Part shown: one piece after another, positions 1 through 64,000 of the stretch
Numbering within the stretch: the stretch's first letter is position 1
Layout: each line of letters starts with the position of its first letter
Source of the DNA: Qipengyuania seohaensis
Lineage (GTDB): Bacteria; Pseudomonadota; Alphaproteobacteria; Sphingomonadales; Sphingomonadaceae
Assembly: GCF_002795865.1 (NCBI RefSeq)
Contig: NZ_CP024920.1
Coordinates: forward strand, 682,001 to 746,000
DNA length: 64,000 nucleotides
Direction: 5' to 3'
Program-made: the position numbers and the translations under genes
The notes under the pieces: generated by a model
What the model saw: the letters and a program-made list of their open reading frames with translations, nothing else
What the model was told of the DNA's origin: nothing
The model's database searches: none

Positions 1-795
1 GAAGTCCTGCACTACATCACCGAAGCCAAGCGGCTGGCTTATGCCGATGTCGCCCGCTTCTATGCCGACCCCGACTTCGCGCGGTTCCCCGAGGAATTGC
101 TGAGTGAAGAGTATGGTCGCGAACGTTTCGACCTAATCGATCCGGCGCGTGCGGTGCCGGAATTTGGGCCCGGCGAGCCGAAACTGGAGGGTGAAGGCGA
201 CACCACATATCTCACCGTTGTCGATGGCAGTGGGATGATGGTCAGCCTGATCCAGTCGAACTATCGCGGCATGGGCGGCGGGCTTGTGGCGCCCGGTACA
301 GGCTTCATGTTCCAGGATCGAGGAGAACTATTCAGCCTCGATCCGGCCCATCCCAATGCCTACGAGCCGGGCAAGCGCCCCTTCCACACCATCATCCCCG
401 CCTTTGTTAAGAAGGATGGGAAGCCGTTCATGACGCTTGGCCTGATGGGCGGCGGAATGCAGCCGCAGGGGCATGTGCAGGTGCTGGTCAACATCGTCGA
501 TTATGGCATGAACCTGCAGGAGGCAGGCGATGCCGCACGGCTCAATCACGACGGCGGAAGACAGCCGACAGAAGCGCTGGAGGGACCCTCCGCCGACCCG
601 CTAGGCACGCTGCATGTCGAACCGGGTATTCCGGCCGCAACCGTCGAAGCTTTGCGTGCGATGGGACACAAGGTCGAGGTCGTCTCGAACGGCATCATGT
701 TCGGCGGGTACCAGGCGATCGCGCGTGACCCCGAAACCGGCGTGCTGACCGGGGCTACCGAGATGCGCAAGGACGGACAGGCAAGCGGTTATTGA
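1..795 (+). CDS. Gamma-glutamyltranspeptidase family protein, C-terminal part (5' end outside window)
   Basis: The open frame runs in from base 1 and encodes the last 264 residues. The family makes one chain that cleaves itself into large and small subunits; it hydrolyses or transfers the gamma-glutamyl group of glutathione, usually in the periplasm. The self-cleavage site is visible as GEGDTTYLTVVD, with the probable nucleophile Thr at about residue 68 of the visible part. Downstream are the small-subunit patterns NYRGMGGG, PFHTIIPAF and GLMGGGMQPQGHVQ. The end of the large subunit and all of the small subunit are present; the signal peptide and most of the large subunit would lie upstream. 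The VOC gene follows after 12 nt, so the two may be co-transcribed. A related acylase of the same fold is possible. Confidence 0.9.
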   Translation, partial: EVLHYITEAKRLAYADVARFYADPDFARFPEELLSEEYGRERFDLIDPARAVPEFGPGEPKLEGEGDTTYLTVVDGSGMMVSLIQSNYRGMGGGLVAPGTGFMFQDRGELFSLDPAHPNAYEPGKRPFHTIIPAFVKKDGKPFMTLGLMGGGMQPQGHVQVLVNIVDYGMNLQEAGDAARLNHDGGRQPTEALEGPSADPLGTLHVEPGIPAATVEALRAMGHKVEVVSNGIMFGGYQAIARDPETGVLTGATEMRKDGQASGY

Positions 796-807
796 AAGGA
801 GGCCCAG

Positions 808-1179
808 ATGGCCAAGGTTACAGGATTGGGCGGCGTCTTCTACGTGGTGAAAGACCCGGAAGCGACCCGCGCCTGGTATCGCGAAACGCTGGGCATCGAC
901 GGTAATTACGGACCGCAGCTCAACTGGAGCGAGGAGACCGGCGAAAAGCCCTATTCGCTGATCAGCCATTTCAAGGACGACCAGTATCTCAAGCCGGGGC
1001 GCGGCGGATTCATGATCAATCTGCGGGTCGACGATCTCGACACTTTCGTCGCGCAGCTGAAGGGCAAGGGTGTCGATGTCCTGGACAGCGTCGATGAAGG
1101 CTATGGCAAATTTGCCTGGCTGCTCGATCCTGACGGGGTGAAAATCGAACTCTGGGAACAGGTGCTCGCGCCTGAATAA
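808..1179 (+). CDS. VOC family protein (glyoxalase/bleomycin-resistance fold)
   Basis: A 123-residue protein with one full vicinal-oxygen-chelate module pair: an opening strand GGVFYVVKDP, helix ATRAWYRETLGI, and the closing DPDGVKIELWEQ in which the Glu is the usual last metal ligand. A strong ribosome site (AAAGGAGG) precedes the ATG, 12 nt after the transpeptidase stop. Family members bind a divalent metal and act as glyoxalases, dioxygenases or binding proteins; nothing here fixes the substrate. The association with a glutathione-handling peptidase fits a role in thiol or aldehyde detoxification, but this is inference. Confidence 0.85.
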   Translation: MAKVTGLGGVFYVVKDPEATRAWYRETLGIDGNYGPQLNWSEETGEKPYSLISHFKDDQYLKPGRGGFMINLRVDDLDTFVAQLKGKGVDVLDSVDEGYGKFAWLLDPDGVKIELWEQVLAPE

Positions 1180-1225
1180 TCCGCGCCCTTGCTCCGCTGT
1201 CAGAGCCGATGTAGCCTTCTGTAGC

Positions 1226-1894
1226 ATGAGGATCGCAGCCTTATCAGCATCGCTGGCAGCCCTGGCACTGGCCGCGTGCGGCGCCGTTCCGGAGCGCGGC
1301 GGCGCGGCGCCTTCACGTCCCACCAGCTCCGCTCAAACTCTGCCTCAACCGACCGGAGAAGCGCTGCAATGCCTTGCCGAGCTCGGCAGCACGCGCGCGC
1401 AATTCTCGCCCCTGCCCGACAAGCTTCAGGCCGGTAGCTGCTCCACGGAAAATACGGTGCGTCTCAGCGCCCTGCACGGTGACACTGGTCGCTTCGATGT
1501 CACCAATCTCACGACGGTCGCCTGCCCTGTCGCCAAGGACTTCGCCGCCTGGGCGCGGTTCGGCGTCGATCGCGCAGCTCGCCAGATCCTTGGCAGCGGT
1601 CTTGAGCGGATCGAGACGATGGGCAGCTATTCCTGCCGCAATGTCGCGGGCACGAACCGACTTTCCGCCCATTCGCGCGCGCAGGCGGTCGATGTGTCCG
1701 CCTTCGTATTGAACGATGGCCGAAGAATTACCGTCCAGAGCGGGTGGAACGCCTCACCGGCGGAGCGGCAGTTCCTGCGAACAATCCACTCCAGCGCGTG
1801 CAAGCGGTTCGGGACCGTTCTGGGACCCGATTACAACGCGGCCCATCGCGATCACCTCCACCTGGAATTCGGCCGCGGTTCCTTTTGCCGCTGA
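1226..1894 (+). CDS. Extensin-like family lipoprotein
   Basis: A 222-residue protein with a short signal and lipobox (LALAAC, Cys about residue 17), then a low-complexity linker and an extensin-like C-terminal domain. The domain shows the features that group it with metal-dependent cell-wall peptidases: SAHSRAQAVDVSAF and HRDHLHLEF, supplying His and Asp ligands, plus paired cysteines (CPVAKDF, YSCRN, SACKRF, SFCR) that probably form disulfides in the periplasm. The bacterial members have no settled biochemical role; a peptidoglycan role is inferred from the ligand pattern. It stands alone, 46 nt after the VOC gene, and converges with the regulator gene downstream. Confidence 0.85.
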   Translation: MRIAALSASLAALALAACGAVPERGGAAPSRPTSSAQTLPQPTGEALQCLAELGSTRAQFSPLPDKLQAGSCSTENTVRLSALHGDTGRFDVTNLTTVACPVAKDFAAWARFGVDRAARQILGSGLERIETMGSYSCRNVAGTNRLSAHSRAQAVDVSAFVLNDGRRITVQSGWNASPAERQFLRTIHSSACKRFGTVLGPDYNAAHRDHLHLEFGRGSFCR

Positions 1895-1936
1895 CCCGCC
1901 TGTCGGTGCGACCCGCAGGCTCGAAACGTAATCCGC

Positions 1937-2563
1937 TCAGGCTGCGTAAGTCTGTGCGCCGTCAAGATGCGCCTCGATCCGCAGCCGAACGGCTTCGGCA
2001 GCGTGGTGCGCACCAAGCTTATTCATCATGTTTGCCCGGTGGATTTCGACCGTTCGCGGGCTGATCTCCAATTCGCGCGCGATCATCTTGTTGCTGCGTC
2101 CCTCGGCCAGCCAGTCGAGCACTTCGCGTTCGCGCGGCGATAGGGATGCGATCCTGCTGCGTGCCTCGATCATCTTGCGTCTCGCAGCGCCATAAGCCTC
2201 CGCTTCCTGTGCAATCCGCGCGATCGCCTCGCTCAGGCGGCTGAATTCGAAGGGAAGCCGCAAATAGTCGAGGGCCCCTGCCTTGATGGCGGCGACCACA
2301 CGGCCGGGTCGCGGGTCTACCGACGTGCCCACTACCGGCAGCCATATCCCTCTCGAAGCCAGGCTGCGCAGTACGACAGCCACGGTACCGTGATCCTCGT
2401 CGTCTCGGGCCAGAACCAAGCCACTTTCGGGCGAGGACGCCAGAAGCTCGGCGACATCGGCGTAGACTTCGCAATGGTGCCCCATCCCGAAACCGATGTG
2501 GGCCTGCGCAGCACGCGCCCTTGTCGAGCCGTCTACGATGTGAAGTGTCTGTCGCTGTTCCAT
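1937..2563 (-). CDS. LuxR/FixJ-type response regulator with atypical receiver
   Basis: Starting at the ATG at 2563 gives 208 residues. An ATG 36 nt further upstream is in frame but adds a stretch unlike a receiver. The C-terminal 60 residues are a clear LuxR-type DNA-binding domain (SLSPREREVLDWLAEGRSN, then SPRTVEIHRANMMNKL). The N-terminal half has the receiver layout but is degenerate: the usual acidic pair is VDGS with only Asp11, the phosphoacceptor region is LARDDEDHG with Asp54 the best candidate, and the conserved Lys near the end is replaced by Leu in DYLRLPFEF. Signalling may therefore not depend on normal phosphorylation. No histidine kinase is adjacent. It lies downstream of the Anbu gene on the same strand, 137 nt away, so it probably has its own promoter. 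Confidence 0.85.
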   Translation of the reverse strand: MEQRQTLHIVDGSTRARAAQAHIGFGMGHHCEVYADVAELLASSPESGLVLARDDEDHGTVAVVLRSLASRGIWLPVVGTSVDPRPGRVVAAIKAGALDYLRLPFEFSRLSEAIARIAQEAEAYGAARRKMIEARSRIASLSPREREVLDWLAEGRSNKMIARELEISPRTVEIHRANMMNKLGAHHAAEAVRLRIEAHLDGAQTYAA

Positions 2564-2700
2564 GTCCGCAATGCTGGCAGCATAAGGGACAATGCGCATT
2601 CCGGATGACTACGGATATGGATGCAAACTATTGATAGATATGGGAACCGCCGGCGATTACCGCGGCGAAATAATTGATCCGAAATGGATGCTTTCCCGCG

Positions 2701-3450
2701 TCAGTCGTCGCCGTTGTAGAAACTGTAGTCCGGCAGCGAGTGAAACGCGTTCTTCAAGGCATCGCCCCAGCTCGACGAAATCGCCTGGAAATAGGGATCG
2801 TCATGGGTCACGCGGTGCTGGTGTCCCGCTTCGAAGCTATCGCGCTTGATGACCTGGAGGTCTAGCGGCAGGCCCACGGAAAGGTTGGCCTTCAGCGTGG
2901 AATCGAAACTGACCATCAGCAACTTTACCCCGTCTTCGAGGCTCATCGTGCGGTCATAGCCGCGAATGATGATCGGTCGCCCGTACTTGGTCTCACCGAT
3001 CTGGAAGAAAGGCGTGTCGAGGCTCGCCTCGATAAAATTGCCTTCGGGATAAACCATGAACAGGCGCGGTTCCATGCCGGCGATCTGGCCCGCGACGATG
3101 ATCGAGGCGGTAAAACGCCCGCGTCCCCGGTCGCCATTGGCGCCCTGCCGATCCGAAATGATCTCGCGCAGGAGCTTGCCGATTTCGGTCGCCACCTGGA
3201 ACATGGTGGGAGCCTTCAGGATCGCGTTGTCGCGGTCATCGGGCTGCTTTGTTCGTTCTTCGAGCTGGCTGATCACCGCTTGCGTGGTCGCCAGATTGCC
3301 TGCGGTCATGACCGTCAGGATACGCTCTCCGGGCACTTGCCAGGTGAACATCTTGCGAAAGACCGAGATGTTGTCGACGCCCGAGTTCGTGCGGGTGTCG
3401 CTCATCAGCACGAGGCCCTTTTCGAGCACCATTCCTACGCAATATGTCAT
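2701..3450 (-). CDS. Anbu-type proteasome-like peptidase
   Basis: A 249-residue protein of the bacterial proteasome-homologue family called Anbu, an N-terminal-nucleophile hydrolase that forms rings without a known ATPase partner. After loss of Met1 the nucleophile would be Thr1 in TYCVGMVLEKG. Counting from it, Asp17 (SDTRTN) and Lys32 (VFRKM) fall where the family's catalytic residues lie. Length matches the family. It is the last gene of a four-gene minus-strand set, 23 nt after the transglutaminase stop. This gene set recurs in many bacteria and has been proposed to make and remove a peptide-like modification; activity on natural substrates is not established. Confidence 0.92.
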   Translation of the reverse strand: MTYCVGMVLEKGLVLMSDTRTNSGVDNISVFRKMFTWQVPGERILTVMTAGNLATTQAVISQLEERTKQPDDRDNAILKAPTMFQVATEIGKLLREIISDRQGANGDRGRGRFTASIIVAGQIAGMEPRLFMVYPEGNFIEASLDTPFFQIGETKYGRPIIIRGYDRTMSLEDGVKLLMVSFDSTLKANLSVGLPLDLQVIKRDSFEAGHQHRVTHDDPYFQAISSSWGDALKNAFHSLPDYSFYNGDD

Positions 3451-3473
3451 GTCGATCCCAAAAAAAACGTCGT

Positions 3474-4289
3474 CTATTGTTGGACTTGCTGCTGTTCGAC
3501 CGAGACGTCGACTTCCAGCACCTGCTCCGAATTGCCGAAGCTGATGCCGGTTACAGGGGCCGCATCGCGATAATCGCGACCTGTGGCAACCCTGACGTAG
3601 CGCGCATCGGGGCTTATCCCGTTGGAAACATCGAAGCCGACCCAGCCCAGTCCATCGACGAAAGCTTCGGTCCAGGCATGGGTCGCTTCCTGTTCGATCC
3701 GGTCGTTCATCATCAGATATCCCGAAACGTAACGTGCCGGAATGTCGAGCGCACGCGCCATGCCGATGAAGATATGGGCATGGTCCTGGCAGACGCCCGC
3801 CTTGGCCGCGAAGCTCTCTTCGGCGGTGGTCTTCGGGATGGTCGATCCAATCTTGTACTCGACCTCTTCAAGGACGCGGCGCGATATTTCGTGCAACTGG
3901 TCCAGCCCCGCTGCCCCGCCGCTCTCGAACTCCTTGAGGAACTTGCGGATGCCGGGTCCCGGGCGTGTCAGCGATGTCTGAGACAGGAAGCTCCACAGCG
4001 GTAGGTGTCCGGCGTGGCGCCCGATGACACCAGCATGGTCATGAGTGTCGACAGTGCCCTTGCACGTGACGACCACTTCGCGCGTTCCCGGTTCGACCGC
4101 AATCAGCGTCGTCGTGTTGTGATGCTGGTCTTCGAATTGCAGCTCTTCGCGGGCGTTTTCGTATTCCATCGACCAATCGAGGATTTCCTGCCCCTGCGTT
4201 TGCTTGGGCACCAGGCGCAGTCGCTGCAATGCATGCACGACGGGCTGCCCGAAACGGTATCTGGTGGTGTGGCGGATAGAAAGGCGCAT
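3474..4289 (-). CDS. Transglutaminase-like cysteine peptidase of the Anbu gene set
   Basis: A 271-residue protein with an N-terminal beta-rich domain (opening MRLSIRHTTRYRF, typical of this bacterial transglutaminase subfamily) and a transglutaminase-like core. The triad is visible: Cys167 in AGVCQDHAH, His204 in ATHAWTEAF, Asp220 in GFDVSNG. No signal peptide is seen, so it should be cytoplasmic like its neighbours. Its ATG shares one base with the alpha-E stop (TGATG), which predicts translational coupling. In this gene set the protein is thought to act as a peptidase or amide ligase on a peptide tag; that role is inference from gene association. Confidence 0.92.
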   Translation of the reverse strand: MRLSIRHTTRYRFGQPVVHALQRLRLVPKQTQGQEILDWSMEYENAREELQFEDQHHNTTTLIAVEPGTREVVVTCKGTVDTHDHAGVIGRHAGHLPLWSFLSQTSLTRPGPGIRKFLKEFESGGAAGLDQLHEISRRVLEEVEYKIGSTIPKTTAEESFAAKAGVCQDHAHIFIGMARALDIPARYVSGYLMMNDRIEQEATHAWTEAFVDGLGWVGFDVSNGISPDARYVRVATGRDYRDAAPVTGISFGNSEQVLEVDVSVEQQQVQQ

Positions 4290-5233
4290 CAGGCAAGGAA
4301 CCTGTAATCGGTTGAAATGGCTTCGGCGATTCCTGCATTGTCCCGGGTAAATTCGACAAGGAATTCGTGCAGTCCCTGATCGAAGATATCTTCGATCGTC
4401 AGATCGGTGAGATGCGTATCCGCATCGCGCATGAGCATATTGCTCTGACCCTCGACGCCGTGCAGCCGGGCAAGTGCCGCGAGATCATCGCGCAGGGCAC
4501 AATAGCAGAAGGCCAGGCTGCGCGGGAAACGTTGGTCAAGGATAAGGAACTCGCAAATGCCCTTCGCATCGATCTGTCCGGCGTTCAGCCAGCGATAGGC
4601 GCGATCGCCGGAGACCGAGCGCAGCACCTGGTCCCATTGCCCTGTGTCGAGGCTGGATCCGACATAAGATAGCGACGGCAAGAGCAGGTAGTACTTGATG
4701 TCGAGAATGCGGGAGATGCTGTCGGCGCGCTCTATGAAAGTCCCTGCGCGGGCGAAATGGTAGCCCTCGTCCCGCAGCATGGAACCGGCCAGGGCGCCAT
4801 GAGCCAGCGTTCCCGCCCTTCGGATAGTGGCGACGGTGTCGAGCACCCGGTTTTCCGCCACCGGCTTCTTCAGCTGCTCGTCGATGATCAGCCAGTTTTC
4901 GTTGATGGCTTCCCATAGCTCCCCGCTGATGGCGTTGCGGGCGAGCCGCGCATTCTGCCGGACCAGTCCGAACATCGCGAGGACGGAGGCCGGGTTGGAT
5001 TTGTCGCGCAACATGAAGTTCCACACCTGGCTGCCTGTATAGGTACCGTGTTTCGCTTCATAGGAGGCACGCTGTCCGGCGGTGGAGATGACCGAGCGCC
5101 ATTCCTCCTCAGCCGTAACCAGGTCGCGTGTCAGCGCCATGCGCATTCCCGCATCCAGCAGACGCGCAGTGTTCTCCGCCCGCTCGAGGTAGCGGAACAT
5201 CCAGAACAATCCGTTTGCGGTTCTGCCTAGCAT
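4289..5233 (-). CDS. Alpha-E domain protein
   Basis: A 314-residue, almost wholly helical protein beginning MLGRTANGLFWMFRYLERAE, the standard opening of the alpha-E family. The family has no known catalytic residues or proven function, but occurs almost always beside a permuted ATP-grasp protein and a transglutaminase, sometimes fused to them. Here it sits between those two with one-base overlaps at both ends (TGATG at 5231-5235 and 4287-4291), a tight translational chain. A role as scaffold or partner subunit of the ATP-grasp ligase is the usual proposal and is only inferred. Confidence 0.92.
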   Translation of the reverse strand: MLGRTANGLFWMFRYLERAENTARLLDAGMRMALTRDLVTAEEEWRSVISTAGQRASYEAKHGTYTGSQVWNFMLRDKSNPASVLAMFGLVRQNARLARNAISGELWEAINENWLIIDEQLKKPVAENRVLDTVATIRRAGTLAHGALAGSMLRDEGYHFARAGTFIERADSISRILDIKYYLLLPSLSYVGSSLDTGQWDQVLRSVSGDRAYRWLNAGQIDAKGICEFLILDQRFPRSLAFCYCALRDDLAALARLHGVEGQSNMLMRDADTHLTDLTIEDIFDQGLHEFLVEFTRDNAGIAEAISTDYRFLA

Positions 5234-6660
5234 CAGTCTTTCAGCACCCAGGTATCCTTGGTCCCGCCGCCCTGGCTCGAATTGACGACCAGCGATCCCT
5301 CTTCCAGCGCTACGCGCGTAAGGCCGCCGGGTGTGATGTCGATTTTGTCGGGCGAAACGAGAACGTAAGGCCGCAAGTCGACGTGGCGCGGGGCGAGGCC
5401 TTTCTTTGTGTAAATCGGGCAGGTTGACAGGGCGAGCGTGGGCTGCGCGATGTAGTTGGACGGGTTTGCGACCAGCTTCGCGCGAAACTTCTCGATTTCC
5501 TTCTTCGACGATGCCGGCCCAACCAGCATGCCGTAACCGCCGGAACCGTGAACTTCCTTGACCACCAGCTCTTCCAGGTTGTCGAGCACGTATTTGAGGC
5601 TGTCCTCATCGGCGCAACGCCAGGTCTGGACATTCGGCAGGAGCGGTTTCTCGCCGGTATAGAATTCGACGATTTCGGGCATGAAGGAGTAGATCGCCTT
5701 GTCGTCGCATACCCCTGTGCCAGGCGCGTTGGCGATAGTGACGCCGCCGGAACGATAGACGTCCATGATGCCCGGTACACCAAGCACGCTGTCGGGATTG
5801 AAGGTCAACGGATCGAGGAATTCGTCGTCCACCCGGCGGTATATCACGTCCACCGCCTTGTACCCGCTCGTCGTGCGCATAGCGACGCGGCCGTTGATCA
5901 CGCGCAAGTCGCTACCTTCGACAAGCTCCGCGCCCATCTGGTCGGCAAGGAATGCGTGTTCGAAATAGGCCGAATTGTAGATGCCCGGCGTCAGGACCGC
6001 CACGACCGGGCGATCACCGGCAGCGGCAGGAGCGCAGGCGGCCAGGCTCTTCGCCAGGCGACGCGGATAATCGGACACGCTTTCGACCGGCACCCGCATG
6101 AAGAGTTCGGGATACATGGCCATCATGGTTTCCCGGTTTTCCAGCATGTAGCTGACGCCCGACGGGGTGCGCGCATTGTCCTCGAGCACGAAGAATTCGT
6201 CCGGTCCGGTGCGCACCAGGTCGATGCCGACGATGTGGGTGTAGACACCGCCTGGAGGTGTAAATCCGACCATGTTGGGCAGCCAGGCAGCATTGTCCCG
6301 CAGCAGGCGCTGCGGAAGCCGGCCAGCGCGGATGATCTCCTGGCGGTGATAGAGATCGTGCATGAAGGCATTGAGCGCGCTGACGCGTTGCTCGATCCCC
6401 TTGGTCAGCTTGCGCCACTCGTTCGCGGTGATGATCCGCGGCACCATGTCGAACGGGATCAGGCGTTCTTCGGCCTCGTCCTCGCCGTAGACGTTGAAGG
6501 TGATCCCGGTCTTGCGGAAATTGGTCTCCGCTTCGGAATGCTTGCGCTTCAGCAGCTTTGCATCCTGTTCGTCGTACCAGTCGCAGTATGACGAATAAGC
6601 GTCGCGCACCGAGCCGTCCGGCTCGCGCATTTCGTTGAAGAAGTCGGCAGAGCCGCTCAT
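5233..6660 (-). CDS. Circularly permuted type-2 ATP-grasp protein
   Basis: A 475-residue protein, the first gene of the Anbu set. Family features seen include the N-terminal FNEMREPDGSVRDAYSSYCDWY region, PFDMVPRIITANEW, the VGIDLVRTGPDEFFVLEDNAR segment (split here only by naming its ends), PSGVSYMLENR, and KEVHGSGGYGMLVGP, where Lys and the glycine loop are expected to bind ATP. ATP-grasp enzymes join a carboxylate to an amine through an acyl-phosphate, so this one is expected to build a peptide-like product or tag. The product is unknown. Its start lies 77 nt downstream of the alpha/beta hydrolase stop, so the set may be read from that gene or from a promoter in the gap. Confidence 0.92.
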   Translation of the reverse strand: MSGSADFFNEMREPDGSVRDAYSSYCDWYDEQDAKLLKRKHSEAETNFRKTGITFNVYGEDEAEERLIPFDMVPRIITANEWRKLTKGIEQRVSALNAFMHDLYHRQEIIRAGRLPQRLLRDNAAWLPNMVGFTPPGGVYTHIVGIDLVRTGPDEFFVLEDNARTPSGVSYMLENRETMMAMYPELFMRVPVESVSDYPRRLAKSLAACAPAAAGDRPVVAVLTPGIYNSAYFEHAFLADQMGAELVEGSDLRVINGRVAMRTTSGYKAVDVIYRRVDDEFLDPLTFNPDSVLGVPGIMDVYRSGGVTIANAPGTGVCDDKAIYSFMPEIVEFYTGEKPLLPNVQTWRCADEDSLKYVLDNLEELVVKEVHGSGGYGMLVGPASSKKEIEKFRAKLVANPSNYIAQPTLALSTCPIYTKKGLAPRHVDLRPYVLVSPDKIDITPGGLTRVALEEGSLVVNSSQGGGTKDTWVLKD

Positions 6661-6737
6661 GATCCCCCAGAGATTGCATCGAGCCGCAGGACGCGGCCCT
6701 TCGCAGGACTAACCGTCCCGCCTCACAAACTAAAGGT

Positions 6738-7493
6738 TCAGGAGCGATCCAGTTCCGACAATAGCGCCGAAACCGCTTCGTGGGTCAGGACAAAGCCCAT
6801 GTGGGTGCACCGCAAGGCCACCGCCCGGTCGCGTTCGCCGGGCCTCCCGCAGGCCGATCGCGGGTGGACGATGCCGTCGCGCGGCGACCAGAAAGCAACC
6901 GTTTCTACGGGCGGCTTTTCGCTGACGACGGTTTCGATTTCCGGCTCGTCCACACGGTGTCCGGCAATTGCCTGGTAGGCACGCCAGCCGTTGTTCGCGC
7001 GCGGGCTGCCCGAGAAAGGAGAGCCCATCGTCACGACCTTGGCGATCTTGTCGGGGTGCTTTTTGGCCAGCTCGCGCGCCATCACGCCGCCGAGGCTCCA
7101 GCCGACGAGCACGATCGGCTCCCCGCGACGGTGATAGAGGTCGATCAGGCGCTCTTCGACTTTCGCGAAACGGTCAGCAGTCGCGCCGAGATTATATCCC
7201 ATGCCCCAGCGTTTCACCGTGTGCCCGGCATCCTCGAGCTTGCGGGCCATCCAGCGCATCCGGACCGGGTGCGCACCGAATCCTGGCAGCAGCATCACGC
7301 GCTTGGGGTTTGCCGCAGGCGTCGCGGTGAAATCCTCGAAACGGCGCTTCACCGGCTCCAGGGGCCAGAGGAATTCCTTCGCCAGCAGGAGCGCGCGTGG
7401 CCCGCGCGCGTCATCCGGGCTCGGCTCTGCGGCAAGTGCCAGCCTGCGGCTGACTTCCTCGCGGGTTTCCTGAAATGACGGCGTCTGCATCAT
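6738..7493 (-). CDS. Alpha/beta hydrolase
   Basis: A 251-residue protein with an alpha/beta-hydrolase core. The nucleophile elbow is GWSLGG. A probable acid is in SPRDGIV and the probable His in RCTHMGF, completing a Ser-Asp-His triad. The oxyanion-side motif LLPGFGAHP precedes the elbow by about 70 residues. There is no clear signal peptide. The closest recognisable type is an esterase or lipase-like protein; the substrate is unknown. It precedes the Anbu gene set on the same strand with a 77-nt gap, so co-transcription is possible. Two adjacent ATG codons (7493 and 7490) could both serve as start. Confidence 0.8.
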   Translation of the reverse strand: MMQTPSFQETREEVSRRLALAAEPSPDDARGPRALLLAKEFLWPLEPVKRRFEDFTATPAANPKRVMLLPGFGAHPVRMRWMARKLEDAGHTVKRWGMGYNLGATADRFAKVEERLIDLYHRRGEPIVLVGWSLGGVMARELAKKHPDKIAKVVTMGSPFSGSPRANNGWRAYQAIAGHRVDEPEIETVVSEKPPVETVAFWSPRDGIVHPRSACGRPGERDRAVALRCTHMGFVLTHEAVSALLSELDRS

Positions 7494-7545
7494 TCAGGAG
7501 AATGCACGAGGCCGATGGCGGTTTCCTGAACAGGAACCCTTCGCT

Positions 7546-8088
7546 TCAGGTGCAGTCACCGGTGCGGGTCATACCGACCTTCATGGCAACGCGTTTCGTG
7601 TCTTCGCTGCCGGCAACCGGTTCGACGGCAGTCATCGTCATCTCGCTGGCAGTTCCGGTCGATTGGCTGTCGATGGTGATCTTCGCATCTCCGCCGCCTG
7701 CCTTGCAGGTCATTGCGGCTTGCATCCCGTCGGCATCGGAAGTCAGGCTGTCCATCGTGCAATCGCCGTTCTGCAACTGCTCGGCGATGCCGATCATACC
7801 CTTGCTCGCTTCTTCTTCGCTGAGACAGCGTGCAGGGGCCGCGTTCGCCATGGCGTTCATGAATTCCTTCGCCTTGGCGATATCCTCGGAGCTCATGGAC
7901 GGATCGACCAGTTCGACCAGCTCCATGTTCATCTTGTATTCGCCCGGTTCCAGCGGCTTCACCTTCGCGGCCGCAGCTTCGACCTCGTCGGCGGATACGG
8001 TGCCATCGCCATCGGTGTCGGCATCGCTCGAACTGCCACAGGCGGCAAGCGCGATGGTTGCAATGGCAAGGGTCAGGGTAATGCGCAT
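7546..8088 (-). CDS. DUF3617-like lipoprotein with an EF-hand-type loop
   Basis: A 180-residue exported protein: signal [17 protein letters not shown] with lipid-accepting Cys17, then a DUF3617-like body ([37 protein letters not shown]-type cysteine spacing near the end). Directly after the lipobox is the 12-residue stretch [12 protein letters not shown] (residues 24-35), which fits a canonical EF-hand calcium loop with ligands at positions 1, 3, 5, 7, 9 and 12. Function is unknown. It is divergent from uvrB with 98 nt between the starts, and has a GGAGAATTCC ribosome site. Confidence 0.8.
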
Positions 8089-8176
8089 GGAATTCTCCGC
8101 GTGATTTGTCGTGCGACGCTAGCAGCAAGCCGCGCGTGCGCAAGCCGCCGTTGCACACGCTCCGTTCGTTCCCCAT

Positions 8177-8188
8177 ATGTGCGCACAT
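8177..8188. repeat. 12-bp perfect palindrome over the uvrB start codon
   Basis: ATGTGCGCACAT reads the same on both strands and includes the first two bases of the uvrB ATG. No Shine-Dalgarno-like sequence is seen in the 20 nt before that ATG. The palindrome could be a protein site or simply chance; no matching copy was noticed elsewhere in the window. Confidence 0.4.
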
Positions 8189-10382
8189 GTCAGAACTCGT
8201 TATCAGGCGCGGCCTCGAAGAACCCGACACCACGGGCGAGTTCGTCCCGCACAAGCCCGCGCGCCCCGAAAAATCGATGGGTGGCCGCAAGTTCAAGCTG
8301 GTGAGCGATTATACGCCCGCTGGCGACCAACCGACCGCGATCAAGGAGCTCGTCGCCTCCGCGCGAGAAGGTGAAAAGACCCAGACGCTGCTCGGCGTTA
8401 CCGGCTCGGGCAAGACCTTCACCATGGCGAAGGTGATAGAGGAATTGCAGCGCCCTGCCCTGATCCTGGCGCCGAACAAGATCCTCGCCGCGCAGCTTTA
8501 TGGCGAATTCAAGAGCTTCTTCCCGGAAAACGCGGTCGAGTATTTCGTCAGCTATTACGACTATTACCAGCCCGAAGCCTATGTGCCGCGGTCCGACACC
8601 TACATCGAGAAGGAAAGCTCGGTGAACGAGGCGATCGACCGGATGCGCCACTCGGCCACGCGTGCGCTGCTGGAGCGCGACGACGTGATCATCGTAGCTT
8701 CGGTGTCCTGCCTGTACGGTATCGGATCGGTCGAAACCTACTCGGCCATGATCTTCGACATCAAGAAAGACGAGACGGTGGACCAGCGCGAGCTGATCCG
8801 CAAGCTTGTCGCGCTGCAATACAAGCGAAACGATGCTGGCTTCGCGCGCGGCAATTTCCGTGTACGCGGCGACAATCTCGAAATCTTCCCCTCACACTAC
8901 GAAGACATGGCCTGGCGGGTCAGTTTCTTCGGTGACGAGATCGAGGAAATCAGTGAGTTCGACCCACTCACTGGCAAGAAGGGGGCCAGCCTCGACAAGG
9001 TGCGCGTCTATGCAAACTCGCACTACGTAACGCCCGGCCCGACGATGAAACAGGCCAGTGAGGCCATCAAATTCGAGCTCACCGAGCGGTTGAAGGAACT
9101 GCACGAGGAAGGCCGCTTGCTCGAAGCGCAGCGGCTGGAGCAGCGTACCAATTTCGATCTCGAAATGATCGCGGCCACCGGCTCATGTGCAGGGATCGAG
9201 AATTACAGTCGCTTCCTGACCGGCCGCTTGCCGGGCGAGCCGCCGCCAACGCTATTTGAATACCTACCTGAAAACGCGCTGCTTTTCGTCGATGAAAGCC
9301 ACCAGACCGTGCCGCAGATCGGCGCGATGGCAAAGGGCGACCATCGCCGCAAAATCACGCTCGCGGAGTATGGCTTCCGCCTGCCCAGCTGCATCGACAA
9401 CCGCCCGCTGCGCTTCAACGAATGGGACGCCATGCGGCCGCAGACCTTTGCGGTCTCCGCCACGCCCGGTTCGTGGGAGATGGAACAGACGGGCGGCGTC
9501 TTTGCCGAACAGGTCATCCGCCCCACCGGCCTCATCGACCCGCCGGTCGAGATCAAGCCGGTGGAAGACCAGGTCCAGGATTGCATCGAGGAATGCAAGA
9601 AAACCGCCAAGATGGGCTACCGCACGCTCGTCACCACGCTGACAAAGCGCATGGCGGAAGACCTCACCGAATTCATGCACGAAGCGGGCGTGAAGGTTCG
9701 CTACATGCACTCCGACGTGGAGACGCTGGAGCGTATCGAGCTGATCCGCGACCTCCGCCTTGGCGTCTACGACGTGCTGGTCGGCATCAACCTCCTGCGC
9801 GAAGGCCTCGACATCCCCGAATGCGGCCTCGTCTGCATCCTCGACGCCGACAAGGAAGGCTTCCTGCGTTCGGAAACCTCGCTCATCCAGACCATCGGGC
9901 GCGCCGCGCGTAACGTCGACGGGCGGGTGATCCTCTATGCAGACCGCATTACCGGCAGCATGGAACGCGCCATGGCGGAAACCGACCGCCGCCGCGAAAA
10001 GCAGCGCGCCTATAACGAGGAACACGGGATCACCCCGCAGACGATCAAGCGGAAGATCGCCGATATCGTGGCCGATACCGCGTCGCAGGATGGCGTCACC
10101 GTCAGTACGGGCGACGACGAGCGCAACAACCTCGTCGGCCACAATCTTCGCGCCTACATCGAAGACCTGGAAAAGCGGATGCGTGCCGCCGCAGCCGATC
10201 TCGAATTCGAAGAGGCCGGCCGCCTGCGCGACGAAATCCGCAAGCTGGAGAACGACGAGCTTGGCCTCGGAGACGAGGAGAAGAAAGCCCCCCGCGTCGG
10301 CCGCAGCGATGCGGGCAGGCCCGGAACGCGCAAGACGCGCTATGGCAAGACGCGCTACAAGCGGATGGGCGGCAAACCCTAG
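8187..10382 (+). CDS. uvrB: Excinuclease ABC subunit B (UvrB)
   Basis: The ATG at 8187 gives 731 residues, close to the family length; an in-frame TTG 81 nt upstream adds a stretch without homology. UvrB is the damage-verifying helicase-like subunit of nucleotide excision repair. Visible features: Walker [12 protein letters not shown], the beta-hairpin that clamps DNA ([13 protein letters not shown]), the DESHQTVPQ helicase motif, [13 protein letters not shown] and QTIGRAARN helicase motifs, and the C-terminal UVR motif (about [19 protein letters not shown]) that contacts UvrA and UvrC. A basic tail rich in RYGK repeats ends the protein. No alphaproteobacterial LexA box (GTTC-N7-GTTC) was found upstream. 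Confidence 0.97.
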
Positions 10383-10437
10383 GCGGCAGCGCTCGAACCG
10401 CCAGACTTCGACAAGTTACGCCCCGGTCTCGACCAGC

Positions 10438-10467
10438 GTCCGGCAGCGTCCTTCCCACGTGCCGGAC
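10438..10467. repeat. Inverted repeat after uvrB (possible terminator hairpin)
   Basis: GTCCGGCA at 10438-10445 pairs with TGCCGGAC at 10460-10467 across a 14-nt loop, 56 nt after the uvrB stop and 41 nt before the next start. There is no run of T after it on the plus strand, so it is at best a weak or Rho-assisted terminator. Confidence 0.45.
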
Positions 10468-10507
10468 AGCGGTTCATGCTCTCGCCATTGAACAAGGGGA
10501 AAGAACC

Positions 10508-11296
10508 ATGAAATTGCCTATCGTCCTGACGGGAGCCTTGGCTCTGGCACTCGCGGCCTGCACGCAACCAGCAGCAGACAATGCGGGGGAAGCAGCCATG
10601 GCGCCGTCCCTCTCGACCGAAGACATCAGTGCAGCCGTCGCTAACGATGCCCGCCCCGAGGCCGCCCGTGCGCTCGACGAGAGCCGCAAGCCCGCCGAAG
10701 TTCTGGCGTTTCTCGGCCTCGAGCAGGGCGATGACGCTGCCGACCTGATCTCGGGTGGAGGCTACTGGGCAGAGATCCTCGCGCGTGCCGTGGGTGAGGA
10801 TGGCAGCGTGACTGCGCTCGAACCCGAACAGTTCTACAACGAAGAGGCGTGGGCGGCGCTGGGACAGCGAGAGCCGGGCATTGCCCTCGAACGCTACCGT
10901 TTCGAAGTGTTCGAGCCGGGTGAGGAACGGTTCGACTTTGCGATCATGAACCTCGTCTATCACGACCTCTATTGGGAATCGGAAGAATACGACGTTCCCC
11001 GCTCGGAGCCTGCCGATTACCTCGCCGCGCTCTATTCGATGATGCGCCCTGGCGGTATCGTGGGCGTCATCGACCACGTCGGCAACACGGGGGACACCCG
11101 CGCCACGGTCGAGGAATACCATCGTATCGACCCGCAGGTAATTCGAGACGATTTCGCAAAGGCCGGCTTCAGGCTGGAAGCGGAAAGCGATTTGCTCGCC
11201 AATCCCGATGACACTCACGATATCAGCGTCTTCGATCCTTCGATCAGGGGGAAAACGGACCGCGTCGTGATGAAATTCGTCAAGCCCGCCGAGTAG
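10508..11296 (+). CDS. Methyltransferase-fold lipoprotein (COG4798-like)
   Basis: A 262-residue protein with a signal peptide and lipobox (ALALAAC, Cys19) followed by a class I methyltransferase-like Rossmann domain. The SAM-site motif is recognisable but altered: ADLISGGGYWAEILARAV in place of a D/E-x-G-x-G-x-G pattern. Later strands include FAIMNLVYHDLYW and MRPGGIVGVIDHVG. The family is annotated as predicted methyltransferase, yet the lipobox would place it outside the cytoplasm, where SAM is not expected. It may bind another ligand, or the signal may be misread. The ribosome site is AAGGGGAAAG. Confidence 0.8.
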   Translation: MKLPIVLTGALALALAACTQPAADNAGEAAMAPSLSTEDISAAVANDARPEAARALDESRKPAEVLAFLGLEQGDDAADLISGGGYWAEILARAVGEDGSVTALEPEQFYNEEAWAALGQREPGIALERYRFEVFEPGEERFDFAIMNLVYHDLYWESEEYDVPRSEPADYLAALYSMMRPGGIVGVIDHVGNTGDTRATVEEYHRIDPQVIRDDFAKAGFRLEAESDLLANPDDTHDISVFDPSIRGKTDRVVMKFVKPAE

Positions 11297-11391
11297 GTTG
11301 TGCAGGCGCGGATATGTCTGCGCCAGCGAAGCTGTGAGGTTTCGTCGCTCCCGCGTTGACGCTCGCGCACCCTTTGGCATAGCTGCGCGCC

Positions 11392-11931
11392 ATGTTTCGC
11401 ACCATCGCGCTGGGCGCACTCCTGCTGGTCACTGCGTGCAAGCCCCCTGCATCAGACGAATATGTAACACGTGAACGCATTGCAGCCGAACGCAATGCAC
11501 CGCGCACCCCGATCGATTCGCCCGATACCAAGGGCGCGGTCTGGGCCTACAGCGAGGACCGCGAGCGCCTGCTCTATGGCAAGCCCGGTGCGACCCCTCT
11601 GATGGCACTCGCCTGTGAGGGCGACATGTTGCGCTACACCCGTTTCGTCCAGGCCGATGCCCATGCCAAGGCTGTGCTGGCCATGATCGGCAACGGCCAT
11701 GTCGAACGCTTCTGGATCGATGCGGAACAAGACGGCGAAGTCTGGATATGGCGCGGACGCACACCGGCAGTCGATCCGCGGCTGGAAGTGCTGACGGGTC
11801 CGCGAACGGTGGAAGCGACTGTGCCGGGCGGCGGGTCGATCATCCTCAATCCCAGCCGCCTTCCGGCGCAATTCATCTCGGATTGCGCGCCGCTTCTTCC
11901 CGAGCAAGATCCGGAAGAAGATCAGGCGTAA
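11392..11931 (+). CDS. Hypothetical lipoprotein
   Basis: A 179-residue protein with signal and lipobox (LLLVTAC, Cys16). No family is recognised. The mature part has a Pro/Asp linker, the segment MALACEGDMLRYTRF and a C-terminal NPSRLPAQFISDCAP, so two cysteines could form a disulfide in the periplasm. The last 59 nt overlap tail-to-tail with the dsbD-like gene on the other strand. Confidence 0.7.
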   Translation: MFRTIALGALLLVTACKPPASDEYVTRERIAAERNAPRTPIDSPDTKGAVWAYSEDRERLLYGKPGATPLMALACEGDMLRYTRFVQADAHAKAVLAMIGNGHVERFWIDAEQDGEVWIWRGRTPAVDPRLEVLTGPRTVEATVPGGGSIILNPSRLPAQFISDCAPLLPEQDPEEDQA

Positions 11932-13951
11932 GCACCTGCGGCAATTGCCGCGCATCGCCCCCTGCAGGATACCACAGGTATAGCGGCACGCCGGCTGCCC
12001 CTTGCCGGGTCAGGAACGCGGCGATGTCGTCATCGCGGCGGGTCCAGTCCCCGCGCATCGCGACAACGCCAGCCTCCTCGAACGTCGCGCGCGTTTCTTC
12101 GCGCTCGATCCCGATGCCTTCATTGACCTTGCAGGTAATGCACCAGTCGGCCGTAAACCAGACGAATACAGGCTGTCCGCTCGCCCTTGCTGCGGCGAGG
12201 TTGGCAGGCGAAAATTCCTGCGGTTCGAGAATGCTTTGCGCGCTGTCGGCGACGGGAGGATCGTATGTCCGCACCATGCCGATTGCAGATACGGTCGCCA
12301 TCGCCAGACCGATTAGCGCCGGAAGCGTCCTGGCTCGCCCGGGCGCATGGCCTTCAGGAGAAATCATGCCTGCGAAATAGATCAGCCCTGCCGCAACACC
12401 CGTCGCCGAGAGAAGGAAAACACCTCCCCCGATCCGCCACAAGAGCCAAGCAAGCGCCAGCACTGTCAGCCCCATCGGAAGCGCCATCCAGCGCCTGAAA
12501 CGTTCCATCCAGGCACCGGGTTTCGGCAAACGCTTGCGGAAGGCAGGCACGAAACCGACCAGCAGGAACGGCAGCGCCAACCCGATGCCGAGCGCTGTGA
12601 AGATAGCGCAACCTTCTATCGGGCGCAGCACGAGCGCAGCGCCCAGCGCGAGGGCCATGAAGGGACCTGTGCAAGGCGTCGCAACGAAGGCGGCCAGCAG
12701 TCCCGTGGCGAACGATCCGCCCGAACTCGGTTTGCCTCCGGAAATGGCGAGGCCCGGTATGGCGAACAGGCCGACGAAATTCGCGGTGATTAGCGCCGCC
12801 AGCGCGAATAGGCTCGCCACGATGACAGGCTCCTGCAATTGGAACGCCCAACCCACCTGTTGGCCGGCAGATCGTAACAGCAGGATCAGCGCCCCGAGCC
12901 CGGCGCACGCCAGCACGACACCTGCGGTATATGCCAGCGCATCGCGACGAGCCGCGCCCTCGTCGCCACCCGCTTGCGCCAGGGCGAGAGCCTTGAGGCT
13001 CAGGATCGGGAACACGCATGGCATGATGTTGAGGAGCAGGCCGCCGATAAGCGCTGCGACAAGCAGCAGTCCGAAGGCGGGCGTTTCCTGCGGCCCCCGG
13101 AAAGGCTTCAGGCCTTCCAGCGGCACGTCTGCAGGCGTTGCCACGAACCGCACCCCCTCGCCCCCGCCCAGGGCAAGGATACCCTCGATCCGGTCGGGCC
13201 GGTCGCCGCCGACGCCTTTGGTCCTCGCCAGCGGCATTTCGGCAACCAGCAGGTTGCCATCGCGGATCCACGTCTGGATGGCGGCATACTCCAGGTGCAA
13301 GCCATTGCCCAGGCTAGTGTTTTCCACGAAAAGGTGAAGCTCACCCAGCTCCATCTCGGCGGGTAGCGGGATGCCGATACGCAGACGCTCGCCAGAAATT
13401 TCGAACCCGGCCTCGCTGTCGAGTAGAGGTGCGATACGGCCGCGCCAATCGGCGAAATCTCCGCCGCGTCTGGCTTCGAGAACGGCATCCTGCGGGACGC
13501 AGATCCGGTCGGTGCAGGCGAGGTATTCGACGAAGCCCGTGACGGGAGCGAGATTGGCGACCGCTGCGTCAGCGCCGGGAGTGACGGGCACGAGAACGAC
13601 ATACTCGCCCTCGAAGATGTGGTTCATCAGGCCGCCGATGAGCAAGGTTTGCGGCACGGGATAGAGCGGCTTTCCGACATTCCAGCCATCGGGAAGGTCG
13701 AGTTGCAGGTCCATCCCCTGCCCCGCATCGCCGGGATTAGACCAGTATCCGTGCCACTCCTCGCTGGACGGCGTGAACCGCAGCGCAAGGAGCCATTCCT
13801 TACCCGGTGTGGGCGAGCCGTCGGCGAATAGTTCGACGGAGATATTCTCGTCGCCGAAGCGCGCGGTCTTGTCCTGCGCAAACGCGGCACCGGACATCAG
13901 GCACGTGATGGCAAGCATGAAAGCGGCCAGCCGGGCCAGCGAGACGTCCAT
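11873..13951 (-). CDS. DsbD/ScsB-family thiol:disulfide interchange protein
   Basis: The ATG at 13951 gives 692 residues with a signal peptide ending near FAQ (residue 26); the frame stays open far upstream, but that part overlaps the divergent gene. Three parts are visible: a periplasmic DsbD-alpha/bDsbC-type domain (to about residue 270), a membrane domain whose two redox cysteines are in NIMPCVFPILSLKA and ATPCTGPFMALALG, and a C-terminal thioredoxin domain with WCITCK (Cys604 and Cys607). The protein carries electrons from cytoplasmic thioredoxin to periplasmic thiol proteins. The large N-terminal domain resembles the ScsB branch. It is divergent from the hydroxylase gene with 43 nt between starts. 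Confidence 0.9.
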   Translation of the reverse strand: MDVSLARLAAFMLAITCLMSGAAFAQDKTARFGDENISVELFADGSPTPGKEWLLALRFTPSSEEWHGYWSNPGDAGQGMDLQLDLPDGWNVGKPLYPVPQTLLIGGLMNHIFEGEYVVLVPVTPGADAAVANLAPVTGFVEYLACTDRICVPQDAVLEARRGGDFADWRGRIAPLLDSEAGFEISGERLRIGIPLPAEMELGELHLFVENTSLGNGLHLEYAAIQTWIRDGNLLVAEMPLARTKGVGGDRPDRIEGILALGGGEGVRFVATPADVPLEGLKPFRGPQETPAFGLLLVAALIGGLLLNIMPCVFPILSLKALALAQAGGDEGAARRDALAYTAGVVLACAGLGALILLLRSAGQQVGWAFQLQEPVIVASLFALAALITANFVGLFAIPGLAISGGKPSSGGSFATGLLAAFVATPCTGPFMALALGAALVLRPIEGCAIFTALGIGLALPFLLVGFVPAFRKRLPKPGAWMERFRRWMALPMGLTVLALAWLLWRIGGGVFLLSATGVAAGLIYFAGMISPEGHAPGRARTLPALIGLAMATVSAIGMVRTYDPPVADSAQSILEPQEFSPANLAAARASGQPVFVWFTADWCITCKVNEGIGIEREETRATFEEAGVVAMRGDWTRRDDDIAAFLTRQGAAGVPLYLWYPAGGDARQLPQVLTPDLLPDLAREEAARNPR

Positions 13952-13994
13952 AATCCTTGCCAGTGTCACGCCGCCCGCTCTAGGGACCGTGACC

Positions 13995-15209
13995 ATGACA
14001 GACAAGCGCGACTTGCTCATCCTCGGCGGCGGTCTCGTCGGCTCCACACTGGCGCTGGCAGCTGCGAAACAGGGTTTTTCCAGCCACCTGTTAGACCGGG
14101 CCGATCCCGCCGACCTGACAGCAGACGGTTTCGATGGACGTGCGTCTGCGATCTCGACGGCAAGCTGGCGCCTGTTCCGCAATATCGGCCTGGCGGACAC
14201 GCTGGAGCCCTATGGCTGCCCGATCGAGAGCATCGCCGTGCTCGACCAGATGAAACCGGGACGCATCGACTTCACGCCGGAAGAGCACGATGGCTCGCTC
14301 GGCCGGATGTTCGCCAATCGCGTTCTGCGCACGGCCCTGTTCGAGGCGGTGAAGGACGAAAGCCTCATCACCCTGCACGCCCCGGTCGACGTGGTCGATC
14401 GCCAGCGCAATGCATATGGCGTCTCCGCGACGCTTGCGGACGGGCAAGTACTGACCGCGGACCTGCTGGTCGGCGCGGAAGGCCGCAGTTCGCCCACGCG
14501 TGAGGATGCGGGGCTGAAGATGGCCAGCTGGGACTATTCCCACCGCGCGATCATCGTTGGACTCGACCACAGCAAGCCCCATGGCGGCGTGGCGTGGGAA
14601 ATTTTCTATCCGGCTGGCCCCTTTGCCCTTCTCCCACTTCTCGACGGGCCCGACGGCCAGCATCGCAGCGCGCTTGTCTGGACCGTCGACGAGAAGGACG
14701 CTGCCGGCGTTCTGAAAATGGGTGAGCGCGCCTTCCTGGCCGAAGTCCAGAAGCGCATGGGCGACCTGCTCGGCGAACTACGCCTGAATAGCGCGCGCAC
14801 GTCGTACCCGCTCAGTTTCCAGCATACCGTGCGCATAGTTGGCGAGCGGATGGCACTTATCGGCGACAGCGCACACGGGATGCACCCGATTGCAGGCCAA
14901 GGCCTCAATCTCGGCCTGCGCGACGTCGGAGCGCTGGTAGAGGTGCTGGGCGATGCCCGCTGGCTAGGCCTGGATCTTGGCGATATGCAGATACTCGAAC
15001 GCTACGAGAAATGGCGCGCGCTCGATTCCATCATGGTCATGGGCGCAACCGACAGCCTGACGCGCCTGTTCGGCGTGCCGGGCAAGACTGCCAGCGCAGT
15101 CCGCCGCCTTGGCATGGCCGGGGTCCAGCGTTCCGGCATGCTGAAGAAGTTCTTCATGGACGAAGCGCGCGGCGTATCGGGCGACGTGCCCGAACTCATG
15201 AAGGCCTGA
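13995..15209 (+). CDS. UbiH/COQ6-family FAD-dependent hydroxylase
   Basis: The ATG at 13995 gives 404 residues. The FAD-binding Rossmann motif is at the N-terminus (LGGGLVGSTLALAAAKQG), and the second FAD motif is GDSAHGMHPIAGQGLNLGLRD, written here at 20 letters plus one and typical of ubiquinone-biosynthesis monooxygenases. These enzymes hydroxylate the aromatic ring of ubiquinone precursors on the cytoplasmic side of the membrane. Which ring position it uses cannot be told from sequence. It stops 1 nt before the convergent mitofilin-like gene stop. Confidence 0.9.
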   Translation: MTDKRDLLILGGGLVGSTLALAAAKQGFSSHLLDRADPADLTADGFDGRASAISTASWRLFRNIGLADTLEPYGCPIESIAVLDQMKPGRIDFTPEEHDGSLGRMFANRVLRTALFEAVKDESLITLHAPVDVVDRQRNAYGVSATLADGQVLTADLLVGAEGRSSPTREDAGLKMASWDYSHRAIIVGLDHSKPHGGVAWEIFYPAGPFALLPLLDGPDGQHRSALVWTVDEKDAAGVLKMGERAFLAEVQKRMGDLLGELRLNSARTSYPLSFQHTVRIVGERMALIGDSAHGMHPIAGQGLNLGLRDVGALVEVLGDARWLGLDLGDMQILERYEKWRALDSIMVMGATDSLTRLFGVPGKTASAVRRLGMAGVQRSGMLKKFFMDEARGVSGDVPELMKA

Positions 15210-15210
15210 G

Positions 15211-16092
15211 CTACTCTTCGACCGGGCTCGGTTGTTCGATCCGGTTACCCGCACCATCGCGCAGGCGGCGCGGTTCCAGCACCGCTGCCGTTTCGATAAG
15301 GTCGAGCGCGCGCTGGGCCGAAGCATAGCGTTCAGCATCACGCAGCCAGCCTTCGGCATTCACTGCACCCGGCAAATTGCGTACTTCCGCCACTGCCGAA
15401 TCCGGACGGCCGCTTTCCAGGAACAGGCGCGCACGCTCCAGCCGCTGCTGGGGCTGCGGCGACGGCGCGCTTTCACGGCGGATCGTGAAGAGCGAGCCCA
15501 GTTCGTCGGCGAAGCGTTCGAGGCTCGGCTTGCCCTCGCCCGATTGCAGGCTGGGCGCGAGACCTTCAAGGCGGAAAATCAGCTGGTCGAGCGTGACCGG
15601 TTCGCGCGAGAAGGTGAGGATGGTGTTCACCGCATTCGGCAACGCATCGCCGAAGCGCAGCCGGAGCTGGTCTGCGAGATAGCCGAGTTCGGCCCCCTTA
15701 TCGACCGCACGGCGGGTCGCAAAAGCAATCAGCAGGCCTTCCGCGCGCGCCACGTTACCGGCGGCTGCCTGCGCCTGAAGGTCGAGCCTCGACAGGCGCT
15801 GTTCCGCAGCGGCGAGGCGCTGGTCTATGCCGCCCTGCTGTTCTGCCACACGCTCCACCGCCTCCGCCGCAGCCGCGCTTTCGCTGGCGCTGGGTGTCGG
15901 CGAAGGTTTGCCGCCCTCGGCCGGAGTGTTGTCTGCGATTTGTGCAGGTTCTGCGTCGCTGGCCGGCGCGGCGTCCATGCGCCACGCAATATAACCGGCC
16001 ACGCCCGCCCCGAGAGCGAAAGCGCCGCCCACGGCAAGCAACATCGGGCGCATCCCACCACGCGCACGCCGAGTCCTCGAAAACTCGTCCAT
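15211..16092 (-). CDS. Mitofilin/Mic60-like membrane protein
   Basis: The ATG at 16092, preceded by GGAGTAAG, gives 293 residues; a GTG 15 nt upstream is an alternative. The layout is a short basic N-terminus, one membrane segment (about residues 15-37, rich in Ala/Gly), a Pro/Ser/Ala linker, a heptad-like coiled-coil region (AEQRLSRLDLQAQAA) and a helical C-terminal domain. This arrangement and the position directly downstream of hemD match the alphaproteobacterial mitofilin-like family, relatives of mitochondrial Mic60, which shapes inner-membrane folds. Sequence similarity in the family is low, so the name rests largely on architecture and gene order. Confidence 0.75.
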   Translation of the reverse strand: MDEFSRTRRARGGMRPMLLAVGGAFALGAGVAGYIAWRMDAAPASDAEPAQIADNTPAEGGKPSPTPSASESAAAAEAVERVAEQQGGIDQRLAAAEQRLSRLDLQAQAAAGNVARAEGLLIAFATRRAVDKGAELGYLADQLRLRFGDALPNAVNTILTFSREPVTLDQLIFRLEGLAPSLQSGEGKPSLERFADELGSLFTIRRESAPSPQPQQRLERARLFLESGRPDSAVAEVRNLPGAVNAEGWLRDAERYASAQRALDLIETAAVLEPRRLRDGAGNRIEQPSPVEE

Positions 16093-16137
16093 CTTACTCC
16101 AATCCACGACCCCGGACGCCTCTGACCGGGCGTCATA

Positions 16138-16830
16138 TCAGTTGGTCATGGTCTGACACAATTGCTCGGCCAAGGCCAGTAGCTCGGCATCGCGGGGCTG
16201 GTTTGCGATGTGGATGGAGTGCCAGCCCTCGCCCGCCAGGTCGGCGATGCGGGGGCCCAGGACCGCCAATGCGAGCCTGGACCGGTCGATTTCAAGCCGC
16301 TCGCATTCCTCGAACAGGCGCTTGGCCGCTTCGCCCGAATGCAGCAGCACCACTCCGCCCACGCGCATAATGTCGGCCATCTCATCGGGTATGTCGAGCG
16401 GCTCGGTCCGGTAGACCACGCGCGTATCGATGGTCATGCCCTCGGGCGCCTGCAACTCGACATGGGCCTCGCCTGCAAGGCGCAGCATGTGGCGTTCACC
16501 CGGTTTCATGTTGTCTAGCAATGCCTGCAAACCGCCCGTGCCCGTGCGGGCGACCATGTAGCCTTTTTCGCGCGCACCCTCGGCCGTCGCTTCGCCTACC
16601 GCATAGACCGGCAGGGAAGTGAGGCGCGTAAGATGTGTGCCGCCGTGACGGAAGACATTGGAACTGCCGACCAGCAGCCCGTCGTAACTATCCGCCTTGG
16701 GCGCCCCCCATTCGACCGGCTCGACTTCGAAAAGCGGACAACCTTCGACATCCAGTTCAAGCGCTTTCGCCGTTTCGAGCGTAACCGAAAGCCCCGGTTC
16801 CGGGCGAAAGACGAAGACCCGGCAGGTCAT
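16138..16830 (-). CDS. hemD: Uroporphyrinogen-III synthase
   Basis: A 230-residue protein of the HemD family, which closes and inverts ring D of hydroxymethylbilane to give uroporphyrinogen III. HemD sequences are very divergent; support comes from the two-domain alpha/beta pattern, the segments YDGLLVGSSNVFRHG, VYAVGEATAEGA and GGVVLLHSGEAAKRLF, and above all from its four-base overlap (ATGA, 16827-16830) with the upstream hemC gene. The mitofilin-like gene follows 45 nt downstream on the same strand. Confidence 0.88.
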   Translation of the reverse strand: MTCRVFVFRPEPGLSVTLETAKALELDVEGCPLFEVEPVEWGAPKADSYDGLLVGSSNVFRHGGTHLTRLTSLPVYAVGEATAEGAREKGYMVARTGTGGLQALLDNMKPGERHMLRLAGEAHVELQAPEGMTIDTRVVYRTEPLDIPDEMADIMRVGGVVLLHSGEAAKRLFEECERLEIDRSRLALAVLGPRIADLAGEGWHSIHIANQPRDAELLALAEQLCQTMTN

Positions 16831-17756
16831 TCCATCTGCCCGAAATTGACTGCAATCTCAGGCGGCGCATCATCGAGCAGGGTGCGGGCCAATTCGCCCG
16901 GTGCGGCAAGATCGTCGCAAGCGAAGCTGGCCGTACCTTCGACGCGCTGGCTGCCATCCGGACTGAAGATCGCCGCGCGCATGGTAAGACGACCATCGGT
17001 GCGCGTGGTAAGCACCGCAATCGGACTGTGACATGTCCCGCCCAGTCCTTGAAGCAGGGCGCGTTCGGCCAGAACTTCATCGCGGCTCTCCGCGTGACTG
17101 ATTTGCGCCAGTGCTTCGCGGGTCCGTTCGTCGCTGGCCCTGCATTCGATGCCGATCGCGGCCTGCGCGGGCGCTGGAAGCCAGTCTTCCGGATCGAGCC
17201 TGACGCCGACATTGTCCTCGCCCAGGCGGGACAGACCCGCCGCAGCAAGGAAAGTGGCGTCAGCTTCGCCTGCTTCGAGCTTGGCCATGCGCGTCGCCAC
17301 ATTGCCGCGGATACCGACGACTTCGAGGTCGGGTCGCGCGTGGAGCAATTGGGCTGCCCGGCGCGGCGCACTGGTGCCGACCTTCGCGCCTTGCGGAATG
17401 GCCGAAATGGACGCAGCACCCAGCAGGACATCGGCCTTGTCCGCGCGCGGCAGGATCGCGCCGATGGCGATCTCGTCGGGGCGGATGGTCTCAACGTCCT
17501 TCATCGAGTGTACCGCCGCATCGATCCGCCCCTCGACGAGCCACAGGTCGAGTTCGCGCGTCCACAGCGCCTTGCCCCCGATTTCGGCGAGCGGGCGGTC
17601 CTGGATCTTGTCGCCGCTGGCGATGACGGGAACCAATTCGACTGCACCCACATCCCAGCCATGGGCGGCGCACAGGCGTGCGCGGGCTTCCTCTGCCTGC
17701 GCCATGGCAAGCGGCGAACGGCGGGTTCCAAGGCGAAGGATGGGCGTGTCTGGCAT
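16827..17756 (-). CDS. hemC: Hydroxymethylbilane synthase (porphobilinogen deaminase)
   Basis: A 309-residue protein that joins four porphobilinogen units into hydroxymethylbilane, the step before HemD. Motifs: the N-terminal LRLGTRRSPLAMAQAEE, the KDVETIRP and AVHSMKD substrate region, and GLGGTCHSPIAV with the Cys that carries the dipyrromethane cofactor. Length is normal. It begins the hem operon and is divergent from tsaD with 48 nt between starts, so both promoters must share this small space. Confidence 0.96.
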   Translation of the reverse strand: MPDTPILRLGTRRSPLAMAQAEEARARLCAAHGWDVGAVELVPVIASGDKIQDRPLAEIGGKALWTRELDLWLVEGRIDAAVHSMKDVETIRPDEIAIGAILPRADKADVLLGAASISAIPQGAKVGTSAPRRAAQLLHARPDLEVVGIRGNVATRMAKLEAGEADATFLAAAGLSRLGEDNVGVRLDPEDWLPAPAQAAIGIECRASDERTREALAQISHAESRDEVLAERALLQGLGGTCHSPIAVLTTRTDGRLTMRAAIFSPDGSQRVEGTASFACDDLAAPGELARTLLDDAPPEIAVNFGQME

Positions 17757-17804
17757 ATCGGCGGCTTGCCCTAGCGAGCGAGACCGCTAAGGGAAAGCGA
17801 AGTT

Positions 17805-18845
17805 ATGACGCTCGTACTCGGCATCGAAAGTTCCTGCGACGAAACCGCAGCCGCGCTGGTCGATGGCGAGCGGCGGATTGTCGCCCAGCGGATCGCCTCG
17901 CAGGACGAGGAACACGCGCCCTTCGGCGGGGTGGTGCCGGAAATCGCGGCGCGCGCCCATGCCGAACGGCTGGCCCCCATGATCGAGGGCGTGCTTGCCG
18001 ATGCAGGCGTAACACTGGCCGATTGCGATGCGATTGCCGCCACGGCGGGGCCGGGCCTGATCGGAGGGGTGATGGTCGGCCTCGTCAGCGCCAAGGCCCT
18101 TGCCATGGCAAGCGACACGCCGTTGATTGCGATCAACCACCTCGAGGGCCACGCGCTCAGCCCGCGTCTCGCGGATGCCGACCTTGCATTTCCCTATGCC
18201 CTCCTCCTTGTATCGGGCGGACACTGCCAGATCCTGCGCGTGGACGGCGTCGGCGAATACCGCCGGTTTGCGACGACGATCGACGATGCGCTGGGCGAGG
18301 CCTTCGACAAGACCGCGAAGATCCTGGGCCTCGGCTTTCCGGGCGGCCCGGCGGTCGAACGGCTCGCCAAGGAAGGCGATGAAACCGTCGTACCCCTGCC
18401 CCGACCGATGGTCGGCAGCGGCGAACCGCACTTTTCTTTCGCCGGGCTCAAGAGCGCGGTCATGCGGGCTTACCAGTCCGGCAAATATGCCGAAGCAGAC
18501 ATCGCCGCCAGCTTCCAGAAGGCGGCCGTCGACTGCGTTATCGACCGGCTTTCCATTGCGCTGGACGCCATGGGCCGCACCGATACGCTGGTCGTTGCAG
18601 GCGGCGTTGCGGCCAATGCCACGGTGCGTGCGGCGCTGGAGGAACTGGCGGATCGCCATTCGATGCGCTTCACCGCTCCGCCGCCCAAGCTGTGCACCGA
18701 CAATGCCGCGATGATCGCCTGGGCCGGCGTCGAAAGGCTTGCCATGCATGACTTCCAGCCCGACCCGCTCGACATCGCGGCACGCCCTCGCTGGCCGCTC
18801 GACCCGCAGGCAGAGCCGGTGCGCGGCGCAGGAGTGAAAGCATGA
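17805..18845 (+). CDS. tsaD: tRNA N6-adenosine threonylcarbamoyltransferase (TsaD)
   Basis: A 346-residue protein of the Kae1/TsaD family that transfers threonylcarbamoyl to A37 of tRNAs reading ANN codons. It has the N-terminal [14 protein letters not shown], the metal-binding NHLEGHALS pair of histidines, LVSGGHCQI and [10 protein letters not shown]. It ends with a four-base overlap (ATGA) into gpsA, giving a three-gene operon with the flippase. Confidence 0.97.
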
Positions 18846-19834
18846 GCGGCGTAGGGGTTCTCGGAGCCGGTGCCTGGGGCACGGCGCTGGCGCAAATGCT
18901 GGCGAGCGATGGCCGTGCAGTGAAGATCTGGGCGCGCGAGGAAGAACTGGTCGACGAGATCAACTCTGCCCACACCAACTCGCTCTACCTGCCGAGCGCC
19001 AGTTTGAGCGAGCGGATTACCGCGACCAGCGATCTTGCCGAGATGGCCACTCTCGATGCGCTACTGGTGGTCACACCGGCCCAGCACATGGGCTCCGTCC
19101 TTTCGGCCATGCCATCCCATCCGGCCGACCTCGTCCTTTGCTCGAAAGGTATCGAGGCGGGCAGCGGCAGGCTGATGAACCACGTCGCAAAGGAAGCCGC
19201 TCCGCGCAGCGCGGTGGCGGTGCTTTCCGGCCCCACTTTCGCCCATGAAGTCGCCGCCGGATTGCCGACGGCCGTAACGTTGGCGTGCGGCGGCGGGGCA
19301 GAGCAATGGGATCGCCTATCCCCGCTCATCGCACGGCCTGCCTTCCGCCCCTATTTTTCCGACGACGTCGTGGGCGCCGAGATCGGCGGCGCGGTCAAGA
19401 ACGTGCTGGCGATCGCTTGCGGCGTGGTGGAGGGCCTCGGCTTGGGCCAGAACGCACGCGCGGCGCTGATCGCACGCGGCTATGCCGAAATGCTGCGCTT
19501 CGGGGAGGCGCTGGGCGCGAGGGCCGAAACGCTCGCCGGATTGTGCGGCCTTGGCGATCTCGTGCTGACCTGCTCTTCCACCTCCAGCCGCAATTTCTCG
19601 CTCGGCAAGGCGCTGGGCGAAGGGGAGAGCGCCGACACGCTGATGAGCGACCGGCGTACCGTGGCAGAAGGCGCGCATACCGCGCCGGTACTGGTGGAAC
19701 TGGCCGCACGCCAAGGCGTAGCCATGCCGATCGTGACGGCCGTCTACGACCTCTTGAAAGGTGATGAGCCGAAGTCCGTGGTCGAAGGCATCCTTGCGCG
19801 GCCGCTCAAAGCCGAACAGGGCGACGCGGGATGA
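18842..19834 (+). CDS. gpsA: NAD(P)H-dependent glycerol-3-phosphate dehydrogenase
   Basis: A 330-residue enzyme making glycerol-3-phosphate from dihydroxyacetone phosphate for phospholipid synthesis. The NAD(P) Rossmann motif is [17 protein letters not shown], and the catalytic Lys lies in [16 protein letters not shown] substrate-loop segment [14 protein letters not shown] is typical. Both ends overlap neighbours by four bases (ATGA with tsaD and with the flippase gene). Confidence 0.97.
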
Positions 19835-21327
19835 CTGCGGCTACCAATGACGAAGACCTGACCGCCATCGCCAAGGGCGGAAGGCAGAATTTCATCGGCT
19901 TCCTGCTGCGCCTGCTGGCGCGCCTGCCGTTCCTGTTCATCGCTGGCCGCCTCTACGGCCCCGAGGCGCTCGGACGCTTTGCCTCCGCTCTCGTCGTAGT
20001 CGAACTTGTCGCGCTGATGTGTTCGATGGGCGAGAAGCGTGGTCTCGCGCAGAGGCTGGCCGATGGCGAGGAAGGAACCCACCCTGCCAATCTCGTCTAC
20101 GACGGCTTGTTGCTGGCAATTATCTTTTCCGCACTGGCGGCGGCATTCTTCTGGCTGGTGCCTGCTCCGATGTTCCCGAGTGGCGAGTACACCCAACTCG
20201 ATAGGCTGATCGTACTGGCTATCCCCGGTTACGCCCTCACCGAAATCGTGCTGGCGGCGCAGGCTTATAGATACGATATCGCCACCACCGTGCGCGCACG
20301 GGCGGTGGTCGAGCCGTGGACGATCTCGATCATGGCCGGGGTATTCTTTTTCGTGCCCGCCCTTTCCGATTCCGGGCTGTCACTCGCCTATCTCGTTTCG
20401 ATCTATGCTGGCCTGTTCACCGGCCTCTACGCATTCTTCCGCAGCTACGGCCCACCCAAGCACTGGCGTCCGGAACTGGGCTATATGCGCAAGGTAACGG
20501 CTCGCGCGCTGCCGCTGGCGACGGCCGATGCCATCGAGTGGGGGACGCGCCGCCTCGACATCTTCATCCTCGGCCTGTTCGCGGCCCCTGCGGCAGTTGG
20601 TGTCTACTACATCGCCCAGCAGGTCGCGAGCCTGCCGCAAAAGCTCAAAACCAGTTTCGAGCCGATCCTTGGGCCGGTCATCACCAAGAACCTCAAGACC
20701 AAGAACTACGCGGCCATTGCCAAGCAGGTCTGCCAGGTCGGTTTTTGGATCATCGCAGCGCAGGCCGGCATTGCGCTCGCGCTGGGCGTGCCGGGCGAAG
20801 CGGTCATGGGTCTCGTCGGACCCGAATTCGTCGGCGGGACAGGCGCGCTTGCCTTCCTGCTTGCCGCCGAGGTCGTGGCGGCGACGGCGGTCGTGTCCGA
20901 AGCCGTGCTTATCTACGTCGCCCGTGGTCGTAACCTGGCGATTTCGGTCGGGACCATCGCGTTCCAGGCGGCGCTTACCATCACGCTGATCATGCTGGTT
21001 GAACGCCTCGGCTATGGCGAGCCTTACAAGGCCGCCGCCGCTGCCCTTGCGCTGATGATCGCCCTGGGTGTCGCGAGCCTCGTCAAGGCCCTGCTGCTGA
21101 CCCGCATCCTCGGCCACCCGATCAACAATTGGCGATGGGCACTGCTCTATGCGGTAGCCCCTGCGGTTCTCGTCGGCTGGGCGGCTACGCAGCTTCCCGA
21201 GTGGGCGGAACTGGCTTTCGGCGTGCCCGCGATCCTGCTGACATACGGCTTCGTGATCTGGAAACGCGGCTTCGGTCCCGAAGATCGGGTGCTGTTCAGG
21301 CGAAATAAGGCAGAAACGCCCGAATAG
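19831..21327 (+). CDS. Polysaccharide flippase (Wzx/MATE-like)
   Basis: A 498-residue polytopic membrane protein with about 12-14 hydrophobic segments and an N-terminal basic start, matching oligosaccharide flippases that move lipid-linked sugar units across the inner membrane. Segments such as GRLYGPEALGRFASALVVVE and ADAIEWGTRRLDIFILGLF are typical of the family. It overlaps gpsA by four bases. The exopolysaccharide genes at 29-35.6 kb lack a flippase of their own, so this gene could serve them, but no direct link is visible. Confidence 0.85.
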   Translation: MTAATNDEDLTAIAKGGRQNFIGFLLRLLARLPFLFIAGRLYGPEALGRFASALVVVELVALMCSMGEKRGLAQRLADGEEGTHPANLVYDGLLLAIIFSALAAAFFWLVPAPMFPSGEYTQLDRLIVLAIPGYALTEIVLAAQAYRYDIATTVRARAVVEPWTISIMAGVFFFVPALSDSGLSLAYLVSIYAGLFTGLYAFFRSYGPPKHWRPELGYMRKVTARALPLATADAIEWGTRRLDIFILGLFAAPAAVGVYYIAQQVASLPQKLKTSFEPILGPVITKNLKTKNYAAIAKQVCQVGFWIIAAQAGIALALGVPGEAVMGLVGPEFVGGTGALAFLLAAEVVAATAVVSEAVLIYVARGRNLAISVGTIAFQAALTITLIMLVERLGYGEPYKAAAAALALMIALGVASLVKALLLTRILGHPINNWRWALLYAVAPAVLVGWAATQLPEWAELAFGVPAILLTYGFVIWKRGFGPEDRVLFRRNKAETPE

Positions 21328-21449
21328 GGCCGCCACTACCCCGCTTCTCAAAAAATCAAAAATATCAGTTATTTAGACTTCGCGAACAGCGCTTCGCGTC
21401 GCCGATACCTCATGCCCCGATTGACTCTTGCCCTATTTTCGCCACATTC

Positions 21450-21477
21450 TTGCCTTGTTGATGCCGTAATTTATGTA
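21450..21477 (+). promoter_or_regulatory. Candidate promoter for the VWA lipoprotein gene
   Basis: TTGCCT at 21450-21455 and TATGTA at 21472-21477 are separated by 16 nt, inside an AT-rich stretch unusual for this window, about 42 nt before the ATG. The fit to a vegetative promoter is moderate. The rest of the gap (21328-21449) is also AT-rich and shows no clear open frame or hairpin. Confidence 0.3.
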
Positions 21478-21518
21478 ATAACATCACACTGGGAGAGCGA
21501 ATCGTGGAGAGGAAAAAA

Positions 21519-23165
21519 ATGGACAACGCAACGCGCATTACCGGAGGCTCCCTTGCCTTCGTTTCGACAGCCGCCCTCATTTTCGGCCTGGCCGGTTGCG
21601 AAGGCGTCAAGGATGGCAGCGAAAGGACAGAACGCCTGACGACTGTCGATATCGAGGAATCCGCCGACACTTCTGTCATGTACGAAAACGCGGAGATGGC
21701 CATGGCCCCTCCCCCGCCGGTTTCGGTGGCCGCGCCCTGGATCGGCGATCACGGCATGGTGATCCCGCCGCAAGACCGCGAACGCTATGCCGGAGAGAAA
21801 GTCTCGCCGATCAGGGTCACCGCCAGCGAGCCGGTTTCGACCTTCTCGGTCGATGTCGACACCGGTGCCTACGCCAATGCTCGACGCTTCCTCACCATGG
21901 GTGAGCTGCCGCCGCAGGACGCCGTGCGGACCGAGGAGATGATCAACTACTTCCGCTATGACTATGCCGCGCCCGCGGATCGCAGCAAGCCGTTCTCGGT
22001 CACGCTCAGCACGGCGGCCACCCCGTGGAACGAGGAAGCCAAGCTGATCCGCGTCGGTCTGCGCGGATACGACCTGCCGCGTAGCGAACGCCCGGCGGCA
22101 AACCTCGTGTTCCTTGTCGACGTATCGGGTTCGATGGACAGCCCCGACAAGCTACCGCTGGTCAAGCGCGCGCTGTCGGGCCTCGCCTCTGAAATGAGCC
22201 GTGACGACAAGGTATCCATCGTCGTCTATGCCGGCTCCACCGGCGTAGTGCTGGAGCCGACCAGCAATCCTGCCAAGGTACGCGCGGCGCTTGCCCGGCT
22301 GGGTGCAGGTGGCTCCACCGCTGGCGCTGCCGGGCTGGACCTCGCCTATTCGATGGCGGAACAAGGCTTCATCAAGGGCGGTGTGAACCGCGTAATCCTT
22401 GCCACCGACGGCGATTTCAACGTCGGAATGTCGGACACCGATGCCCTGATCGACAAGATCGAAAAGAAGCGCGACAGCGGCATCACGCTGACCACCCTCG
22501 GCTTCGGCACCGGCAACTACAACGAGGCGATGATGGAACAGATCGCCAATCACGGTAACGGTAACTACGCCTATATCGACAGCGCGCTTGAAGCGAAAAA
22601 GGTGCTGCGCGACGAAATGAGTTCTACGCTCTTTACCATCGCCAAGGATGTGAAGATCCAGGTCGAATTCAATCCCGCAGTCGTCAGTCAGTACCGCCTG
22701 ATAGGATATGAGAACCGCGCGCTTCGGGAACAGGATTTCGCGAACGACCGTGTCGATGCCGGCGATATCGGTGCCGGACACCAGGTGACGGCGCTTTACG
22801 AAGTGATCCCCACGGGCGCGAAGGGCTGGATCGGAGAGCGCCGCTATGCCGGCAATCGCGGCAAGGCCAAGGCGGGCGATGCGAATGAGGCAGCCTTCGT
22901 ACAGCTGCGCTACAAGCTGCCTGGCGGGTCGAAATCGAAACTGCTCCAGTATCGCCTGCCTGCCGAGCGATTGGCCACGCAGCGCCTGCCGCAGGGTGAC
23001 TTCGCCTTTGCCGCAGCCGTCGCCGCATACGGCCAGAAACTGCGGGGCGACGAACTCCTCGCCGACTATTCGTGGGACGATGTAATCCGCCTCGCCGGCC
23101 GCCAGCGCGATTTCTGGCGGCAGGAATTCGTCGAGCTGGCTCGCAGCGCCGAAGCGCAGATGTAA
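21519..23165 (+). CDS. VWA-domain lipoprotein (YfbK-like, DUF3520)
   Basis: The ATG at 21519 is preceded by GGAGAGG and gives 548 residues; an in-frame GTG 15 nt upstream is less likely. A signal with lipobox GLAGC is followed by a von Willebrand A domain whose MIDAS motif is LVDVSGSMDSP, flanked by the family's N-terminal part (TFSVDVDTGAYANARRFL) and a DUF3520-like C-terminal part (DDVIRLAGRQRDFWRQEF). Such proteins probably make metal-dependent protein contacts at the envelope; no specific partner is known. It has its own AT-rich upstream region. Confidence 0.92.
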   Translation: MDNATRITGGSLAFVSTAALIFGLAGCEGVKDGSERTERLTTVDIEESADTSVMYENAEMAMAPPPPVSVAAPWIGDHGMVIPPQDRERYAGEKVSPIRVTASEPVSTFSVDVDTGAYANARRFLTMGELPPQDAVRTEEMINYFRYDYAAPADRSKPFSVTLSTAATPWNEEAKLIRVGLRGYDLPRSERPAANLVFLVDVSGSMDSPDKLPLVKRALSGLASEMSRDDKVSIVVYAGSTGVVLEPTSNPAKVRAALARLGAGGSTAGAAGLDLAYSMAEQGFIKGGVNRVILATDGDFNVGMSDTDALIDKIEKKRDSGITLTTLGFGTGNYNEAMMEQIANHGNGNYAYIDSALEAKKVLRDEMSSTLFTIAKDVKIQVEFNPAVVSQYRLIGYENRALREQDFANDRVDAGDIGAGHQVTALYEVIPTGAKGWIGERRYAGNRGKAKAGDANEAAFVQLRYKLPGGSKSKLLQYRLPAERLATQRLPQGDFAFAAAVAAYGQKLRGDELLADYSWDDVIRLAGRQRDFWRQEFVELARSAEAQM

Positions 23166-23228
23166 CTTTGCCCACAGCGCGCGCCGTGGGCCTTGCACCC
23201 CTGCGGCGCGCAGCTAGAAGGCGGAACC

Positions 23229-23969
23229 ATGAAGTCCCGTCCCGCCCTCGCCATCTCGCTCGGCGCCGTGCTTGTCGCGGCGCTTGGCTATGTTGGCAGC
23301 AAATCGGGCGCAGAGGCTTTGGCGCAGAGGCTCGACGAAAGAGCCAGGACCGCAATCGCCGAAGCGGGTTACGAACCAGTCGCCGCACGCTTCGAAACCA
23401 AGCAGGGCGCCCCGATCCGCCACCCCATGCTTTCGGGCGGCGAAGACCTCGACGAAGGGACAAGGGACCGTGCTGCCAAACTCGTGGCAGGCCTGCCGGG
23501 CGTCGGAGGGGTCAGTTGGGAAGACGGCTGGGCCAATGCATCGTCCGACGATGTCGATTTCGAACCGCTTCACTGCCAGGACGATGTCGAAACCCTGCTC
23601 CGCACGCGCTCCATCCGCTTCGAGGAGGGCAGCGCGGCGCTGCTCGACACCAGCAATATTCTGATCGACGAAGTGGCGGTCGCCCTGCGTCCATGCCTCG
23701 GTTCGATCATCGCGATTATCGGTCATACCGATCGCAGCGGCACCGAACCGGGCAACCTTGAGCTAAGCCAGGACCGTGCCCGCGCCGTTCGCGAAGCCTT
23801 GGTGCGGCGCGGTATCCCGCGCGACGGACTGCGCGCCCGCGGGGTTGGGTCTGCCGAACCGGTCGAAGGGCTGGAGGCAGACGATCCCGCCAATCGCCGC
23901 ATTGAATTTTCCGTCATCCGGATCGAGCCGGTGACCCCCACCCCTGTCGATACGCCGGGACCACGCTGA
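23229..23969 (+). CDS. OmpA-family protein with BON-like domain
   Basis: The ATG at 23229 gives 246 residues. An N-terminal membrane anchor or signal is followed by a region resembling BON domains (RTAIAEAGYEP ... LPGVGGVSWED), then an OmpA-like peptidoglycan-binding domain (IAIIGHTDRSGTEPGNLELS, SQDRARAVREALV, ANRRIEFSVI). The order BON then OmpA is known from pore-like or ammonia-related envelope proteins in actinobacteria, but the role here is unknown. Its stop shares a base with the ATG of the following 43-residue peptide (TGATG). Confidence 0.88.
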   Translation: MKSRPALAISLGAVLVAALGYVGSKSGAEALAQRLDERARTAIAEAGYEPVAARFETKQGAPIRHPMLSGGEDLDEGTRDRAAKLVAGLPGVGGVSWEDGWANASSDDVDFEPLHCQDDVETLLRTRSIRFEEGSAALLDTSNILIDEVAVALRPCLGSIIAIIGHTDRSGTEPGNLELSQDRARAVREALVRRGIPRDGLRARGVGSAEPVEGLEADDPANRRIEFSVIRIEPVTPTPVDTPGPR

Positions 23970-24100
23970 TGCCGATCTGGCTGGAAACCACTGCCCTGAT
24001 GCTGGCCGCCTACGGGCTCGGCCTTGCCATCGGATGGGTGATCTGGGGCCGCGCTCCCGATCCCTCCGTCACTGAACAAAGCCAAGAGGAAACGTCATGA
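23969..24100 (+). CDS. 43-residue single-span membrane peptide
   Basis: A short frame starting on the last base of the OmpA-gene stop and ending with a four-base overlap (ATGA) into the next gene. The product is MPIWLETTAL followed by a hydrophobic helix (about residues 8-27) and a polar, acidic tail ending in EETS. The overlaps at both ends are strong evidence that it is translated as the middle gene of a three-gene operon, probably as a small partner of its envelope neighbours. No family is recognised. Confidence 0.75.
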   Translation: MPIWLETTALMLAAYGLGLAIGWVIWGRAPDPSVTEQSQEETS

Positions 24101-24576
24101 GCGAATTGGTCGCCGAACAATGGCCGCTGATACTGGTCGCCCTGCTGATCGGTATCGTCATTGCCTTCTATCTCTTCCGTTCCACCCGTCGCACCCATGT
24201 GACGGGCGCAAAGACAGACGTGCTGGACGAGGGCGCCGACAAGGCCCGCCGCAATGCCGCCCTGATCGACAGCCCGCCTGCCGCGGCCAAGGACGCCGAC
24301 GTTCCGGCCACAGCCTCCGTCGCCAAGCCGACCGGCGGCGACGATCTCACGCGGATCAAGGGTGTCGGTCCCAAGCTCGCCGCGACGCTGGGCGAACTTG
24401 GCGTCACCCGCTTCGACCAGATTGCAGCCTGGGAGGATGCCGAAATCGAACGCGTGGACGCCCAGCTCGGACGCTTCCAGGGCCGCATCCGCCGCGACGA
24501 TTGGGTAGGCCAAGCAGCCCTCCTCGCGGGCGGCGATGTGCAGGCATTCCAGCTGAAGTACGGCTCCACTGCCTGA
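24097..24576 (+). CDS. Membrane-anchored helix-hairpin-helix protein
   Basis: A 159-residue protein: one membrane span (about residues 9-27, PLILVALLIGIVIAFYLF), a charged linker, and a C-terminal HhH-like domain (DDLTRIKGVGPKLAATLGEL then GVTRFDQIAAWEDAEI and RDDWVGQA). The domain is the one often labelled predicted 5' DNA nuclease, flap-endonuclease-like, also found fused to NADH dehydrogenase E and L21 proteins. Its function is unproven. It is the last gene of the OmpA set. Confidence 0.8.
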   Translation: MSELVAEQWPLILVALLIGIVIAFYLFRSTRRTHVTGAKTDVLDEGADKARRNAALIDSPPAAAKDADVPATASVAKPTGGDDLTRIKGVGPKLAATLGELGVTRFDQIAAWEDAEIERVDAQLGRFQGRIRRDDWVGQAALLAGGDVQAFQLKYGSTA

Positions 24577-24581
24577 GCTCG

Positions 24582-24605
24582 GGAACCTTTTCTCGTGTGC
24601 GCGTT
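24582..24605 (+). promoter_or_regulatory. Possible general-stress (EcfG-type) promoter
   Basis: GGAAC at 24582-24586 and CGTT at 24602-24605 are 15 nt apart, close to the alphaproteobacterial general-stress consensus GGAAC-N16/17-CGTT, though one base short. It lies 35 nt before the start of the lone receiver gene. Confidence 0.35.
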
Positions 24606-24640
24606 GAATCCGTTGGGTCAGCGCACGTGAGGAGAGCAGG

Positions 24641-25009
24641 ATGGGACAGCAGCAACCACTGCGCATACTCGTTGCCGAGGACGAACTGATCGTCGGCTAC
24701 GACCTATGCGATACCGTATCAGAAGCAGGATATCTGGTCGAAGGTCCCTTCGACGACCTATCCTCGGCAATGCTCGCCTATCAGAAGAACAAGCCCGACA
24801 TCGCGATCCTCGACGTGCAACTGGGTGACGGTATCGTCTATCCGCTGGCCGAACAGATGATGGCGGAAGACGTGCAGGTTATCTTCCATTCCGGACAGAT
24901 TACCCCGGCCCAGGTCGCCGAGCGGTTTCCCAATGCCACCGCTCTGTCGAAGCCATGCCCGCCTGCAGAGGTAATCCACTCGGTTCAGCAGGCCGCCGCG
25001 CACCACTGA
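24641..25009 (+). CDS. Single-domain response regulator
   Basis: A 122-residue receiver with no output domain. All key residues are present: acidic pair Glu13-Asp14 (VAEDE), phosphoacceptor Asp58 (AILDVQLGDG), Ser84 (FHSGQ) and Lys104 (LSKPCPP). Lone receivers of this type act as phosphate shuttles or bind partner proteins; in sphingomonads some feed the general stress response. A good ribosome site (GAGGAG) precedes the ATG and a GGAAC-type promoter candidate lies upstream. No kinase is adjacent. Confidence 0.92.
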   Translation: MGQQQPLRILVAEDELIVGYDLCDTVSEAGYLVEGPFDDLSSAMLAYQKNKPDIAILDVQLGDGIVYPLAEQMMAEDVQVIFHSGQITPAQVAERFPNATALSKPCPPAEVIHSVQQAAAHH

Positions 25010-25084
25010 TCCTGCCTGACGGAACGAACGGGCTGCTCCCGCCATTGCCTTGAATGAGAACAAGGTAATTAACGGAGACCCCCC

Positions 25085-25471
25085 ATGTCGCTTCCATCAA
25101 TGATCGCAGCCCATCCGCAAGTCGAGGACGAGACCGAAGAACTCGTCCTTGCCGCGCGCCATGCGATGCTCTGCTCGCTTTTCTGCACCTCCTGCGCCGA
25201 TGCCTGCGTGGCAGAGGACATGGCGATGGCGCAGTGCATCCGTAACTGCCTCGATTGCGCAGATGTCTGCGCAGCCACGGCCCGGCTGGCCGTTCGACGC
25301 ACCGCCCAAAACATCGATGTGCTCCGCGCCCAGATGGAAGCTTGCATCAAGGCGTGTGAGACCTGTGCGGAAGAATGTGCCCAGCACGACAATCCGCATT
25401 GTGCATTGTGCGCGAAGATGTGTCGTGAATGCGCCGACGACTGCCGCAAGGCCCTCGAACACGTAAATTGA
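25085..25471 (+). CDS. Cysteine-rich four-helix copper-binding protein (Csp-like)
   Basis: A 128-residue protein with 17 cysteines spaced as in the DUF326/Csp copper-storage family, in patterns such as CTSCADAC, CIRNCLDCADVC, CIKACETCAEEC and CALCAKMCRECADDC. These proteins form four-helix bundles whose Cys-lined core binds many Cu(I) ions. No signal peptide is seen, so it is likely the cytosolic kind. It has its own gap of 75 nt upstream, with an ACGGAG ribosome site. Confidence 0.92.
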   Translation: MSLPSMIAAHPQVEDETEELVLAARHAMLCSLFCTSCADACVAEDMAMAQCIRNCLDCADVCAATARLAVRRTAQNIDVLRAQMEACIKACETCAEECAQHDNPHCALCAKMCRECADDCRKALEHVN

Positions 25472-25508
25472 GGCATTGCGCCCCAAAACGTGATAATCTT
25501 GTGCGCTG

Positions 25509-25955
25509 ATGCCGAAGCTGCGCACCTTCCTAGCGCTCGACAGCGCTGACCGCCTCGCGACGTTCGAGGCCATGGCCGCGCTGCTTTATGCAAAGGCATT
25601 GGTGGCGGGCGTGGCCTCGGGGCGGTGGCATGAACGCTTCGCCTCGGTGGGCGCACCTGGCACCACCACTCCGGCAGGGGCCGACCTGGAAGCTGCAAGA
25701 CGCATCCGCTTCGCCATCGCCAGGGCGCTGCGCAATGTGCCCGGATCGCCCAATTGCCTTCCCCAGGCGCTGGCTGCGCGCACAATGTTGCAGCGGCGCG
25801 GCATCCGTTCCGATCTGTTCATCGGAACACGGCTGGACGGGAATGCGCAAAACCGCTTCCACGCCTGGCTGAAGGTGGGCGAGGAGTGGGTGACCGGAAT
25901 ATGCGACGAGACCGATTACGCCCTGTTTACCGGGCAGGACGCGGAAGTCGCCTGA
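25509..25955 (+). CDS. Orphan lasso-peptide-B2-like (transglutaminase-type) protein
   Basis: A 148-residue protein matching the B2 leader-peptidase family of lasso peptide biosynthesis. The Cys is in NCLPQALAARTMLQRRGI and the His in NRFHAWLKVGEEWVTG, the usual catalytic positions; Ala/Leu-rich helices precede them. In lasso clusters B2 works with a leader-binding B1 protein, an asparagine-synthetase-like cyclase and a small precursor. None of these is seen within 20 kb either side, so this copy either has another role or acts with genes elsewhere. Ribosome site is weak. Confidence 0.8.
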   Translation: MPKLRTFLALDSADRLATFEAMAALLYAKALVAGVASGRWHERFASVGAPGTTTPAGADLEAARRIRFAIARALRNVPGSPNCLPQALAARTMLQRRGIRSDLFIGTRLDGNAQNRFHAWLKVGEEWVTGICDETDYALFTGQDAEVA

Positions 25956-26015
25956 CACCCCCTTGCGCCGCGTTGCGCTTGGTGCCATCGGCAAGAACGT
26001 AACAGAGGAGACTAT

Positions 26016-27200
26016 ATGGCCGGCATGGTGCCTTTCGCCTGGGACGATCCCTTCAATCTCGACGAACAGCTGACCGAGGAAGAGCGGATGATCCGCGATG
26101 CCGCGCACGGTTTCGCGCAAAGCGAACTGCAGCCGCGTGTCACGGACGCCTATCGCGAAGAGATCGATGCCCCCGAGCTCTTCCCGCTGATGGGCCAGGC
26201 AGGCTTGCTGGGTGCTACCGTTCCGGAAGAATATGGCGGTGCCGGCGCAAGCTATGTCGCCTACGGCCTCATCGCGCGCGAGATCGAACGCGTCGACAGC
26301 GGCTATCGCTCGATGGCCTCGGTCCAGTCCAGCCTCGTCATGTATCCGATCCATGCCTACGGCTCGGAAGAGCAGAAGCAGAAATACCTTCCCGGCCTTG
26401 CCAGCGGCGAACTGATCGGCTGCTTCGGCCTGACTGAACCCGACGCGGGCTCCGATCCGAGCGGGATGAAGACTGTCGCGAAGAAGGATGGCGACGGGTA
26501 CAAGATTTCCGGCTCCAAGACGTGGATTTCCAACGCGCCTTTTGCTGACGTCTTCGTCGTCTGGGCCAAGAGCGAAGCGCATGGCGGCGGCATCCGCGGT
26601 TTCGTCCTTGAAAAGGTCATGGAAGGCCTTTCCGCCCCCAAGATCGACGGCAAGCTGTCACTGCGTGCATCGACCACCGGCATGATCGTCATGGACGAGG
26701 TGAAAGTCGGCGCCGATGCGCTGCTTCCCGAAGTACAGGGTCTAAAGGGCCCCTTCGGCTGTCTCAACCGAGCCCGTTACGGCATCAGCTGGGGCGCAAT
26801 GGGCGCGGCGGAATTCTGCCTCCACGCTGCGCGCCAGTACGGCCTCGACCGACACCAGTTCGGCGTACCGCTCGCTTCCAAGCAGCTTTACCAACTCAAG
26901 CTGGCCGACATGATGAGCGAGATCGCTCTCGGCCTGCAGGGATCCCTGCGCGTCGGCCGCCTGATGGACGAAGGCAAGTTCGCGCCGGACATGATCTCGA
27001 TCGTGAAGCGCAACAATGTCGGCAAGGCGCTCGATATCGCCCGCAAGTCACGCGACATGCATGGCGGCAACGGCATTTCGGAAGAATACCAGGTGATCCG
27101 CCACATGGTGAACCTGGAAACAGTCAACACCTACGAGGGCACGCATGACGTCCACGCGCTGATCCTTGGCCGCGCCATTACGGGGATCGCCGCTTTCTGA
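26016..27200 (+). CDS. gcdH: Glutaryl-CoA dehydrogenase
   Basis: A 394-residue acyl-CoA dehydrogenase most like glutaryl-CoA dehydrogenase, which oxidises and decarboxylates glutaryl-CoA to crotonyl-CoA in lysine and tryptophan breakdown. Diagnostic segments: [55 protein letters not shown] and the catalytic Glu in [20 protein letters not shown]. It has an AGAGGAG ribosome site. It precedes maiA and fahA, so this stretch is devoted to amino-acid catabolism, although 150 nt separate it from maiA. Confidence 0.93.
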
Positions 27201-27350
27201 TGCCCTTTCCTACTTTCAGGAACGCGGGCATCAGGCGCTCATGAGCTGCTCCCAGCCCGTCCTGTGTCCCGGTTTCGACGGGATTGACGGGTCCGGCAAT
27301 TATTTCGCCTGGACCGTGTTCCACATGTTCCACTCTGTAGGAGACGCCGC

Positions 27351-27995
27351 ATGATGAAGCTGCACGGTTACTACCGCTCCTCGACCAGTTACCGCCTGCG
27401 CATCGCGCTGGAGCTGAAGGGGCTGGAGTATGAATACGTGCCGGTGAACCTGCTGACCTCGGAACAGAAGGGCGAAGCCTTCACCCGCCGCAATCCCTTC
27501 GGTTCGGTCCCGCTGCTGGAAGCAGACGGCAAGGACCGGGTGCAGTCGATGGCGCAGCTGGAATGGCTCGACGAGGCCTATCCCGACAAGGCCCTGCTGC
27601 CTTCCGACATCGAGGACCGCTATGTCGCGCGCGAACTGGCCTATGCCATCGCAACTGAATTGCACGCCCCGCTGAACTTGCCGGTGCTCAAGTACCTCGC
27701 CAACGAATATGGCAAGTCGCAGGACGAGATCGGTGTGTGGTACCGCCACTGGCTCGCTCGCACGCTCGACCCGCTCGAGGCGCGGCTCGCGCAGCTCGAT
27801 ACCGGCGACTTCCTGTTCGACAGCCCCGGCTTCTTCGAAGTCTGCCTTCTGCCACAGGTCTACAACGCGCAGCGGTTCGGTTTCGACTTCAGCGACAAGC
27901 CCCGCATTACCCGGATCGAACAGGCCTGCTTGGCCCTGCCCGCCTTCCAGCGCGCCCATCCGGACAACCAAACAGACAATCCAGAGAGGAATTGA
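27351..27995 (+). CDS. maiA: Maleylacetoacetate isomerase
   Basis: A 214-residue zeta-class glutathione transferase that isomerises maleylacetoacetate to fumarylacetoacetate in tyrosine breakdown through homogentisate. The N-terminal LHGYYRSSTSYRLRIALELK is diagnostic, with the Ser-rich motif that binds glutathione. An AGGAG ribosome site precedes the ATG. fahA begins 4 nt after its stop, so the two form an operon covering the last two steps of the pathway; homogentisate dioxygenase is not in the window. Confidence 0.95.
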   Translation: MMKLHGYYRSSTSYRLRIALELKGLEYEYVPVNLLTSEQKGEAFTRRNPFGSVPLLEADGKDRVQSMAQLEWLDEAYPDKALLPSDIEDRYVARELAYAIATELHAPLNLPVLKYLANEYGKSQDEIGVWYRHWLARTLDPLEARLAQLDTGDFLFDSPGFFEVCLLPQVYNAQRFGFDFSDKPRITRIEQACLALPAFQRAHPDNQTDNPERN

Positions 27996-27999
27996 CCCC

Positions 28000-29010
28000 A
28001 TGAAGCTCGCCACACTCAAGGACGGAACCCGCGACGGCAAGCTGGTGGTCGTGTCGAAAGACCTCACCCGATTCTGCGCGGCCGACAACATCGCGCCCAC
28101 CATGCAGGCCGCGCTCGACAATTGGGACGAAGTCGCGCCGAAGCTGAACGCGCTCTACACCGATGTGGAGCACCGGACCGTGCCGTGCGAACGCTTTCAC
28201 GAACGCGAAGCGCATTCGCCGCTGCCCCGTGCCTACCAGTGGGCTGACGGCTCGGCCTATATCAACCACGTCGAACTGGTGCGTAAGGCGCGCGGTGCGG
28301 AAGTGCCGGAGAGCTTCTATCACGACCCGTTGATGTACCAGGGCGGCAGCGACAAGTTCCTCGCCCCGCGCGACGACATCCCGCTCAAGGACACCAAGTG
28401 GGGCTGCGACATGGAAGGCGAAATCGCGGTCATCACCGACGACGTGCCGATGGGCGTGTCGAGCGAAGATGCCGCCGATCACATCAAGCTGGTCATGCTG
28501 GTCAACGATGTCTCCCTGCGCGGCCTGATCCCGGGCGAACTCGCCAAGGGTTTCGGCTTCTTCCAGTCAAAGCCCGCCAGCGCCTTCAGCCCCGTCGCGG
28601 TCACTCCCGACGAGCTTGGCGATGCATGGAAAGGCAGCGTCATCCACCTGCCGCTGATGGTCGACTACAATGGCGAGCCCTTCGGCCGCGCCAATGCCGG
28701 GGTGGATGCGACCTTCAACCTCGCGGACCTAGTCGCTCATGCCGCCAAGACGCGTGAGCTTGGCGCTGGCACCATCATCGGTTCGGGCACCGTGTCGAAC
28801 CAGGGCCCCGATGGCGATCCGGGCAAGCCCGTTTCAGAAGGCGGGCTCGGCTATAGTTGCATCGCGGAAATCCGCATGATTGAGACGATTGCCGATGGCG
28901 AAGCGAAGACGCGCTTCATGGCGCCCGGCGATACCGTCCGGGTCGAGATGAAGGACGCAGAAGGCCACTCGATCTTCGGCGCTATCGAACAGAAGGTCGT
29001 CGAGGCCTGA
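28000..29010 (+). CDS. fahA: Fumarylacetoacetate hydrolase
   Basis: The ATG at 28000, after GAGAGGA, gives 336 residues. The enzyme splits fumarylacetoacetate into fumarate and acetoacetate, ending tyrosine catabolism. Metal-ligand segments typical of the family are visible (YHDPLMYQG, KWGCDMEGEIAVI, GTVSNQGPDG). Length fits the short bacterial form. The maiA neighbour fixes the pathway. The glycosyltransferase frame begins at or just after its stop codon. Confidence 0.94.
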   Translation: MKLATLKDGTRDGKLVVVSKDLTRFCAADNIAPTMQAALDNWDEVAPKLNALYTDVEHRTVPCERFHEREAHSPLPRAYQWADGSAYINHVELVRKARGAEVPESFYHDPLMYQGGSDKFLAPRDDIPLKDTKWGCDMEGEIAVITDDVPMGVSSEDAADHIKLVMLVNDVSLRGLIPGELAKGFGFFQSKPASAFSPVAVTPDELGDAWKGSVIHLPLMVDYNGEPFGRANAGVDATFNLADLVAHAAKTRELGAGTIIGSGTVSNQGPDGDPGKPVSEGGLGYSCIAEIRMIETIADGEAKTRFMAPGDTVRVEMKDAEGHSIFGAIEQKVVEA

Positions 29011-30134
29011 GCAACCCTTCCCCCCTCGCGGGTAAGCGGATCGGCCTGCTGAGCTCGTGGGTTTCGCGCCGCAATGGCGGCGTATTCGAAGCTGTCGTGG
29101 CGCAGGCCGATATCCTGCACAGCCTCGGTGCCGTGCCGGTCGTGCTGGGCATCGAAGACGAGGCTGCGGCACAGGATGGCTGGCGCATCGAGGGGATCGA
29201 GCGACAACTTGCGAAGCCTCACGGACCGGCAGCAATTGCCTATGCGCCGGAATTGCGGAGCCTGCTCGACGCGGCGCAACTGGACCTGCTCCACCTCCAC
29301 GGGATCTGGCAGTATCCGGTCAAAGCTGCGGGCGACTGGGCGCAGCGAACGGGAAAGCCGTTGGTCGTCAGTCCCCACGGAATGCTCGCCCCGTGGATCA
29401 CCTCGCGCAATGCGTGGAAGAAGAACATTGCCCGCGCGTTGTGGGAGCAAGGTGCCTGGAGAAAGGCGTCGCTTTTCCATGCGCTTACGCAGGCCGAGAC
29501 GGCCGACATCGCGCGAGAAGTGCCAGCCGCCTCCACCGTTTCGATCCCGAATGCCGCGCCACCGGCACGCATGTCATCGGCGGCGTCCCGCGGCCCCGTC
29601 GCGCTGTATCTTGGCAGGATTCACGAGAAGAAGAACCTGGGCGGATTGATCGCAGCGTGGGTGAAGGCGCGCGATCGCCTCCCACCCGAAGCTTCGCTCG
29701 TGATCGCCGGCTGGGGCGACAACGCTGGGATAGCGGCGTTGGAGCAGGCCTTACCCGGTGCTGCCGGGGCCGGGGTCGAGTTCGTCGGCACCGCGTTCGG
29801 ATCGCAAAAGGCCGCCCTGTTCGATCTCGCCCGCTTCCTTGTACTTCCCTCGCACAGCGAAGGACTACCAATGGCGGTGCTCGAAGCGTGGGCGGAAGGT
29901 ATCCCTGCGCTCATGAGTTCGAACTGCAATCTGCCGGAGGGTTTCGCCTCCGGCGCGGCGATCGATTGCGGTACATCCGTCGATGACATCACTGCGGCCT
30001 TGGTCGACGGCTTCACGCTCTCGGACGAGGCATGGAAGAGGATGAGCAGCGCTGCAAAAAGTCTGGCACTCGGGCCATTCTCACGCGATGCGGTGGCACA
30101 GCGCTGGGAGGCCGCTTACGCCGGCTTGCTCTAG
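29007..30134 (+). CDS. GT4-type glycosyltransferase (non-ATG start likely)
   Basis: A glycosyltransferase of the GT-B fold. The C-terminal half has the usual donor-site pattern (YLGRIHEKKNLGGLIAAWVK, FLVLPSHSEGLPMAVLEAWA). The first good start is a GTG at 29097, but the frame upstream of it encodes RIGLLSSWVSRRNGGVFEAV, the expected first strand and Gly-rich loop, so the real start must be upstream. The only candidate found is a CTG at 29007 overlapping the fahA stop (CTGA), giving 375 residues; this is unusual. Its stop TAG overlaps the opposite-strand stop of the next gene in a CTAG palindrome. It probably belongs to the exopolysaccharide group. Confidence 0.82.
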   Translation: MSNPSPLAGKRIGLLSSWVSRRNGGVFEAVVAQADILHSLGAVPVVLGIEDEAAAQDGWRIEGIERQLAKPHGPAAIAYAPELRSLLDAAQLDLLHLHGIWQYPVKAAGDWAQRTGKPLVVSPHGMLAPWITSRNAWKKNIARALWEQGAWRKASLFHALTQAETADIAREVPAASTVSIPNAAPPARMSSAASRGPVALYLGRIHEKKNLGGLIAAWVKARDRLPPEASLVIAGWGDNAGIAALEQALPGAAGAGVEFVGTAFGSQKAALFDLARFLVLPSHSEGLPMAVLEAWAEGIPALMSSNCNLPEGFASGAAIDCGTSVDDITAALVDGFTLSDEAWKRMSSAAKSLALGPFSRDAVAQRWEAAYAGLL

Positions 30135-31273
30135 TCAGGCTGTCCGACTGCCTCCAGCCGCATATTGTCGAGCGAGACAGCGCCTGCGCCGGGCCGCAAC
30201 CAGATGCCGAAGACCTGGTTGTCGCAATCGGGCGCACGCAGCAACTGCCCCCGTGCCAGCGCACCGCCACCCTGCCCCGGCCGCGTCGGTGTGCCGCAGT
30301 CCAGCGATGCGAGAAGTGTGTCGGAATTCGCCCCCGCAACGCTGCCAAAGGCGCGGTACTCGCCAGCTTTAAGCGCAACCGGCTGGGACAGCACGAGCCG
30401 TGTCACACTGGTTCGATTGCTCATTTCCACCCGCCGATCCTCGGTACCAACGGCGGAGATCTGCACATCCCCCGACCGATGGCGGCGCCACCCGAACAGC
30501 GCGTCCTGGCCCAGTCGCTCGAAACTTGGATCGATCAACAACTGGTTGCTTTCAGGGTCCGTACAATTTGCGGCCTGAAGAGCCTGAGCATCCGCACGCA
30601 GATTTCGATCCGCCAGCGCCCTCACGAGCGGCTCCACACGGGAACATTCGAGGCCGATTTGCTCGGATCTGATGGTCAGGAACCGGGCGCGGTCTCGTAG
30701 TACTTCCTGACGCTGGCCTTCTGCGCGCAGATACGCTTCGCTCCACAAGGTTTCGCCCGCGAGCCTGCGGGCAAGCTCCGCTCTCCCATCCTCGCTGGAT
30801 TCCATCATGGAAAACAGGACATCGAGTTCCCTTGCGGCAGGTTGCGCCCGCAACAGGGCATCGAAATGCAGTGCAGCCTCCTCAACCTCACCGCGCTCGA
30901 TCGCATGCGCTGCAAGGGCCGCGCGGCTCAAAGGCTCGCGCGGGCTTAGCTGCGTTGCGGTCTTCATGGCTCGCTCTGCCAGCTCGGTCCGGCCCGCCCG
31001 GTACGCTGCCGCACCAAGGAATGCGGGGCCGCGTGCGTCCAGCGGATCGGCGAGGATCGCCCGGCTTGCAGCAGCCTGCGCGAGCTCAGGCTCACGCCCG
31101 AGCAAATAAAGTGAAGCTGCAACACGGTCGGCGTCGACGCGGAAGGGTGCGGGTATCAATCGCTCGTCATTGGGCTGGTGCGCCGTGATCCGGTCGAATC
31201 CGGAAAAGAACGCGACCACGGCGAAGATCGCGGCGCCCCCCGTCACGAGCCATTTGGCTCGCAGGCTTGTCAT
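30131..31273 (-). CDS. TPR-like exopolysaccharide-associated protein
   Basis: A 380-residue protein with an N-terminal membrane anchor (about residues 8-24), a helical tetratricopeptide-like middle (ADPLDARGPAFLGAAAYRAG and similar) and a C-terminal beta-rich part with conserved cysteines. No enzyme family is recognised. It is the last gene of a four-gene exopolysaccharide operon, overlapping the Wzc-like gene by four bases (ATGA at 31270-31273), so a role in polymer assembly or export is likely by context. Confidence 0.7.
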   Translation of the reverse strand: MTSLRAKWLVTGGAAIFAVVAFFSGFDRITAHQPNDERLIPAPFRVDADRVAASLYLLGREPELAQAAASRAILADPLDARGPAFLGAAAYRAGRTELAERAMKTATQLSPREPLSRAALAAHAIERGEVEEAALHFDALLRAQPAARELDVLFSMMESSEDGRAELARRLAGETLWSEAYLRAEGQRQEVLRDRARFLTIRSEQIGLECSRVEPLVRALADRNLRADAQALQAANCTDPESNQLLIDPSFERLGQDALFGWRRHRSGDVQISAVGTEDRRVEMSNRTSVTRLVLSQPVALKAGEYRAFGSVAGANSDTLLASLDCGTPTRPGQGGGALARGQLLRAPDCDNQVFGIWLRPGAGAVSLDNMRLEAVGQPD

Positions 31274-33480
31274 GACGGGATGGCGTCCTTCTTGTCGGAA
31301 TAGGCGTAGTAGTCATAGCCGTAGTAGGCGGAGTATCGATTGCCCGACCGTGAAGGATCGAACTTGGCAAGCGCGGCGCCGAGGATCGTCGGTTCCATCG
31401 AGCGCAGCCTGCGCAGCGCCGCCTTGAGCGAACCGCTGCGGCCCCGTTCGGCTTCGACGACGAAAATCGTGCCATCGGCAATCGCTGCCAGCATGGGCGC
31501 ATCGGCCAGGCCGAGGACCGGCGGACTGTCGATGATGACCACGCCGTACTGCTGCCCGAATGTTTCCAGCAATTGCGCCATGCGCGGTGAGGAAAGAAGT
31601 TCCGTGGGGCTTGGCGGCAAGGGACCGGCAGGAAGCACGTCGAATTCAGCCTCGCCCAATGAAACACGCGTTGCGGCATCGCGAGGTTCCTCGCGCGAGA
31701 TAAGGAGGTCGGTGAGGCCCCGCTCGCTCTTGATACCGGCGATCTTGTGCAGGGTCGGTCGGCGCAAATCAGCATCGATGAGCAGGGGCGCAACGCCAAT
31801 CCTTGCAAGACCCGCGGCAATCGCGAAGCTGGTCGTGCTCTTGCCCTCGGCAGCCTGCGCACTGGTGACCACGATGATCTTCGGCAATCCGGTCGGGGTC
31901 GAATAAAGCAGCGCCCCACGCATCGAATTGTAAGCTTCGGAAATTGCCGACTTCGGCTCCGCAAGCTCCTCAAGAGGGGTGCCGGTTTCCGTGCGTGGTA
32001 CGACGCCTAGCAGGGAAAGCCCGAGCTTTTCCTCCACGTCTTCAGGCGTATGGATCACATCGTCGAGCTGGTCGCGAAGGAAAATCGCAATGCCCGCCAA
32101 CGCGAGCCCGAGCAGCAAGCCGATTGCAAGATTGCGCGGGAGGCTGGGCGAAGATGGCATATCGGGAGCCTGCGCCCGATCGATGATCGTGATGTTGCTG
32201 GATGCGATGCCCGCAGAAGCATTCAGCTCGCGATAGCGCTGCAGCAGCCCCTCATAGATGGAGCGCGCCGTATCGGCCTCGCGTGCGAGCACGTTGTACC
32301 GCACCGACTGGTCCTGTTCGGCAAGCGTGTCCCCGCGTGCCTGATTTACCTGGTTGTCCAGCCGGTTCTCGGCTGCCTGCGCTGCAAGATATTCGGCCCG
32401 GACCGATTGGCGCACTTCGTTAGCTGTCCGGCTTAGCTGCCCGTTCACTGCAGCAAGGTCGCCCTCGATGCGCGCGGCTGCAGGATGGCCGGGAAGATAA
32501 CGATCCCGGGCAGCGTCCAGCTCGCTTTCCAATTGCGCGCGGCGGGTCATCAGGGCCTGAACCGTCGGATTGGCGAGAACGATCTGCGACGACAGGAGGG
32601 GCGAATTGCGCACCGCGTCCCAGCGAGATTCAGCAGCGATGCGAGCCTCGCGCGCCCGGATCGCGGCCTGGTTGTATTGCAGCAGGCTGAAAGAGGTTAC
32701 CGTCCCGGCAGCAAGGTCCGCGCCGCCGGTGGCCATGGCATCGCGCGTGCGGATAAGACCTGTCTGGCGCGCGTAATCGTTCAGCGCCGCTTCCGTTTCC
32801 TCCAGCGAAGCACGTGCCTCGTCGAGCTGTTCGGCCACGAAATTCCGGGCATAGGAAGAGCTGTCGAAGCGACGCTGGAGGTTTTGCTGGATGAATTCTT
32901 CAGCGAAGGCGTTCGCGATCCGCGCAGTGACTTCGGGGTCAGTACTCGAGAATTCGACCATGGCGATACGGGTCGTGCGGCGCAGCTCGACCTCGGTGTT
33001 GCCCTGCAGGAGCGCCACGGCCAGCTTGCGCTTTTCAGTCTCGCTCGCCGCGCCGGTTTGTGCAGGCACTTCCATAGCGGCGAAGAAACGCTCGTCATTG
33101 GCAAGATCGAGGGCATCGGCCACTCTTTCAGCCAGCGCCCTGCTGCGCAGCACGTCGAGCTGCGTGTTGAGGAAGCGGTCGATGTCCCAATCCGACGGTG
33201 GTGCGATCTGGGGATCGAGATCGGCGCCCAGCACCTCGTCGCTCTGGTCGTTGATCTGCAGGCTGGCGGCTGCCGTGTAACGCGGCGTGTCCAGCATGGT
33301 AACGATGACGGCGAGCGCGACGGCTGCACCGACGATCGCGATTGCCATCCAGAAATAGCGGCGCACAGCCCCGATAATGTTGCGGATCGCAGCGCTGACG
33401 GCATTTTCACCGGCAGCCGCATAGGCCGCCGCGTAACGGTCCCGTTCGCCGATAAGGGGCGGAAGTGACTGGTCCGTCAT
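31270..33480 (-). CDS. Wzc/GumC-type polysaccharide co-polymerase with tyrosine autokinase
   Basis: The ATG at 33480 gives 736 residues and overlaps the export-protein stop by four bases. The N-terminal Wzz-type domain has two membrane spans (about 45-65 and 425-445) around a long coiled-coil periplasmic part. The C-terminal half is a BY-kinase: Walker A SAQAAEGKSTTS, Walker A' LLIDADLRRPTL, Walker B VVIIDSPPVLGLADA. It ends in a tyrosine cluster (RYSAYYGYDYYAYSDKKD), the autophosphorylation tail. Such proteins set polymer length and drive export with the Wza-type protein encoded upstream. Confidence 0.93.
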   Translation of the reverse strand: MTDQSLPPLIGERDRYAAAYAAAGENAVSAAIRNIIGAVRRYFWMAIAIVGAAVALAVIVTMLDTPRYTAAASLQINDQSDEVLGADLDPQIAPPSDWDIDRFLNTQLDVLRSRALAERVADALDLANDERFFAAMEVPAQTGAASETEKRKLAVALLQGNTEVELRRTTRIAMVEFSSTDPEVTARIANAFAEEFIQQNLQRRFDSSSYARNFVAEQLDEARASLEETEAALNDYARQTGLIRTRDAMATGGADLAAGTVTSFSLLQYNQAAIRAREARIAAESRWDAVRNSPLLSSQIVLANPTVQALMTRRAQLESELDAARDRYLPGHPAAARIEGDLAAVNGQLSRTANEVRQSVRAEYLAAQAAENRLDNQVNQARGDTLAEQDQSVRYNVLAREADTARSIYEGLLQRYRELNASAGIASSNITIIDRAQAPDMPSSPSLPRNLAIGLLLGLALAGIAIFLRDQLDDVIHTPEDVEEKLGLSLLGVVPRTETGTPLEELAEPKSAISEAYNSMRGALLYSTPTGLPKIIVVTSAQAAEGKSTTSFAIAAGLARIGVAPLLIDADLRRPTLHKIAGIKSERGLTDLLISREEPRDAATRVSLGEAEFDVLPAGPLPPSPTELLSSPRMAQLLETFGQQYGVVIIDSPPVLGLADAPMLAAIADGTIFVVEAERGRSGSLKAALRRLRSMEPTILGAALAKFDPSRSGNRYSAYYGYDYYAYSDKKDAIPS

Positions 33481-34190
33481 CCGATCGGCCTGAATATGCC
33501 GAACACCGGAACGGCGCGCAGGACGTCCTGCCAAGCGCCGCGAACGCTGGAATAACCCACGACGATCACATCGCCCGGGACGAGCGCCACATCGGGCATA
33601 CGACCACCGCGAATGGCCCGGAGGTCGAACCTGCCGGCGGACCGTTCCCCGTCAACGGTGCGGAAAATCATCACCTCGTCGAGCTTCGCCGTATCCGTGG
33701 GGCTGCGGGCCAGTGCGAGCGCAGACAGCAACGTCTGCCCTTCGGCATATGCGAAGACACCGGGCTGTTCGACTTCGCCTTCGACCGCGATGGTACGATC
33801 GCGCGCTTCGAGCACCGCGACGGATACCCGCGGATCGCGCAGGTAATTCGTTGCATAGGCCGCCTCTATCGCTGAACCGAGTTCACTGGCGCTGCGACCA
33901 ACTGCGCGTACATCACCGATGAGCGGGAGCGTCACGACGCCGGCATTGTCCACGGCAATGCGTTCGACCGACAAATCGGCCTCCCCGAAGACCGCGACCG
34001 AAAGAACATCGCCGGGGGCGAGAGTGTAGCGTTCCGGCAGCGCAGTTTGCGGGTCGATGACCACCGCGTCGTATCCCGCTTGGCCGTCCGGAACGATAGG
34101 GTCGAGTGGCGTCTGGCAGGCGCCCACGCCCAAACAGGCTGCCAGCAATGCAGATCGCGTCATAACTCGTGAAAGGATACGACCCGTCAT
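33477..34190 (-). CDS. Polysaccharide export lipoprotein (Wza-like)
   Basis: A 237-residue outer-membrane export protein. A signal with lipobox GVGAC (Cys25) is followed by the poly_export domain (ERYTLAPGDVLSVAVFGEA, DVRAVGRSAS) and a SLBB-type domain (GEVEQPGVFAYAEGQTLLSA). Shorter than E. coli Wza but usual for alphaproteobacterial homologues. It overlaps both the ligase gene upstream and the kinase gene downstream by four bases, so the three proteins are made in step. Confidence 0.93.
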   Translation of the reverse strand: MTGRILSRVMTRSALLAACLGVGACQTPLDPIVPDGQAGYDAVVIDPQTALPERYTLAPGDVLSVAVFGEADLSVERIAVDNAGVVTLPLIGDVRAVGRSASELGSAIEAAYATNYLRDPRVSVAVLEARDRTIAVEGEVEQPGVFAYAEGQTLLSALALARSPTDTAKLDEVMIFRTVDGERSAGRFDLRAIRGGRMPDVALVPGDVIVVGYSSVRGAWQDVLRAVPVFGIFRPIG

Positions 34191-35590
34191 CTGTCCCCGT
34201 CCGCTTCCCGTTTATCCTCACGCGCCGGGCGTGTCGCAGTGAGCATTCCCGCTGCCACCCCTGCGAGGCAGGCTATTGCCATGTTCCGCAGGGGATAATC
34301 GACCAGCGAATGCAGCGCAATGACACCCAGCGTTCCGCAGGCAAAGATCTGTGGAGCGCGATCCCAGGGCGCGTGGGCCCAGGCCGCGATGGCCGTCCGG
34401 ATGAGCAGGTAGGCACCTGCGAGCAGGACGATTGGGGCAAGCAGGCCAGCTTCGAGAAAGAATTCCAGGTAATCGTTGTGAGCACGGTTGATGAAAGCTT
34501 CCGACAGGCTCTCGAAACTCTGGTGCGGAGCGAAAGCCACCGGGAAACTGCCTATCCCGCTGCCGAACGGGAAGAAGGCCTCGATTGCGCCCAGCGTATC
34601 GCGCCAGAGCGTGAGCCGGGCATCGCCCGATGCATCGAAGCGGGATGCGACGGCGGCCAATCGGGGATTTCCGGCAAGGATCAGGGGTAACGCCAGAAGC
34701 AGGATGACGCCGAATGAAGCCGCGCGTCCGGCAATCTTGAGCAGTCGGCCATCGGCGAATGGCCTCAGGATCATCGCGTTCAATGCGAGCACGGGCAGGA
34801 TCAGCAAGACACCCATCCGCGAGCCGGTCAGGATTGCAGCGAGGAGCAGGACGGCCTGCCCCGCTACGAGAACCGGCATCCGGCGCCGCAGGATCGCAGG
34901 GGGCATTGCCTTGGTGGCGAAATATGCGCTCAGCGCCAGCGAACCGATCAGCAGCACATCGACTGCGGCATTTCGGTTGGCGTGGAATCCGGTCAGCCAG
35001 CCGCGATGGCTCAATTCGTAAAGCTGGAATGCGCCATTGCCGCTCGCCAGCTGGAGCGCGCCCAACACGGCTCCGGCAAGCGCCAACCCGGCTATGGCAA
35101 GGACGAGAAGGCGGCGGTCGCGCGATGGCAGTTTCGCGGTCGCCCACATGATGGCGACCGCCGGGACCAGCGCAAGCAGACCGGCGAGCGTCCTCGAGGG
35201 ACTGACGCTTATCGGCTGCCAGGTGCCCGCCCCGTCGACAAGGGAAAGCGAGGCAATTTCCAGCTCGCGGCCCGGGAGGGCCTGCCACAGGCCCGGGGGC
35301 AGCGGGATCAATTGGAGGAGCGGTACCAAGACCAAAAGGCCGCCAATCCACAGCAGCTCGCGCGGAACAGGCAGCAAGGCTTCGTCGTGTTCGGCATCGG
35401 CCCACCAGACCCAGCCGATCAGTGCTGCGACAAAGCCCAGTTGCACGATGATTTCGGCCTTGGGGCTTGGCGAGCCACCGCCACCGAAGATCATGGCCAC
35501 CGCCAGAAAACCGGCCACCAGCAAGCCGTGGCGAGATACTCGTCTGGCGTTTCTTCTGCGCAAGCGTCCGTTCCCCGTCAGGCTGGGCAC
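34187..35590 (-). CDS. O-antigen ligase/polymerase family protein
   Basis: A 467-residue protein with about ten to twelve membrane spans and the Wzy_C region (INRAHNDYLEFFLEAG), shared by O-antigen ligases and polysaccharide polymerases. The best start is a GTG at 35590. It is the first gene of the exopolysaccharide operon and begins 30 nt after the acyl-CoA dehydrogenase stop on the same strand, so some read-through from there is possible. Whether it polymerises or ligates cannot be told from sequence. Confidence 0.85.
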   Translation of the reverse strand: MPSLTGNGRLRRRNARRVSRHGLLVAGFLAVAMIFGGGGSPSPKAEIIVQLGFVAALIGWVWWADAEHDEALLPVPRELLWIGGLLVLVPLLQLIPLPPGLWQALPGRELEIASLSLVDGAGTWQPISVSPSRTLAGLLALVPAVAIMWATAKLPSRDRRLLVLAIAGLALAGAVLGALQLASGNGAFQLYELSHRGWLTGFHANRNAAVDVLLIGSLALSAYFATKAMPPAILRRRMPVLVAGQAVLLLAAILTGSRMGVLLILPVLALNAMILRPFADGRLLKIAGRAASFGVILLLALPLILAGNPRLAAVASRFDASGDARLTLWRDTLGAIEAFFPFGSGIGSFPVAFAPHQSFESLSEAFINRAHNDYLEFFLEAGLLAPIVLLAGAYLLIRTAIAAWAHAPWDRAPQIFACGTLGVIALHSLVDYPLRNMAIACLAGVAAGMLTATRPAREDKREADGDR

Positions 35591-35620
35591 TGCCCTAGCC
35601 TGAGCAGGGAGGAGAAGGAA

Positions 35621-36784
35621 CTACATCGAGCGGGCAATCACCATCTTCATGACTTCGTTCGAGCCGCCGAAAATGCGGGTAATACGACTGTCGCGGTACA
35701 TCCGTGCGATCGGGTAGTCGTTGATGTAGCCGGCACCGCCATGGAATTGCAGGCACTTGTCGACCACTTCGCCCTGCAGTTCGGTGACCCAGTACTTGGC
35801 CATGCAGGCCGTATCGACACTGAGTTCACGCTTGAGGTGCTTTGCAATGCAATCGTTGACGAAGACCCGCGCCGCGGTCGCGCGTGCCTTCAGGTCGGCC
35901 ATGACGAATTGCGTGTTCTGGAAATCCCAGATCGTCTGTCCGAAAGCCTTGCGCGACTTGACGAATTCCATCGTCGTCTCGAGTGCTTTCTCGATTCCCG
36001 TCATTGCGCCCATGGCAATGATCAGGCGCTCCTGCGGCAATTCCCCCATGAGCTGGTAGAAGCCCTTGCCTTCTTCACCGCCGAGCACGTTTTCGGCCGG
36101 GACGAAAACATCGTCGAAGAACAGTTCCGAGGTATCTGCGGCGTCCATGCCGATCTTGTCGAGCTTCTTGCCGCGCTGGAAACCTTCGGCACCTTCCGTC
36201 TCGAGCAGCATGAGCGAAATGCCCTTGGCGCGCTCGTTGGGATCGGTCTTGGCGACAACGATGATGAAATCGGCGGTCTGGCCATTGGAGATATAGGTCT
36301 TGGCGCCGTTGATCCGGTAGCCGTTGCCGTCCTTAAGCGCCGTGGTGGTGATACTTTGCAGGTCGGAGCCGACGCCCGGTTCCGTCATCGCAATCGCGCT
36401 CACCAGCTCGCCGTTGACGAGCTTGGGCAGGTACTTCTTCTTCTGCTCTTCGGTGCCGTGGCGCACGAGGTAAGGCAGGATCACGGTATTGTGCAGGCTG
36501 GCGGCGAAGCCTTCGACGCCATGTTTCGCCTGCTGGTCGATGACCACCATTTCGTGGCGGAAATCACCGCCATGGCCGCCATATTCCTCGGGGACCGAAG
36601 TGCCGAGAAGGCCCGCTTCGCCGGCCTCGTTCCAGAACCCACGCTCAACCTGGCCTTCTTCGCGCCATTTCAGGACGCGCTTTTCGGGAGCGTGCTTTTC
36701 ATAGAACTTCCCGACGGCGTCGGCGAAGATCGAGATCTCCTCGTCCTCCATAAATTCGGGCTGCGGTACGTCGATGACGGGCAT
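35621..36784 (-). CDS. Acyl-CoA dehydrogenase
   Basis: A 387-residue flavoprotein of the acyl-CoA dehydrogenase family, catalysing the first step of beta-oxidation. Visible features are AMTEPGVGSDLQ and AKTYISNGQTADFIIVV for FAD and substrate contacts, GYINDYPIARMYRD and the C-terminal IFGGSNEVMKMVIARSM. Chain-length preference is not evident. It follows the crotonase gene after 43 nt, both on the minus strand, and together with the divergent thiolase makes a beta-oxidation group. Confidence 0.93.
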   Translation of the reverse strand: MPVIDVPQPEFMEDEEISIFADAVGKFYEKHAPEKRVLKWREEGQVERGFWNEAGEAGLLGTSVPEEYGGHGGDFRHEMVVIDQQAKHGVEGFAASLHNTVILPYLVRHGTEEQKKKYLPKLVNGELVSAIAMTEPGVGSDLQSITTTALKDGNGYRINGAKTYISNGQTADFIIVVAKTDPNERAKGISLMLLETEGAEGFQRGKKLDKIGMDAADTSELFFDDVFVPAENVLGGEEGKGFYQLMGELPQERLIIAMGAMTGIEKALETTMEFVKSRKAFGQTIWDFQNTQFVMADLKARATAARVFVNDCIAKHLKRELSVDTACMAKYWVTELQGEVVDKCLQFHGGAGYINDYPIARMYRDSRITRIFGGSNEVMKMVIARSM

Positions 36785-36827
36785 TTATTGGGTTCCTCTC
36801 GATTATCCTTTTGTGGGCTCGGGCCGC

Positions 36828-37589
36828 TTACTTGCCCTTCCAGTTCGGCTTGCGCTTTTCGGCGAAGGCTGCCGCGCCCTCGCGTGCATCTTCTGAGACG
36901 AAGACCGGGCCGATCAGCTGGGCCTGCTTGTCGTAGCGTTCGCCCATCGCCCAGCCGCGCGATTCCTTCATGATCTGCTTCGATACGCGAACCGCGAGCG
37001 GACCGTTTTCCGCGATCTTGGCGGCAAGTTCCTTCGCCCCGTCGAGGGCGGAGCCATCGGTCACGCGATTGACGAGGCCGAGTTCGTAGGCGCGATCCGA
37101 GCCGATGAAGTCGCCGGTCAGCGCCAGTTCCATGGCGACCCGTTCGGGAATCTGGTCGGGCAGCATCATGACGCCGCCTGCCGCCGCCACGAGGCCGCGC
37201 TTCGCTTCGGGGATGCCGAATTTCGCATCCTTGTGCGCAACAACGAGGTCGCAGGCGATCATCAGTTCGAGACCGCCGGCAAGCGCATAGCCTTCGACAG
37301 CAGCGATCAGCGGCTTCTTCGGAGGAGCCTGGACCACGCCGCCGAACCCGCGACCCTCGATGCTGGGCGATTCGCCGCGAAGGAAGCCCTTGAGGTCCAT
37401 GCCCGAGCAGAAAGTGCCGCCTGCACCGGTCAGGATACCGACCCGCAGGTCGTCTTCCGCATCGAGCCGGTCCATCGCTGCGGCAATCCCCTCGGCCGCG
37501 GCCTTGGTCATCGCATTCTTCGCTTCGGGACGGTTGATCGTGACGATCAGGACACCGTTGTCGACTTCGGTCAGGACTTCTTCCGACAT
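36828..37589 (-). CDS. Enoyl-CoA hydratase/crotonase family protein
   Basis: The ATG at 37589 (with GGAGAG upstream) gives 253 residues, the family length. It has the crotonase oxyanion-hole patterns: LTGAGGTFCSGMDLKGFLRG and VEGYALAGGLELMIACDLVV. Catalytic Glu positions are less clear (KFGIPEAKRGLVA contains one). It hydrates enoyl-CoA or carries out a related reaction. The gene is divergent from the thiolase gene with 115 nt between the starts. Confidence 0.92.
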   Translation of the reverse strand: MSEEVLTEVDNGVLIVTINRPEAKNAMTKAAAEGIAAAMDRLDAEDDLRVGILTGAGGTFCSGMDLKGFLRGESPSIEGRGFGGVVQAPPKKPLIAAVEGYALAGGLELMIACDLVVAHKDAKFGIPEAKRGLVAAAGGVMMLPDQIPERVAMELALTGDFIGSDRAYELGLVNRVTDGSALDGAKELAAKIAENGPLAVRVSKQIMKESRGWAMGERYDKQAQLIGPVFVSEDAREGAAAFAEKRKPNWKGK

Positions 37590-37704
37590 GCTCGCTCTCT
37601 CCATTGCAAATAGAAACTGTTCTTGCGCCCTTGCTGCGGGAGGTTTACGCAAACGTCAACCGGCAAAAGCCGCAAGATTCGACAAGACGAGAGAGGAACA
37701 CGCC

Positions 37705-38973
37705 ATGTCCGAAGCCTATATCATCGATGCCGTCCGCACCCCGCGCGGGATCGGCAAGCAGGGCAAAGGCGCTCTCGCCGCAATGCATCCCCAGCACCTC
37801 GCCGCAACCTGTCTCAAGGCGATCAAGGACCGCAACGATCTCGATACCGCAACCGTGGACGACGTGATCTGGTCGGTCAGCACGCAGGACGGAATGCAGG
37901 CCGGCGACCTTGGCCGCATGGCCGCGCTCGATGCAGGCTATGATATCACCTCGTCCGGCACGACGCTCGACCGGTTCTGCGGCGGCGGCATCACCAGCGT
38001 CGCCCTCGCCGCTGCACAGGTGATGAGCGGCATGGAAGATTGCGTCGTGGCAGGCGGCACCGAAATGATGAGCCTGACCGCCGCCATGTCGAAGGAAAAG
38101 ATGGCCGCCGGAATGCGCCCGCCGATGATGGGCAGCTATAACGAACGCCTGATGCGCAAGCACCCGCAGAGCCACCAGGGCGTGTGCGGCGATGCCATCG
38201 CGACCATGGAAGGCTTCACCCGCGAAGAGCTGGACGAAGTCGGCTACCGCAGCCAGCAGCGCGCCGCCGCAGCGATCGAGGAAGGCCGCTTCGACAAATC
38301 GGTGGTGCCGGTGCTGGACGATGACGGAAACGTGGTACTCGACAAGGAAGAGTACCCCCGTCCGCAAACGACCAAGGAAGGCCTTGCCGAACTGGAACCG
38401 GCTTTCGCCAAGATCGCCAACGTCCCGCTCGACAAGAACGGGACTACGTTTGCCGGACTGGTGAACGCGAAATACCCGGATCTCGAAATCAAGCACTTCC
38501 ACCACGCGGGCAACAGCTCGGGCGTGGTCGATGGTGCGGCAGCCGTTCTGGTCACCAGCAAGGACTATGCGCAGAAGCATGGCCTGAAGCCGCGCGCACG
38601 AATCGTCGCGACCGCCAACATGGGCGACGATCCCACGCTGATGCTGAACGCCCCGGTGCCTGCCGCCAAGAAGGTGCTGGAAAAGGCGGGCCTGACCAAG
38701 GACGACATCGATCTTTACGAGATCAACGAGGCTTTCGCTGTCGTGGCGGCCAAATTCGTGCGCGACCTCGATCTCGACTGGGACAAGGTCAATGTAAATG
38801 GCGGCTCCATCGCGCTGGGCCATCCCATCGGCGCGACCGGATCGATCCTGATCGGCACGATGGTCGACGAACTGGAACGCCAGGACAAGCGTTACGGCCT
38901 CGTCACCATGTGCGCGGCAGGCGGCATGGCTCCGGCAATCGTGATCGAACGGGTCGACGATTTCGTCGACTGA
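37705..38973 (+). CDS. Acetyl-CoA C-acyltransferase (thiolase)
   Basis: The ATG at 37705, after AGAGAGGAA, gives 422 residues. Both catalytic cysteines of thiolases can be placed: the nucleophile in DRFCGGGITS and the second in TMCAAGGMAP, with the His motif GHPIGATG. It cleaves 3-ketoacyl-CoA or condenses acyl-CoAs. It is divergent from the crotonase and acyl-CoA dehydrogenase genes and converges on the cysNC gene, with 9 nt between the two stops. Confidence 0.95.
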   Translation: MSEAYIIDAVRTPRGIGKQGKGALAAMHPQHLAATCLKAIKDRNDLDTATVDDVIWSVSTQDGMQAGDLGRMAALDAGYDITSSGTTLDRFCGGGITSVALAAAQVMSGMEDCVVAGGTEMMSLTAAMSKEKMAAGMRPPMMGSYNERLMRKHPQSHQGVCGDAIATMEGFTREELDEVGYRSQQRAAAAIEEGRFDKSVVPVLDDDGNVVLDKEEYPRPQTTKEGLAELEPAFAKIANVPLDKNGTTFAGLVNAKYPDLEIKHFHHAGNSSGVVDGAAAVLVTSKDYAQKHGLKPRARIVATANMGDDPTLMLNAPVPAAKKVLEKAGLTKDDIDLYEINEAFAVVAAKFVRDLDLDWDKVNVNGGSIALGHPIGATGSILIGTMVDELERQDKRYGLVTMCAAGGMAPAIVIERVDDFVD

Positions 38974-38982
38974 TCGCGGCGG

Positions 38983-40890
38983 TCACTTCAGCGGCAGGAT
39001 CTTGGAAATCACGTAATCCGCGGCTTCCTCCGGGCTCATCGCCACGGTGTTGACGCGGATCTCGGGTTCTTCCGGTTCCTCGTAGGGGCTGTCGATGCCG
39101 GTGAAGTTCTTGAGCTTGCCCTCGCGCGCCTTCTTGTAGAGGCCTTTCACGTCGCGTGCCTCCGCCACTTCGAGCGGGGTGTCGACGTGGATCTCGATGA
39201 ACTCGCCCTCGCCCATCATGTCGCGGACAAGCTGGCGATCGGCACGGAACGGCGAGATAAAGGCGGTCAGCACGATAAGGCCCGCGTCGGTCATCAGCTT
39301 CGCCACTTCGCCGATGCGGCGGATGTTCTCGATCCGGTCGCTTTCGGTAAAGCCAAGGTCCTTATTGAGGCCATGGCGGACGTTGTCGCCGTCCAGCAGG
39401 AAGGTGTGGCGGTTCATCAGCGCCAGTTTCTTCTCCACCTCGTTGGCGATGGTCGACTTGCCCGAGCCGGACAGGCCGGTGAACCACAGGACGCGGGGGC
39501 GCTGGTTTTTCATCGCGGCGTGATCGTCACGCGTGATGTCGGTGGCCTGCCAGTGCACGTTCTGTGCGCGGCGCAGGCTGAAGTGCAGCATACCTGCACC
39601 GACCGTGCGATTAGTGATCTTGTCGATCAGGATAAAGCCGCCGAGCGCCCGGTTGTCCGAGTAGGCCTCGAAGACGATCTGCTTGTCGGTGGTGATCTCG
39701 CTCACGCCGATCGAATTGAGTTCGAGCGTCTTGGCAGCAAGATGCTGCATCGTGTTCACGTTGATCTCGTACTTCGGTTCGGCGACGGTCACGCTGACCA
39801 TCTGCGTGCCGAGCTTCATCCAGTAGCCACGGCCGACGACGAGCGGTTCCTCGTCCATCCAGACGATGGTGCTTTCGAACTGGTCGGCGACTTCAGGCGG
39901 GTTGTCGGCCGCTGCCAGGACATCGCCGCGCGAGCAGTCGATTTCATCCTCTAGCGTGATCGTGACCGACTGGCCCGCAATTCCCTGTTCGAGATCGCCG
40001 TCCATCGTGACGACCGATTTGACCTTGCTGGTCTTGCCCGAGGGTAGCGAACGAACCGGGTCGCCCGGCTTGATGCTGCCGGTGGAAATGAGTCCCGAGA
40101 AACCACGAAAATCGAGGTTCGGACGGTTCACCCACTGCACCGGCATGCGGAATGGTTTGACGAGGTTCACGTCCGAGCGGACCTCCACCGCGTCGAGGTG
40201 TTCCATCAAGGTGGGGCCATCGTACCATGGGGTTTTGTCCGACCTCGTGGTGATGTTGTCGCCCGCCAGGCCCGAAATCGGGATCGCAGTGAGGCTCTCG
40301 ATGCCGATGCTTCGGGCGAACTCTTCGTAGTCGGCGAGAATCGCGTCGTATTTGTCCTGGTCGTAACCGATCAGGTCCATCTTGTTCACGGCAAGGACGA
40401 GGTTCTTGATGCCGAGCTGGTGGGACAGGAAGCTGTGGCGCTTGGTCTGGACCAGCACGCCCTTGCGCGCGTCGATGAGAATGCAGGCAAGATCGGCGGT
40501 CGATGCGCCGGTCACCATGTTGCGCGTGTACTGCTCGTGCCCCGGGCAATCGGCGACGATGAACTTGCGGCTCTCGGTCGCGAAGAAGCGATAGGCGACA
40601 TCGATAGTGATGCCCTGCTCGCGTTCGGCGGCAAGGCCGTCGACCAGCAGCGCGAAATCGATCTCCTGGCCCTGCGTCCCGACTTTCTTGCTATCGGCGC
40701 TGAGCGCTTCGAGCTGGTCTTCGAAGATCATCTTGGAATCGTAAAGCAGGCGCCCGATCAGGGTCGACTTGCCATCGTCCACACTGCCGCAGGTGATGAA
40801 GCGCAGCATGGTCTTGTGCTGATGCTTTTCGAGGTAGGCGTCGATATCCTCGGCGATGAGGGCGTCGGTCTGGAAAATATCGGAGGACAT
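38983..40890 (-). CDS. cysNC: Bifunctional sulfate adenylyltransferase large subunit/APS kinase
   Basis: A 635-residue fusion. The N-terminal GTPase part has P-loop [14 protein letters not shown], switch [11 protein letters not shown] and NKMDLIGYD; the C-terminal kinase part starts near [20 protein letters not shown]. With CysD it makes APS from ATP and sulfate, driven by GTP, then phosphorylates APS to PAPS. The fusion is common in alphaproteobacteria. PAPS can feed cysteine synthesis or polysaccharide sulfation; no sulfotransferase is seen here. Its ATG shares a base with the cysD stop (TGATG). Confidence 0.96.
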
Positions 40891-41798
40891 CAGAAATAGC
40901 CCTCCTGCTTCTTCTTCTCCATCGACGCGTCACCTGAATCCTTGTCGATCACCCGGCCCTGCCGCTCCGACGTTGTCGTCAGCAGCATCTCCTGGATGAT
41001 TTCGGGCAGTGTCGCAGCCTCGCTTTCGACCGCCCCGGTAAGCGGGAAGCAGCCCAGCGTGCGGAAGCGGATCGAGCGTTCGGTAATCTCGGGGCGCTCC
41101 CCCATGACCTTTTCCAGCCGTTCGATATCGTCGGCCATGAACAACCCGCCTTCGTATTCGAAGGTCGGACGCCTGGCGGAATAATAGAGCGGGACGATCT
41201 CGATATTCTCGAGATGGATGTATTGCCAGATGTCGAGCTCGGTCCAGTTGGACAGCGGAAACACTCGGATGCTCTCGCCCTTCTTCTTGCGGGCGTTGTA
41301 GAGGTTCCACAGTTCCGGCCGCTGGCTCTTGGGGTCCCAGCCGTGGCTGGCTGTTCGGAAAGAGAAGATACGCTCCTTCGCGCGGCTCTTTTCCTCGTCG
41401 CGGCGCGCACCGCCGAAAGCCGCATCGAAACCATATTTGTCCAGCGCCTGCTTCAGCCCTTGCGTCTTCCACATGTCGGTGTGGAGCGGTCCGTGGTCGA
41501 AGGGATTGATCCCCATCTCCTCGGCTTCGGGGTTGCGATGCACGAGCAGTTCCATGCCCGCATCCTGTGCGCTGCGTTCGCGCAGGTCGTACATCTCGTT
41601 GAACTTCCATGTCGTATCGACGTGAAGCAGGGGAAAGGGCGGCGGCGAAGGGTAGAAGGCCTTTTTCGCAAGATGCAGCATGACCGCGCTGTCCTTGCCG
41701 ATGGAATATAGCATCACGGGCTTATCCGCTTCGGCCACCACCTCGCGCATGATGTGGATGCTCTCGGCTTCGAGCCGCTGAAGGTGAGTAAGGGTCAT
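40890..41798 (-). CDS. cysD: Sulfate adenylyltransferase small subunit
   Basis: A 302-residue PAPS-reductase-like ATP pyrophosphatase, partner of CysN. The PP-loop [13 protein letters not shown] and the family end segments ([19 protein letters not shown]) are visible. It starts the cysD-cysNC operon. The 147 nt upstream to the amylase stop should hold the promoter; no clear box or hairpin was recognised there. Confidence 0.96.
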
Positions 41799-41945
41799 GT
41801 GGAGGCGAGCCCCGGCGTCTGCATACGGTTAAACTTAGCGAGACGCCGAGATGGATGCATGCTGCTCAACCCGCAAGCGCCATTTGGTCGTAGGCGGGAT
41901 AGAATGGTTTGCGCCCCGGCAACGGCAATGTGGGCCGATCAGCCC

Positions 41946-43349
41946 CTATTGCGTGCTTGAAAGAAGGCGAAAGCCCCATGCGGGAAGCGTCACACTGTCG
42001 CCCTCGGCAAGCACCGTTTCCCCTTCTTCACGAAACCCGGTGTAGCGCCCCGCTGCGAGACCATCCAACAGCGTCACGCTCACTTCCGACGGCGAGAAAT
42101 TGAACAGGCCCACGACCTTGTTGCTGTCTTCCTGCCGCGCCCAGGCAAGCACCTGCTCGGGCTTGTCTGTCACCACCTGGTGCATCCGCGCACCCCACTG
42201 ACCGCTTTCGAGCGCCGGATTGGCCTTTCGAAAGGCGATCAGGTCGACCAGCAATTCGCCATATCCGCAGTCGGAATCCTGATCCCAGTCGATCGGGTCG
42301 CGCTCGAAGAACTCCAGCCGCTTGGCATTGCATGCCTCCATTCCATTATGGATCAGGGGAAGACCTTCGCCGGTGAAGGACAGCGCAGTCATCGCCTCCA
42401 GCGCGGCGCCATAATTCTCTTCCATCGTGCCTTCCCACGCATTGCTGTCGTGGTTCTCGATGTATGTCATGCGCATGGCCGAGCGCGGCCACAGGCTCTC
42501 GTTTTCGGCGTAATAGCCGTAGAAGCTGGTCGCATTGCCCTTGCCCTGCGCCACGTTCTTCGTCGTGTTGTGCCAGTCCCATGCATAGGTCGCATCGAAT
42601 GCCTTGTGGTGGAACGCTGTCTGCTGGACCTCGCCGAGCATGAAGACGGGCTTGATCGCTTCGAGACGCGCACGGGCAGTCTCCCAGAAATCAAGCGGAA
42701 CATATCCCGCCACATCGGCTCGGTAGCCATCGACGTCGAATTCGCGCACCCAGTATTCCATCGCCCCGCCGACATGCTCGCGCACACCCGGCTGCGACCA
42801 GTCGAGGTCGATGATATCGGACCAGTCCCACCACGGGGTCGGACGGAAACTGCCGTCCCAAGTCTTCTCGTACCAGTCGGGATGATCGCTGCGCAGCGCA
42901 TTATCCCAAGCCGTGTGGTTGGCGACAAGGTCGAGGATTACCTTGAAGCCCTGTTTGTGAGCGGCATCGACAAACTCACGGAACTCCTCCTCCGTGCCGA
43001 ATTCCGGGTTCACCGCGTAATAGTCCTGCACCGAATAGGGGCTGCCCAGAGTGCCCTTGCGGTTCTCCTCCCCGATCGGGTGGATCGGCATGAGCCACAA
43101 TATGTCGACGCCCAGTTCCTTCAGGCGCGGCAATTGTTCCTGTGCGGCAGCGAAGGTACCTTCCTCGGTAAAATGGCGCGTGTTGATCTGGTACAGCACG
43201 GCATCGCGCGACCATTCGGGATGCTCGATCGTGACGGTGTCTTGCGGCTCCCACGCTACGCTACCCGGTTCGTCAGGCGTGCCCGACATTGCGTAGGCAC
43301 CGCCCGCGACCAGAGCTGCTGCGGCCGCGCCGATGATGACCTTACGCAT
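41946..43349 (-). CDS. Periplasmic alpha-amylase-family (GH13) enzyme
   Basis: The ATG at 43349 gives 467 residues with a signal-like N-terminus ([20 protein letters not shown]). The GH13 barrel shows region motifs DLVANHTAWDN, the nucleophile Asp in VDGYRADVAGYVP, the acid Glu in FMLGEVQQT and YIENHDSNAWEG with the third acidic residue. A small C-terminal beta domain ends the protein. The start lies inside the end of the MFS gene (8-nt overlap), so the two are co-translated; together they should hydrolyse and import maltodextrins. GH13 specificity cannot be fixed from sequence alone. Confidence 0.9.
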   Translation of the reverse strand: MRKVIIGAAAAALVAGGAYAMSGTPDEPGSVAWEPQDTVTIEHPEWSRDAVLYQINTRHFTEEGTFAAAQEQLPRLKELGVDILWLMPIHPIGEENRKGTLGSPYSVQDYYAVNPEFGTEEEFREFVDAAHKQGFKVILDLVANHTAWDNALRSDHPDWYEKTWDGSFRPTPWWDWSDIIDLDWSQPGVREHVGGAMEYWVREFDVDGYRADVAGYVPLDFWETARARLEAIKPVFMLGEVQQTAFHHKAFDATYAWDWHNTTKNVAQGKGNATSFYGYYAENESLWPRSAMRMTYIENHDSNAWEGTMEENYGAALEAMTALSFTGEGLPLIHNGMEACNAKRLEFFERDPIDWDQDSDCGYGELLVDLIAFRKANPALESGQWGARMHQVVTDKPEQVLAWARQEDSNKVVGLFNFSPSEVSVTLLDGLAAGRYTGFREEGETVLAEGDSVTLPAWGFRLLSSTQ

Positions 43350-44880
43350 TGGCGTTCTCCCCCGGAACGGCAACCCGGAGCATGGCAAACGCAGCCACCG
43401 ACCAGCTCGCTGCGGCGAAAAGCATCGTCCAGATGGGGTCGGCCGGGAAGAATGCGTTCATCACGCTGCCCATAACGGTAGCCACCAGCAATTGCGGCAC
43501 CACGATGAAAATGTTGAACAGCCCCATGTAGATGCCGAGCTTCGCCTGGGGCAGGCTGCTGGCAAGGATTGCATAGGGCATGGCAAGGATCGAGGCCCAC
43601 GCAATCCCCTTCAATATCTCGCATACGATCAGCAGGTTCGGATCGCGCAGGAAGAAATACCCGAGAAACCCTAGCGCACCCAGGAGCAGGCAGGTCATGT
43701 GCGTCCGCGCCTTGCCCATACGCTTGGAAAGCAGCGGCAGGACCGCCAGTGCAGCAACAGCAGCTACGGCGTTCTGCACCGTGTAGATCAGGTTCCACCA
43801 GTTCGCGCCTTCGTTATAGGCGGCGGTCGTCGGATCGGCGCTGCCGTAGAAATACTGCGACACGATCGGGCCGGAATAGATCCACATGATGAAGAGGGAA
43901 GACCAGCTGAAGAACTGGACGACAGCCAGCTTTTTCATCGTGTCCGGCATTCCCGAGAAATCACCGACGATGCTGGACAGCATATTCGCGTGCTTGCCCT
44001 GCTTGGCCATGGAAATGCCGATGGCGCTGAGTAGCCCGTATGCAACGAGCAAGCCGCCCAGCAGCAGAATTTCCTTTTCCAGCCCAAGCGGCGAAACCGC
44101 GAGGATCACCGCAATGCCAGCAACCAGCCATACGGCTGCCGAAGTGTAGGTTTTCGCCGCGAGGGCACGCACGCTTTGCCCTGCCTCGACTTCTCGCTCC
44201 GCCTCGAATGCGGCCATTTCCTCGGGGCTGTATTCCTTGGTCGAGATGACAGTCCAGCCGATCGCCGCGAACAGGGCGACAGCGCCTGCCCAGAAGCTCC
44301 ACCTGACGGTATCGGGAATCTCGCCGGCGGGAGCGACGTTGCTGACGCCGAATTGCTCCAGCAGCCAAGGGAAGATCGCGGCGACCACTGCGCCCGCCCC
44401 GATGAAGGCAGTTTGCACCGCATAGCCGGTGGCGTGCTGCGACTTGTCGAGCATATCGCCGACAAACGCGCGGAACGGCTCCATCGAAATGTTGAGGCTC
44501 GCGTCAAGCACCCACAGCAAGGCGGCAGCGAACAGCAGCGGCGCGCCGAAGGCTGGCGCGAGCGGCATGAGCAGCAACGACAGCGCAGCCAGGATCGCGC
44601 CGGTCATGAAATAGGGCCGCCGGCGCCCGAAGCGGTTCCATGTCTTGTCCGAAAGGTGCCCGATAATCGGTTGTACGATCAGGCCGGTGAGCGGCGCGGC
44701 AACCCACAACGCCGGAAGATCGTCGAGCGATGCCCCCACGGTCTGGAAGATCCGGCTCATGTTGGAGTTCTGAAGGACGAACCCGATCTGGATGCCGAAG
44801 AAGCCGAAGCTGATATTGGCGAGCTGTCCCCAACCCATTTGCGGCTTGCGCGTCGATAGTGGTGCGGCCGAAGTCGCCAT
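43342..44880 (-). CDS. MFS sugar transporter (MalY/SLC45-like)
   Basis: A 512-residue transporter with about twelve membrane spans. The loop-2/3 motif [20 protein letters not shown] and the opening region ([20 protein letters not shown]) match the GPH/SLC45-type carriers that take up maltose or sucrose with protons, like the maltose carrier of Caulobacter. It is first in the minus-strand operon, followed by the amylase with an 8-nt overlap. A strong ribosome site and, 79 nt upstream, an operator-like palindrome precede it. Confidence 0.88.
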
Positions 44881-44958
44881 CGTACAATCCTCTCCCCGGC
44901 CGGACTTCTTGCCCGGTCACGATGCGATGGCTCGCACGAAGCAAGCCCTCGCGCAAAC

Positions 44959-44974
44959 ACGTATACGAATACGT
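44959..44974. promoter_or_regulatory. Operator-like palindrome before the MFS-amylase operon
   Basis: ACGTAT-ACGA-ATACGT has perfect 6-bp arms around a 4-bp centre, the shape of a LacI-family operator. It lies between the regulator stop (44981) and the MFS start (44880). Its core CGTATACG, extended to CGTATACG-A/T-AT-A/G-C, recurs before the TonB receptor gene. The match and positions suggest one regulator controlling both units. Confidence 0.65.
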
Positions 44975-44980
44975 AATGCG

Positions 44981-46012
44981 TCAGTTTTGTACGGTGCTGC
45001 CCCGGATAACCAGTTCACCCGCCAGCTTGCGCGGCTTCACTTCGCGCTCGTCGATCTGGGCCAGGAGAGCTTCGACTAGCGTTTCACCAGCGCCCTTTAC
45101 GTCCTGGGTGACGGTCGTCAGCGGAGGGGTGGTCAGACTGGCCGCCGGGATATCGTCGAAACCGACGACGGCAATGTCATTGGGCACGCGCTTGCCGGCT
45201 TCCGCAATCGCGCGCATGGCTCCGATCGCGATCAGATCGCTTGCGGCGAAGATCGCGTCACAAACACCTCCGCTGGACAACAAGGCCTTCGCAGCAGCGT
45301 AACCTGCCTCTTCGGTCGTGATTGCATCGAAGCGCGGCGGCGCAGGAAGTCCTGCTTCCTCCATCACTTTGCACAGGCCCGTGTAGCGACCAAGGAATTC
45401 GGGACAGGTTTCATCCGCCTCCCCCAGAAAGGCGATATTCCGCTTGCCGATACCGACGAGATGCTCACCGACCTTGCGGCCTGCATCGACATTGTCGGTG
45501 CCCACCGTAGCACCGCTGGAATCAAGGCTGACCGACCCCCACCGCGCGAAGTGCGTGCCCTGCGCCACGAGCTTTTCCAGCTTCGGCGTATAGGTCGTGT
45601 AATCGCCATAACCGAGGAGGATCAGCCCATCGGCGCGGTGGCTGTCCTGGTATTTTACGTGCCAGTCGTCTTCCATGCGCTGGAAGGAAATCAATAGGTC
45701 CAGCCCCCTGTCGGCGCAGGCCCGTGTGATCGAGCCGAGCATAGCGAGGAAGAAGGGATTGATCATGCTTTCGTCGGGCGTGGGATCCTCGAAGAAGAGC
45801 AGAGCGATCGTATTCGAACGCTGGGAGCGGAGCGAGGATGCGTTCTTGTCGACCGTGTAGTTGAGGTCGCGCGCGATCTGCTGGATCTTCTGGCGCGTCT
45901 GCTCGCTCACCGAGCGATCGCCGCGCAGCGCACGGCTGACGGTCGGCTGCGAAACGCCGGCGGCATAGGCGATGTCGAAGCTGGTCGGGCGACCAGTCGG
46001 CTTGCGTCCCAT
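44981..46012 (-). CDS. LacI-family transcriptional regulator of the maltodextrin locus
   Basis: The ATG at 46012, preceded by GGAGGAGAGAG, gives 343 residues. The N-terminal helix-turn-helix is [19 protein letters not shown], followed by a hinge and a periplasmic-binding-protein-like sugar domain ([20 protein letters not shown]). It should bind the palindromes found on each side and respond to a maltose-type sugar; this is inferred from position. It lies on the same strand as the MFS-amylase operon and is divergent from the TonB receptor. Confidence 0.95.
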
Positions 46013-46144
46013 CTCTCTCCTCCGGACAGGAAAACCCGTCCATAGCCCGACCATAGGACTATCCGGCAAAACTGCCAATCTTCACCGGAATTCGGCCCTC
46101 GAGCCCTGTGACATTTCCGCACCTCAAGGCTTCGGCGGCAGTAT

Positions 46145-46160
46145 GCGTATACGTATGCTG
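46145..46160. promoter_or_regulatory. Second operator-like site, before the TonB receptor
   Basis: GCGTATACGTATGCTG contains the palindrome CGTATACG (46146-46153) and matches the site at 44959-44974 at 11 of 16 positions. It lies in the 271-nt gap between the divergent regulator and receptor starts, about 124 nt before the receptor ATG, so it could control both. The rest of the gap shows no open frame and no clear promoter boxes. Confidence 0.6.
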
Positions 46161-46283
46161 TCTATCGCCAGACCCCCGGCCGGACATATCCATAGTCGCA
46201 TACAGGCCGGTGTTCCGCCGCCTGTGGGGTATTCGAGCCGGACCTGCCAACGATACAGGACGGCCATCTGGGAGAGCACAGAA

Positions 46284-49079
46284 ATGGCATTTCGCAAGCA
46301 TCTTGCCGGGACCAGCAGCGTTCCGGTTCTGGCACTGGCACTCGTCGGCGGCCTGTACCCGTCGGTCGCTGCTGCACAGGATACGCAGCCGGCAACCACC
46401 GTTCAGGAAGAAGAAGGCCAGCCGGTCGATGAAGCCGACGAAGGCGACGTCATCATCGTCAGCGGCTTTCGCGAATCGCTTGCCACCTCCGTCGCGCAGA
46501 AGCGCAACAGCGACCTGATCCTCGAATCGGTGACTGCCGAAGACATCGGCAAGCTGCCCGACGATTCGATCGGTGAATCGATCGCCCGCCTGCCCGGTGT
46601 GACCTCGCAGCGCCTCAACGGCCGCGCCAACGTCATTGCCATTCGCGGCCTCGGCCCCGACTTCTCGCAGACCCTTCTCAACGGTCGCGAGCAGACTTCG
46701 ACCGGCGACAACCGCGCCGTCGAATTCGATCAGTACCCGTCCGAAGTCGTGAACCAGGTGCTCGTCTACAAGAGCCCGTCGGCAAGCCTCGTCGGCCAGG
46801 GTCTTGTCGGCACGATCGACGTGCGCACCATCCGCCCGCTCGAGACGGGTCAGCAGATCCTCGCCATCGGTGCGAAGGGCTCTTATGCCGACCTCGGCGC
46901 GCTGAATGCGGGTTCGAAGGAATTCGGCTACCGCGCGAATGCGACCTACGTCGACCAGTTCGCCGACGACACGCTCGGCATCGCGCTGTCGGCCGCGTAC
47001 ACGGACGAGCCCTACCAGCTGCAGGAATTCAACGCCTGGGGTTATGCGGGCAATGGCGAACCGGGCAGCCCGTTCGTCATCGGCGGCAACAAGAGCTTCG
47101 TCACCTCCACACAGCTGACCCGCATCGGCGTGAACGGCACGCTCCAGTGGGAAGCGTCACCGACCCTGATGGTCACGCTCGACGGTTTCTATTCCAACTT
47201 CGACGATGACCAGTCCAAGCGCGGCATCGAATTGCCGCTCGGCTTCGGTGCGTTCGGTACGACCTTCGATCCGAGCACCGCGACGGTCGTCGACGGTCCC
47301 TTTGGCGGATTTGCCGAGCAGGGCACCTTCGAAAACGTCGAAGGCGTGGTTCGTAACGACGTGTTCCAGCGCAAAGCCGATCTCTATTCGGGCGGCCTCA
47401 ACCTCGATTACGAAGGCGATGATGGCTGGAGCGCTTTCTTCGACTTCGGTTTCTCGCGCACCGACCGCAACGAGCTAAGCATCGAAAGCTATTCGGGCAC
47501 CGGTTACAACGCCGGCGTCGGCGCAACCGACACCATCCAGTTCTTCTCGAACACCGAAGGCACCAGCTTCCAGCCGACGCTCGACTACAGCGATCCCAAC
47601 CAGATCGTGCTGACCGACCCGCTGGGCTGGGGTGGCAGCCGTGTGCAGGCCGGTTACTACAACAACCGCATCATCGAAGACGAACTGTTCCAGTACCGCC
47701 TCGGCGTTGCAAAAGAGCTTGAAGGCTTCATCTCCAAGGCAAACTTCGGCCTGTCCTACACCGATCGCAGCAAGAGCCTCACGCCTGACGAATTCTTCGT
47801 CATGCCGTCGGGTGGCGCAACCGAGCTTGCGATCCCGAGCAGCGCGCTCCTTCGTCCGACCGACCTCGGCTATCTCGGCCTCGGCCCGATCGTCAGCTAC
47901 GACGTGCGCGGCCTAATTGCGGACGGTACGCTGATCCTCGAAGCAAACGACAGCAACGATATCCCGGCCAAGGCATACGGCATCACCGAAAAACTGATGA
48001 CCGCCTACCTCCAGTTCGACATCCAGCAGGACCTCGGCGCGGGTGAGCTGACCGGTAACTTCGGCGTCCAGGCTATTAACACCGAGCAGAATTCGACCGG
48101 TGTCGCATTCGTCGATCTCGACGGCGACGATTCCACCCCGGACGATAGGGTACCGCTGTCGCTTGGCGACAACTTCTGGGACATACTGCCTAGCGCCAAC
48201 CTGTCGCTGCGTTTCGATAGCGGATGGGTAATCCGTTTGGCGGCCAGCCGCCAGATCCAGCGCCCGCAGCTCGACGACCTGCGCGTCGCGATCGACTACG
48301 GGATCGTCGAAACCAACAATGGCCAGAGCCCGACGGGCCAGTACCCCTACATTGATGGCGGTGGCGGCAACCCTGTCCTGCGTCCCTTCCGAGCCAATGC
48401 AGTTGACTTCAACGTCGAAAAATACTTCGCTGGCGGCGCCGGTGTCGTCGCAGCCCAGCTGTTCTACAAGGATATCGTCAGCTACATCGACGGCGACGCC
48501 CAGGTCTTCGATTACAGCGCCTTCCCGCTCCCGGCAGGCAACCCGCCCGCCACGACGGTCGGCCTGCTGCGCTCTGAAGTGAACACCGGCGGCGGTGGAT
48601 TCTACGGTGCCGAACTTTCGGCAACGGTGCCGTTCGATGCCTTCGTTTCGGGCCTTCAGGGCTTCGGTGCGACTGGCGGCGTCGGCTACACCAAGACCGA
48701 GATCGAGAATGCCCAGGGCAATGTGGACCAGATCCCGGGCTATTCGAAGTGGGTGGCCAACGGCACGCTCTACTACGATCTCAACGGCTTCAGCGCCCGC
48801 GGTAGTGTGCGTTATCGCTCCGAATTCCTCGCGGACTTCACGGGCTTCGGTGGCAACATCACGCGCCGCCTGGCTCGTGCGGAAACCATCGTGGATGCCC
48901 AGATCGGTTACGAATTCCAGCCGGGTAGCGCGCTGGAAGGCCTGTCGATCTACGTCCAGGGCCAGAACCTTACGAACCAGCCCTTCGTGTCGCAATTCGA
49001 TGTGCCGGAACCGCGCGCAGTAATCGACTACCAGGAATACGGTCGTCGTTTCCTCGCCGGGTTTACCTACAAGTTCTAA
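46284..49079 (+). CDS. TonB-dependent receptor (maltodextrin uptake, MalA-like)
   Basis: The ATG at 46284 gives 931 residues with a signal peptide ending near VAAAQ (about residue 33). The plug domain begins GDVIIVSGFRESLATSVAQK and contains DIGKLPDDSIGESIARLPGV and GRANVIAIRGLGPDFSQTLL; the barrel ends in the typical aromatic KF (FLAGFTYKF). Length and motifs match the sugar-transporting receptors of Caulobacter and sphingomonads. It is the outer-membrane entry point of the locus, has an operator upstream and a strong hairpin 55 nt downstream. Confidence 0.95.
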   Translation: MAFRKHLAGTSSVPVLALALVGGLYPSVAAAQDTQPATTVQEEEGQPVDEADEGDVIIVSGFRESLATSVAQKRNSDLILESVTAEDIGKLPDDSIGESIARLPGVTSQRLNGRANVIAIRGLGPDFSQTLLNGREQTSTGDNRAVEFDQYPSEVVNQVLVYKSPSASLVGQGLVGTIDVRTIRPLETGQQILAIGAKGSYADLGALNAGSKEFGYRANATYVDQFADDTLGIALSAAYTDEPYQLQEFNAWGYAGNGEPGSPFVIGGNKSFVTSTQLTRIGVNGTLQWEASPTLMVTLDGFYSNFDDDQSKRGIELPLGFGAFGTTFDPSTATVVDGPFGGFAEQGTFENVEGVVRNDVFQRKADLYSGGLNLDYEGDDGWSAFFDFGFSRTDRNELSIESYSGTGYNAGVGATDTIQFFSNTEGTSFQPTLDYSDPNQIVLTDPLGWGGSRVQAGYYNNRIIEDELFQYRLGVAKELEGFISKANFGLSYTDRSKSLTPDEFFVMPSGGATELAIPSSALLRPTDLGYLGLGPIVSYDVRGLIADGTLILEANDSNDIPAKAYGITEKLMTAYLQFDIQQDLGAGELTGNFGVQAINTEQNSTGVAFVDLDGDDSTPDDRVPLSLGDNFWDILPSANLSLRFDSGWVIRLAASRQIQRPQLDDLRVAIDYGIVETNNGQSPTGQYPYIDGGGGNPVLRPFRANAVDFNVEKYFAGGAGVVAAQLFYKDIVSYIDGDAQVFDYSAFPLPAGNPPATTVGLLRSEVNTGGGGFYGAELSATVPFDAFVSGLQGFGATGGVGYTKTEIENAQGNVDQIPGYSKWVANGTLYYDLNGFSARGSVRYRSEFLADFTGFGGNITRRLARAETIVDAQIGYEFQPGSALEGLSIYVQGQNLTNQPFVSQFDVPEPRAVIDYQEYGRRFLAGFTYKF

Positions 49080-49134
49080 GGCTCCTCCGGTCGGGCGGCG
49101 GATATGCGCAAGCACTTCCACCGTCCGGCCTCCC

Positions 49135-49182
49135 AGCCTGCCGGGACAACTTTCCCTACAAGGATGGCAATCCCGGCAGGCT
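49135..49182 (+). repeat. 12-bp perfect inverted repeat between receptor and halogenase genes
   Basis: AGCCTGCCGGGA (49135-49146) pairs perfectly with TCCCGGCAGGCT (49171-49182) across a 24-nt loop. It sits in the 119-nt gap after the receptor stop and ends 16 nt before the halogenase start. There is no T run, so it is unlike a simple terminator; it could protect the receptor mRNA or limit expression of the enzyme genes. Confidence 0.75.
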
Positions 49183-49198
49183 CCCATAGGGTGAGCTC

Positions 49199-50716
49199 GT
49201 GACCGACCAGGAAACCTTCGATATCTGCATTGCCGGCGGCGGGACCGCTGGCTGGATGGCGGCCGCCATGCTTGCGCGCTTCCTGCCCGCCACGCACCGG
49301 GTCACGCTGGTCGAAAGCGCAGAGATCGGAACCGTCGGCGTCGGCGAAGCCACGATCCCGCAAATCCACTTACTCAACAACGCGCTCGGCCTCGACGAAG
49401 CCGAATTCCTCCGCGAAACCAAGGCAACCTTCAAGCTGGGCATCGAATTCGATGGCTGGCAACGCCCCGGCCAAGCTTACATGCACGCATTCGGCCCCGT
49501 CGGACGGGCCCATGGTTTGCTGCCGTTCCACCACTACTGGCTGCGCGCAAAACAGGCCGGTTGGGCCAGGCCGCTGGCCAATTATTCGCTCAACGAAATG
49601 GCCGCACGCACGCTCAAGATGCGCCGCGGGCCGCGGACGGCGCATTCGCCGGCGATGCCCTATGCCTATCATTTCGATGCCGGGCTCTATGCCGCTTTCC
49701 TTCGCAACTATTCCGAACAGCGCGGAGTGGCCCGTGTCGAGGGCACGATCGCCCATGTCGAGCAGGACGCCGAAAGCGGATTTCTGACCGCTGTCGATTT
49801 GGGCGATGGCCGCCGGATCGAAGCGGATTTCTTCATCGACTGCACCGGCTTTCGCGGATTGCTGATCGAGCAAGCGCTGGAGACGGGTTTCGACGACTGG
49901 ACCCAGTTCCTGCCATGCGACCGCGCCATGGCTGTTCCGTGTGAGAATGGCGGCAACCTTACGCCCTACACACGCTCCATCGCGCACAAGGCGGGTTGGC
50001 AATGGCGCATCCCGTTGCAGCACCGCATCGGCAACGGCTTGGTCTATTCATCCGCCCACCTCGACGATGACGAGGCGGCGACGCTTTTGCTCGGCAATCT
50101 CGACGGATCGCCGCAGGCCGACCCAAAGCCGATCCGCTTCACTACCGGCAAGCGCCAGAAGCACTGGAACGGCAATTGCCTCGCACTGGGGCTAGCTGCG
50201 GGCTTCATGGAGCCGCTTGAGTCGACCAGCATCCACCTCGTGCAAAGCGCAGTCAGCCGGTTCCTGTCGGTCCTTCCGGGCAAGACGCCCGATCCCGCCA
50301 TCATCGACTGGTTCAACGACCAGGCTCAGTTCGAATGGACGCGCATCCGCGATTTTCTCGTCCTTCACTACTCGGCCAACGAGCGCGAGGGCGAGCCCTT
50401 CTGGGACGCAGTCCGGCACATGGCCCTACCGGACACGCTGGCGGCGAAGCTGGAAAACTGGCGCGCCACCGGTTTCATCCACCGCGAGCACGAGGAATTG
50501 TTCACCGAAGTGGGCTGGTTCCAGGTTCTCGCCGGACAGGGCATCGAGGCGCGCGACTATAACCGCCTCGCCGACGCGCTAAGCGGCGACGATTTGCGCA
50601 AGCTGCTCGACGGGACCGAAGCAGCGCTCGTCGAAGAAGCGCAGCAAATGCCCTCGCATCGCGATTTCCTAACCCGCTTCGCCAATCTCTCTCCCCAGCA
50701 GGAAGCTTCCGCATGA
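49199..50716 (+). CDS. Flavin-dependent halogenase-like protein 1
   Basis: Starts at a GTG with a GGTGAG box 5-6 nt upstream; 505 residues. All hallmarks of flavin-dependent tryptophan-type halogenases are visible: the FAD loop AGGGTAGWMAAAML, the WxWxIP motif (Trp267-Pro272, AGWQWRIP), the catalytic Lys at position 79 (ATFKLGIEF) and the Glu-Ser pair Glu341-Ser342 in FMEPLESTSIHL. No signal peptide, so it is cytoplasmic. It is the first of five genes chained by four-base overlaps. Homologues next to TonB receptors are known in Caulobacter relatives and Xanthomonas, and a few have been shown to halogenate indole-type compounds; the natural substrate is unknown. Confidence 0.9.
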   Translation: MTDQETFDICIAGGGTAGWMAAAMLARFLPATHRVTLVESAEIGTVGVGEATIPQIHLLNNALGLDEAEFLRETKATFKLGIEFDGWQRPGQAYMHAFGPVGRAHGLLPFHHYWLRAKQAGWARPLANYSLNEMAARTLKMRRGPRTAHSPAMPYAYHFDAGLYAAFLRNYSEQRGVARVEGTIAHVEQDAESGFLTAVDLGDGRRIEADFFIDCTGFRGLLIEQALETGFDDWTQFLPCDRAMAVPCENGGNLTPYTRSIAHKAGWQWRIPLQHRIGNGLVYSSAHLDDDEAATLLLGNLDGSPQADPKPIRFTTGKRQKHWNGNCLALGLAAGFMEPLESTSIHLVQSAVSRFLSVLPGKTPDPAIIDWFNDQAQFEWTRIRDFLVLHYSANEREGEPFWDAVRHMALPDTLAAKLENWRATGFIHREHEELFTEVGWFQVLAGQGIEARDYNRLADALSGDDLRKLLDGTEAALVEEAQQMPSHRDFLTRFANLSPQQEASA

Positions 50717-52554
50717 TCCGCCTGACACTCCCGCTTCTCGCCCTTGGCCTTGCATCATGCGCAAACGCCGAGACCGCGCCGCAAAGCACGCCGGTCGCCG
50801 CCGAGAAAAGCTTCCGCGACCGCCTGCCAAGCGAGGAAATCGTCTATTTCGTCCTGCCCGACCGCTTCGAGAACGGCGACACCGCCAACGACCTCGGCGA
50901 TTTTACCGGCGGACGGTTGGAAACGGGTTTCGACCCGTCGCACAAGGGCTTCTTCCACGGCGGCGACCTGCAGGGGCTTACGCAGCGTCTGGACTATCTT
51001 GAAAATCTCGGTGTTACCGCGATCTGGTTCGCGCCGATCTTCCAGAACAAGCCGGTTCAGGGGCCGAAGGGCGACGAAAGCGCCGGATATCACGGATATT
51101 GGGTGACCGATTTTACGCGTCCGGACGGCCATTTCGGCACGCGCGAGGAATTCAAGACTTTCGTCGATGCCGCCCATGCGCGCGGGATGAAGGTCTACAT
51201 GGACATCATCACCAACCATACCGCCGACGTGATCCGCTACGCCGAGGGCGACGAGACCGGTTATGCCTATCGCAGCCTTGGCGATTATCCCTACTCGACG
51301 CGCGGCGGGCTTAACGGTGAGCCGATAAACAATGGATTTTCGGGTCACGAGGATTCGAGTGAGGAAAACTTCGCCCGTCTTACCGATCCGACCTACGCCT
51401 ACACGCCCTACGTGCCGGAAGCAGAGCGCGAGGTTAAGGTCCCAGCCTGGCTCAATAATCCGATCTACTACCACAATCGCGGGGACACGACCTTCACCGG
51501 GGAAAGCAGCCGACAGGGTGATTTCGTCGGTTTGGACGACCTTTTCACCGAACACCCTCGCGTCCGCGACGGAATGATCGAGATCTATTGCGGCTGGGTG
51601 CGGAGTACCGGTATCGACGGCTTCCGCATCGATACTGCCCGCCATGTCGACCCCGGCTTCTGGCAAACCTTCGTGCCCGCTTTGGAAGCATGTTCCGAAG
51701 AGGCAGGCATCCCCAACTTTCATATGTTCGGCGAAGTCGCTTCGGAAATTCCGACCGCGGGCTACTTTGCGGAGTACACCCGTCGCGACAAACTGCCTGC
51801 CGTGCTCGATTTTGCCTTTGCTGCAGCCATGCGCGAAGTGCTGGGCCGCGGCGAAGGTACGCATGTCCTAAGCACGCTGTTCGAAGGCGACGTGCTGTAT
51901 GAGGGCGGGGTAGAAACCGCACTGACGCTGCCCACGTTCCTTGGCAATCACGACGTGGGACGCTTCTCGACGCTTATCAAAGCGGACATGCCCGATATCT
52001 CGCAGGAAGAGCTTTTAGCCCGCGTGAAACTGGGACATGCGATGATGTTGGCGCTGCGTGGTTCGCCGGTGATCTATTACGGGGCCGAGCAGGGCTTTGT
52101 CGGCGATGGCAATGACCAGCTGGCACGCGAAGACATGTTTCCCTCCAAAACCGCCGTTTACAACGATAACCGGTTACTTGGGACGGATGCGACTACGGCA
52201 GACAGCAATTTCGACGAGAACCACCCGCTGTTCCGCCTGATTGCCGAATTTTCGCAGATGCGGCGCGCCCATCCGGCATTGCTGCGTGGGCGTCAGGTTG
52301 TTCGCCATTACGAACAGGAACCCGGCATCTTCGCAGTGAGCCGTTTCGATCCCGGCGACGGGAGTGAATATCTCGCAGTCTTCAATACCAGCGGCGAAGT
52401 GCAGCAAGCCAATGTAACGCTCGGCTACGATGCGCGCTTATTCGAGCAGCTTGCAGGCGCCTGCCCCGCTGCCGTCACCGCGCCAGGCAGCGCGACATTC
52501 TCGCTTCCCGCCTTCGGATGGGCCGTCTGCCGCGTTGCGGAGACTGCCGAATGA
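50713..52554 (+). CDS. GH13 alpha-amylase-family lipoprotein
   Basis: A 613-residue enzyme with signal and lipobox (LGLASC, Cys16), so probably anchored in the outer membrane or its periplasmic face. The GH13 catalytic residues are in GFRIDTARHV (nucleophile), FHMFGEVAS (acid/base) and LGNHDVGRF. A C-terminal beta domain follows. It should cut starch or maltodextrins near the receptor. The ATG overlaps the halogenase stop by four bases and the next gene overlaps its own stop in the same way. Confidence 0.93.
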   Translation: MIRLTLPLLALGLASCANAETAPQSTPVAAEKSFRDRLPSEEIVYFVLPDRFENGDTANDLGDFTGGRLETGFDPSHKGFFHGGDLQGLTQRLDYLENLGVTAIWFAPIFQNKPVQGPKGDESAGYHGYWVTDFTRPDGHFGTREEFKTFVDAAHARGMKVYMDIITNHTADVIRYAEGDETGYAYRSLGDYPYSTRGGLNGEPINNGFSGHEDSSEENFARLTDPTYAYTPYVPEAEREVKVPAWLNNPIYYHNRGDTTFTGESSRQGDFVGLDDLFTEHPRVRDGMIEIYCGWVRSTGIDGFRIDTARHVDPGFWQTFVPALEACSEEAGIPNFHMFGEVASEIPTAGYFAEYTRRDKLPAVLDFAFAAAMREVLGRGEGTHVLSTLFEGDVLYEGGVETALTLPTFLGNHDVGRFSTLIKADMPDISQEELLARVKLGHAMMLALRGSPVIYYGAEQGFVGDGNDQLAREDMFPSKTAVYNDNRLLGTDATTADSNFDENHPLFRLIAEFSQMRRAHPALLRGRQVVRHYEQEPGIFAVSRFDPGDGSEYLAVFNTSGEVQQANVTLGYDARLFEQLAGACPAAVTAPGSATFSLPAFGWAVCRVAETAE

Positions 52555-54137
52555 GCGGCAAGCTGCCTTGGTGGAAGGGTGCGGTGATCTACCAGATCTA
52601 TCCGCGCAGCTTCATGGATTCGAATGGCGATGGGATCGGCGATCTTCCGGGCATCGCGCAGCGCCTGCCGCACATTGCAGAACTTGGCGCGGACGCGATC
52701 TGGATTTCGCCCTTCTTCAAGTCGCCGATGAAGGATTTCGGTTACGACGTTTCGGATTACTGCGACGTCGACCCGATCTTCGGCACGCTGGAAGACTTTG
52801 ACGCGGTCATCGCCCGCTCACACGAACTCGGCCTCAAGGTGCTGATCGACCAGGTCTATTCGCACACATCGGACGACCACGAATGGTTCGCCGAAAGCCG
52901 ATCGAACCGCGATAATCCCAAGGCCGAATGGTATGTCTGGGCCGATGCCAAGCCCGACGGCTCGCCCCCGTCGAACTGGCAATCGGTCTTCGGCGGCCCG
53001 GCATGGACATGGGACGCGCGGCGTGGGCAATATTACCTGCACAACTTCCTATCCAGCCAGCCCCAGCTCAACCTCCACAACCGCGAAGCGCAGCAGGCTG
53101 TGCTGGATGTTATGCGGTTCTGGCTCGAGCGCGGCGTTGACGGCTTCCGCATCGATGCACTCAACTTCGCGATGCACGACCCGCAATTGCGCGACAATCC
53201 GCCCGCCCCGCCGACGGACAAGCAGCGCACCCGGCCGTTCGACTTCCAGCTCAAGACCTACAACCAGAGCCATGCGGACATTCCCGCCTTCATCGAGCGC
53301 ATCCGCGCGCTGACCGACGAATTCGACGGTATTTTCACCGTCGCCGAAGTCGGCGGCGACGATGCCGTGCGCGAGATGAAAGCCTTTACCGAAGGCGAAA
53401 CACACCTCAATTCGGCGTACGGGTTCAATTTCCTCTACGCCGAGGCATTGACGCCGCAGCTGGTCTGTTCCGCCCTCGCCGAATGGCCGGAAGAACCGGA
53501 CCTCGGCTGGCCCAGCTGGGCGTTCGAAAACCACGATGCGCCCCGTGCTCTCAGCCGGTGGTGCACGCCGGAAGACCGCCAGGCTTTCGCGCGCCTCAAG
53601 ACTCTCCTCCTGATGAGCCTGCGCGGCAATGCGATCCTCTATTATGGCGAGGAACTGGGCCTGACACAGGTCGATATCCCCTTCGACCAGCTGCACGATC
53701 CCGAGGCGATCGCGAACTGGCCGCTGACGCTGAGCCGCGACGGTGCGCGTACCCCCATGCCTTGGGACGATAGCGAATGTGCCGGCTTCGGCAGCACCGC
53801 GCCATGGCTCCCGGTTGGCGACGACAACCGTCCCCGTTCCGTCGCAGCGCAGCTAGGCGATGCGAACTCCTTGCTCAAATTCACCAGACAGGCGATTGCA
53901 TTGCGCAAGGCGAACCCGGCCCTGCACCATGGCCACGTGGTGGAATGCAATCACGACGGCGACTTGCTGGAACTGGTGCGCGAAGCCGGCGGCCAGCGGC
54001 TGCGCTGCCGCTTCAATCTCGGCAGCAAGCCCGTTGAATGCGACGATTGCGAAGGCCGCACATTGCTTGCGATCAATGGGGCCGAGCCGACCGCCCTCCC
54101 CCCCTTCGCCGCCATCATCCTGGAGACCGACACATGA
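52551..54137 (+). CDS. Cytoplasmic GH13 alpha-glucosidase (oligo-1,6-glucosidase-like)
   Basis: The ATG at 52551 gives 528 residues without a signal peptide. It begins with the GH13 subfamily 23-type KGAVIYQIYPRSFMDSNGDG and shows GVDGFRIDALNFAMHD (nucleophile), TVAEVGGDDA (acid/base) and FENHDAPRALSR. Such enzymes release glucose from the non-reducing end of maltose and short dextrins. Being cytoplasmic it fits the last step after uptake by the MFS carrier. Both ends overlap neighbours by four bases. Confidence 0.93.
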   Translation: MSGKLPWWKGAVIYQIYPRSFMDSNGDGIGDLPGIAQRLPHIAELGADAIWISPFFKSPMKDFGYDVSDYCDVDPIFGTLEDFDAVIARSHELGLKVLIDQVYSHTSDDHEWFAESRSNRDNPKAEWYVWADAKPDGSPPSNWQSVFGGPAWTWDARRGQYYLHNFLSSQPQLNLHNREAQQAVLDVMRFWLERGVDGFRIDALNFAMHDPQLRDNPPAPPTDKQRTRPFDFQLKTYNQSHADIPAFIERIRALTDEFDGIFTVAEVGGDDAVREMKAFTEGETHLNSAYGFNFLYAEALTPQLVCSALAEWPEEPDLGWPSWAFENHDAPRALSRWCTPEDRQAFARLKTLLLMSLRGNAILYYGEELGLTQVDIPFDQLHDPEAIANWPLTLSRDGARTPMPWDDSECAGFGSTAPWLPVGDDNRPRSVAAQLGDANSLLKFTRQAIALRKANPALHHGHVVECNHDGDLLELVREAGGQRLRCRFNLGSKPVECDDCEGRTLLAINGAEPTALPPFAAIILETDT

Positions 54138-56170
54138 TCCGCCATATCGCCCTCTTCATCGGTGCCTCGCTCCTGCCGATCGCTGCGGCGCAAGCGGAAA
54201 CGGTCACCTCGCCCGACGGGCGTATCGCGGTAACGCTAGACGCGGACGGCGAAGGCATTCCCTATTACGAAGTCACGCGCGACGGCGTGCCGGTCATCGC
54301 CAAATCGAACCTCGGCTTCGCTTTCACCGACGCCGACCCGATGCGCCGCAATTTCGAAGTGGTCGCCTTTCGCGAGGAAAGCCACGCCAGCACCTGGGAG
54401 CAGCCGTGGGGGGAGCGCCAGTGGGTGCAGGACATTCACAATGAACTGGCCCTCACCTTCCGCCAGCGCGATGAAGACGCGCGCGAGATTACCGTGCGTA
54501 TGCGTGTGTTCGACGATGGCCTCGGCTTCCGCGTCGAATTCCCGGAAACGGAACGCCAGCCCGTCTATCGCATCGCGGAAGAACTGACCGAATTCAACAT
54601 CGCTGCCGATGGCACGGCATGGTCGATTCCCGCTGGCGACTGGAACCGCTACGAATATCTCTATTCGAAGACCCCAGTGAGCGCGCTCTCTACCGTGCAC
54701 ACGCCGGTGACGATGGTGCTCGACAACGGCCTGCACCTCTCTTTCCACGAGGCGGCACTGATCGACTATTCGGGCATGTGGCTGCGCCGCATCGACGACA
54801 CCCGTTTTCGCGCCCAGCTGGCGCCATCGCCGCGCGGTCCCAAGGTAATCCGCGAAGGCGCCTTCACCACGCCGTGGCGCACGATCCAGATCGCGGGCGG
54901 GCCTAAGGGCCTGTTCGAAAGCAACATCATCCTCAACCTCAACGAGCCCAACAAGCTCGGCGACGTCAGCTGGTTCACCCCGCACAAGTACATCGGCATC
55001 TGGTGGGAAATGCACCTCGATGACAGCAGCTGGGCAAGCGGTGAAAAGCACGGCGCGACGACCGCAAACGCCAAGCGGCACATCGACTTCGCCGCAGAGA
55101 ACGGCTTTCGCGGCGTCCTGATCGAAGGCTGGAACCTGGGCTGGGACGGCACCTGGTTCGGCAATGGCCGCGAGTTCGATTTCACCACCGCCTATCCCGA
55201 TTTCGATATCGTCGAAGTCGCCCGGTACGCGCGGGAAAAGGGCGTGCGCATCATCGGCCACCACGAAACGGGCGGCAATATCAAGGTATACGAAGAACAA
55301 CTCGAAGACGCGATGGCCTTCTATGAAAGCCTCGGCATCGATGCGGTGAAGAGCGGTTATGTCGCCGATGCTGGCGGGATCATCGCGCCTGCCGGTGAAG
55401 GCGGCATGGGCGAGACCTTCGTCTGGCACGACGGGCAGGAGATGGTCCGCCATCACCTGAAGGTCGTTGAAGAGGCAGCCGAGCACAAGATCGTCATGAA
55501 TCCGCACGAACCCATCAAGGACACCGGCCTTCGCCGGACCTATCCGAACTGGGTGAGCCGCGAGGGCGCTCGCGGCGCTGAATACGATGCCTGGGCGGTT
55601 CCGAAGAACGATCCGGGCCATGTGCCGGAACTCATTTTCACGCGGATGCTGTCGGGTCCGATGGACTATACGCCTGGCGTGTTTTCGCTCGAAGGGCGCG
55701 GTGCGACCGCCCCTGACCTGCCGAGCACCCTTGCGCGGCAACTGGCATTCTACGTAGCGATCTACTCGCCGATCCAGATGGTCGCCGACCTGCCGGAAAA
55801 CCTGGCGAAGTATCCGCGCGCGCTCGACTTCGTAAAGCGGGTTCCGGCCGACTGGGCAGAAAGCCTTCTCGTCGATGGCAAAGTGGGCGAATTCGCCATC
55901 ATTGCCCGCCGCGATAGGGATACGCTGAACTGGTATGTTGGCGCAGTTACCGATGCAGAGGAACGTGTTGCATCGGTCCCACTGTCCTTCCTCGATCCCG
56001 GCAAGTCCTATGCCGCAACGATCTGGCGTGACGGCGCGAAAGCCGATGGACTTGGCGAGGATCGCCATGCGATGGAGGTCGAGACCATGACCGTAACCGC
56101 CGACCAGACGCTCGATCTCCGCCTTGCACCCGCAGGCGGCTTCGCGATCGAGTTCGTGCCGCAGGGGTGA
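54134..56170 (+). CDS. GH97 alpha-glucosidase (SusB-like)
   Basis: The ATG at 54134 gives 678 residues with a signal peptide (MIRHIALFIGASLLPIAAAQ, cleavage near AQA). GH97 features: the N-terminal beta-sandwich, the barrel segments YIGIWWEMHL and LIEGWNLGWDG, NPHEPIKDTGLRRTYPNW with the Glu of the calcium/base region, and SREGARGAEYDAW with the likely general acid. The family acts on alpha-1,4-linked glucose units by inverting or, in one branch, retaining mechanism; the Glu pattern here points to the inverting SusB type. It overlaps both neighbours by four bases. Confidence 0.94.
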   Translation: MIRHIALFIGASLLPIAAAQAETVTSPDGRIAVTLDADGEGIPYYEVTRDGVPVIAKSNLGFAFTDADPMRRNFEVVAFREESHASTWEQPWGERQWVQDIHNELALTFRQRDEDAREITVRMRVFDDGLGFRVEFPETERQPVYRIAEELTEFNIAADGTAWSIPAGDWNRYEYLYSKTPVSALSTVHTPVTMVLDNGLHLSFHEAALIDYSGMWLRRIDDTRFRAQLAPSPRGPKVIREGAFTTPWRTIQIAGGPKGLFESNIILNLNEPNKLGDVSWFTPHKYIGIWWEMHLDDSSWASGEKHGATTANAKRHIDFAAENGFRGVLIEGWNLGWDGTWFGNGREFDFTTAYPDFDIVEVARYAREKGVRIIGHHETGGNIKVYEEQLEDAMAFYESLGIDAVKSGYVADAGGIIAPAGEGGMGETFVWHDGQEMVRHHLKVVEEAAEHKIVMNPHEPIKDTGLRRTYPNWVSREGARGAEYDAWAVPKNDPGHVPELIFTRMLSGPMDYTPGVFSLEGRGATAPDLPSTLARQLAFYVAIYSPIQMVADLPENLAKYPRALDFVKRVPADWAESLLVDGKVGEFAIIARRDRDTLNWYVGAVTDAEERVASVPLSFLDPGKSYAATIWRDGAKADGLGEDRHAMEVETMTVTADQTLDLRLAPAGGFAIEFVPQG

Positions 56171-57663
56171 GCACAGGCTCCGCTCCTCGCGTCGTCGTCC
56201 TCGGCGGCGGCAGCGCAGGATGGATCACCGCCTGCCTGCTGCACCACGAGTGGGCTGCACGCGGCGGCAGGGTCACCGTCGTGGAAAGCCCGGCGATCGG
56301 CATCATCGGCGTTGGCGAAGGCTCCACGCCGCAACTGAAGGCATTCTTCGACCACCTCGGCATAGAAGAGGCGGAGTGGATGGCGGCCTGCGATGCTACC
56401 TACAAGCTTGGCATCCGCTTCACCGGCTGGAGCGAGCGAGAGGGGTGCGAGAGCTATTTCCACCCCTTCCCGGGTCCGGTCGACCTCCATACCGAGCCAG
56501 GCTTCGTCAAGAATTGCGCCCTCCGCCGCCGGGGCATAGACGTGCCCGCACACCCCGACGCCTGGTTCCTGGCGGCACAGCTCGCCTCATCGAAGCGCGG
56601 CCCTGTGCCGCACGCGAACTTCCCCTTCCCGCAAAGCTATGGCTACCATTTCGATGCCCACAAGCTCGGCGCATTCCTGCGCGACTGGGCAGTCCCTCGC
56701 GGTGTCGTGCATCGCCCCCTGAAGGTGGAAGAGGTGGAGCTTGCACAGGACGGCGATATCGCGGCCCTGCTTTGCGAAGGCGGGGAGCGCATAGAAGGCG
56801 ACCTGTTCGTCGACTGCTCCGGCTTTGCTGCCATGCTGGCCCAGCAGAAACTCGGTGCGCAGTTCCTGCCCTTCGCGGAGAACCTGTTCAACGATTCCGC
56901 CGTGGTCATGCCGACACCGCATACGCAGCCGATCGTTCCGCAGACCGAAAGCATCGCGATGAGCGCAGGTTGGCGTTGGTCGATCCCGCTGACATCGCGG
57001 GTGGGGAATGGATATGTCTATTCGTCACGCCACATCAGCGATGACGATGCCGCCACCGAACTGGCAGATGCTTTGGGCGTCGCCGCAGACGAAGCTCAGC
57101 CGCGCTTCCTGAAGATGAAGGTCGGCAGGTTAGAGAATAGCTGGGTACGCAATTGCCTCGCCACCGGCCTGTCGCAAGGCTTCATCGAGCCGCTGGAGGC
57201 AACGGCGCTGCATATCGTCATCGCGACCGCGCTCGATTTCGCCAAGGCCTACGAGAGCGCCGGATTCACCGATACGCATCGTGACACTTTCAACCAGAGG
57301 ATCGCCGCGCGTTACGAAGGTATTCGCGACTATATCGTTGCGCACTATCGCATGAACCAGCGCGGCGACACGGACTACTGGCGACAGAACGCGGCGAACC
57401 AGACGCTATCGGACAACCTCAAAGCGATGATGACGGCCTGGTTCACGCATGGCTCGATCGAGGAGGCCAACGCCAAGGCATACGGTCCCGCCGCGCCATA
57501 CGCCCCGATGAGCTGGCATGCGCTGTTCGCGGGCTACGGCACCTTTCCTCCGCCTGCCAAGATGCAGGCACCACCGCCCGGCCTGGACGTTGCGGATCGC
57601 GAGGCAGCCCGCACCTTGCTTGCTGCCTGCGCGCTCAATTTCCCGGAGTACGCTCCGGTTTAG
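56167..57663 (+). CDS. Flavin-dependent halogenase-like protein 2
   Basis: Starts at a GTG overlapping the GH97 stop (GTGA); 498 residues. It has the FAD loop LGGGSAGWITACLL, WxWxIP at Trp269-Pro274 (AGWRWSIP), catalytic Lys80 (ATYKLGIRF) and Glu344 in FIEPLEATALHI, where the residue after the Glu is Ala rather than Ser as in protein 1 and PrnA. It differs from protein 1 over most of its length, so it is not a recent tandem copy. No signal peptide. It closes the five-gene operon and converges on the next gene, 6 nt away. Confidence 0.9.
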   Translation: MSTGSAPRVVVLGGGSAGWITACLLHHEWAARGGRVTVVESPAIGIIGVGEGSTPQLKAFFDHLGIEEAEWMAACDATYKLGIRFTGWSEREGCESYFHPFPGPVDLHTEPGFVKNCALRRRGIDVPAHPDAWFLAAQLASSKRGPVPHANFPFPQSYGYHFDAHKLGAFLRDWAVPRGVVHRPLKVEEVELAQDGDIAALLCEGGERIEGDLFVDCSGFAAMLAQQKLGAQFLPFAENLFNDSAVVMPTPHTQPIVPQTESIAMSAGWRWSIPLTSRVGNGYVYSSRHISDDDAATELADALGVAADEAQPRFLKMKVGRLENSWVRNCLATGLSQGFIEPLEATALHIVIATALDFAKAYESAGFTDTHRDTFNQRIAARYEGIRDYIVAHYRMNQRGDTDYWRQNAANQTLSDNLKAMMTAWFTHGSIEEANAKAYGPAAPYAPMSWHALFAGYGTFPPPAKMQAPPPGLDVADREAARTLLAACALNFPEYAPV

Positions 57664-57669
57664 GCAACC

Positions 57670-58638
57670 CTAGCGTTGCGGATCGGGCGTGTCGTCCGGC
57701 CCGGCCTGCGCCTGGCCCTGCACCACTTCACCCGACTGGAAAATCGGACCCTCGGTGGGCAGCGTCGACACCGTCTCTCCGGTCTCGTCGTCCTGCGTCG
57801 CTACGATGACGGGTTGTACGCCAGCAGACGGCGGAAGATCGACAGGTGCCTGTGTCTCTCCGGCTACCGTGACAGGCTGGGTTGCAGGCATCGAATTCAC
57901 CAGGGTATCGCCCGGCGCGACGTTGACACCGGGGCTGAGCGGATTGGTGTAGCCCTGGACAGTCGTCGTGACGGTTGGCGGACCGTATTTCGAATCCCAC
58001 GCGGCAAGGTTCACGCGGTACTGTTCGTAGGCGCGGTAGAAATCGTTGAAGACGCTCTCGATCCGCGGGAGTGCGACAGCGGCGAAGCTATCGAGCGTTC
58101 CGACCTCTGCGGTCAGCGCGTCGCGGCTGACTGCCAGCGCGGCATCGCAGAAATTGCCCATGGCGGGCGGCAGCGCGAAGTAGTTGTAGACCTGCGTCAT
58201 GTAGGAATCCTGCACGTCGCGGTAGGTCGCACCGTACTTCTGGCGGAATTCCCCCTGCAGGGCGCGGTTGGTCGCCGAAAGCTGGCGCGCGTTGCGCTTC
58301 AGGAAGGCGCCGTAATTGTCGACCAGCATCGTCGCCTGCGGCTCGGGGCAATTGAGCGCCGCAACGTTCAGCGCGGAGCGCAGGTTCCACACGGTCTGTG
58401 CCGGGGTGAGGTTCGCGTTGACGGTCTGGCGCACGCCATCGACGGCTACCAGCGGAATAGTCATGCCGGTGGTTGCACCCATTGGCGGGACCGGACGCGG
58501 CGGGATCACAACCGGCGCGGGTGGCGGAGGGGGCGGCGGCGGGGGAGGAGGAGGAGGCGGTGTGGCACAGGCCGAAAGAGCGAGCAGGCCGCCAGCGATG
58601 GCAGCGAAGCGGATGTTTATGTGCGAATTGCGGCTCAC
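57670..58638 (-). CDS. Hypothetical lipoprotein with a 14-proline run
   Basis: The GTG at 58638 is preceded by GAGGAGGG and gives 322 residues. A signal with lipobox LLALSAC is followed at once by a run of 14 prolines, then a Pro-rich linker, a helical domain (VWNLRSALNVAALNCPEPQA onward) with two cysteines, and a Thr/Val-rich disordered tail. No family is recognised. The proline run would span the periplasm or hold the domain off the membrane. Translation of it should depend on elongation factor P. Confidence 0.8.
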   Translation of the reverse strand: MSRNSHINIRFAAIAGGLLALSACATPPPPPPPPPPPPPPAPVVIPPRPVPPMGATTGMTIPLVAVDGVRQTVNANLTPAQTVWNLRSALNVAALNCPEPQATMLVDNYGAFLKRNARQLSATNRALQGEFRQKYGATYRDVQDSYMTQVYNYFALPPAMGNFCDAALAVSRDALTAEVGTLDSFAAVALPRIESVFNDFYRAYEQYRVNLAAWDSKYGPPTVTTTVQGYTNPLSPGVNVAPGDTLVNSMPATQPVTVAGETQAPVDLPPSAGVQPVIVATQDDETGETVSTLPTEGPIFQSGEVVQGQAQAGPDDTPDPQR

Positions 58639-58738
58639 GGCGCGCGTACCCTCCTCAAGGAATTTTCTGTCTTCACCATGAACGCGTCTTGATTGACCCG
58701 CGATGAAGCGTTTCACTCTCCTACCCCCTTGAGCGGAC

Positions 58739-58775
58739 AAAGAAAATGCCCGGGGCGCAAGTTACGCCCCGGGCA
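58739..58775 (-). terminator. Intrinsic terminator of the Bax-inhibitor gene
   Basis: TGCCCGGGGCG (58747-58757) and CGCCCCGGGCA (58765-58775) form a perfect 11-bp stem with a 7-nt loop. On the minus strand it is followed by TTTTCTTT, a classic U tract. It lies 37 nt after the stop of the Bax-inhibitor gene. Confidence 0.9.
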
Positions 58776-58812
58776 CGATCAAACGACTCGCTGCTGCGGT
58801 CGGTGGTGGGGA

Positions 58813-59595
58813 TTACTCCCGACTGCCGAGGAACTGCAGCAGGAACATGAACAGGTTGATGAAGTCGAGATAGAGGCTGAGTGCGCCCATCACGATCGCC
58901 TTGCCCGCATATTCGGTGCCGCGGACATAGTGATATTCATTTTTCAGTCGCTGCGTATCGTAGGCAGTGAAGCCTGCGAAGATCAGCACGCCGAGAATAT
59001 TGATTACGAGACCCATCGCGCCCGACTGGAAGAAGAACGCGTTGAGCAGCATCGCCACGATGATGCCGATCAGGCCCATGAGCAGGAAGCTGCCCAAGCC
59101 CGAAAGGTTCTTCTTCGTGGTGTAGGCGAACAGGCTCAGGCCCGCGAAAGCGGCGGCCGAAGCGAAGAAGGCCGAGGCGATCGATTCACCGGTGTAGGTG
59201 GCGAAGATCGTCGACATCGACATGCCGAACAGCACTGCGAAGCTCCAGAAGAAGACCTGGAGCGTACCCTTGCTGAAGCGCTGCGCCCCGCCGAAGCTCA
59301 GGACCAGGATGAAGGCGAGCGGCGAAAGCGAGATGATCCAGCCAAGCATGGTCGGCTGGATTGCTGCGCCGCGCTGCGTCTGCACGACCTGGTAGGCCGC
59401 TTCGAACAGCGCGGTGTCCACGAACAGCAGGGCGACGATACCTGTCAGCAGCACGCCCGAAGCCATCATGTTGTAGATCGACAGCATGTGCTGGCGCAGG
59501 CCAGCGTCGAAAGTGGTCTGGCGGGATACGGCGTCACCCGCACGCGGCACGGACGAGGTCGCCTGCCTCTGGTCGGTGTCGTTCCAATCGGCCAT
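58813..59595 (-). CDS. Bax inhibitor-1/YccA family membrane protein
   Basis: The ATG at 59595, after GGGAG, gives 260 residues with about seven membrane spans. Segments such as MASGVLLTGIVALLFVD, MSTIFATYTGESIASAFF and DFINLFMFLLQFLG match the BI-1 family, whose members form pH-sensitive calcium leak channels or bind FtsH. It is a single-gene unit with a visible promoter upstream and a strong terminator downstream. Confidence 0.94.
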   Translation of the reverse strand: MADWNDTDQRQATSSVPRAGDAVSRQTTFDAGLRQHMLSIYNMMASGVLLTGIVALLFVDTALFEAAYQVVQTQRGAAIQPTMLGWIISLSPLAFILVLSFGGAQRFSKGTLQVFFWSFAVLFGMSMSTIFATYTGESIASAFFASAAAFAGLSLFAYTTKKNLSGLGSFLLMGLIGIIVAMLLNAFFFQSGAMGLVINILGVLIFAGFTAYDTQRLKNEYHYVRGTEYAGKAIVMGALSLYLDFINLFMFLLQFLGSRE

Positions 59596-59613
59596 TTTCA
59601 AAAACTCCCAATT

Positions 59614-59633
59614 GCGGGGACAATTCACCCCGC
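59614..59633 (-). repeat. Hairpin at the mRNA 5' end of the Bax-inhibitor gene
   Basis: GCGGGG (59614-59619) and CCCCGC (59628-59633) pair across an 8-nt loop. Given the predicted promoter, the hairpin would start within a few bases of the transcript 5' end and finish 18 nt before the ATG. Confidence 0.45.
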
Positions 59634-59643
59634 CTCTTGGGGG

Positions 59644-59672
59644 AATATCGGCATTATTGCCGCCGATTTCAA
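59644..59672 (-). promoter_or_regulatory. Promoter of the Bax-inhibitor gene
   Basis: On the minus strand TTGAAA (59672-59667) and GATATT (59649-59644) are 17 nt apart, a good vegetative-sigma match about 50 nt before the ATG. Confidence 0.5.
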
Positions 59673-59739
59673 GCGAAACCGGACGGGGTTTGGCTAATGG
59701 AAATCAACCATTTGCGCGCCGAGCGGCGACTTGGAGGCC

Positions 59740-60243
59740 TCAGGCTTCGCCCGCAGCGTCCACCATCGCGGCTTTCAGCGCATCTGCAGGGCTCTTGTCG
59801 CCCCACAGCACGAACTGGAAAGCGGGATAGAACCGGTCGCACTCCTCGACCGCGATTTCGACCAGCGATTGCGCCTGGCCAAGGCTCAGCAGCCCCTCGT
59901 CGCCCAGCATCGTACCATTGCGATAAAGCAGCACGCCGCCGTTCGACCAGATATCGAAATGGCCGAGCCACATCTGCTCGTTGACCATGGTGACGAGTTC
60001 CTGCGCAACTGCCCGTTTTTCATCGGAAATCCGGATTTCCGGAAGGCACAGCAATTGCAGCACCATGTCCTCGGGACGCCAGATCCCGCGCACCTGGTAG
60101 GTGGTCCAGCTGCCCTGCACTTCGCCGCTCATCTCGTCGCCGGTCAAACCGCACGGCCAGCCGCGCGCCTCGAACAGGGCAGTGAGCATTTCAAGCGGAG
60201 CGGCGTCCTCTTCTGCCTCAGAACGGCTTTCGGAGGTTCTCAT
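59740..60243 (-). CDS. YbjN-domain protein
   Basis: The ATG at 60243 gives 167 residues; the frame stays open upstream but lacks family features. The YbjN fold is recognised from the middle segments DEKRAVAQELVTMVNEQMW, GHFDIWSNGGVLLYRN and the C-terminal CDRFYPAFQFVLWGDKSPAD. Proteins of this family resemble type III secretion chaperones and are linked with stress responses and motility control, without a defined reaction. No signal peptide. Confidence 0.88.
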   Translation of the reverse strand: MRTSESRSEAEEDAAPLEMLTALFEARGWPCGLTGDEMSGEVQGSWTTYQVRGIWRPEDMVLQLLCLPEIRISDEKRAVAQELVTMVNEQMWLGHFDIWSNGGVLLYRNGTMLGDEGLLSLGQAQSLVEIAVEECDRFYPAFQFVLWGDKSPADALKAAMVDAAGEA

Positions 60244-60291
60244 CGTGGCGATCCCGTGGCTCTCATGTGAGGCCTTGTGCAGGTCGCCCCG

Positions 60292-60321
60292 CCCGCTTGG
60301 CAATCGAACGTCCCAAGCGGG
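60292..60321. repeat. Inverted repeat upstream of the YbjN gene
   Basis: CCCGCTTGG (60292-60300) pairs with CCAAGCGGG (60313-60321), a 9-bp stem with a 12-nt loop, no T run on either side. It could lie in the leader of the YbjN transcript. Confidence 0.45.
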
Positions 60322-60338
60322 TTGGGGAGAACGCAATA

Positions 60339-60365
60339 GGCTTGTGTAAAGCTTGTGCACAAGCC
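60339..60365. repeat. Inverted repeat after the TPR-SPOR gene
   Basis: GGCTTGTG (60339-60346) pairs with CACAAGCC (60358-60365). An alternative perfect palindrome GCTTGTGCACAAGC (60351-60364) competes with it. It begins 24 nt after the TPR-SPOR stop on the minus strand and may help end that transcript, though a U tract is missing. Confidence 0.4.
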
Positions 60366-60388
60366 CAAATTACGGATAGGCCGATGCC

Positions 60389-61927
60389 CTAATCGAGCGG
60401 GGCGATTTCCTGTCCCTCATCGCTCGAGAAGGGGAAGCTGTCGATTTCGAGTTCGCGCAAACGGTTCACAACATCACGCGCTGCGTCGCGCGATTCGTAT
60501 GGTCCGGAAAGCAGCCGGTTGGCCTCTCCCCAGGGCGTAACGAAGGGGCCCTTCCCATTCAGCAGCCCGTCGGCATTGCGGGCAATGCGGCGCCAGTCGA
60601 AACGTAGCGCGGAGGTATCGCGACCCGTCGCGACCTGTACCCAGTGGCGGGCAGGGTGTGCTGGCGGAGGGGGAGCAGGCGGCTCGGCGATTTCGCGGGG
60701 CGCCTGGATACGGGTGATGTCTACCGCACCCTGGCGCGGGGCCGCGCTCGCTTCTGCCAGGTCGAAACCGGCGAAGGCGTCGGCCACGCTTTCTTCCTCC
60801 TCGCGCTGGGGGAGCAGGGCCTCGGGCGGGGTCGTGGGTGAGACAGTTGCCACGGTGGTTGGCTGCGATGGCGGCGACGCTTGCGGCTGGGCAACTGGCG
60901 TGGCCTGAGTAGCTGCGGCCCGGACCGGCTGCTCTACCCTCGCCGGACGATCCGCACTGCGGGCAGGCCTGAAGATCGAACGGTCCGCGCTCGTGGTCGG
61001 CTGCTCCGCACGTTCACGCGGCGGTGTCGTTCGCTGGCGCGTGGGCCCTTCAGCCCTACGCGGTTCGCTCGGCTGTCCCATCGCAGGACCGGTCGGTGCG
61101 AGTGCCACGTCGGCAGAACGCACCGAGGGGCTGTCATATCGCGCGATCGCGGGATCGTCCCGCCCGATCGCCGCAGTGCGGGGGAACACGCCAAGAGTGC
61201 CGGCAGCTGCCTGTTGCGCAGCGGTGAGCTGCGGCATGTATCTAAGGTAGGGTTCGACCCTTGCGGCCATCGCACGCGGCATCATGTCGCGCGCGATCTG
61301 GATCGCCGCATCCGTTTCGCCAAGGACGGCAAGCCCGAAAGAGCGTGTGCGAAAAGCTGCATTGTCGCCCTGTTGCAAGAGCGGCAGCAGCGTAGCCTCG
61401 AAACTGGCCTTGTCGCCCGAAATTGCCTGGCTCAAGGCAAGGTTGCGGCGCACCTCGGCATCTTCACCCTGCTGAAGGGCGAGCCGGTAGAATGACTGCG
61501 CACTGGCGGCATCGCCAACCAAGTCGAAAGCAAGTCCCCGTGTCGCGGCCATGCGCCGTGGTTGCACACCAGCCCGCTCTGCTTGCGCGAACAATTGCAG
61601 AGCTTCGACCGGACGGCGCGAATAGGTATAGGCCTGCGCAAGCCCGAGGGTGACGCGGCTGTTGTTCGGCGAGATGTCCTGCGCCCTGCCGAAAAAGCCG
61701 ATCGCGGCCGGAATGTCGCCCAGCTTGAGCGCCGCTTCTCCGGCATCGAGCAAGGCGCCGACATCGCCGGAATCACGGGCCAGCCGTTGCAGGGCGGAGT
61801 TCAGTTCGCTCGTGCCTTCGGGCGGAAGCGGCTGGACGATTTCCTGCGCGGCCAGTTGGCCCGGCACGCCAAGCGCAAGAGCGCAGGCAGCCAGGCGCAG
61901 GGCACGATGTGTCACGGAACTGGTCAT
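60389..61927 (-). CDS. TPR and SPOR domain protein
   Basis: The ATG at 61927, after GGGGAG, gives 512 residues. A signal peptide (ends near LAAQ) is followed by several TPR-like helical repeats (ALKLGDIPAAIGFFGRAQDI, LGLAQAYTYSRRPVEALQLF), a long disordered Pro/Arg/Thr-rich region, and a C-terminal SPOR domain (HWVQVATGRDTSALRFDW, LLSGPYESRDAARDVVNRLR). SPOR domains bind glycan strands stripped of peptides at the division site. It begins 45 nt after ftsZ on the same strand, which supports a role in division or wall turnover. Confidence 0.9.
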   Translation of the reverse strand: MTSSVTHRALRLAACALALGVPGQLAAQEIVQPLPPEGTSELNSALQRLARDSGDVGALLDAGEAALKLGDIPAAIGFFGRAQDISPNNSRVTLGLAQAYTYSRRPVEALQLFAQAERAGVQPRRMAATRGLAFDLVGDAASAQSFYRLALQQGEDAEVRRNLALSQAISGDKASFEATLLPLLQQGDNAAFRTRSFGLAVLGETDAAIQIARDMMPRAMAARVEPYLRYMPQLTAAQQAAAGTLGVFPRTAAIGRDDPAIARYDSPSVRSADVALAPTGPAMGQPSEPRRAEGPTRQRTTPPRERAEQPTTSADRSIFRPARSADRPARVEQPVRAAATQATPVAQPQASPPSQPTTVATVSPTTPPEALLPQREEEESVADAFAGFDLAEASAAPRQGAVDITRIQAPREIAEPPAPPPPAHPARHWVQVATGRDTSALRFDWRRIARNADGLLNGKGPFVTPWGEANRLLSGPYESRDAARDVVNRLRELEIDSFPFSSDEGQEIAPLD

Positions 61928-61972
61928 GATCTCCCCTTGCAACGCCTGACGGGTCGCGAGAGTTTCAGGAGA

Positions 61973-63655
61973 TTACTGGTTGTTCTGGCGACCGAGGAAA
62001 CGCGGGATGTTGAGCGAACCGCTGCTGCTGTCGTCGCCATCCTCGTCTTCGTCGTCACTGTCGACTTCGCTTTCGGCAGAACCGGAACCGCGCGACAAAT
62101 TGGCCATGCGTTCGAAGAGCGTGCTGCCCTGCGATGCGCCGCCACCTTCATTGCCGCCGCCGAGGACCGGCTGCTTCTTGCCGGGCTTGCTCTGCAGCGG
62201 GCTGTCGCTGTCAGCGAACTGGTCTGCACCAAGCTGAAGCTCGTCCTGACCCGCGCTATCTTCGAGCGGATCGGACAGGTCGAGCGGCGATCCCGATGCG
62301 CCTTCGCCTTCGTCGGTCCAGCCATCGCCGGTGCCGAACGAACCGTCGTCGGCCGGATCGGGCGCTTCGCTGCCGTAGGCATCGAAACGTTCGGTCTCAT
62401 CGTTGCGCAGGCCGGCAAGCGGGTCGACGATGCCATCGACATCATCGCTTTCTTCGTCCTCGTCACCGAAATCGTCGATGCTCGCAGCCGAAAGGCCGGT
62501 CGAACTCACGTCGTTTTCGTGGGTCTCATCCTGCGGCTCGTCGTCGAGACCTGCGGAGAGGCCTTCGCTCAGTTCAAACGGCTCTTCGTCATCCGTGGCG
62601 CTGTCGCTCGGAAGGTCGAGGACCGGGCGCTGCGGCGCACGCGCATCGGACATCGAGAAGCTCTGCGACTGCGGAACGGCGCCGATACCGGTCTGTTCGA
62701 TACCCGTGGCGACCACGGATACGCGGATCTTGCCTTCGAGGTCGGGGTTGAACGCGCTACCCCAGATGATGTTCGCGTCTTCGTCGACCAGTTCGCGGAT
62801 GTGGTTCGCCGCCTCGTCGACTTCGAGCAGCTTCATGTCTTCGCCGCCGATGATCGAGATGATGACACCCTTCGCACCGGTCATGCTGACGCCGTCGAGC
62901 AGCGGGTTCGCAATGGCCAGTTCCGCAGCTTCGAGCGCGCGGTTGTCGCCTTCGCCTTCGCCGGTTCCCATCATGGCCTTGCCCATCTCGCTCATCACCG
63001 AACGCACGTCGGCAAAGTCGAGGTTGATGAGGCCGGGCATGACCATGAGGTCGGTGATCGAGCGGACACCCTGCTGCAGCACCTCGTCGGCGAGCATGAA
63101 GGCTTCCTTGAAGGTGGTTTCAGCCTTGGCAACCAGGAACAGGTTCTGGTTCGGGATGACGATCAGCGTGTCGACGTGCTTCTGCAGCTCTTCGATACCC
63201 GCTTCGGCAGCGCGCATACGGCGCGACCCTTCGAACAGGAACGGCTTGGTCACGACGCCCACGGTGAGGACACCCTTGCGGCGCGCAGCCTCGGCAATGA
63301 CGGGCGCCGCACCGGTTCCGGTGCCGCCGCCCATACCGGCCGCGATGAAGAGCATGTTGCAGCCTTCAAGCGCATCTTCGAGATCTTCGACGGTTTCTTC
63401 GGCCGCAGCCTTGCCGACTTCGGGGCGAGCGCCAGCACCGAGGCCGCCGGTAATGTCGGGGCCGAGCTGGATGCGCTTTTCCGAAGCGGAAGTGGACAGT
63501 GCCTGCGCATCGGTATTCGCAACGAGGAAATCGACGCCCTCGATCTTGGCTTCGATCATGTTCGCGATTGCGTTTCCGCCTGCACCGCCAACGCCGATGA
63601 CCATAATCTTGGGGCGGAGATCGTCGCTGGATGCCGGACCGATATTGATGCTCAT
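61973..63655 (-). CDS. ftsZ: Cell division protein FtsZ
   Basis: A 560-residue tubulin-like GTPase, the Z-ring subunit. The nucleotide-binding signature is [18 protein letters not shown], with [16 protein letters not shown] at the N-terminus and the T7-loop [15 protein letters not shown]. The GTPase core ends near residue 320. A very acidic, Ser/Gly/Asp-rich linker of about 210 residues follows, and the C-terminal peptide [13 protein letters not shown], which binds FtsA and other partners, ends the protein. GAGGAAA precedes the ATG. The long linker is typical of alphaproteobacteria. Confidence 0.97.
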
Positions 63656-63717
63656 TGAGCTTTCCTCGAAGTAAAAAGTCGCCTGAAAACGGTTATGTCA
63701 CACCTAAGCGCAAAAGC

Positions 63718-63722
63718 GAATC
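63718..63722. promoter_or_regulatory. GANTC (CcrM) methylation site upstream of ftsZ
   Basis: GAATC at 63718-63722 is the target of the alphaproteobacterial cell-cycle methyltransferase CcrM. It lies in the 133-nt gap before ftsZ, about 63 nt from the ATG. In Caulobacter such sites in the ftsZ promoter affect expression. Confidence 0.45.
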
Positions 63723-63744
63723 GCTGTGACCTTGGTAAATAGCC

Positions 63745-63753
63745 TTATCCACA
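63745..63753 (+). promoter_or_regulatory. Perfect DnaA box upstream of ftsZ
   Basis: TTATCCACA matches the DnaA-box consensus exactly. It lies about 90 nt before the ftsZ ATG and 36 nt after the ftsA stop. In Caulobacter DnaA is known to activate ftsZ; a site here would give the same link between replication and division. Confidence 0.6.
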
Positions 63754-63788
63754 AGGGCTGAAGCAGGGGTTACGCTACGTATCACCCC

Positions 63789-64000
63789 CTAAAAATACTC
63801 TCTCACTGCCTGCATGACACGATTGACCAGTCCCAGCCCCGAATAGCGGCGCGTCGGTTGGTAGCCCGGGCCAATGGACCGGATGTCGACCGGATCTTCC
63901 GCCGCGTAGAGGCACAGGCCCGCCAGCGTGGCGAAACCCGGCGTCGCATGCGCTTCGGGCAAACCGCGCAGGGACGGCGGTTTTCCGATGCGGACGGGCA
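63789..64000 (-). CDS. ftsA: Cell division protein FtsA, C-terminal end (rest outside window)
   Basis: The last 69 residues of the frame are visible. They contain VRIGKPPSLRGLPEA and GFATLAGLCLYAAEDP, typical of the FtsA actin-like core end, and close with GLVNRVMQAVREYF, an amphipathic helix that matches the FtsA membrane-targeting tail. FtsA tethers FtsZ to the membrane. The stop lies 133 nt before ftsZ on the same strand, the usual order. The 5' end lies beyond the window edge. Confidence 0.93.
   Translation of the reverse strand, partial: PVRIGKPPSLRGLPEAHATPGFATLAGLCLYAAEDPVDIRSIGPGYQPTRRYSGLGLVNRVMQAVREYF

Follow-up and report, generated by a model that had tools for sequence, protein, structure and literature searches.

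Two predicted FAD-dependent halogenases in a TonB-receptor alpha-glucan operon of Qipengyuania seohaensis and its relatives

Halogenases of the BrvH and Xcc4156 type have been studied as biocatalysts, and their native substrates are unknown. Previous studies have described mal/CUT loci for alpha-glucan use, including those of Caulobacter MalA and Xanthomonas XCC2469 (PMC1790865) and the Mal locus of Shewanella (PMC2996990). According to the available parts of these reports, such loci combine a TonB receptor, a repressor (LacI-type in Shewanella), a sugar transporter, and alpha-glucan enzymes. In the present study, the same set of a receptor, a LacI regulator, a transporter, and alpha-glucan glycoside hydrolases (GHs) was found together in Q. 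seohaensis, within a window of 64,000 nucleotides (the whole stretch of DNA analyzed, positions 682,001 to 746,000 of NZ_CP024920.1). It also carried two halogenase genes, halA and halB; the word "halogenase" is absent from the main texts of PMC1790865 and PMC2996990. No description of halogenases in maltodextrin or TonB-receptor loci was found in the open-licence literature searched, and the available parts of PMC5945002, PMC7336383, PMC8269204, PMC7142613, PMC5727139, PMC12645471, PMC11340318, and PMC10919026 did not describe this linkage.

The Q. seohaensis genome is a single contig of 2.94 Mb, and a profile search of the genome detected four PF04820 genes, namely halA, halB, one at C1:308833, and one at C1:881691. 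The features of the locus are listed in Table 1. The operon runs on the forward strand in the order TonB receptor, halA, GH13, GH13, GH97, and halB. A sequence-only reading had described a five-gene chain in which three GH genes stand between two halogenase-like genes, and the coordinates and PF04820 matches confirmed this; the receptor is a sixth gene ahead of the chain, and halA begins 119 bp past the receptor stop. Both halA (505 aa) and halB (498 aa) have a GTG start. The claim that every junction is a four-base overlap also held (ATGA, ATGA, ATGA, and GTGA from halA to halB), given starts at 52551 for the second GH13 gene and 54134 for the GH97 gene, where the longest open reading frames begin at 52518 and 54038. 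According to tblastn coordinates, all four gapless junctions were also present in L035, L036, and L068, and the other relatives inspected had a single one or none; the overlaps were thus read as local compaction. For the LacI gene, the start was taken at the ATG of MGRKPTG, and the longest frame begins at 46078. The flank proteins scanned covered sulfate assimilation, thiolase, acyl-CoA dehydrogenase, Bax1-I, YbjN, and FtsZ, and the biosynthetic, carrier, or export genes of a natural-product cluster were not found among them. The flanking frame at 57670-58740 had no Pfam match. A precursor peptide was sought in the operon gaps, where small frames were present and none stood out.

Table 1. Features of the alpha-glucan locus, with positions numbered along the window
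Feature	Position	Strand	Evidence or remark
GH13, further enzyme of the divergent arm	41946..43388	-	PF00128
MFS sugar transporter, inner membrane	43342..44880	-	PF07690, PF13347
LacI-family regulator, transcribed divergently to the receptor gene	44981..46012	-	PF00356 + PF13377, translation read
LacI-operator-like palindrome GTATACGTATGC	46147..46158	+	125 bp before receptor ATG
TonB-dependent receptor, signal peptide (MAFRKH...)	46284..49079	+	TIGR01782 520.7 bits, cut-off 310
Perfect 12-bp stem-loop between receptor and halA	49135..49182	+	sequence inspection
halA, predicted flavin-dependent halogenase, BrvH/Xcc4156 kind	49199..50716	+	PF04820 624 bits
GH13, alpha-amylase-type, lipoprotein-like leader (by eye)	50713..52554	+	PF00128
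GH13, alpha-glucosidase-type, no leader seen	52551..54137	+	PF00128 + PF11941
GH97, signal-peptide-like leader (by eye)	54134..56170	+	PF10566, PF14508, PF14509
halB, predicted flavin-dependent halogenase, separate mostly alpha-glucan-linked clade	56167..57663	+	PF04820 422 bits

Both halogenase-like proteins, which are 36% identical, exceeded the PF04820 cut-off of 21. The FAD motif GxGxxG stands at residue 13 in each (GGGTAG in halA and GGGSAG in halB), and the catalytic Lys (K79 and K80), the Glu (E341 and E344), and the WxWxIP motif (WQWRIP and WRWSIP) were seen as the sequence-only reading had reported them. In an alignment with PrnA, which ended at residue 423, K79 and E341 of halA fell on the catalytic pair of PrnA. 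Lys, Glu, and WxWxIP were invariant in 37 halA sequences (the window halA and 36 picked from 68 halA hits) and in 42 halB sequences (the window halB and 41 halB-clade sequences picked from 80 loci, the best 80 of 163, with L106 present twice). The available part of PMC5727139 reports that the K79A mutation of PrnA abolishes the reaction and that E346Q lowers its rate by two orders of magnitude; since the corresponding Lys and Glu are kept here, halogenation is favored. The AlphaFold2 models, with a pLDDT of 87.8 for halA and 92.2 for halB, both predicted a halogenase fold, and the halA model was poorly determined at residues 44-49, in the flavin loop. These results suggested that halA and halB are intact-looking flavin-dependent halogenases with predicted activity. 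The Trp4 substrate motif, as printed in the available part of PMC8269204, where it marks the free-tryptophan halogenases of groups A/B, was not found by eye in halA or halB. The wider group was less uniform, since 6 of 105 other halogenases lacked the Lys and 5 lacked the Glu, so part of it may be non-catalytic. No flavin reductase adjoined the pair, as had been noted earlier, and the search of the genome found a single PF01613 gene (C1:881074-881505), which neighbors a different halogenase; a dedicated reductase for halA and halB was therefore rejected. By tblastn, that reductase was detected in two of a set of 64 other halogenase loci, namely L116 itself and L117.

The nearest halB relatives, among the best 80 of 163 matches, were those of Qipengyuania aquimaris, Q. 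nanhaisediminis, and Q. intermedia, with 90-95% identity. In a family draw of 149 genomes, where limits of 58% identity and 15 kb were set by the analyst, 29 halB orthologs with at least 52% identity were found among the matches listed, and 28 of them lay within 15 kb of an operon GH13 gene. Such placement is expected by chance in about 1% of cases, which argues that the linkage did not arise by chance. Among the matches listed, the 62 places of gh13b included 28 with halA and halB, 17 with halA only, none with halB only, and 17 with neither; one of the last 17 (G116) had a halogenase on closer look (L230). An exception to this nesting was found outside the draw in the genome of L086, a MAG with one halogenase, halB, and no halA. 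Among 80 halB loci (the best 80 of 163), in 70, two or more halogenases accompanied an alpha-glucan GH, with halA and halB in 68 and two members of the halB clade in each of L101 and L106. A GH with one halogenase was seen in three loci, of which L061 and L098 are short contigs and L086 is real. No GH was seen in the remaining seven, three of which (L099, L102, and L112) are contigs shorter than 6 kb. For L076 and L096, the genome carried a halA in an alpha-glucan locus and the halB of the set elsewhere; in that of L096, a further halogenase, 34% identical, lay about 11 kb from this halA. These results agreed with the proposal that the pair is built into the sugar operon, and they showed it to be conserved across sphingomonads and beyond rather than placed at random.

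The halB clade was monophyletic (support 1.0), and its 23 tips all came from the halB locus set. In a class-wide draw of 289 genomes, halB was detected at E 1e-130 in one, Q. seohaensis itself, and at this threshold it appears to be rare outside the family. Two gammaproteobacterial genomes, those of L103 and L109, had a second halB-clade gene about 20 kb away, directly behind a TonB receptor, which indicated that the receptor-adjacent slot is taken by different halogenase clades in different bacterial classes. One of these second genes, at L209, lay near GH97 and MFS genes, and by eye both regions resembled glycogen metabolism. Two halA-type genes each were present in the halA-only loci L234, L239, and L243, and two halB-type genes in L101, L106, and the genomes of L103 and L109. 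As halA/halA, halB/halB, and halA/halB pairs all occur, systems with two enzymes recur from different parentage. In the simplest reading, the two halogenases would carry out two successive or two-site halogenations, and heterodimers are a possible alternative.

The position of halA followed the TonB receptor. In the alpha-glucan loci (from the best 80 of 163), a receptor gene lay directly upstream on the same strand for 66 of 68 halA genes, with a median gap of 123 bp, and the other two (L077 and L093) stood at contig edges. Of 64 other halogenase loci, a non-random sample hand-picked among the matches listed (60 and L115-L118), 52 had a receptor within 1 kb and 56 had one within 3 kb, where about 5 of 64 would be expected by chance within 3 kb at the density of the 25 receptors in the Q. 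seohaensis genome. This sample included two alpha-glucan loci (L118 and L207), one locus with an alpha-amylase (L174), and one about 14 kb from gh13b (L170). Halogenase genes within 1 kb of a receptor were divergent in 38 cases, in line behind it in 12, and in line before it in 3; eight loci (L155, L169, L170, L172, L185, L193, L204, and L205) had no receptor within 7 kb. The three halogenase loci of the Q. seohaensis genome each adjoin one of its 25 receptors. Single loci scanned beside receptors carried GH3, GH10, GH16, GH31, GH13/GH97, or alpha-amylase genes. The halA of alpha-glucan loci did not form a clade of its own, and its 27 tips fell inside a clade of 40 together with 13 other halogenases.

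We further compared gene distances in 50 complete sets (49 loci and the window, partial receptors included), in which four receptor classes occupy the same slot. The receptor class was tracked by halA distance (p 0.0005) and weakly by gh97 distance (0.03), and was not clearly tracked by gh13a (0.08) or halB (0.07). When the other operon genes were controlled, receptor and halA distances remained correlated (r 0.31, p 0.001), and the receptor gave 0.12 with gh97 (p 0.04), 0.07 with gh13a (p 0.16), and -0.02 with halB. Physical linkage partly explains this covariation, which is thus partly expected. Under the same control, the non-adjacent pairs gh13b-halB and gh13a-halB gave 0.63 and 0.32, so such correlations can arise without a shown functional tie; the adjacent pair halA-gh13a gave 0.15. 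In the 34 alpha-glucan loci with examined surroundings, the presence of a halogenase was associated with that of a receptor (17/7 against 1/9, Fisher p 0.002). In seven receptor-bearing alpha-glucan loci, the 20 kb inspected contained no halogenase, which indicated that the enzymes are accessory and that uptake is independent of them. In summary, halA is coupled to the receptor, not to the sugar-cutting enzymes. The linkage to a sugar operon noted in the earlier reading thus stood, and its interpretation changed in that halA goes with the receptor.

The palindrome GTATACGTATGC at 46147 differs by one mismatch from the motif GCATACGTATGC, and it was the only copy within the window at up to two mismatches. 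When up to two mismatches were allowed, all 18 LacI-receptor intergenic regions examined had the motif, against 0.19 expected from mononucleotide shuffles. This count is descriptive rather than an independent test, as these 18 regions were also the source of GCATACGTATGC (exact core in 6). The operator-like site also precedes receptors without a halogenase; it was therefore taken as a property of the sugar locus in which the halogenases share. Between the receptor and halA, the region 49077-49205 folded better than all 200 shuffles (z = -5.8). Among relatives, 37 of 65 usable receptor-halogenase gaps had a z below -3 in a survey based on mononucleotide shuffles, which included a few gaps that precede a halB-clade gene (such as L112) and dropped L055, whose gap contains 106 N. 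As the scan gave no terminator-like site between the receptor and halA, the hairpin may be an mRNA-processing or stabilizing element inside one operon.

Based on these results, we somewhat favor a reading in which halA and halB are FAD-dependent cytoplasmic halogenases that act in order as accessories of TonB-receptor alpha-glucan uptake. The LacI regulator would probably repress the receptor operon until maltodextrin is present, as the operator-like site suggests. FADH2 would come from an unlinked reductase, and each enzyme would make hypohalite at the flavin and hand it to the Lys, as in the family mechanism. That mechanism, with no tryptophan-binding motif seen, points to an electron-rich aromatic target, probably an indole- or phenol-like compound other than free tryptophan, on which halA and halB would act in order. 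The basic, receptor-coupled step would be that of halA; the nested pattern suggests that halB acts second and is optional, most likely modifying another position or the product of halA.

Other explanations were weighed against the same evidence. The sequence-only reading had offered an aromatic compound that arrives with starch, as a bound component or an admixture of the plant or algal alpha-glucan. The genes are sited with glucan enzymes and co-regulation is likely, but the same family stands beside receptors in loci with GH3, GH10, GH16, or GH31 genes as well as GH13/GH97, so the partner is the receptor and not one glycan; some receptor loci also lack a halogenase. In addition, one of the two enzymes in the two gammaproteobacterial genomes (L103 and L109) lies near genes that look glycogen-metabolism-like by eye. 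An aromatic delivered as substrate by one glycan is thus unlikely, and we regard this explanation as improbable overall. A small halogenated compound that serves as an antimicrobial or signal, is produced while starch is plentiful, and keeps competitors off the released sugar would fit the sugar-locus control, the cytoplasmic enzymes, and the 1-4 halogenases per receptor locus; as none of the scanned operon and flank proteins belonged to a biosynthetic, export, or resistance family, it seems rather unlikely, though it deserves more weight than the other alternatives. The same earlier reading had also suggested a non-halogenating flavin reaction, here a monooxygenase or oxidase activity on a kept halogenase scaffold. 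The substitutions A51G, T52S, I53T, S342A, and S344A (halA numbering), located close to the flavin loop and to the catalytic Glu, were present in 23 of 23 halB sequences; as the Ser next after the catalytic Glu is Ala in all 23, the chemistry of halB could differ. However, the invariant Lys, Glu, and WxWxIP in both alignments and the PrnA mutants described above speak against such a reaction, to which we give little credence.

The halogenases might also modify the TonB receptor or some other envelope protein at an aromatic residue before its export. It is consistent with this that halA tracks the receptor class and that other loci add Cupin_8 (18 of 64, and 1 of the 80 halB loci that were the best 80 of 163), SapC (4 of 64, and none of the same 80), both by tblastn, and a TPR-sulfotransferase (L115). 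Families of these types are involved in protein modification elsewhere. As constant partners, SapC and Cupin_8 were rejected, since neither is general among the 64 loci. One member of halogenase group C, MibH, has a peptide Trp as its substrate, according to the available part of PMC8269204, and a transposon hit (one insertion) in a Sphingomonas tryptophan halogenase is tabled for colony morphology in the available part of PMC11340318. Against this, no Trp column reached at least 80% conservation over 88 halogenase-linked receptors, and a conserved receptor Trp was dropped as a universal target. Three Trp residues of the alpha-glucan receptors, W356, W553, and W927 (numbered along the ORF from 45972), were conserved in 0.96, 1.00, and 0.87 of 46 sequences, but 4, 4, and 3 of 7 receptors without a halogenase have them as well. 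We therefore consider receptor modification quite unlikely. Of similarly low probability is a broader form, in which the TonB-receptor loci of sphingomonads employ dedicated halogenases as a layer that matures or gates nutrient uptake and an aromatic on an envelope peptide or receptor is halogenated, one enzyme per site; if true, halogenation would be a routine part of sugar import, not of secondary metabolism.

The preferred reading, that of ordered accessory halogenases, can be set beside the known enzymes. KtzQ and KtzR are a sequential dichlorination pair from a natural-product cluster. The halA/halB locus resembles this pair in having two related halogenases per cluster, possibly successive, and differs in being a sugar locus known from its genes alone. 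By sequence, halB was closest to the tryptophan 5/6-halogenases, at most about a third identical. Compared with the tryptophan 5/6/7-halogenases (PyrH, Th-Hal, PrnA, and RebH), it scored 289 bits to Th-Hal, its model matched PyrH best in the PDB (2wet, TM 0.85), and fold alignments among the matches listed gave 28-33% identity. It shares their catalytic pair, but it has EPLEAT instead of EPLEST, lacks a visible Trp4 motif, and stands in a sugar operon rather than a natural-product cluster. For halA, the closest enzymes were BrvH of Brevundimonas (6frl), Xcc4156 of Xanthomonas campestris (6y1w), and the Pseudoalteromonas L11 halogenase (9luq), with 441-523 bits over near full length. The same three structures were the best PDB matches of the halA model (TM 0.91-0.93); they share its catalytic residues, and the Trp4 motif was likewise not seen. 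Unlike halA, BrvH and Xcc4156 have no receptor or sugar-operon context described in the available parts of the literature. Halogenases of this kind are now tied to a receptor, a regulator, and a probably inducible operon, and relatives show natural gain and loss of each enzyme. Through this operon context, the natural role of the BrvH/Xcc4156-type halogenases becomes testable.

The alpha-glucan operon was compared with that of L068, a relative carrying the same operon. The second GH13 gene (GH13b) and GH97 were 96-97% identical between the two, whereas the receptor showed only 40% identity and halA 75%. Judged from these identities, the receptor end of the operon looks to have been replaced. 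Structure was common in the receptor-halA gaps of relatives.

Features of the halogenase loci and their coordinates
Feature	Coordinates	Contig position or remark
Strong stem-loop, receptor-halA gap	window:49135-49182	
PF01613 flavin reductase and adjoining halogenase	L116:8449-10646	C1 (contig of the Q. seohaensis genome) about 881000-883100
TonB receptor, 262-aa protein, TPR-sulfotransferase (PF13469), halogenase	L115:3023-10330	C1 about 303000-310300
halB and adjoining genes resembling tyrosine breakdown	L103 and L109, about 11500-15600	judged by eye
Operon receptor - halogenase - SapC - Cupin_8 - halogenase	L181:8464-11799	

At L116, the halogenase adjoins the sole PF01613 flavin reductase detected in the Q. 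seohaensis genome and is oriented divergently relative to a receptor-LacI-MFS-GH3 locus. Among the 64 other halogenase loci, this flavin reductase recurred in L117 only. At L115, the four genes are consecutive, the 262-aa protein gave no Pfam match, and the TPR-sulfotransferase is possibly a second modification enzyme within the receptor locus.

Cupin_8 was present in 18 of the 64 other loci and SapC in 4, and 13 of the 64 carried four halogenase genes per receptor locus; L150, L151, L171, L184, L188, L190 and L191 are each a receptor locus of this four-gene kind. In the two gammaproteobacterial genomes, those of L103 and L109, the genes beside halB resembled, by eye, maleylacetoacetate isomerase and HPPD. 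In the literature, a table of colony-morphology genes from a Sphingomonas isolate includes a tryptophan halogenase gene with a transposon insertion (PMC11340318).
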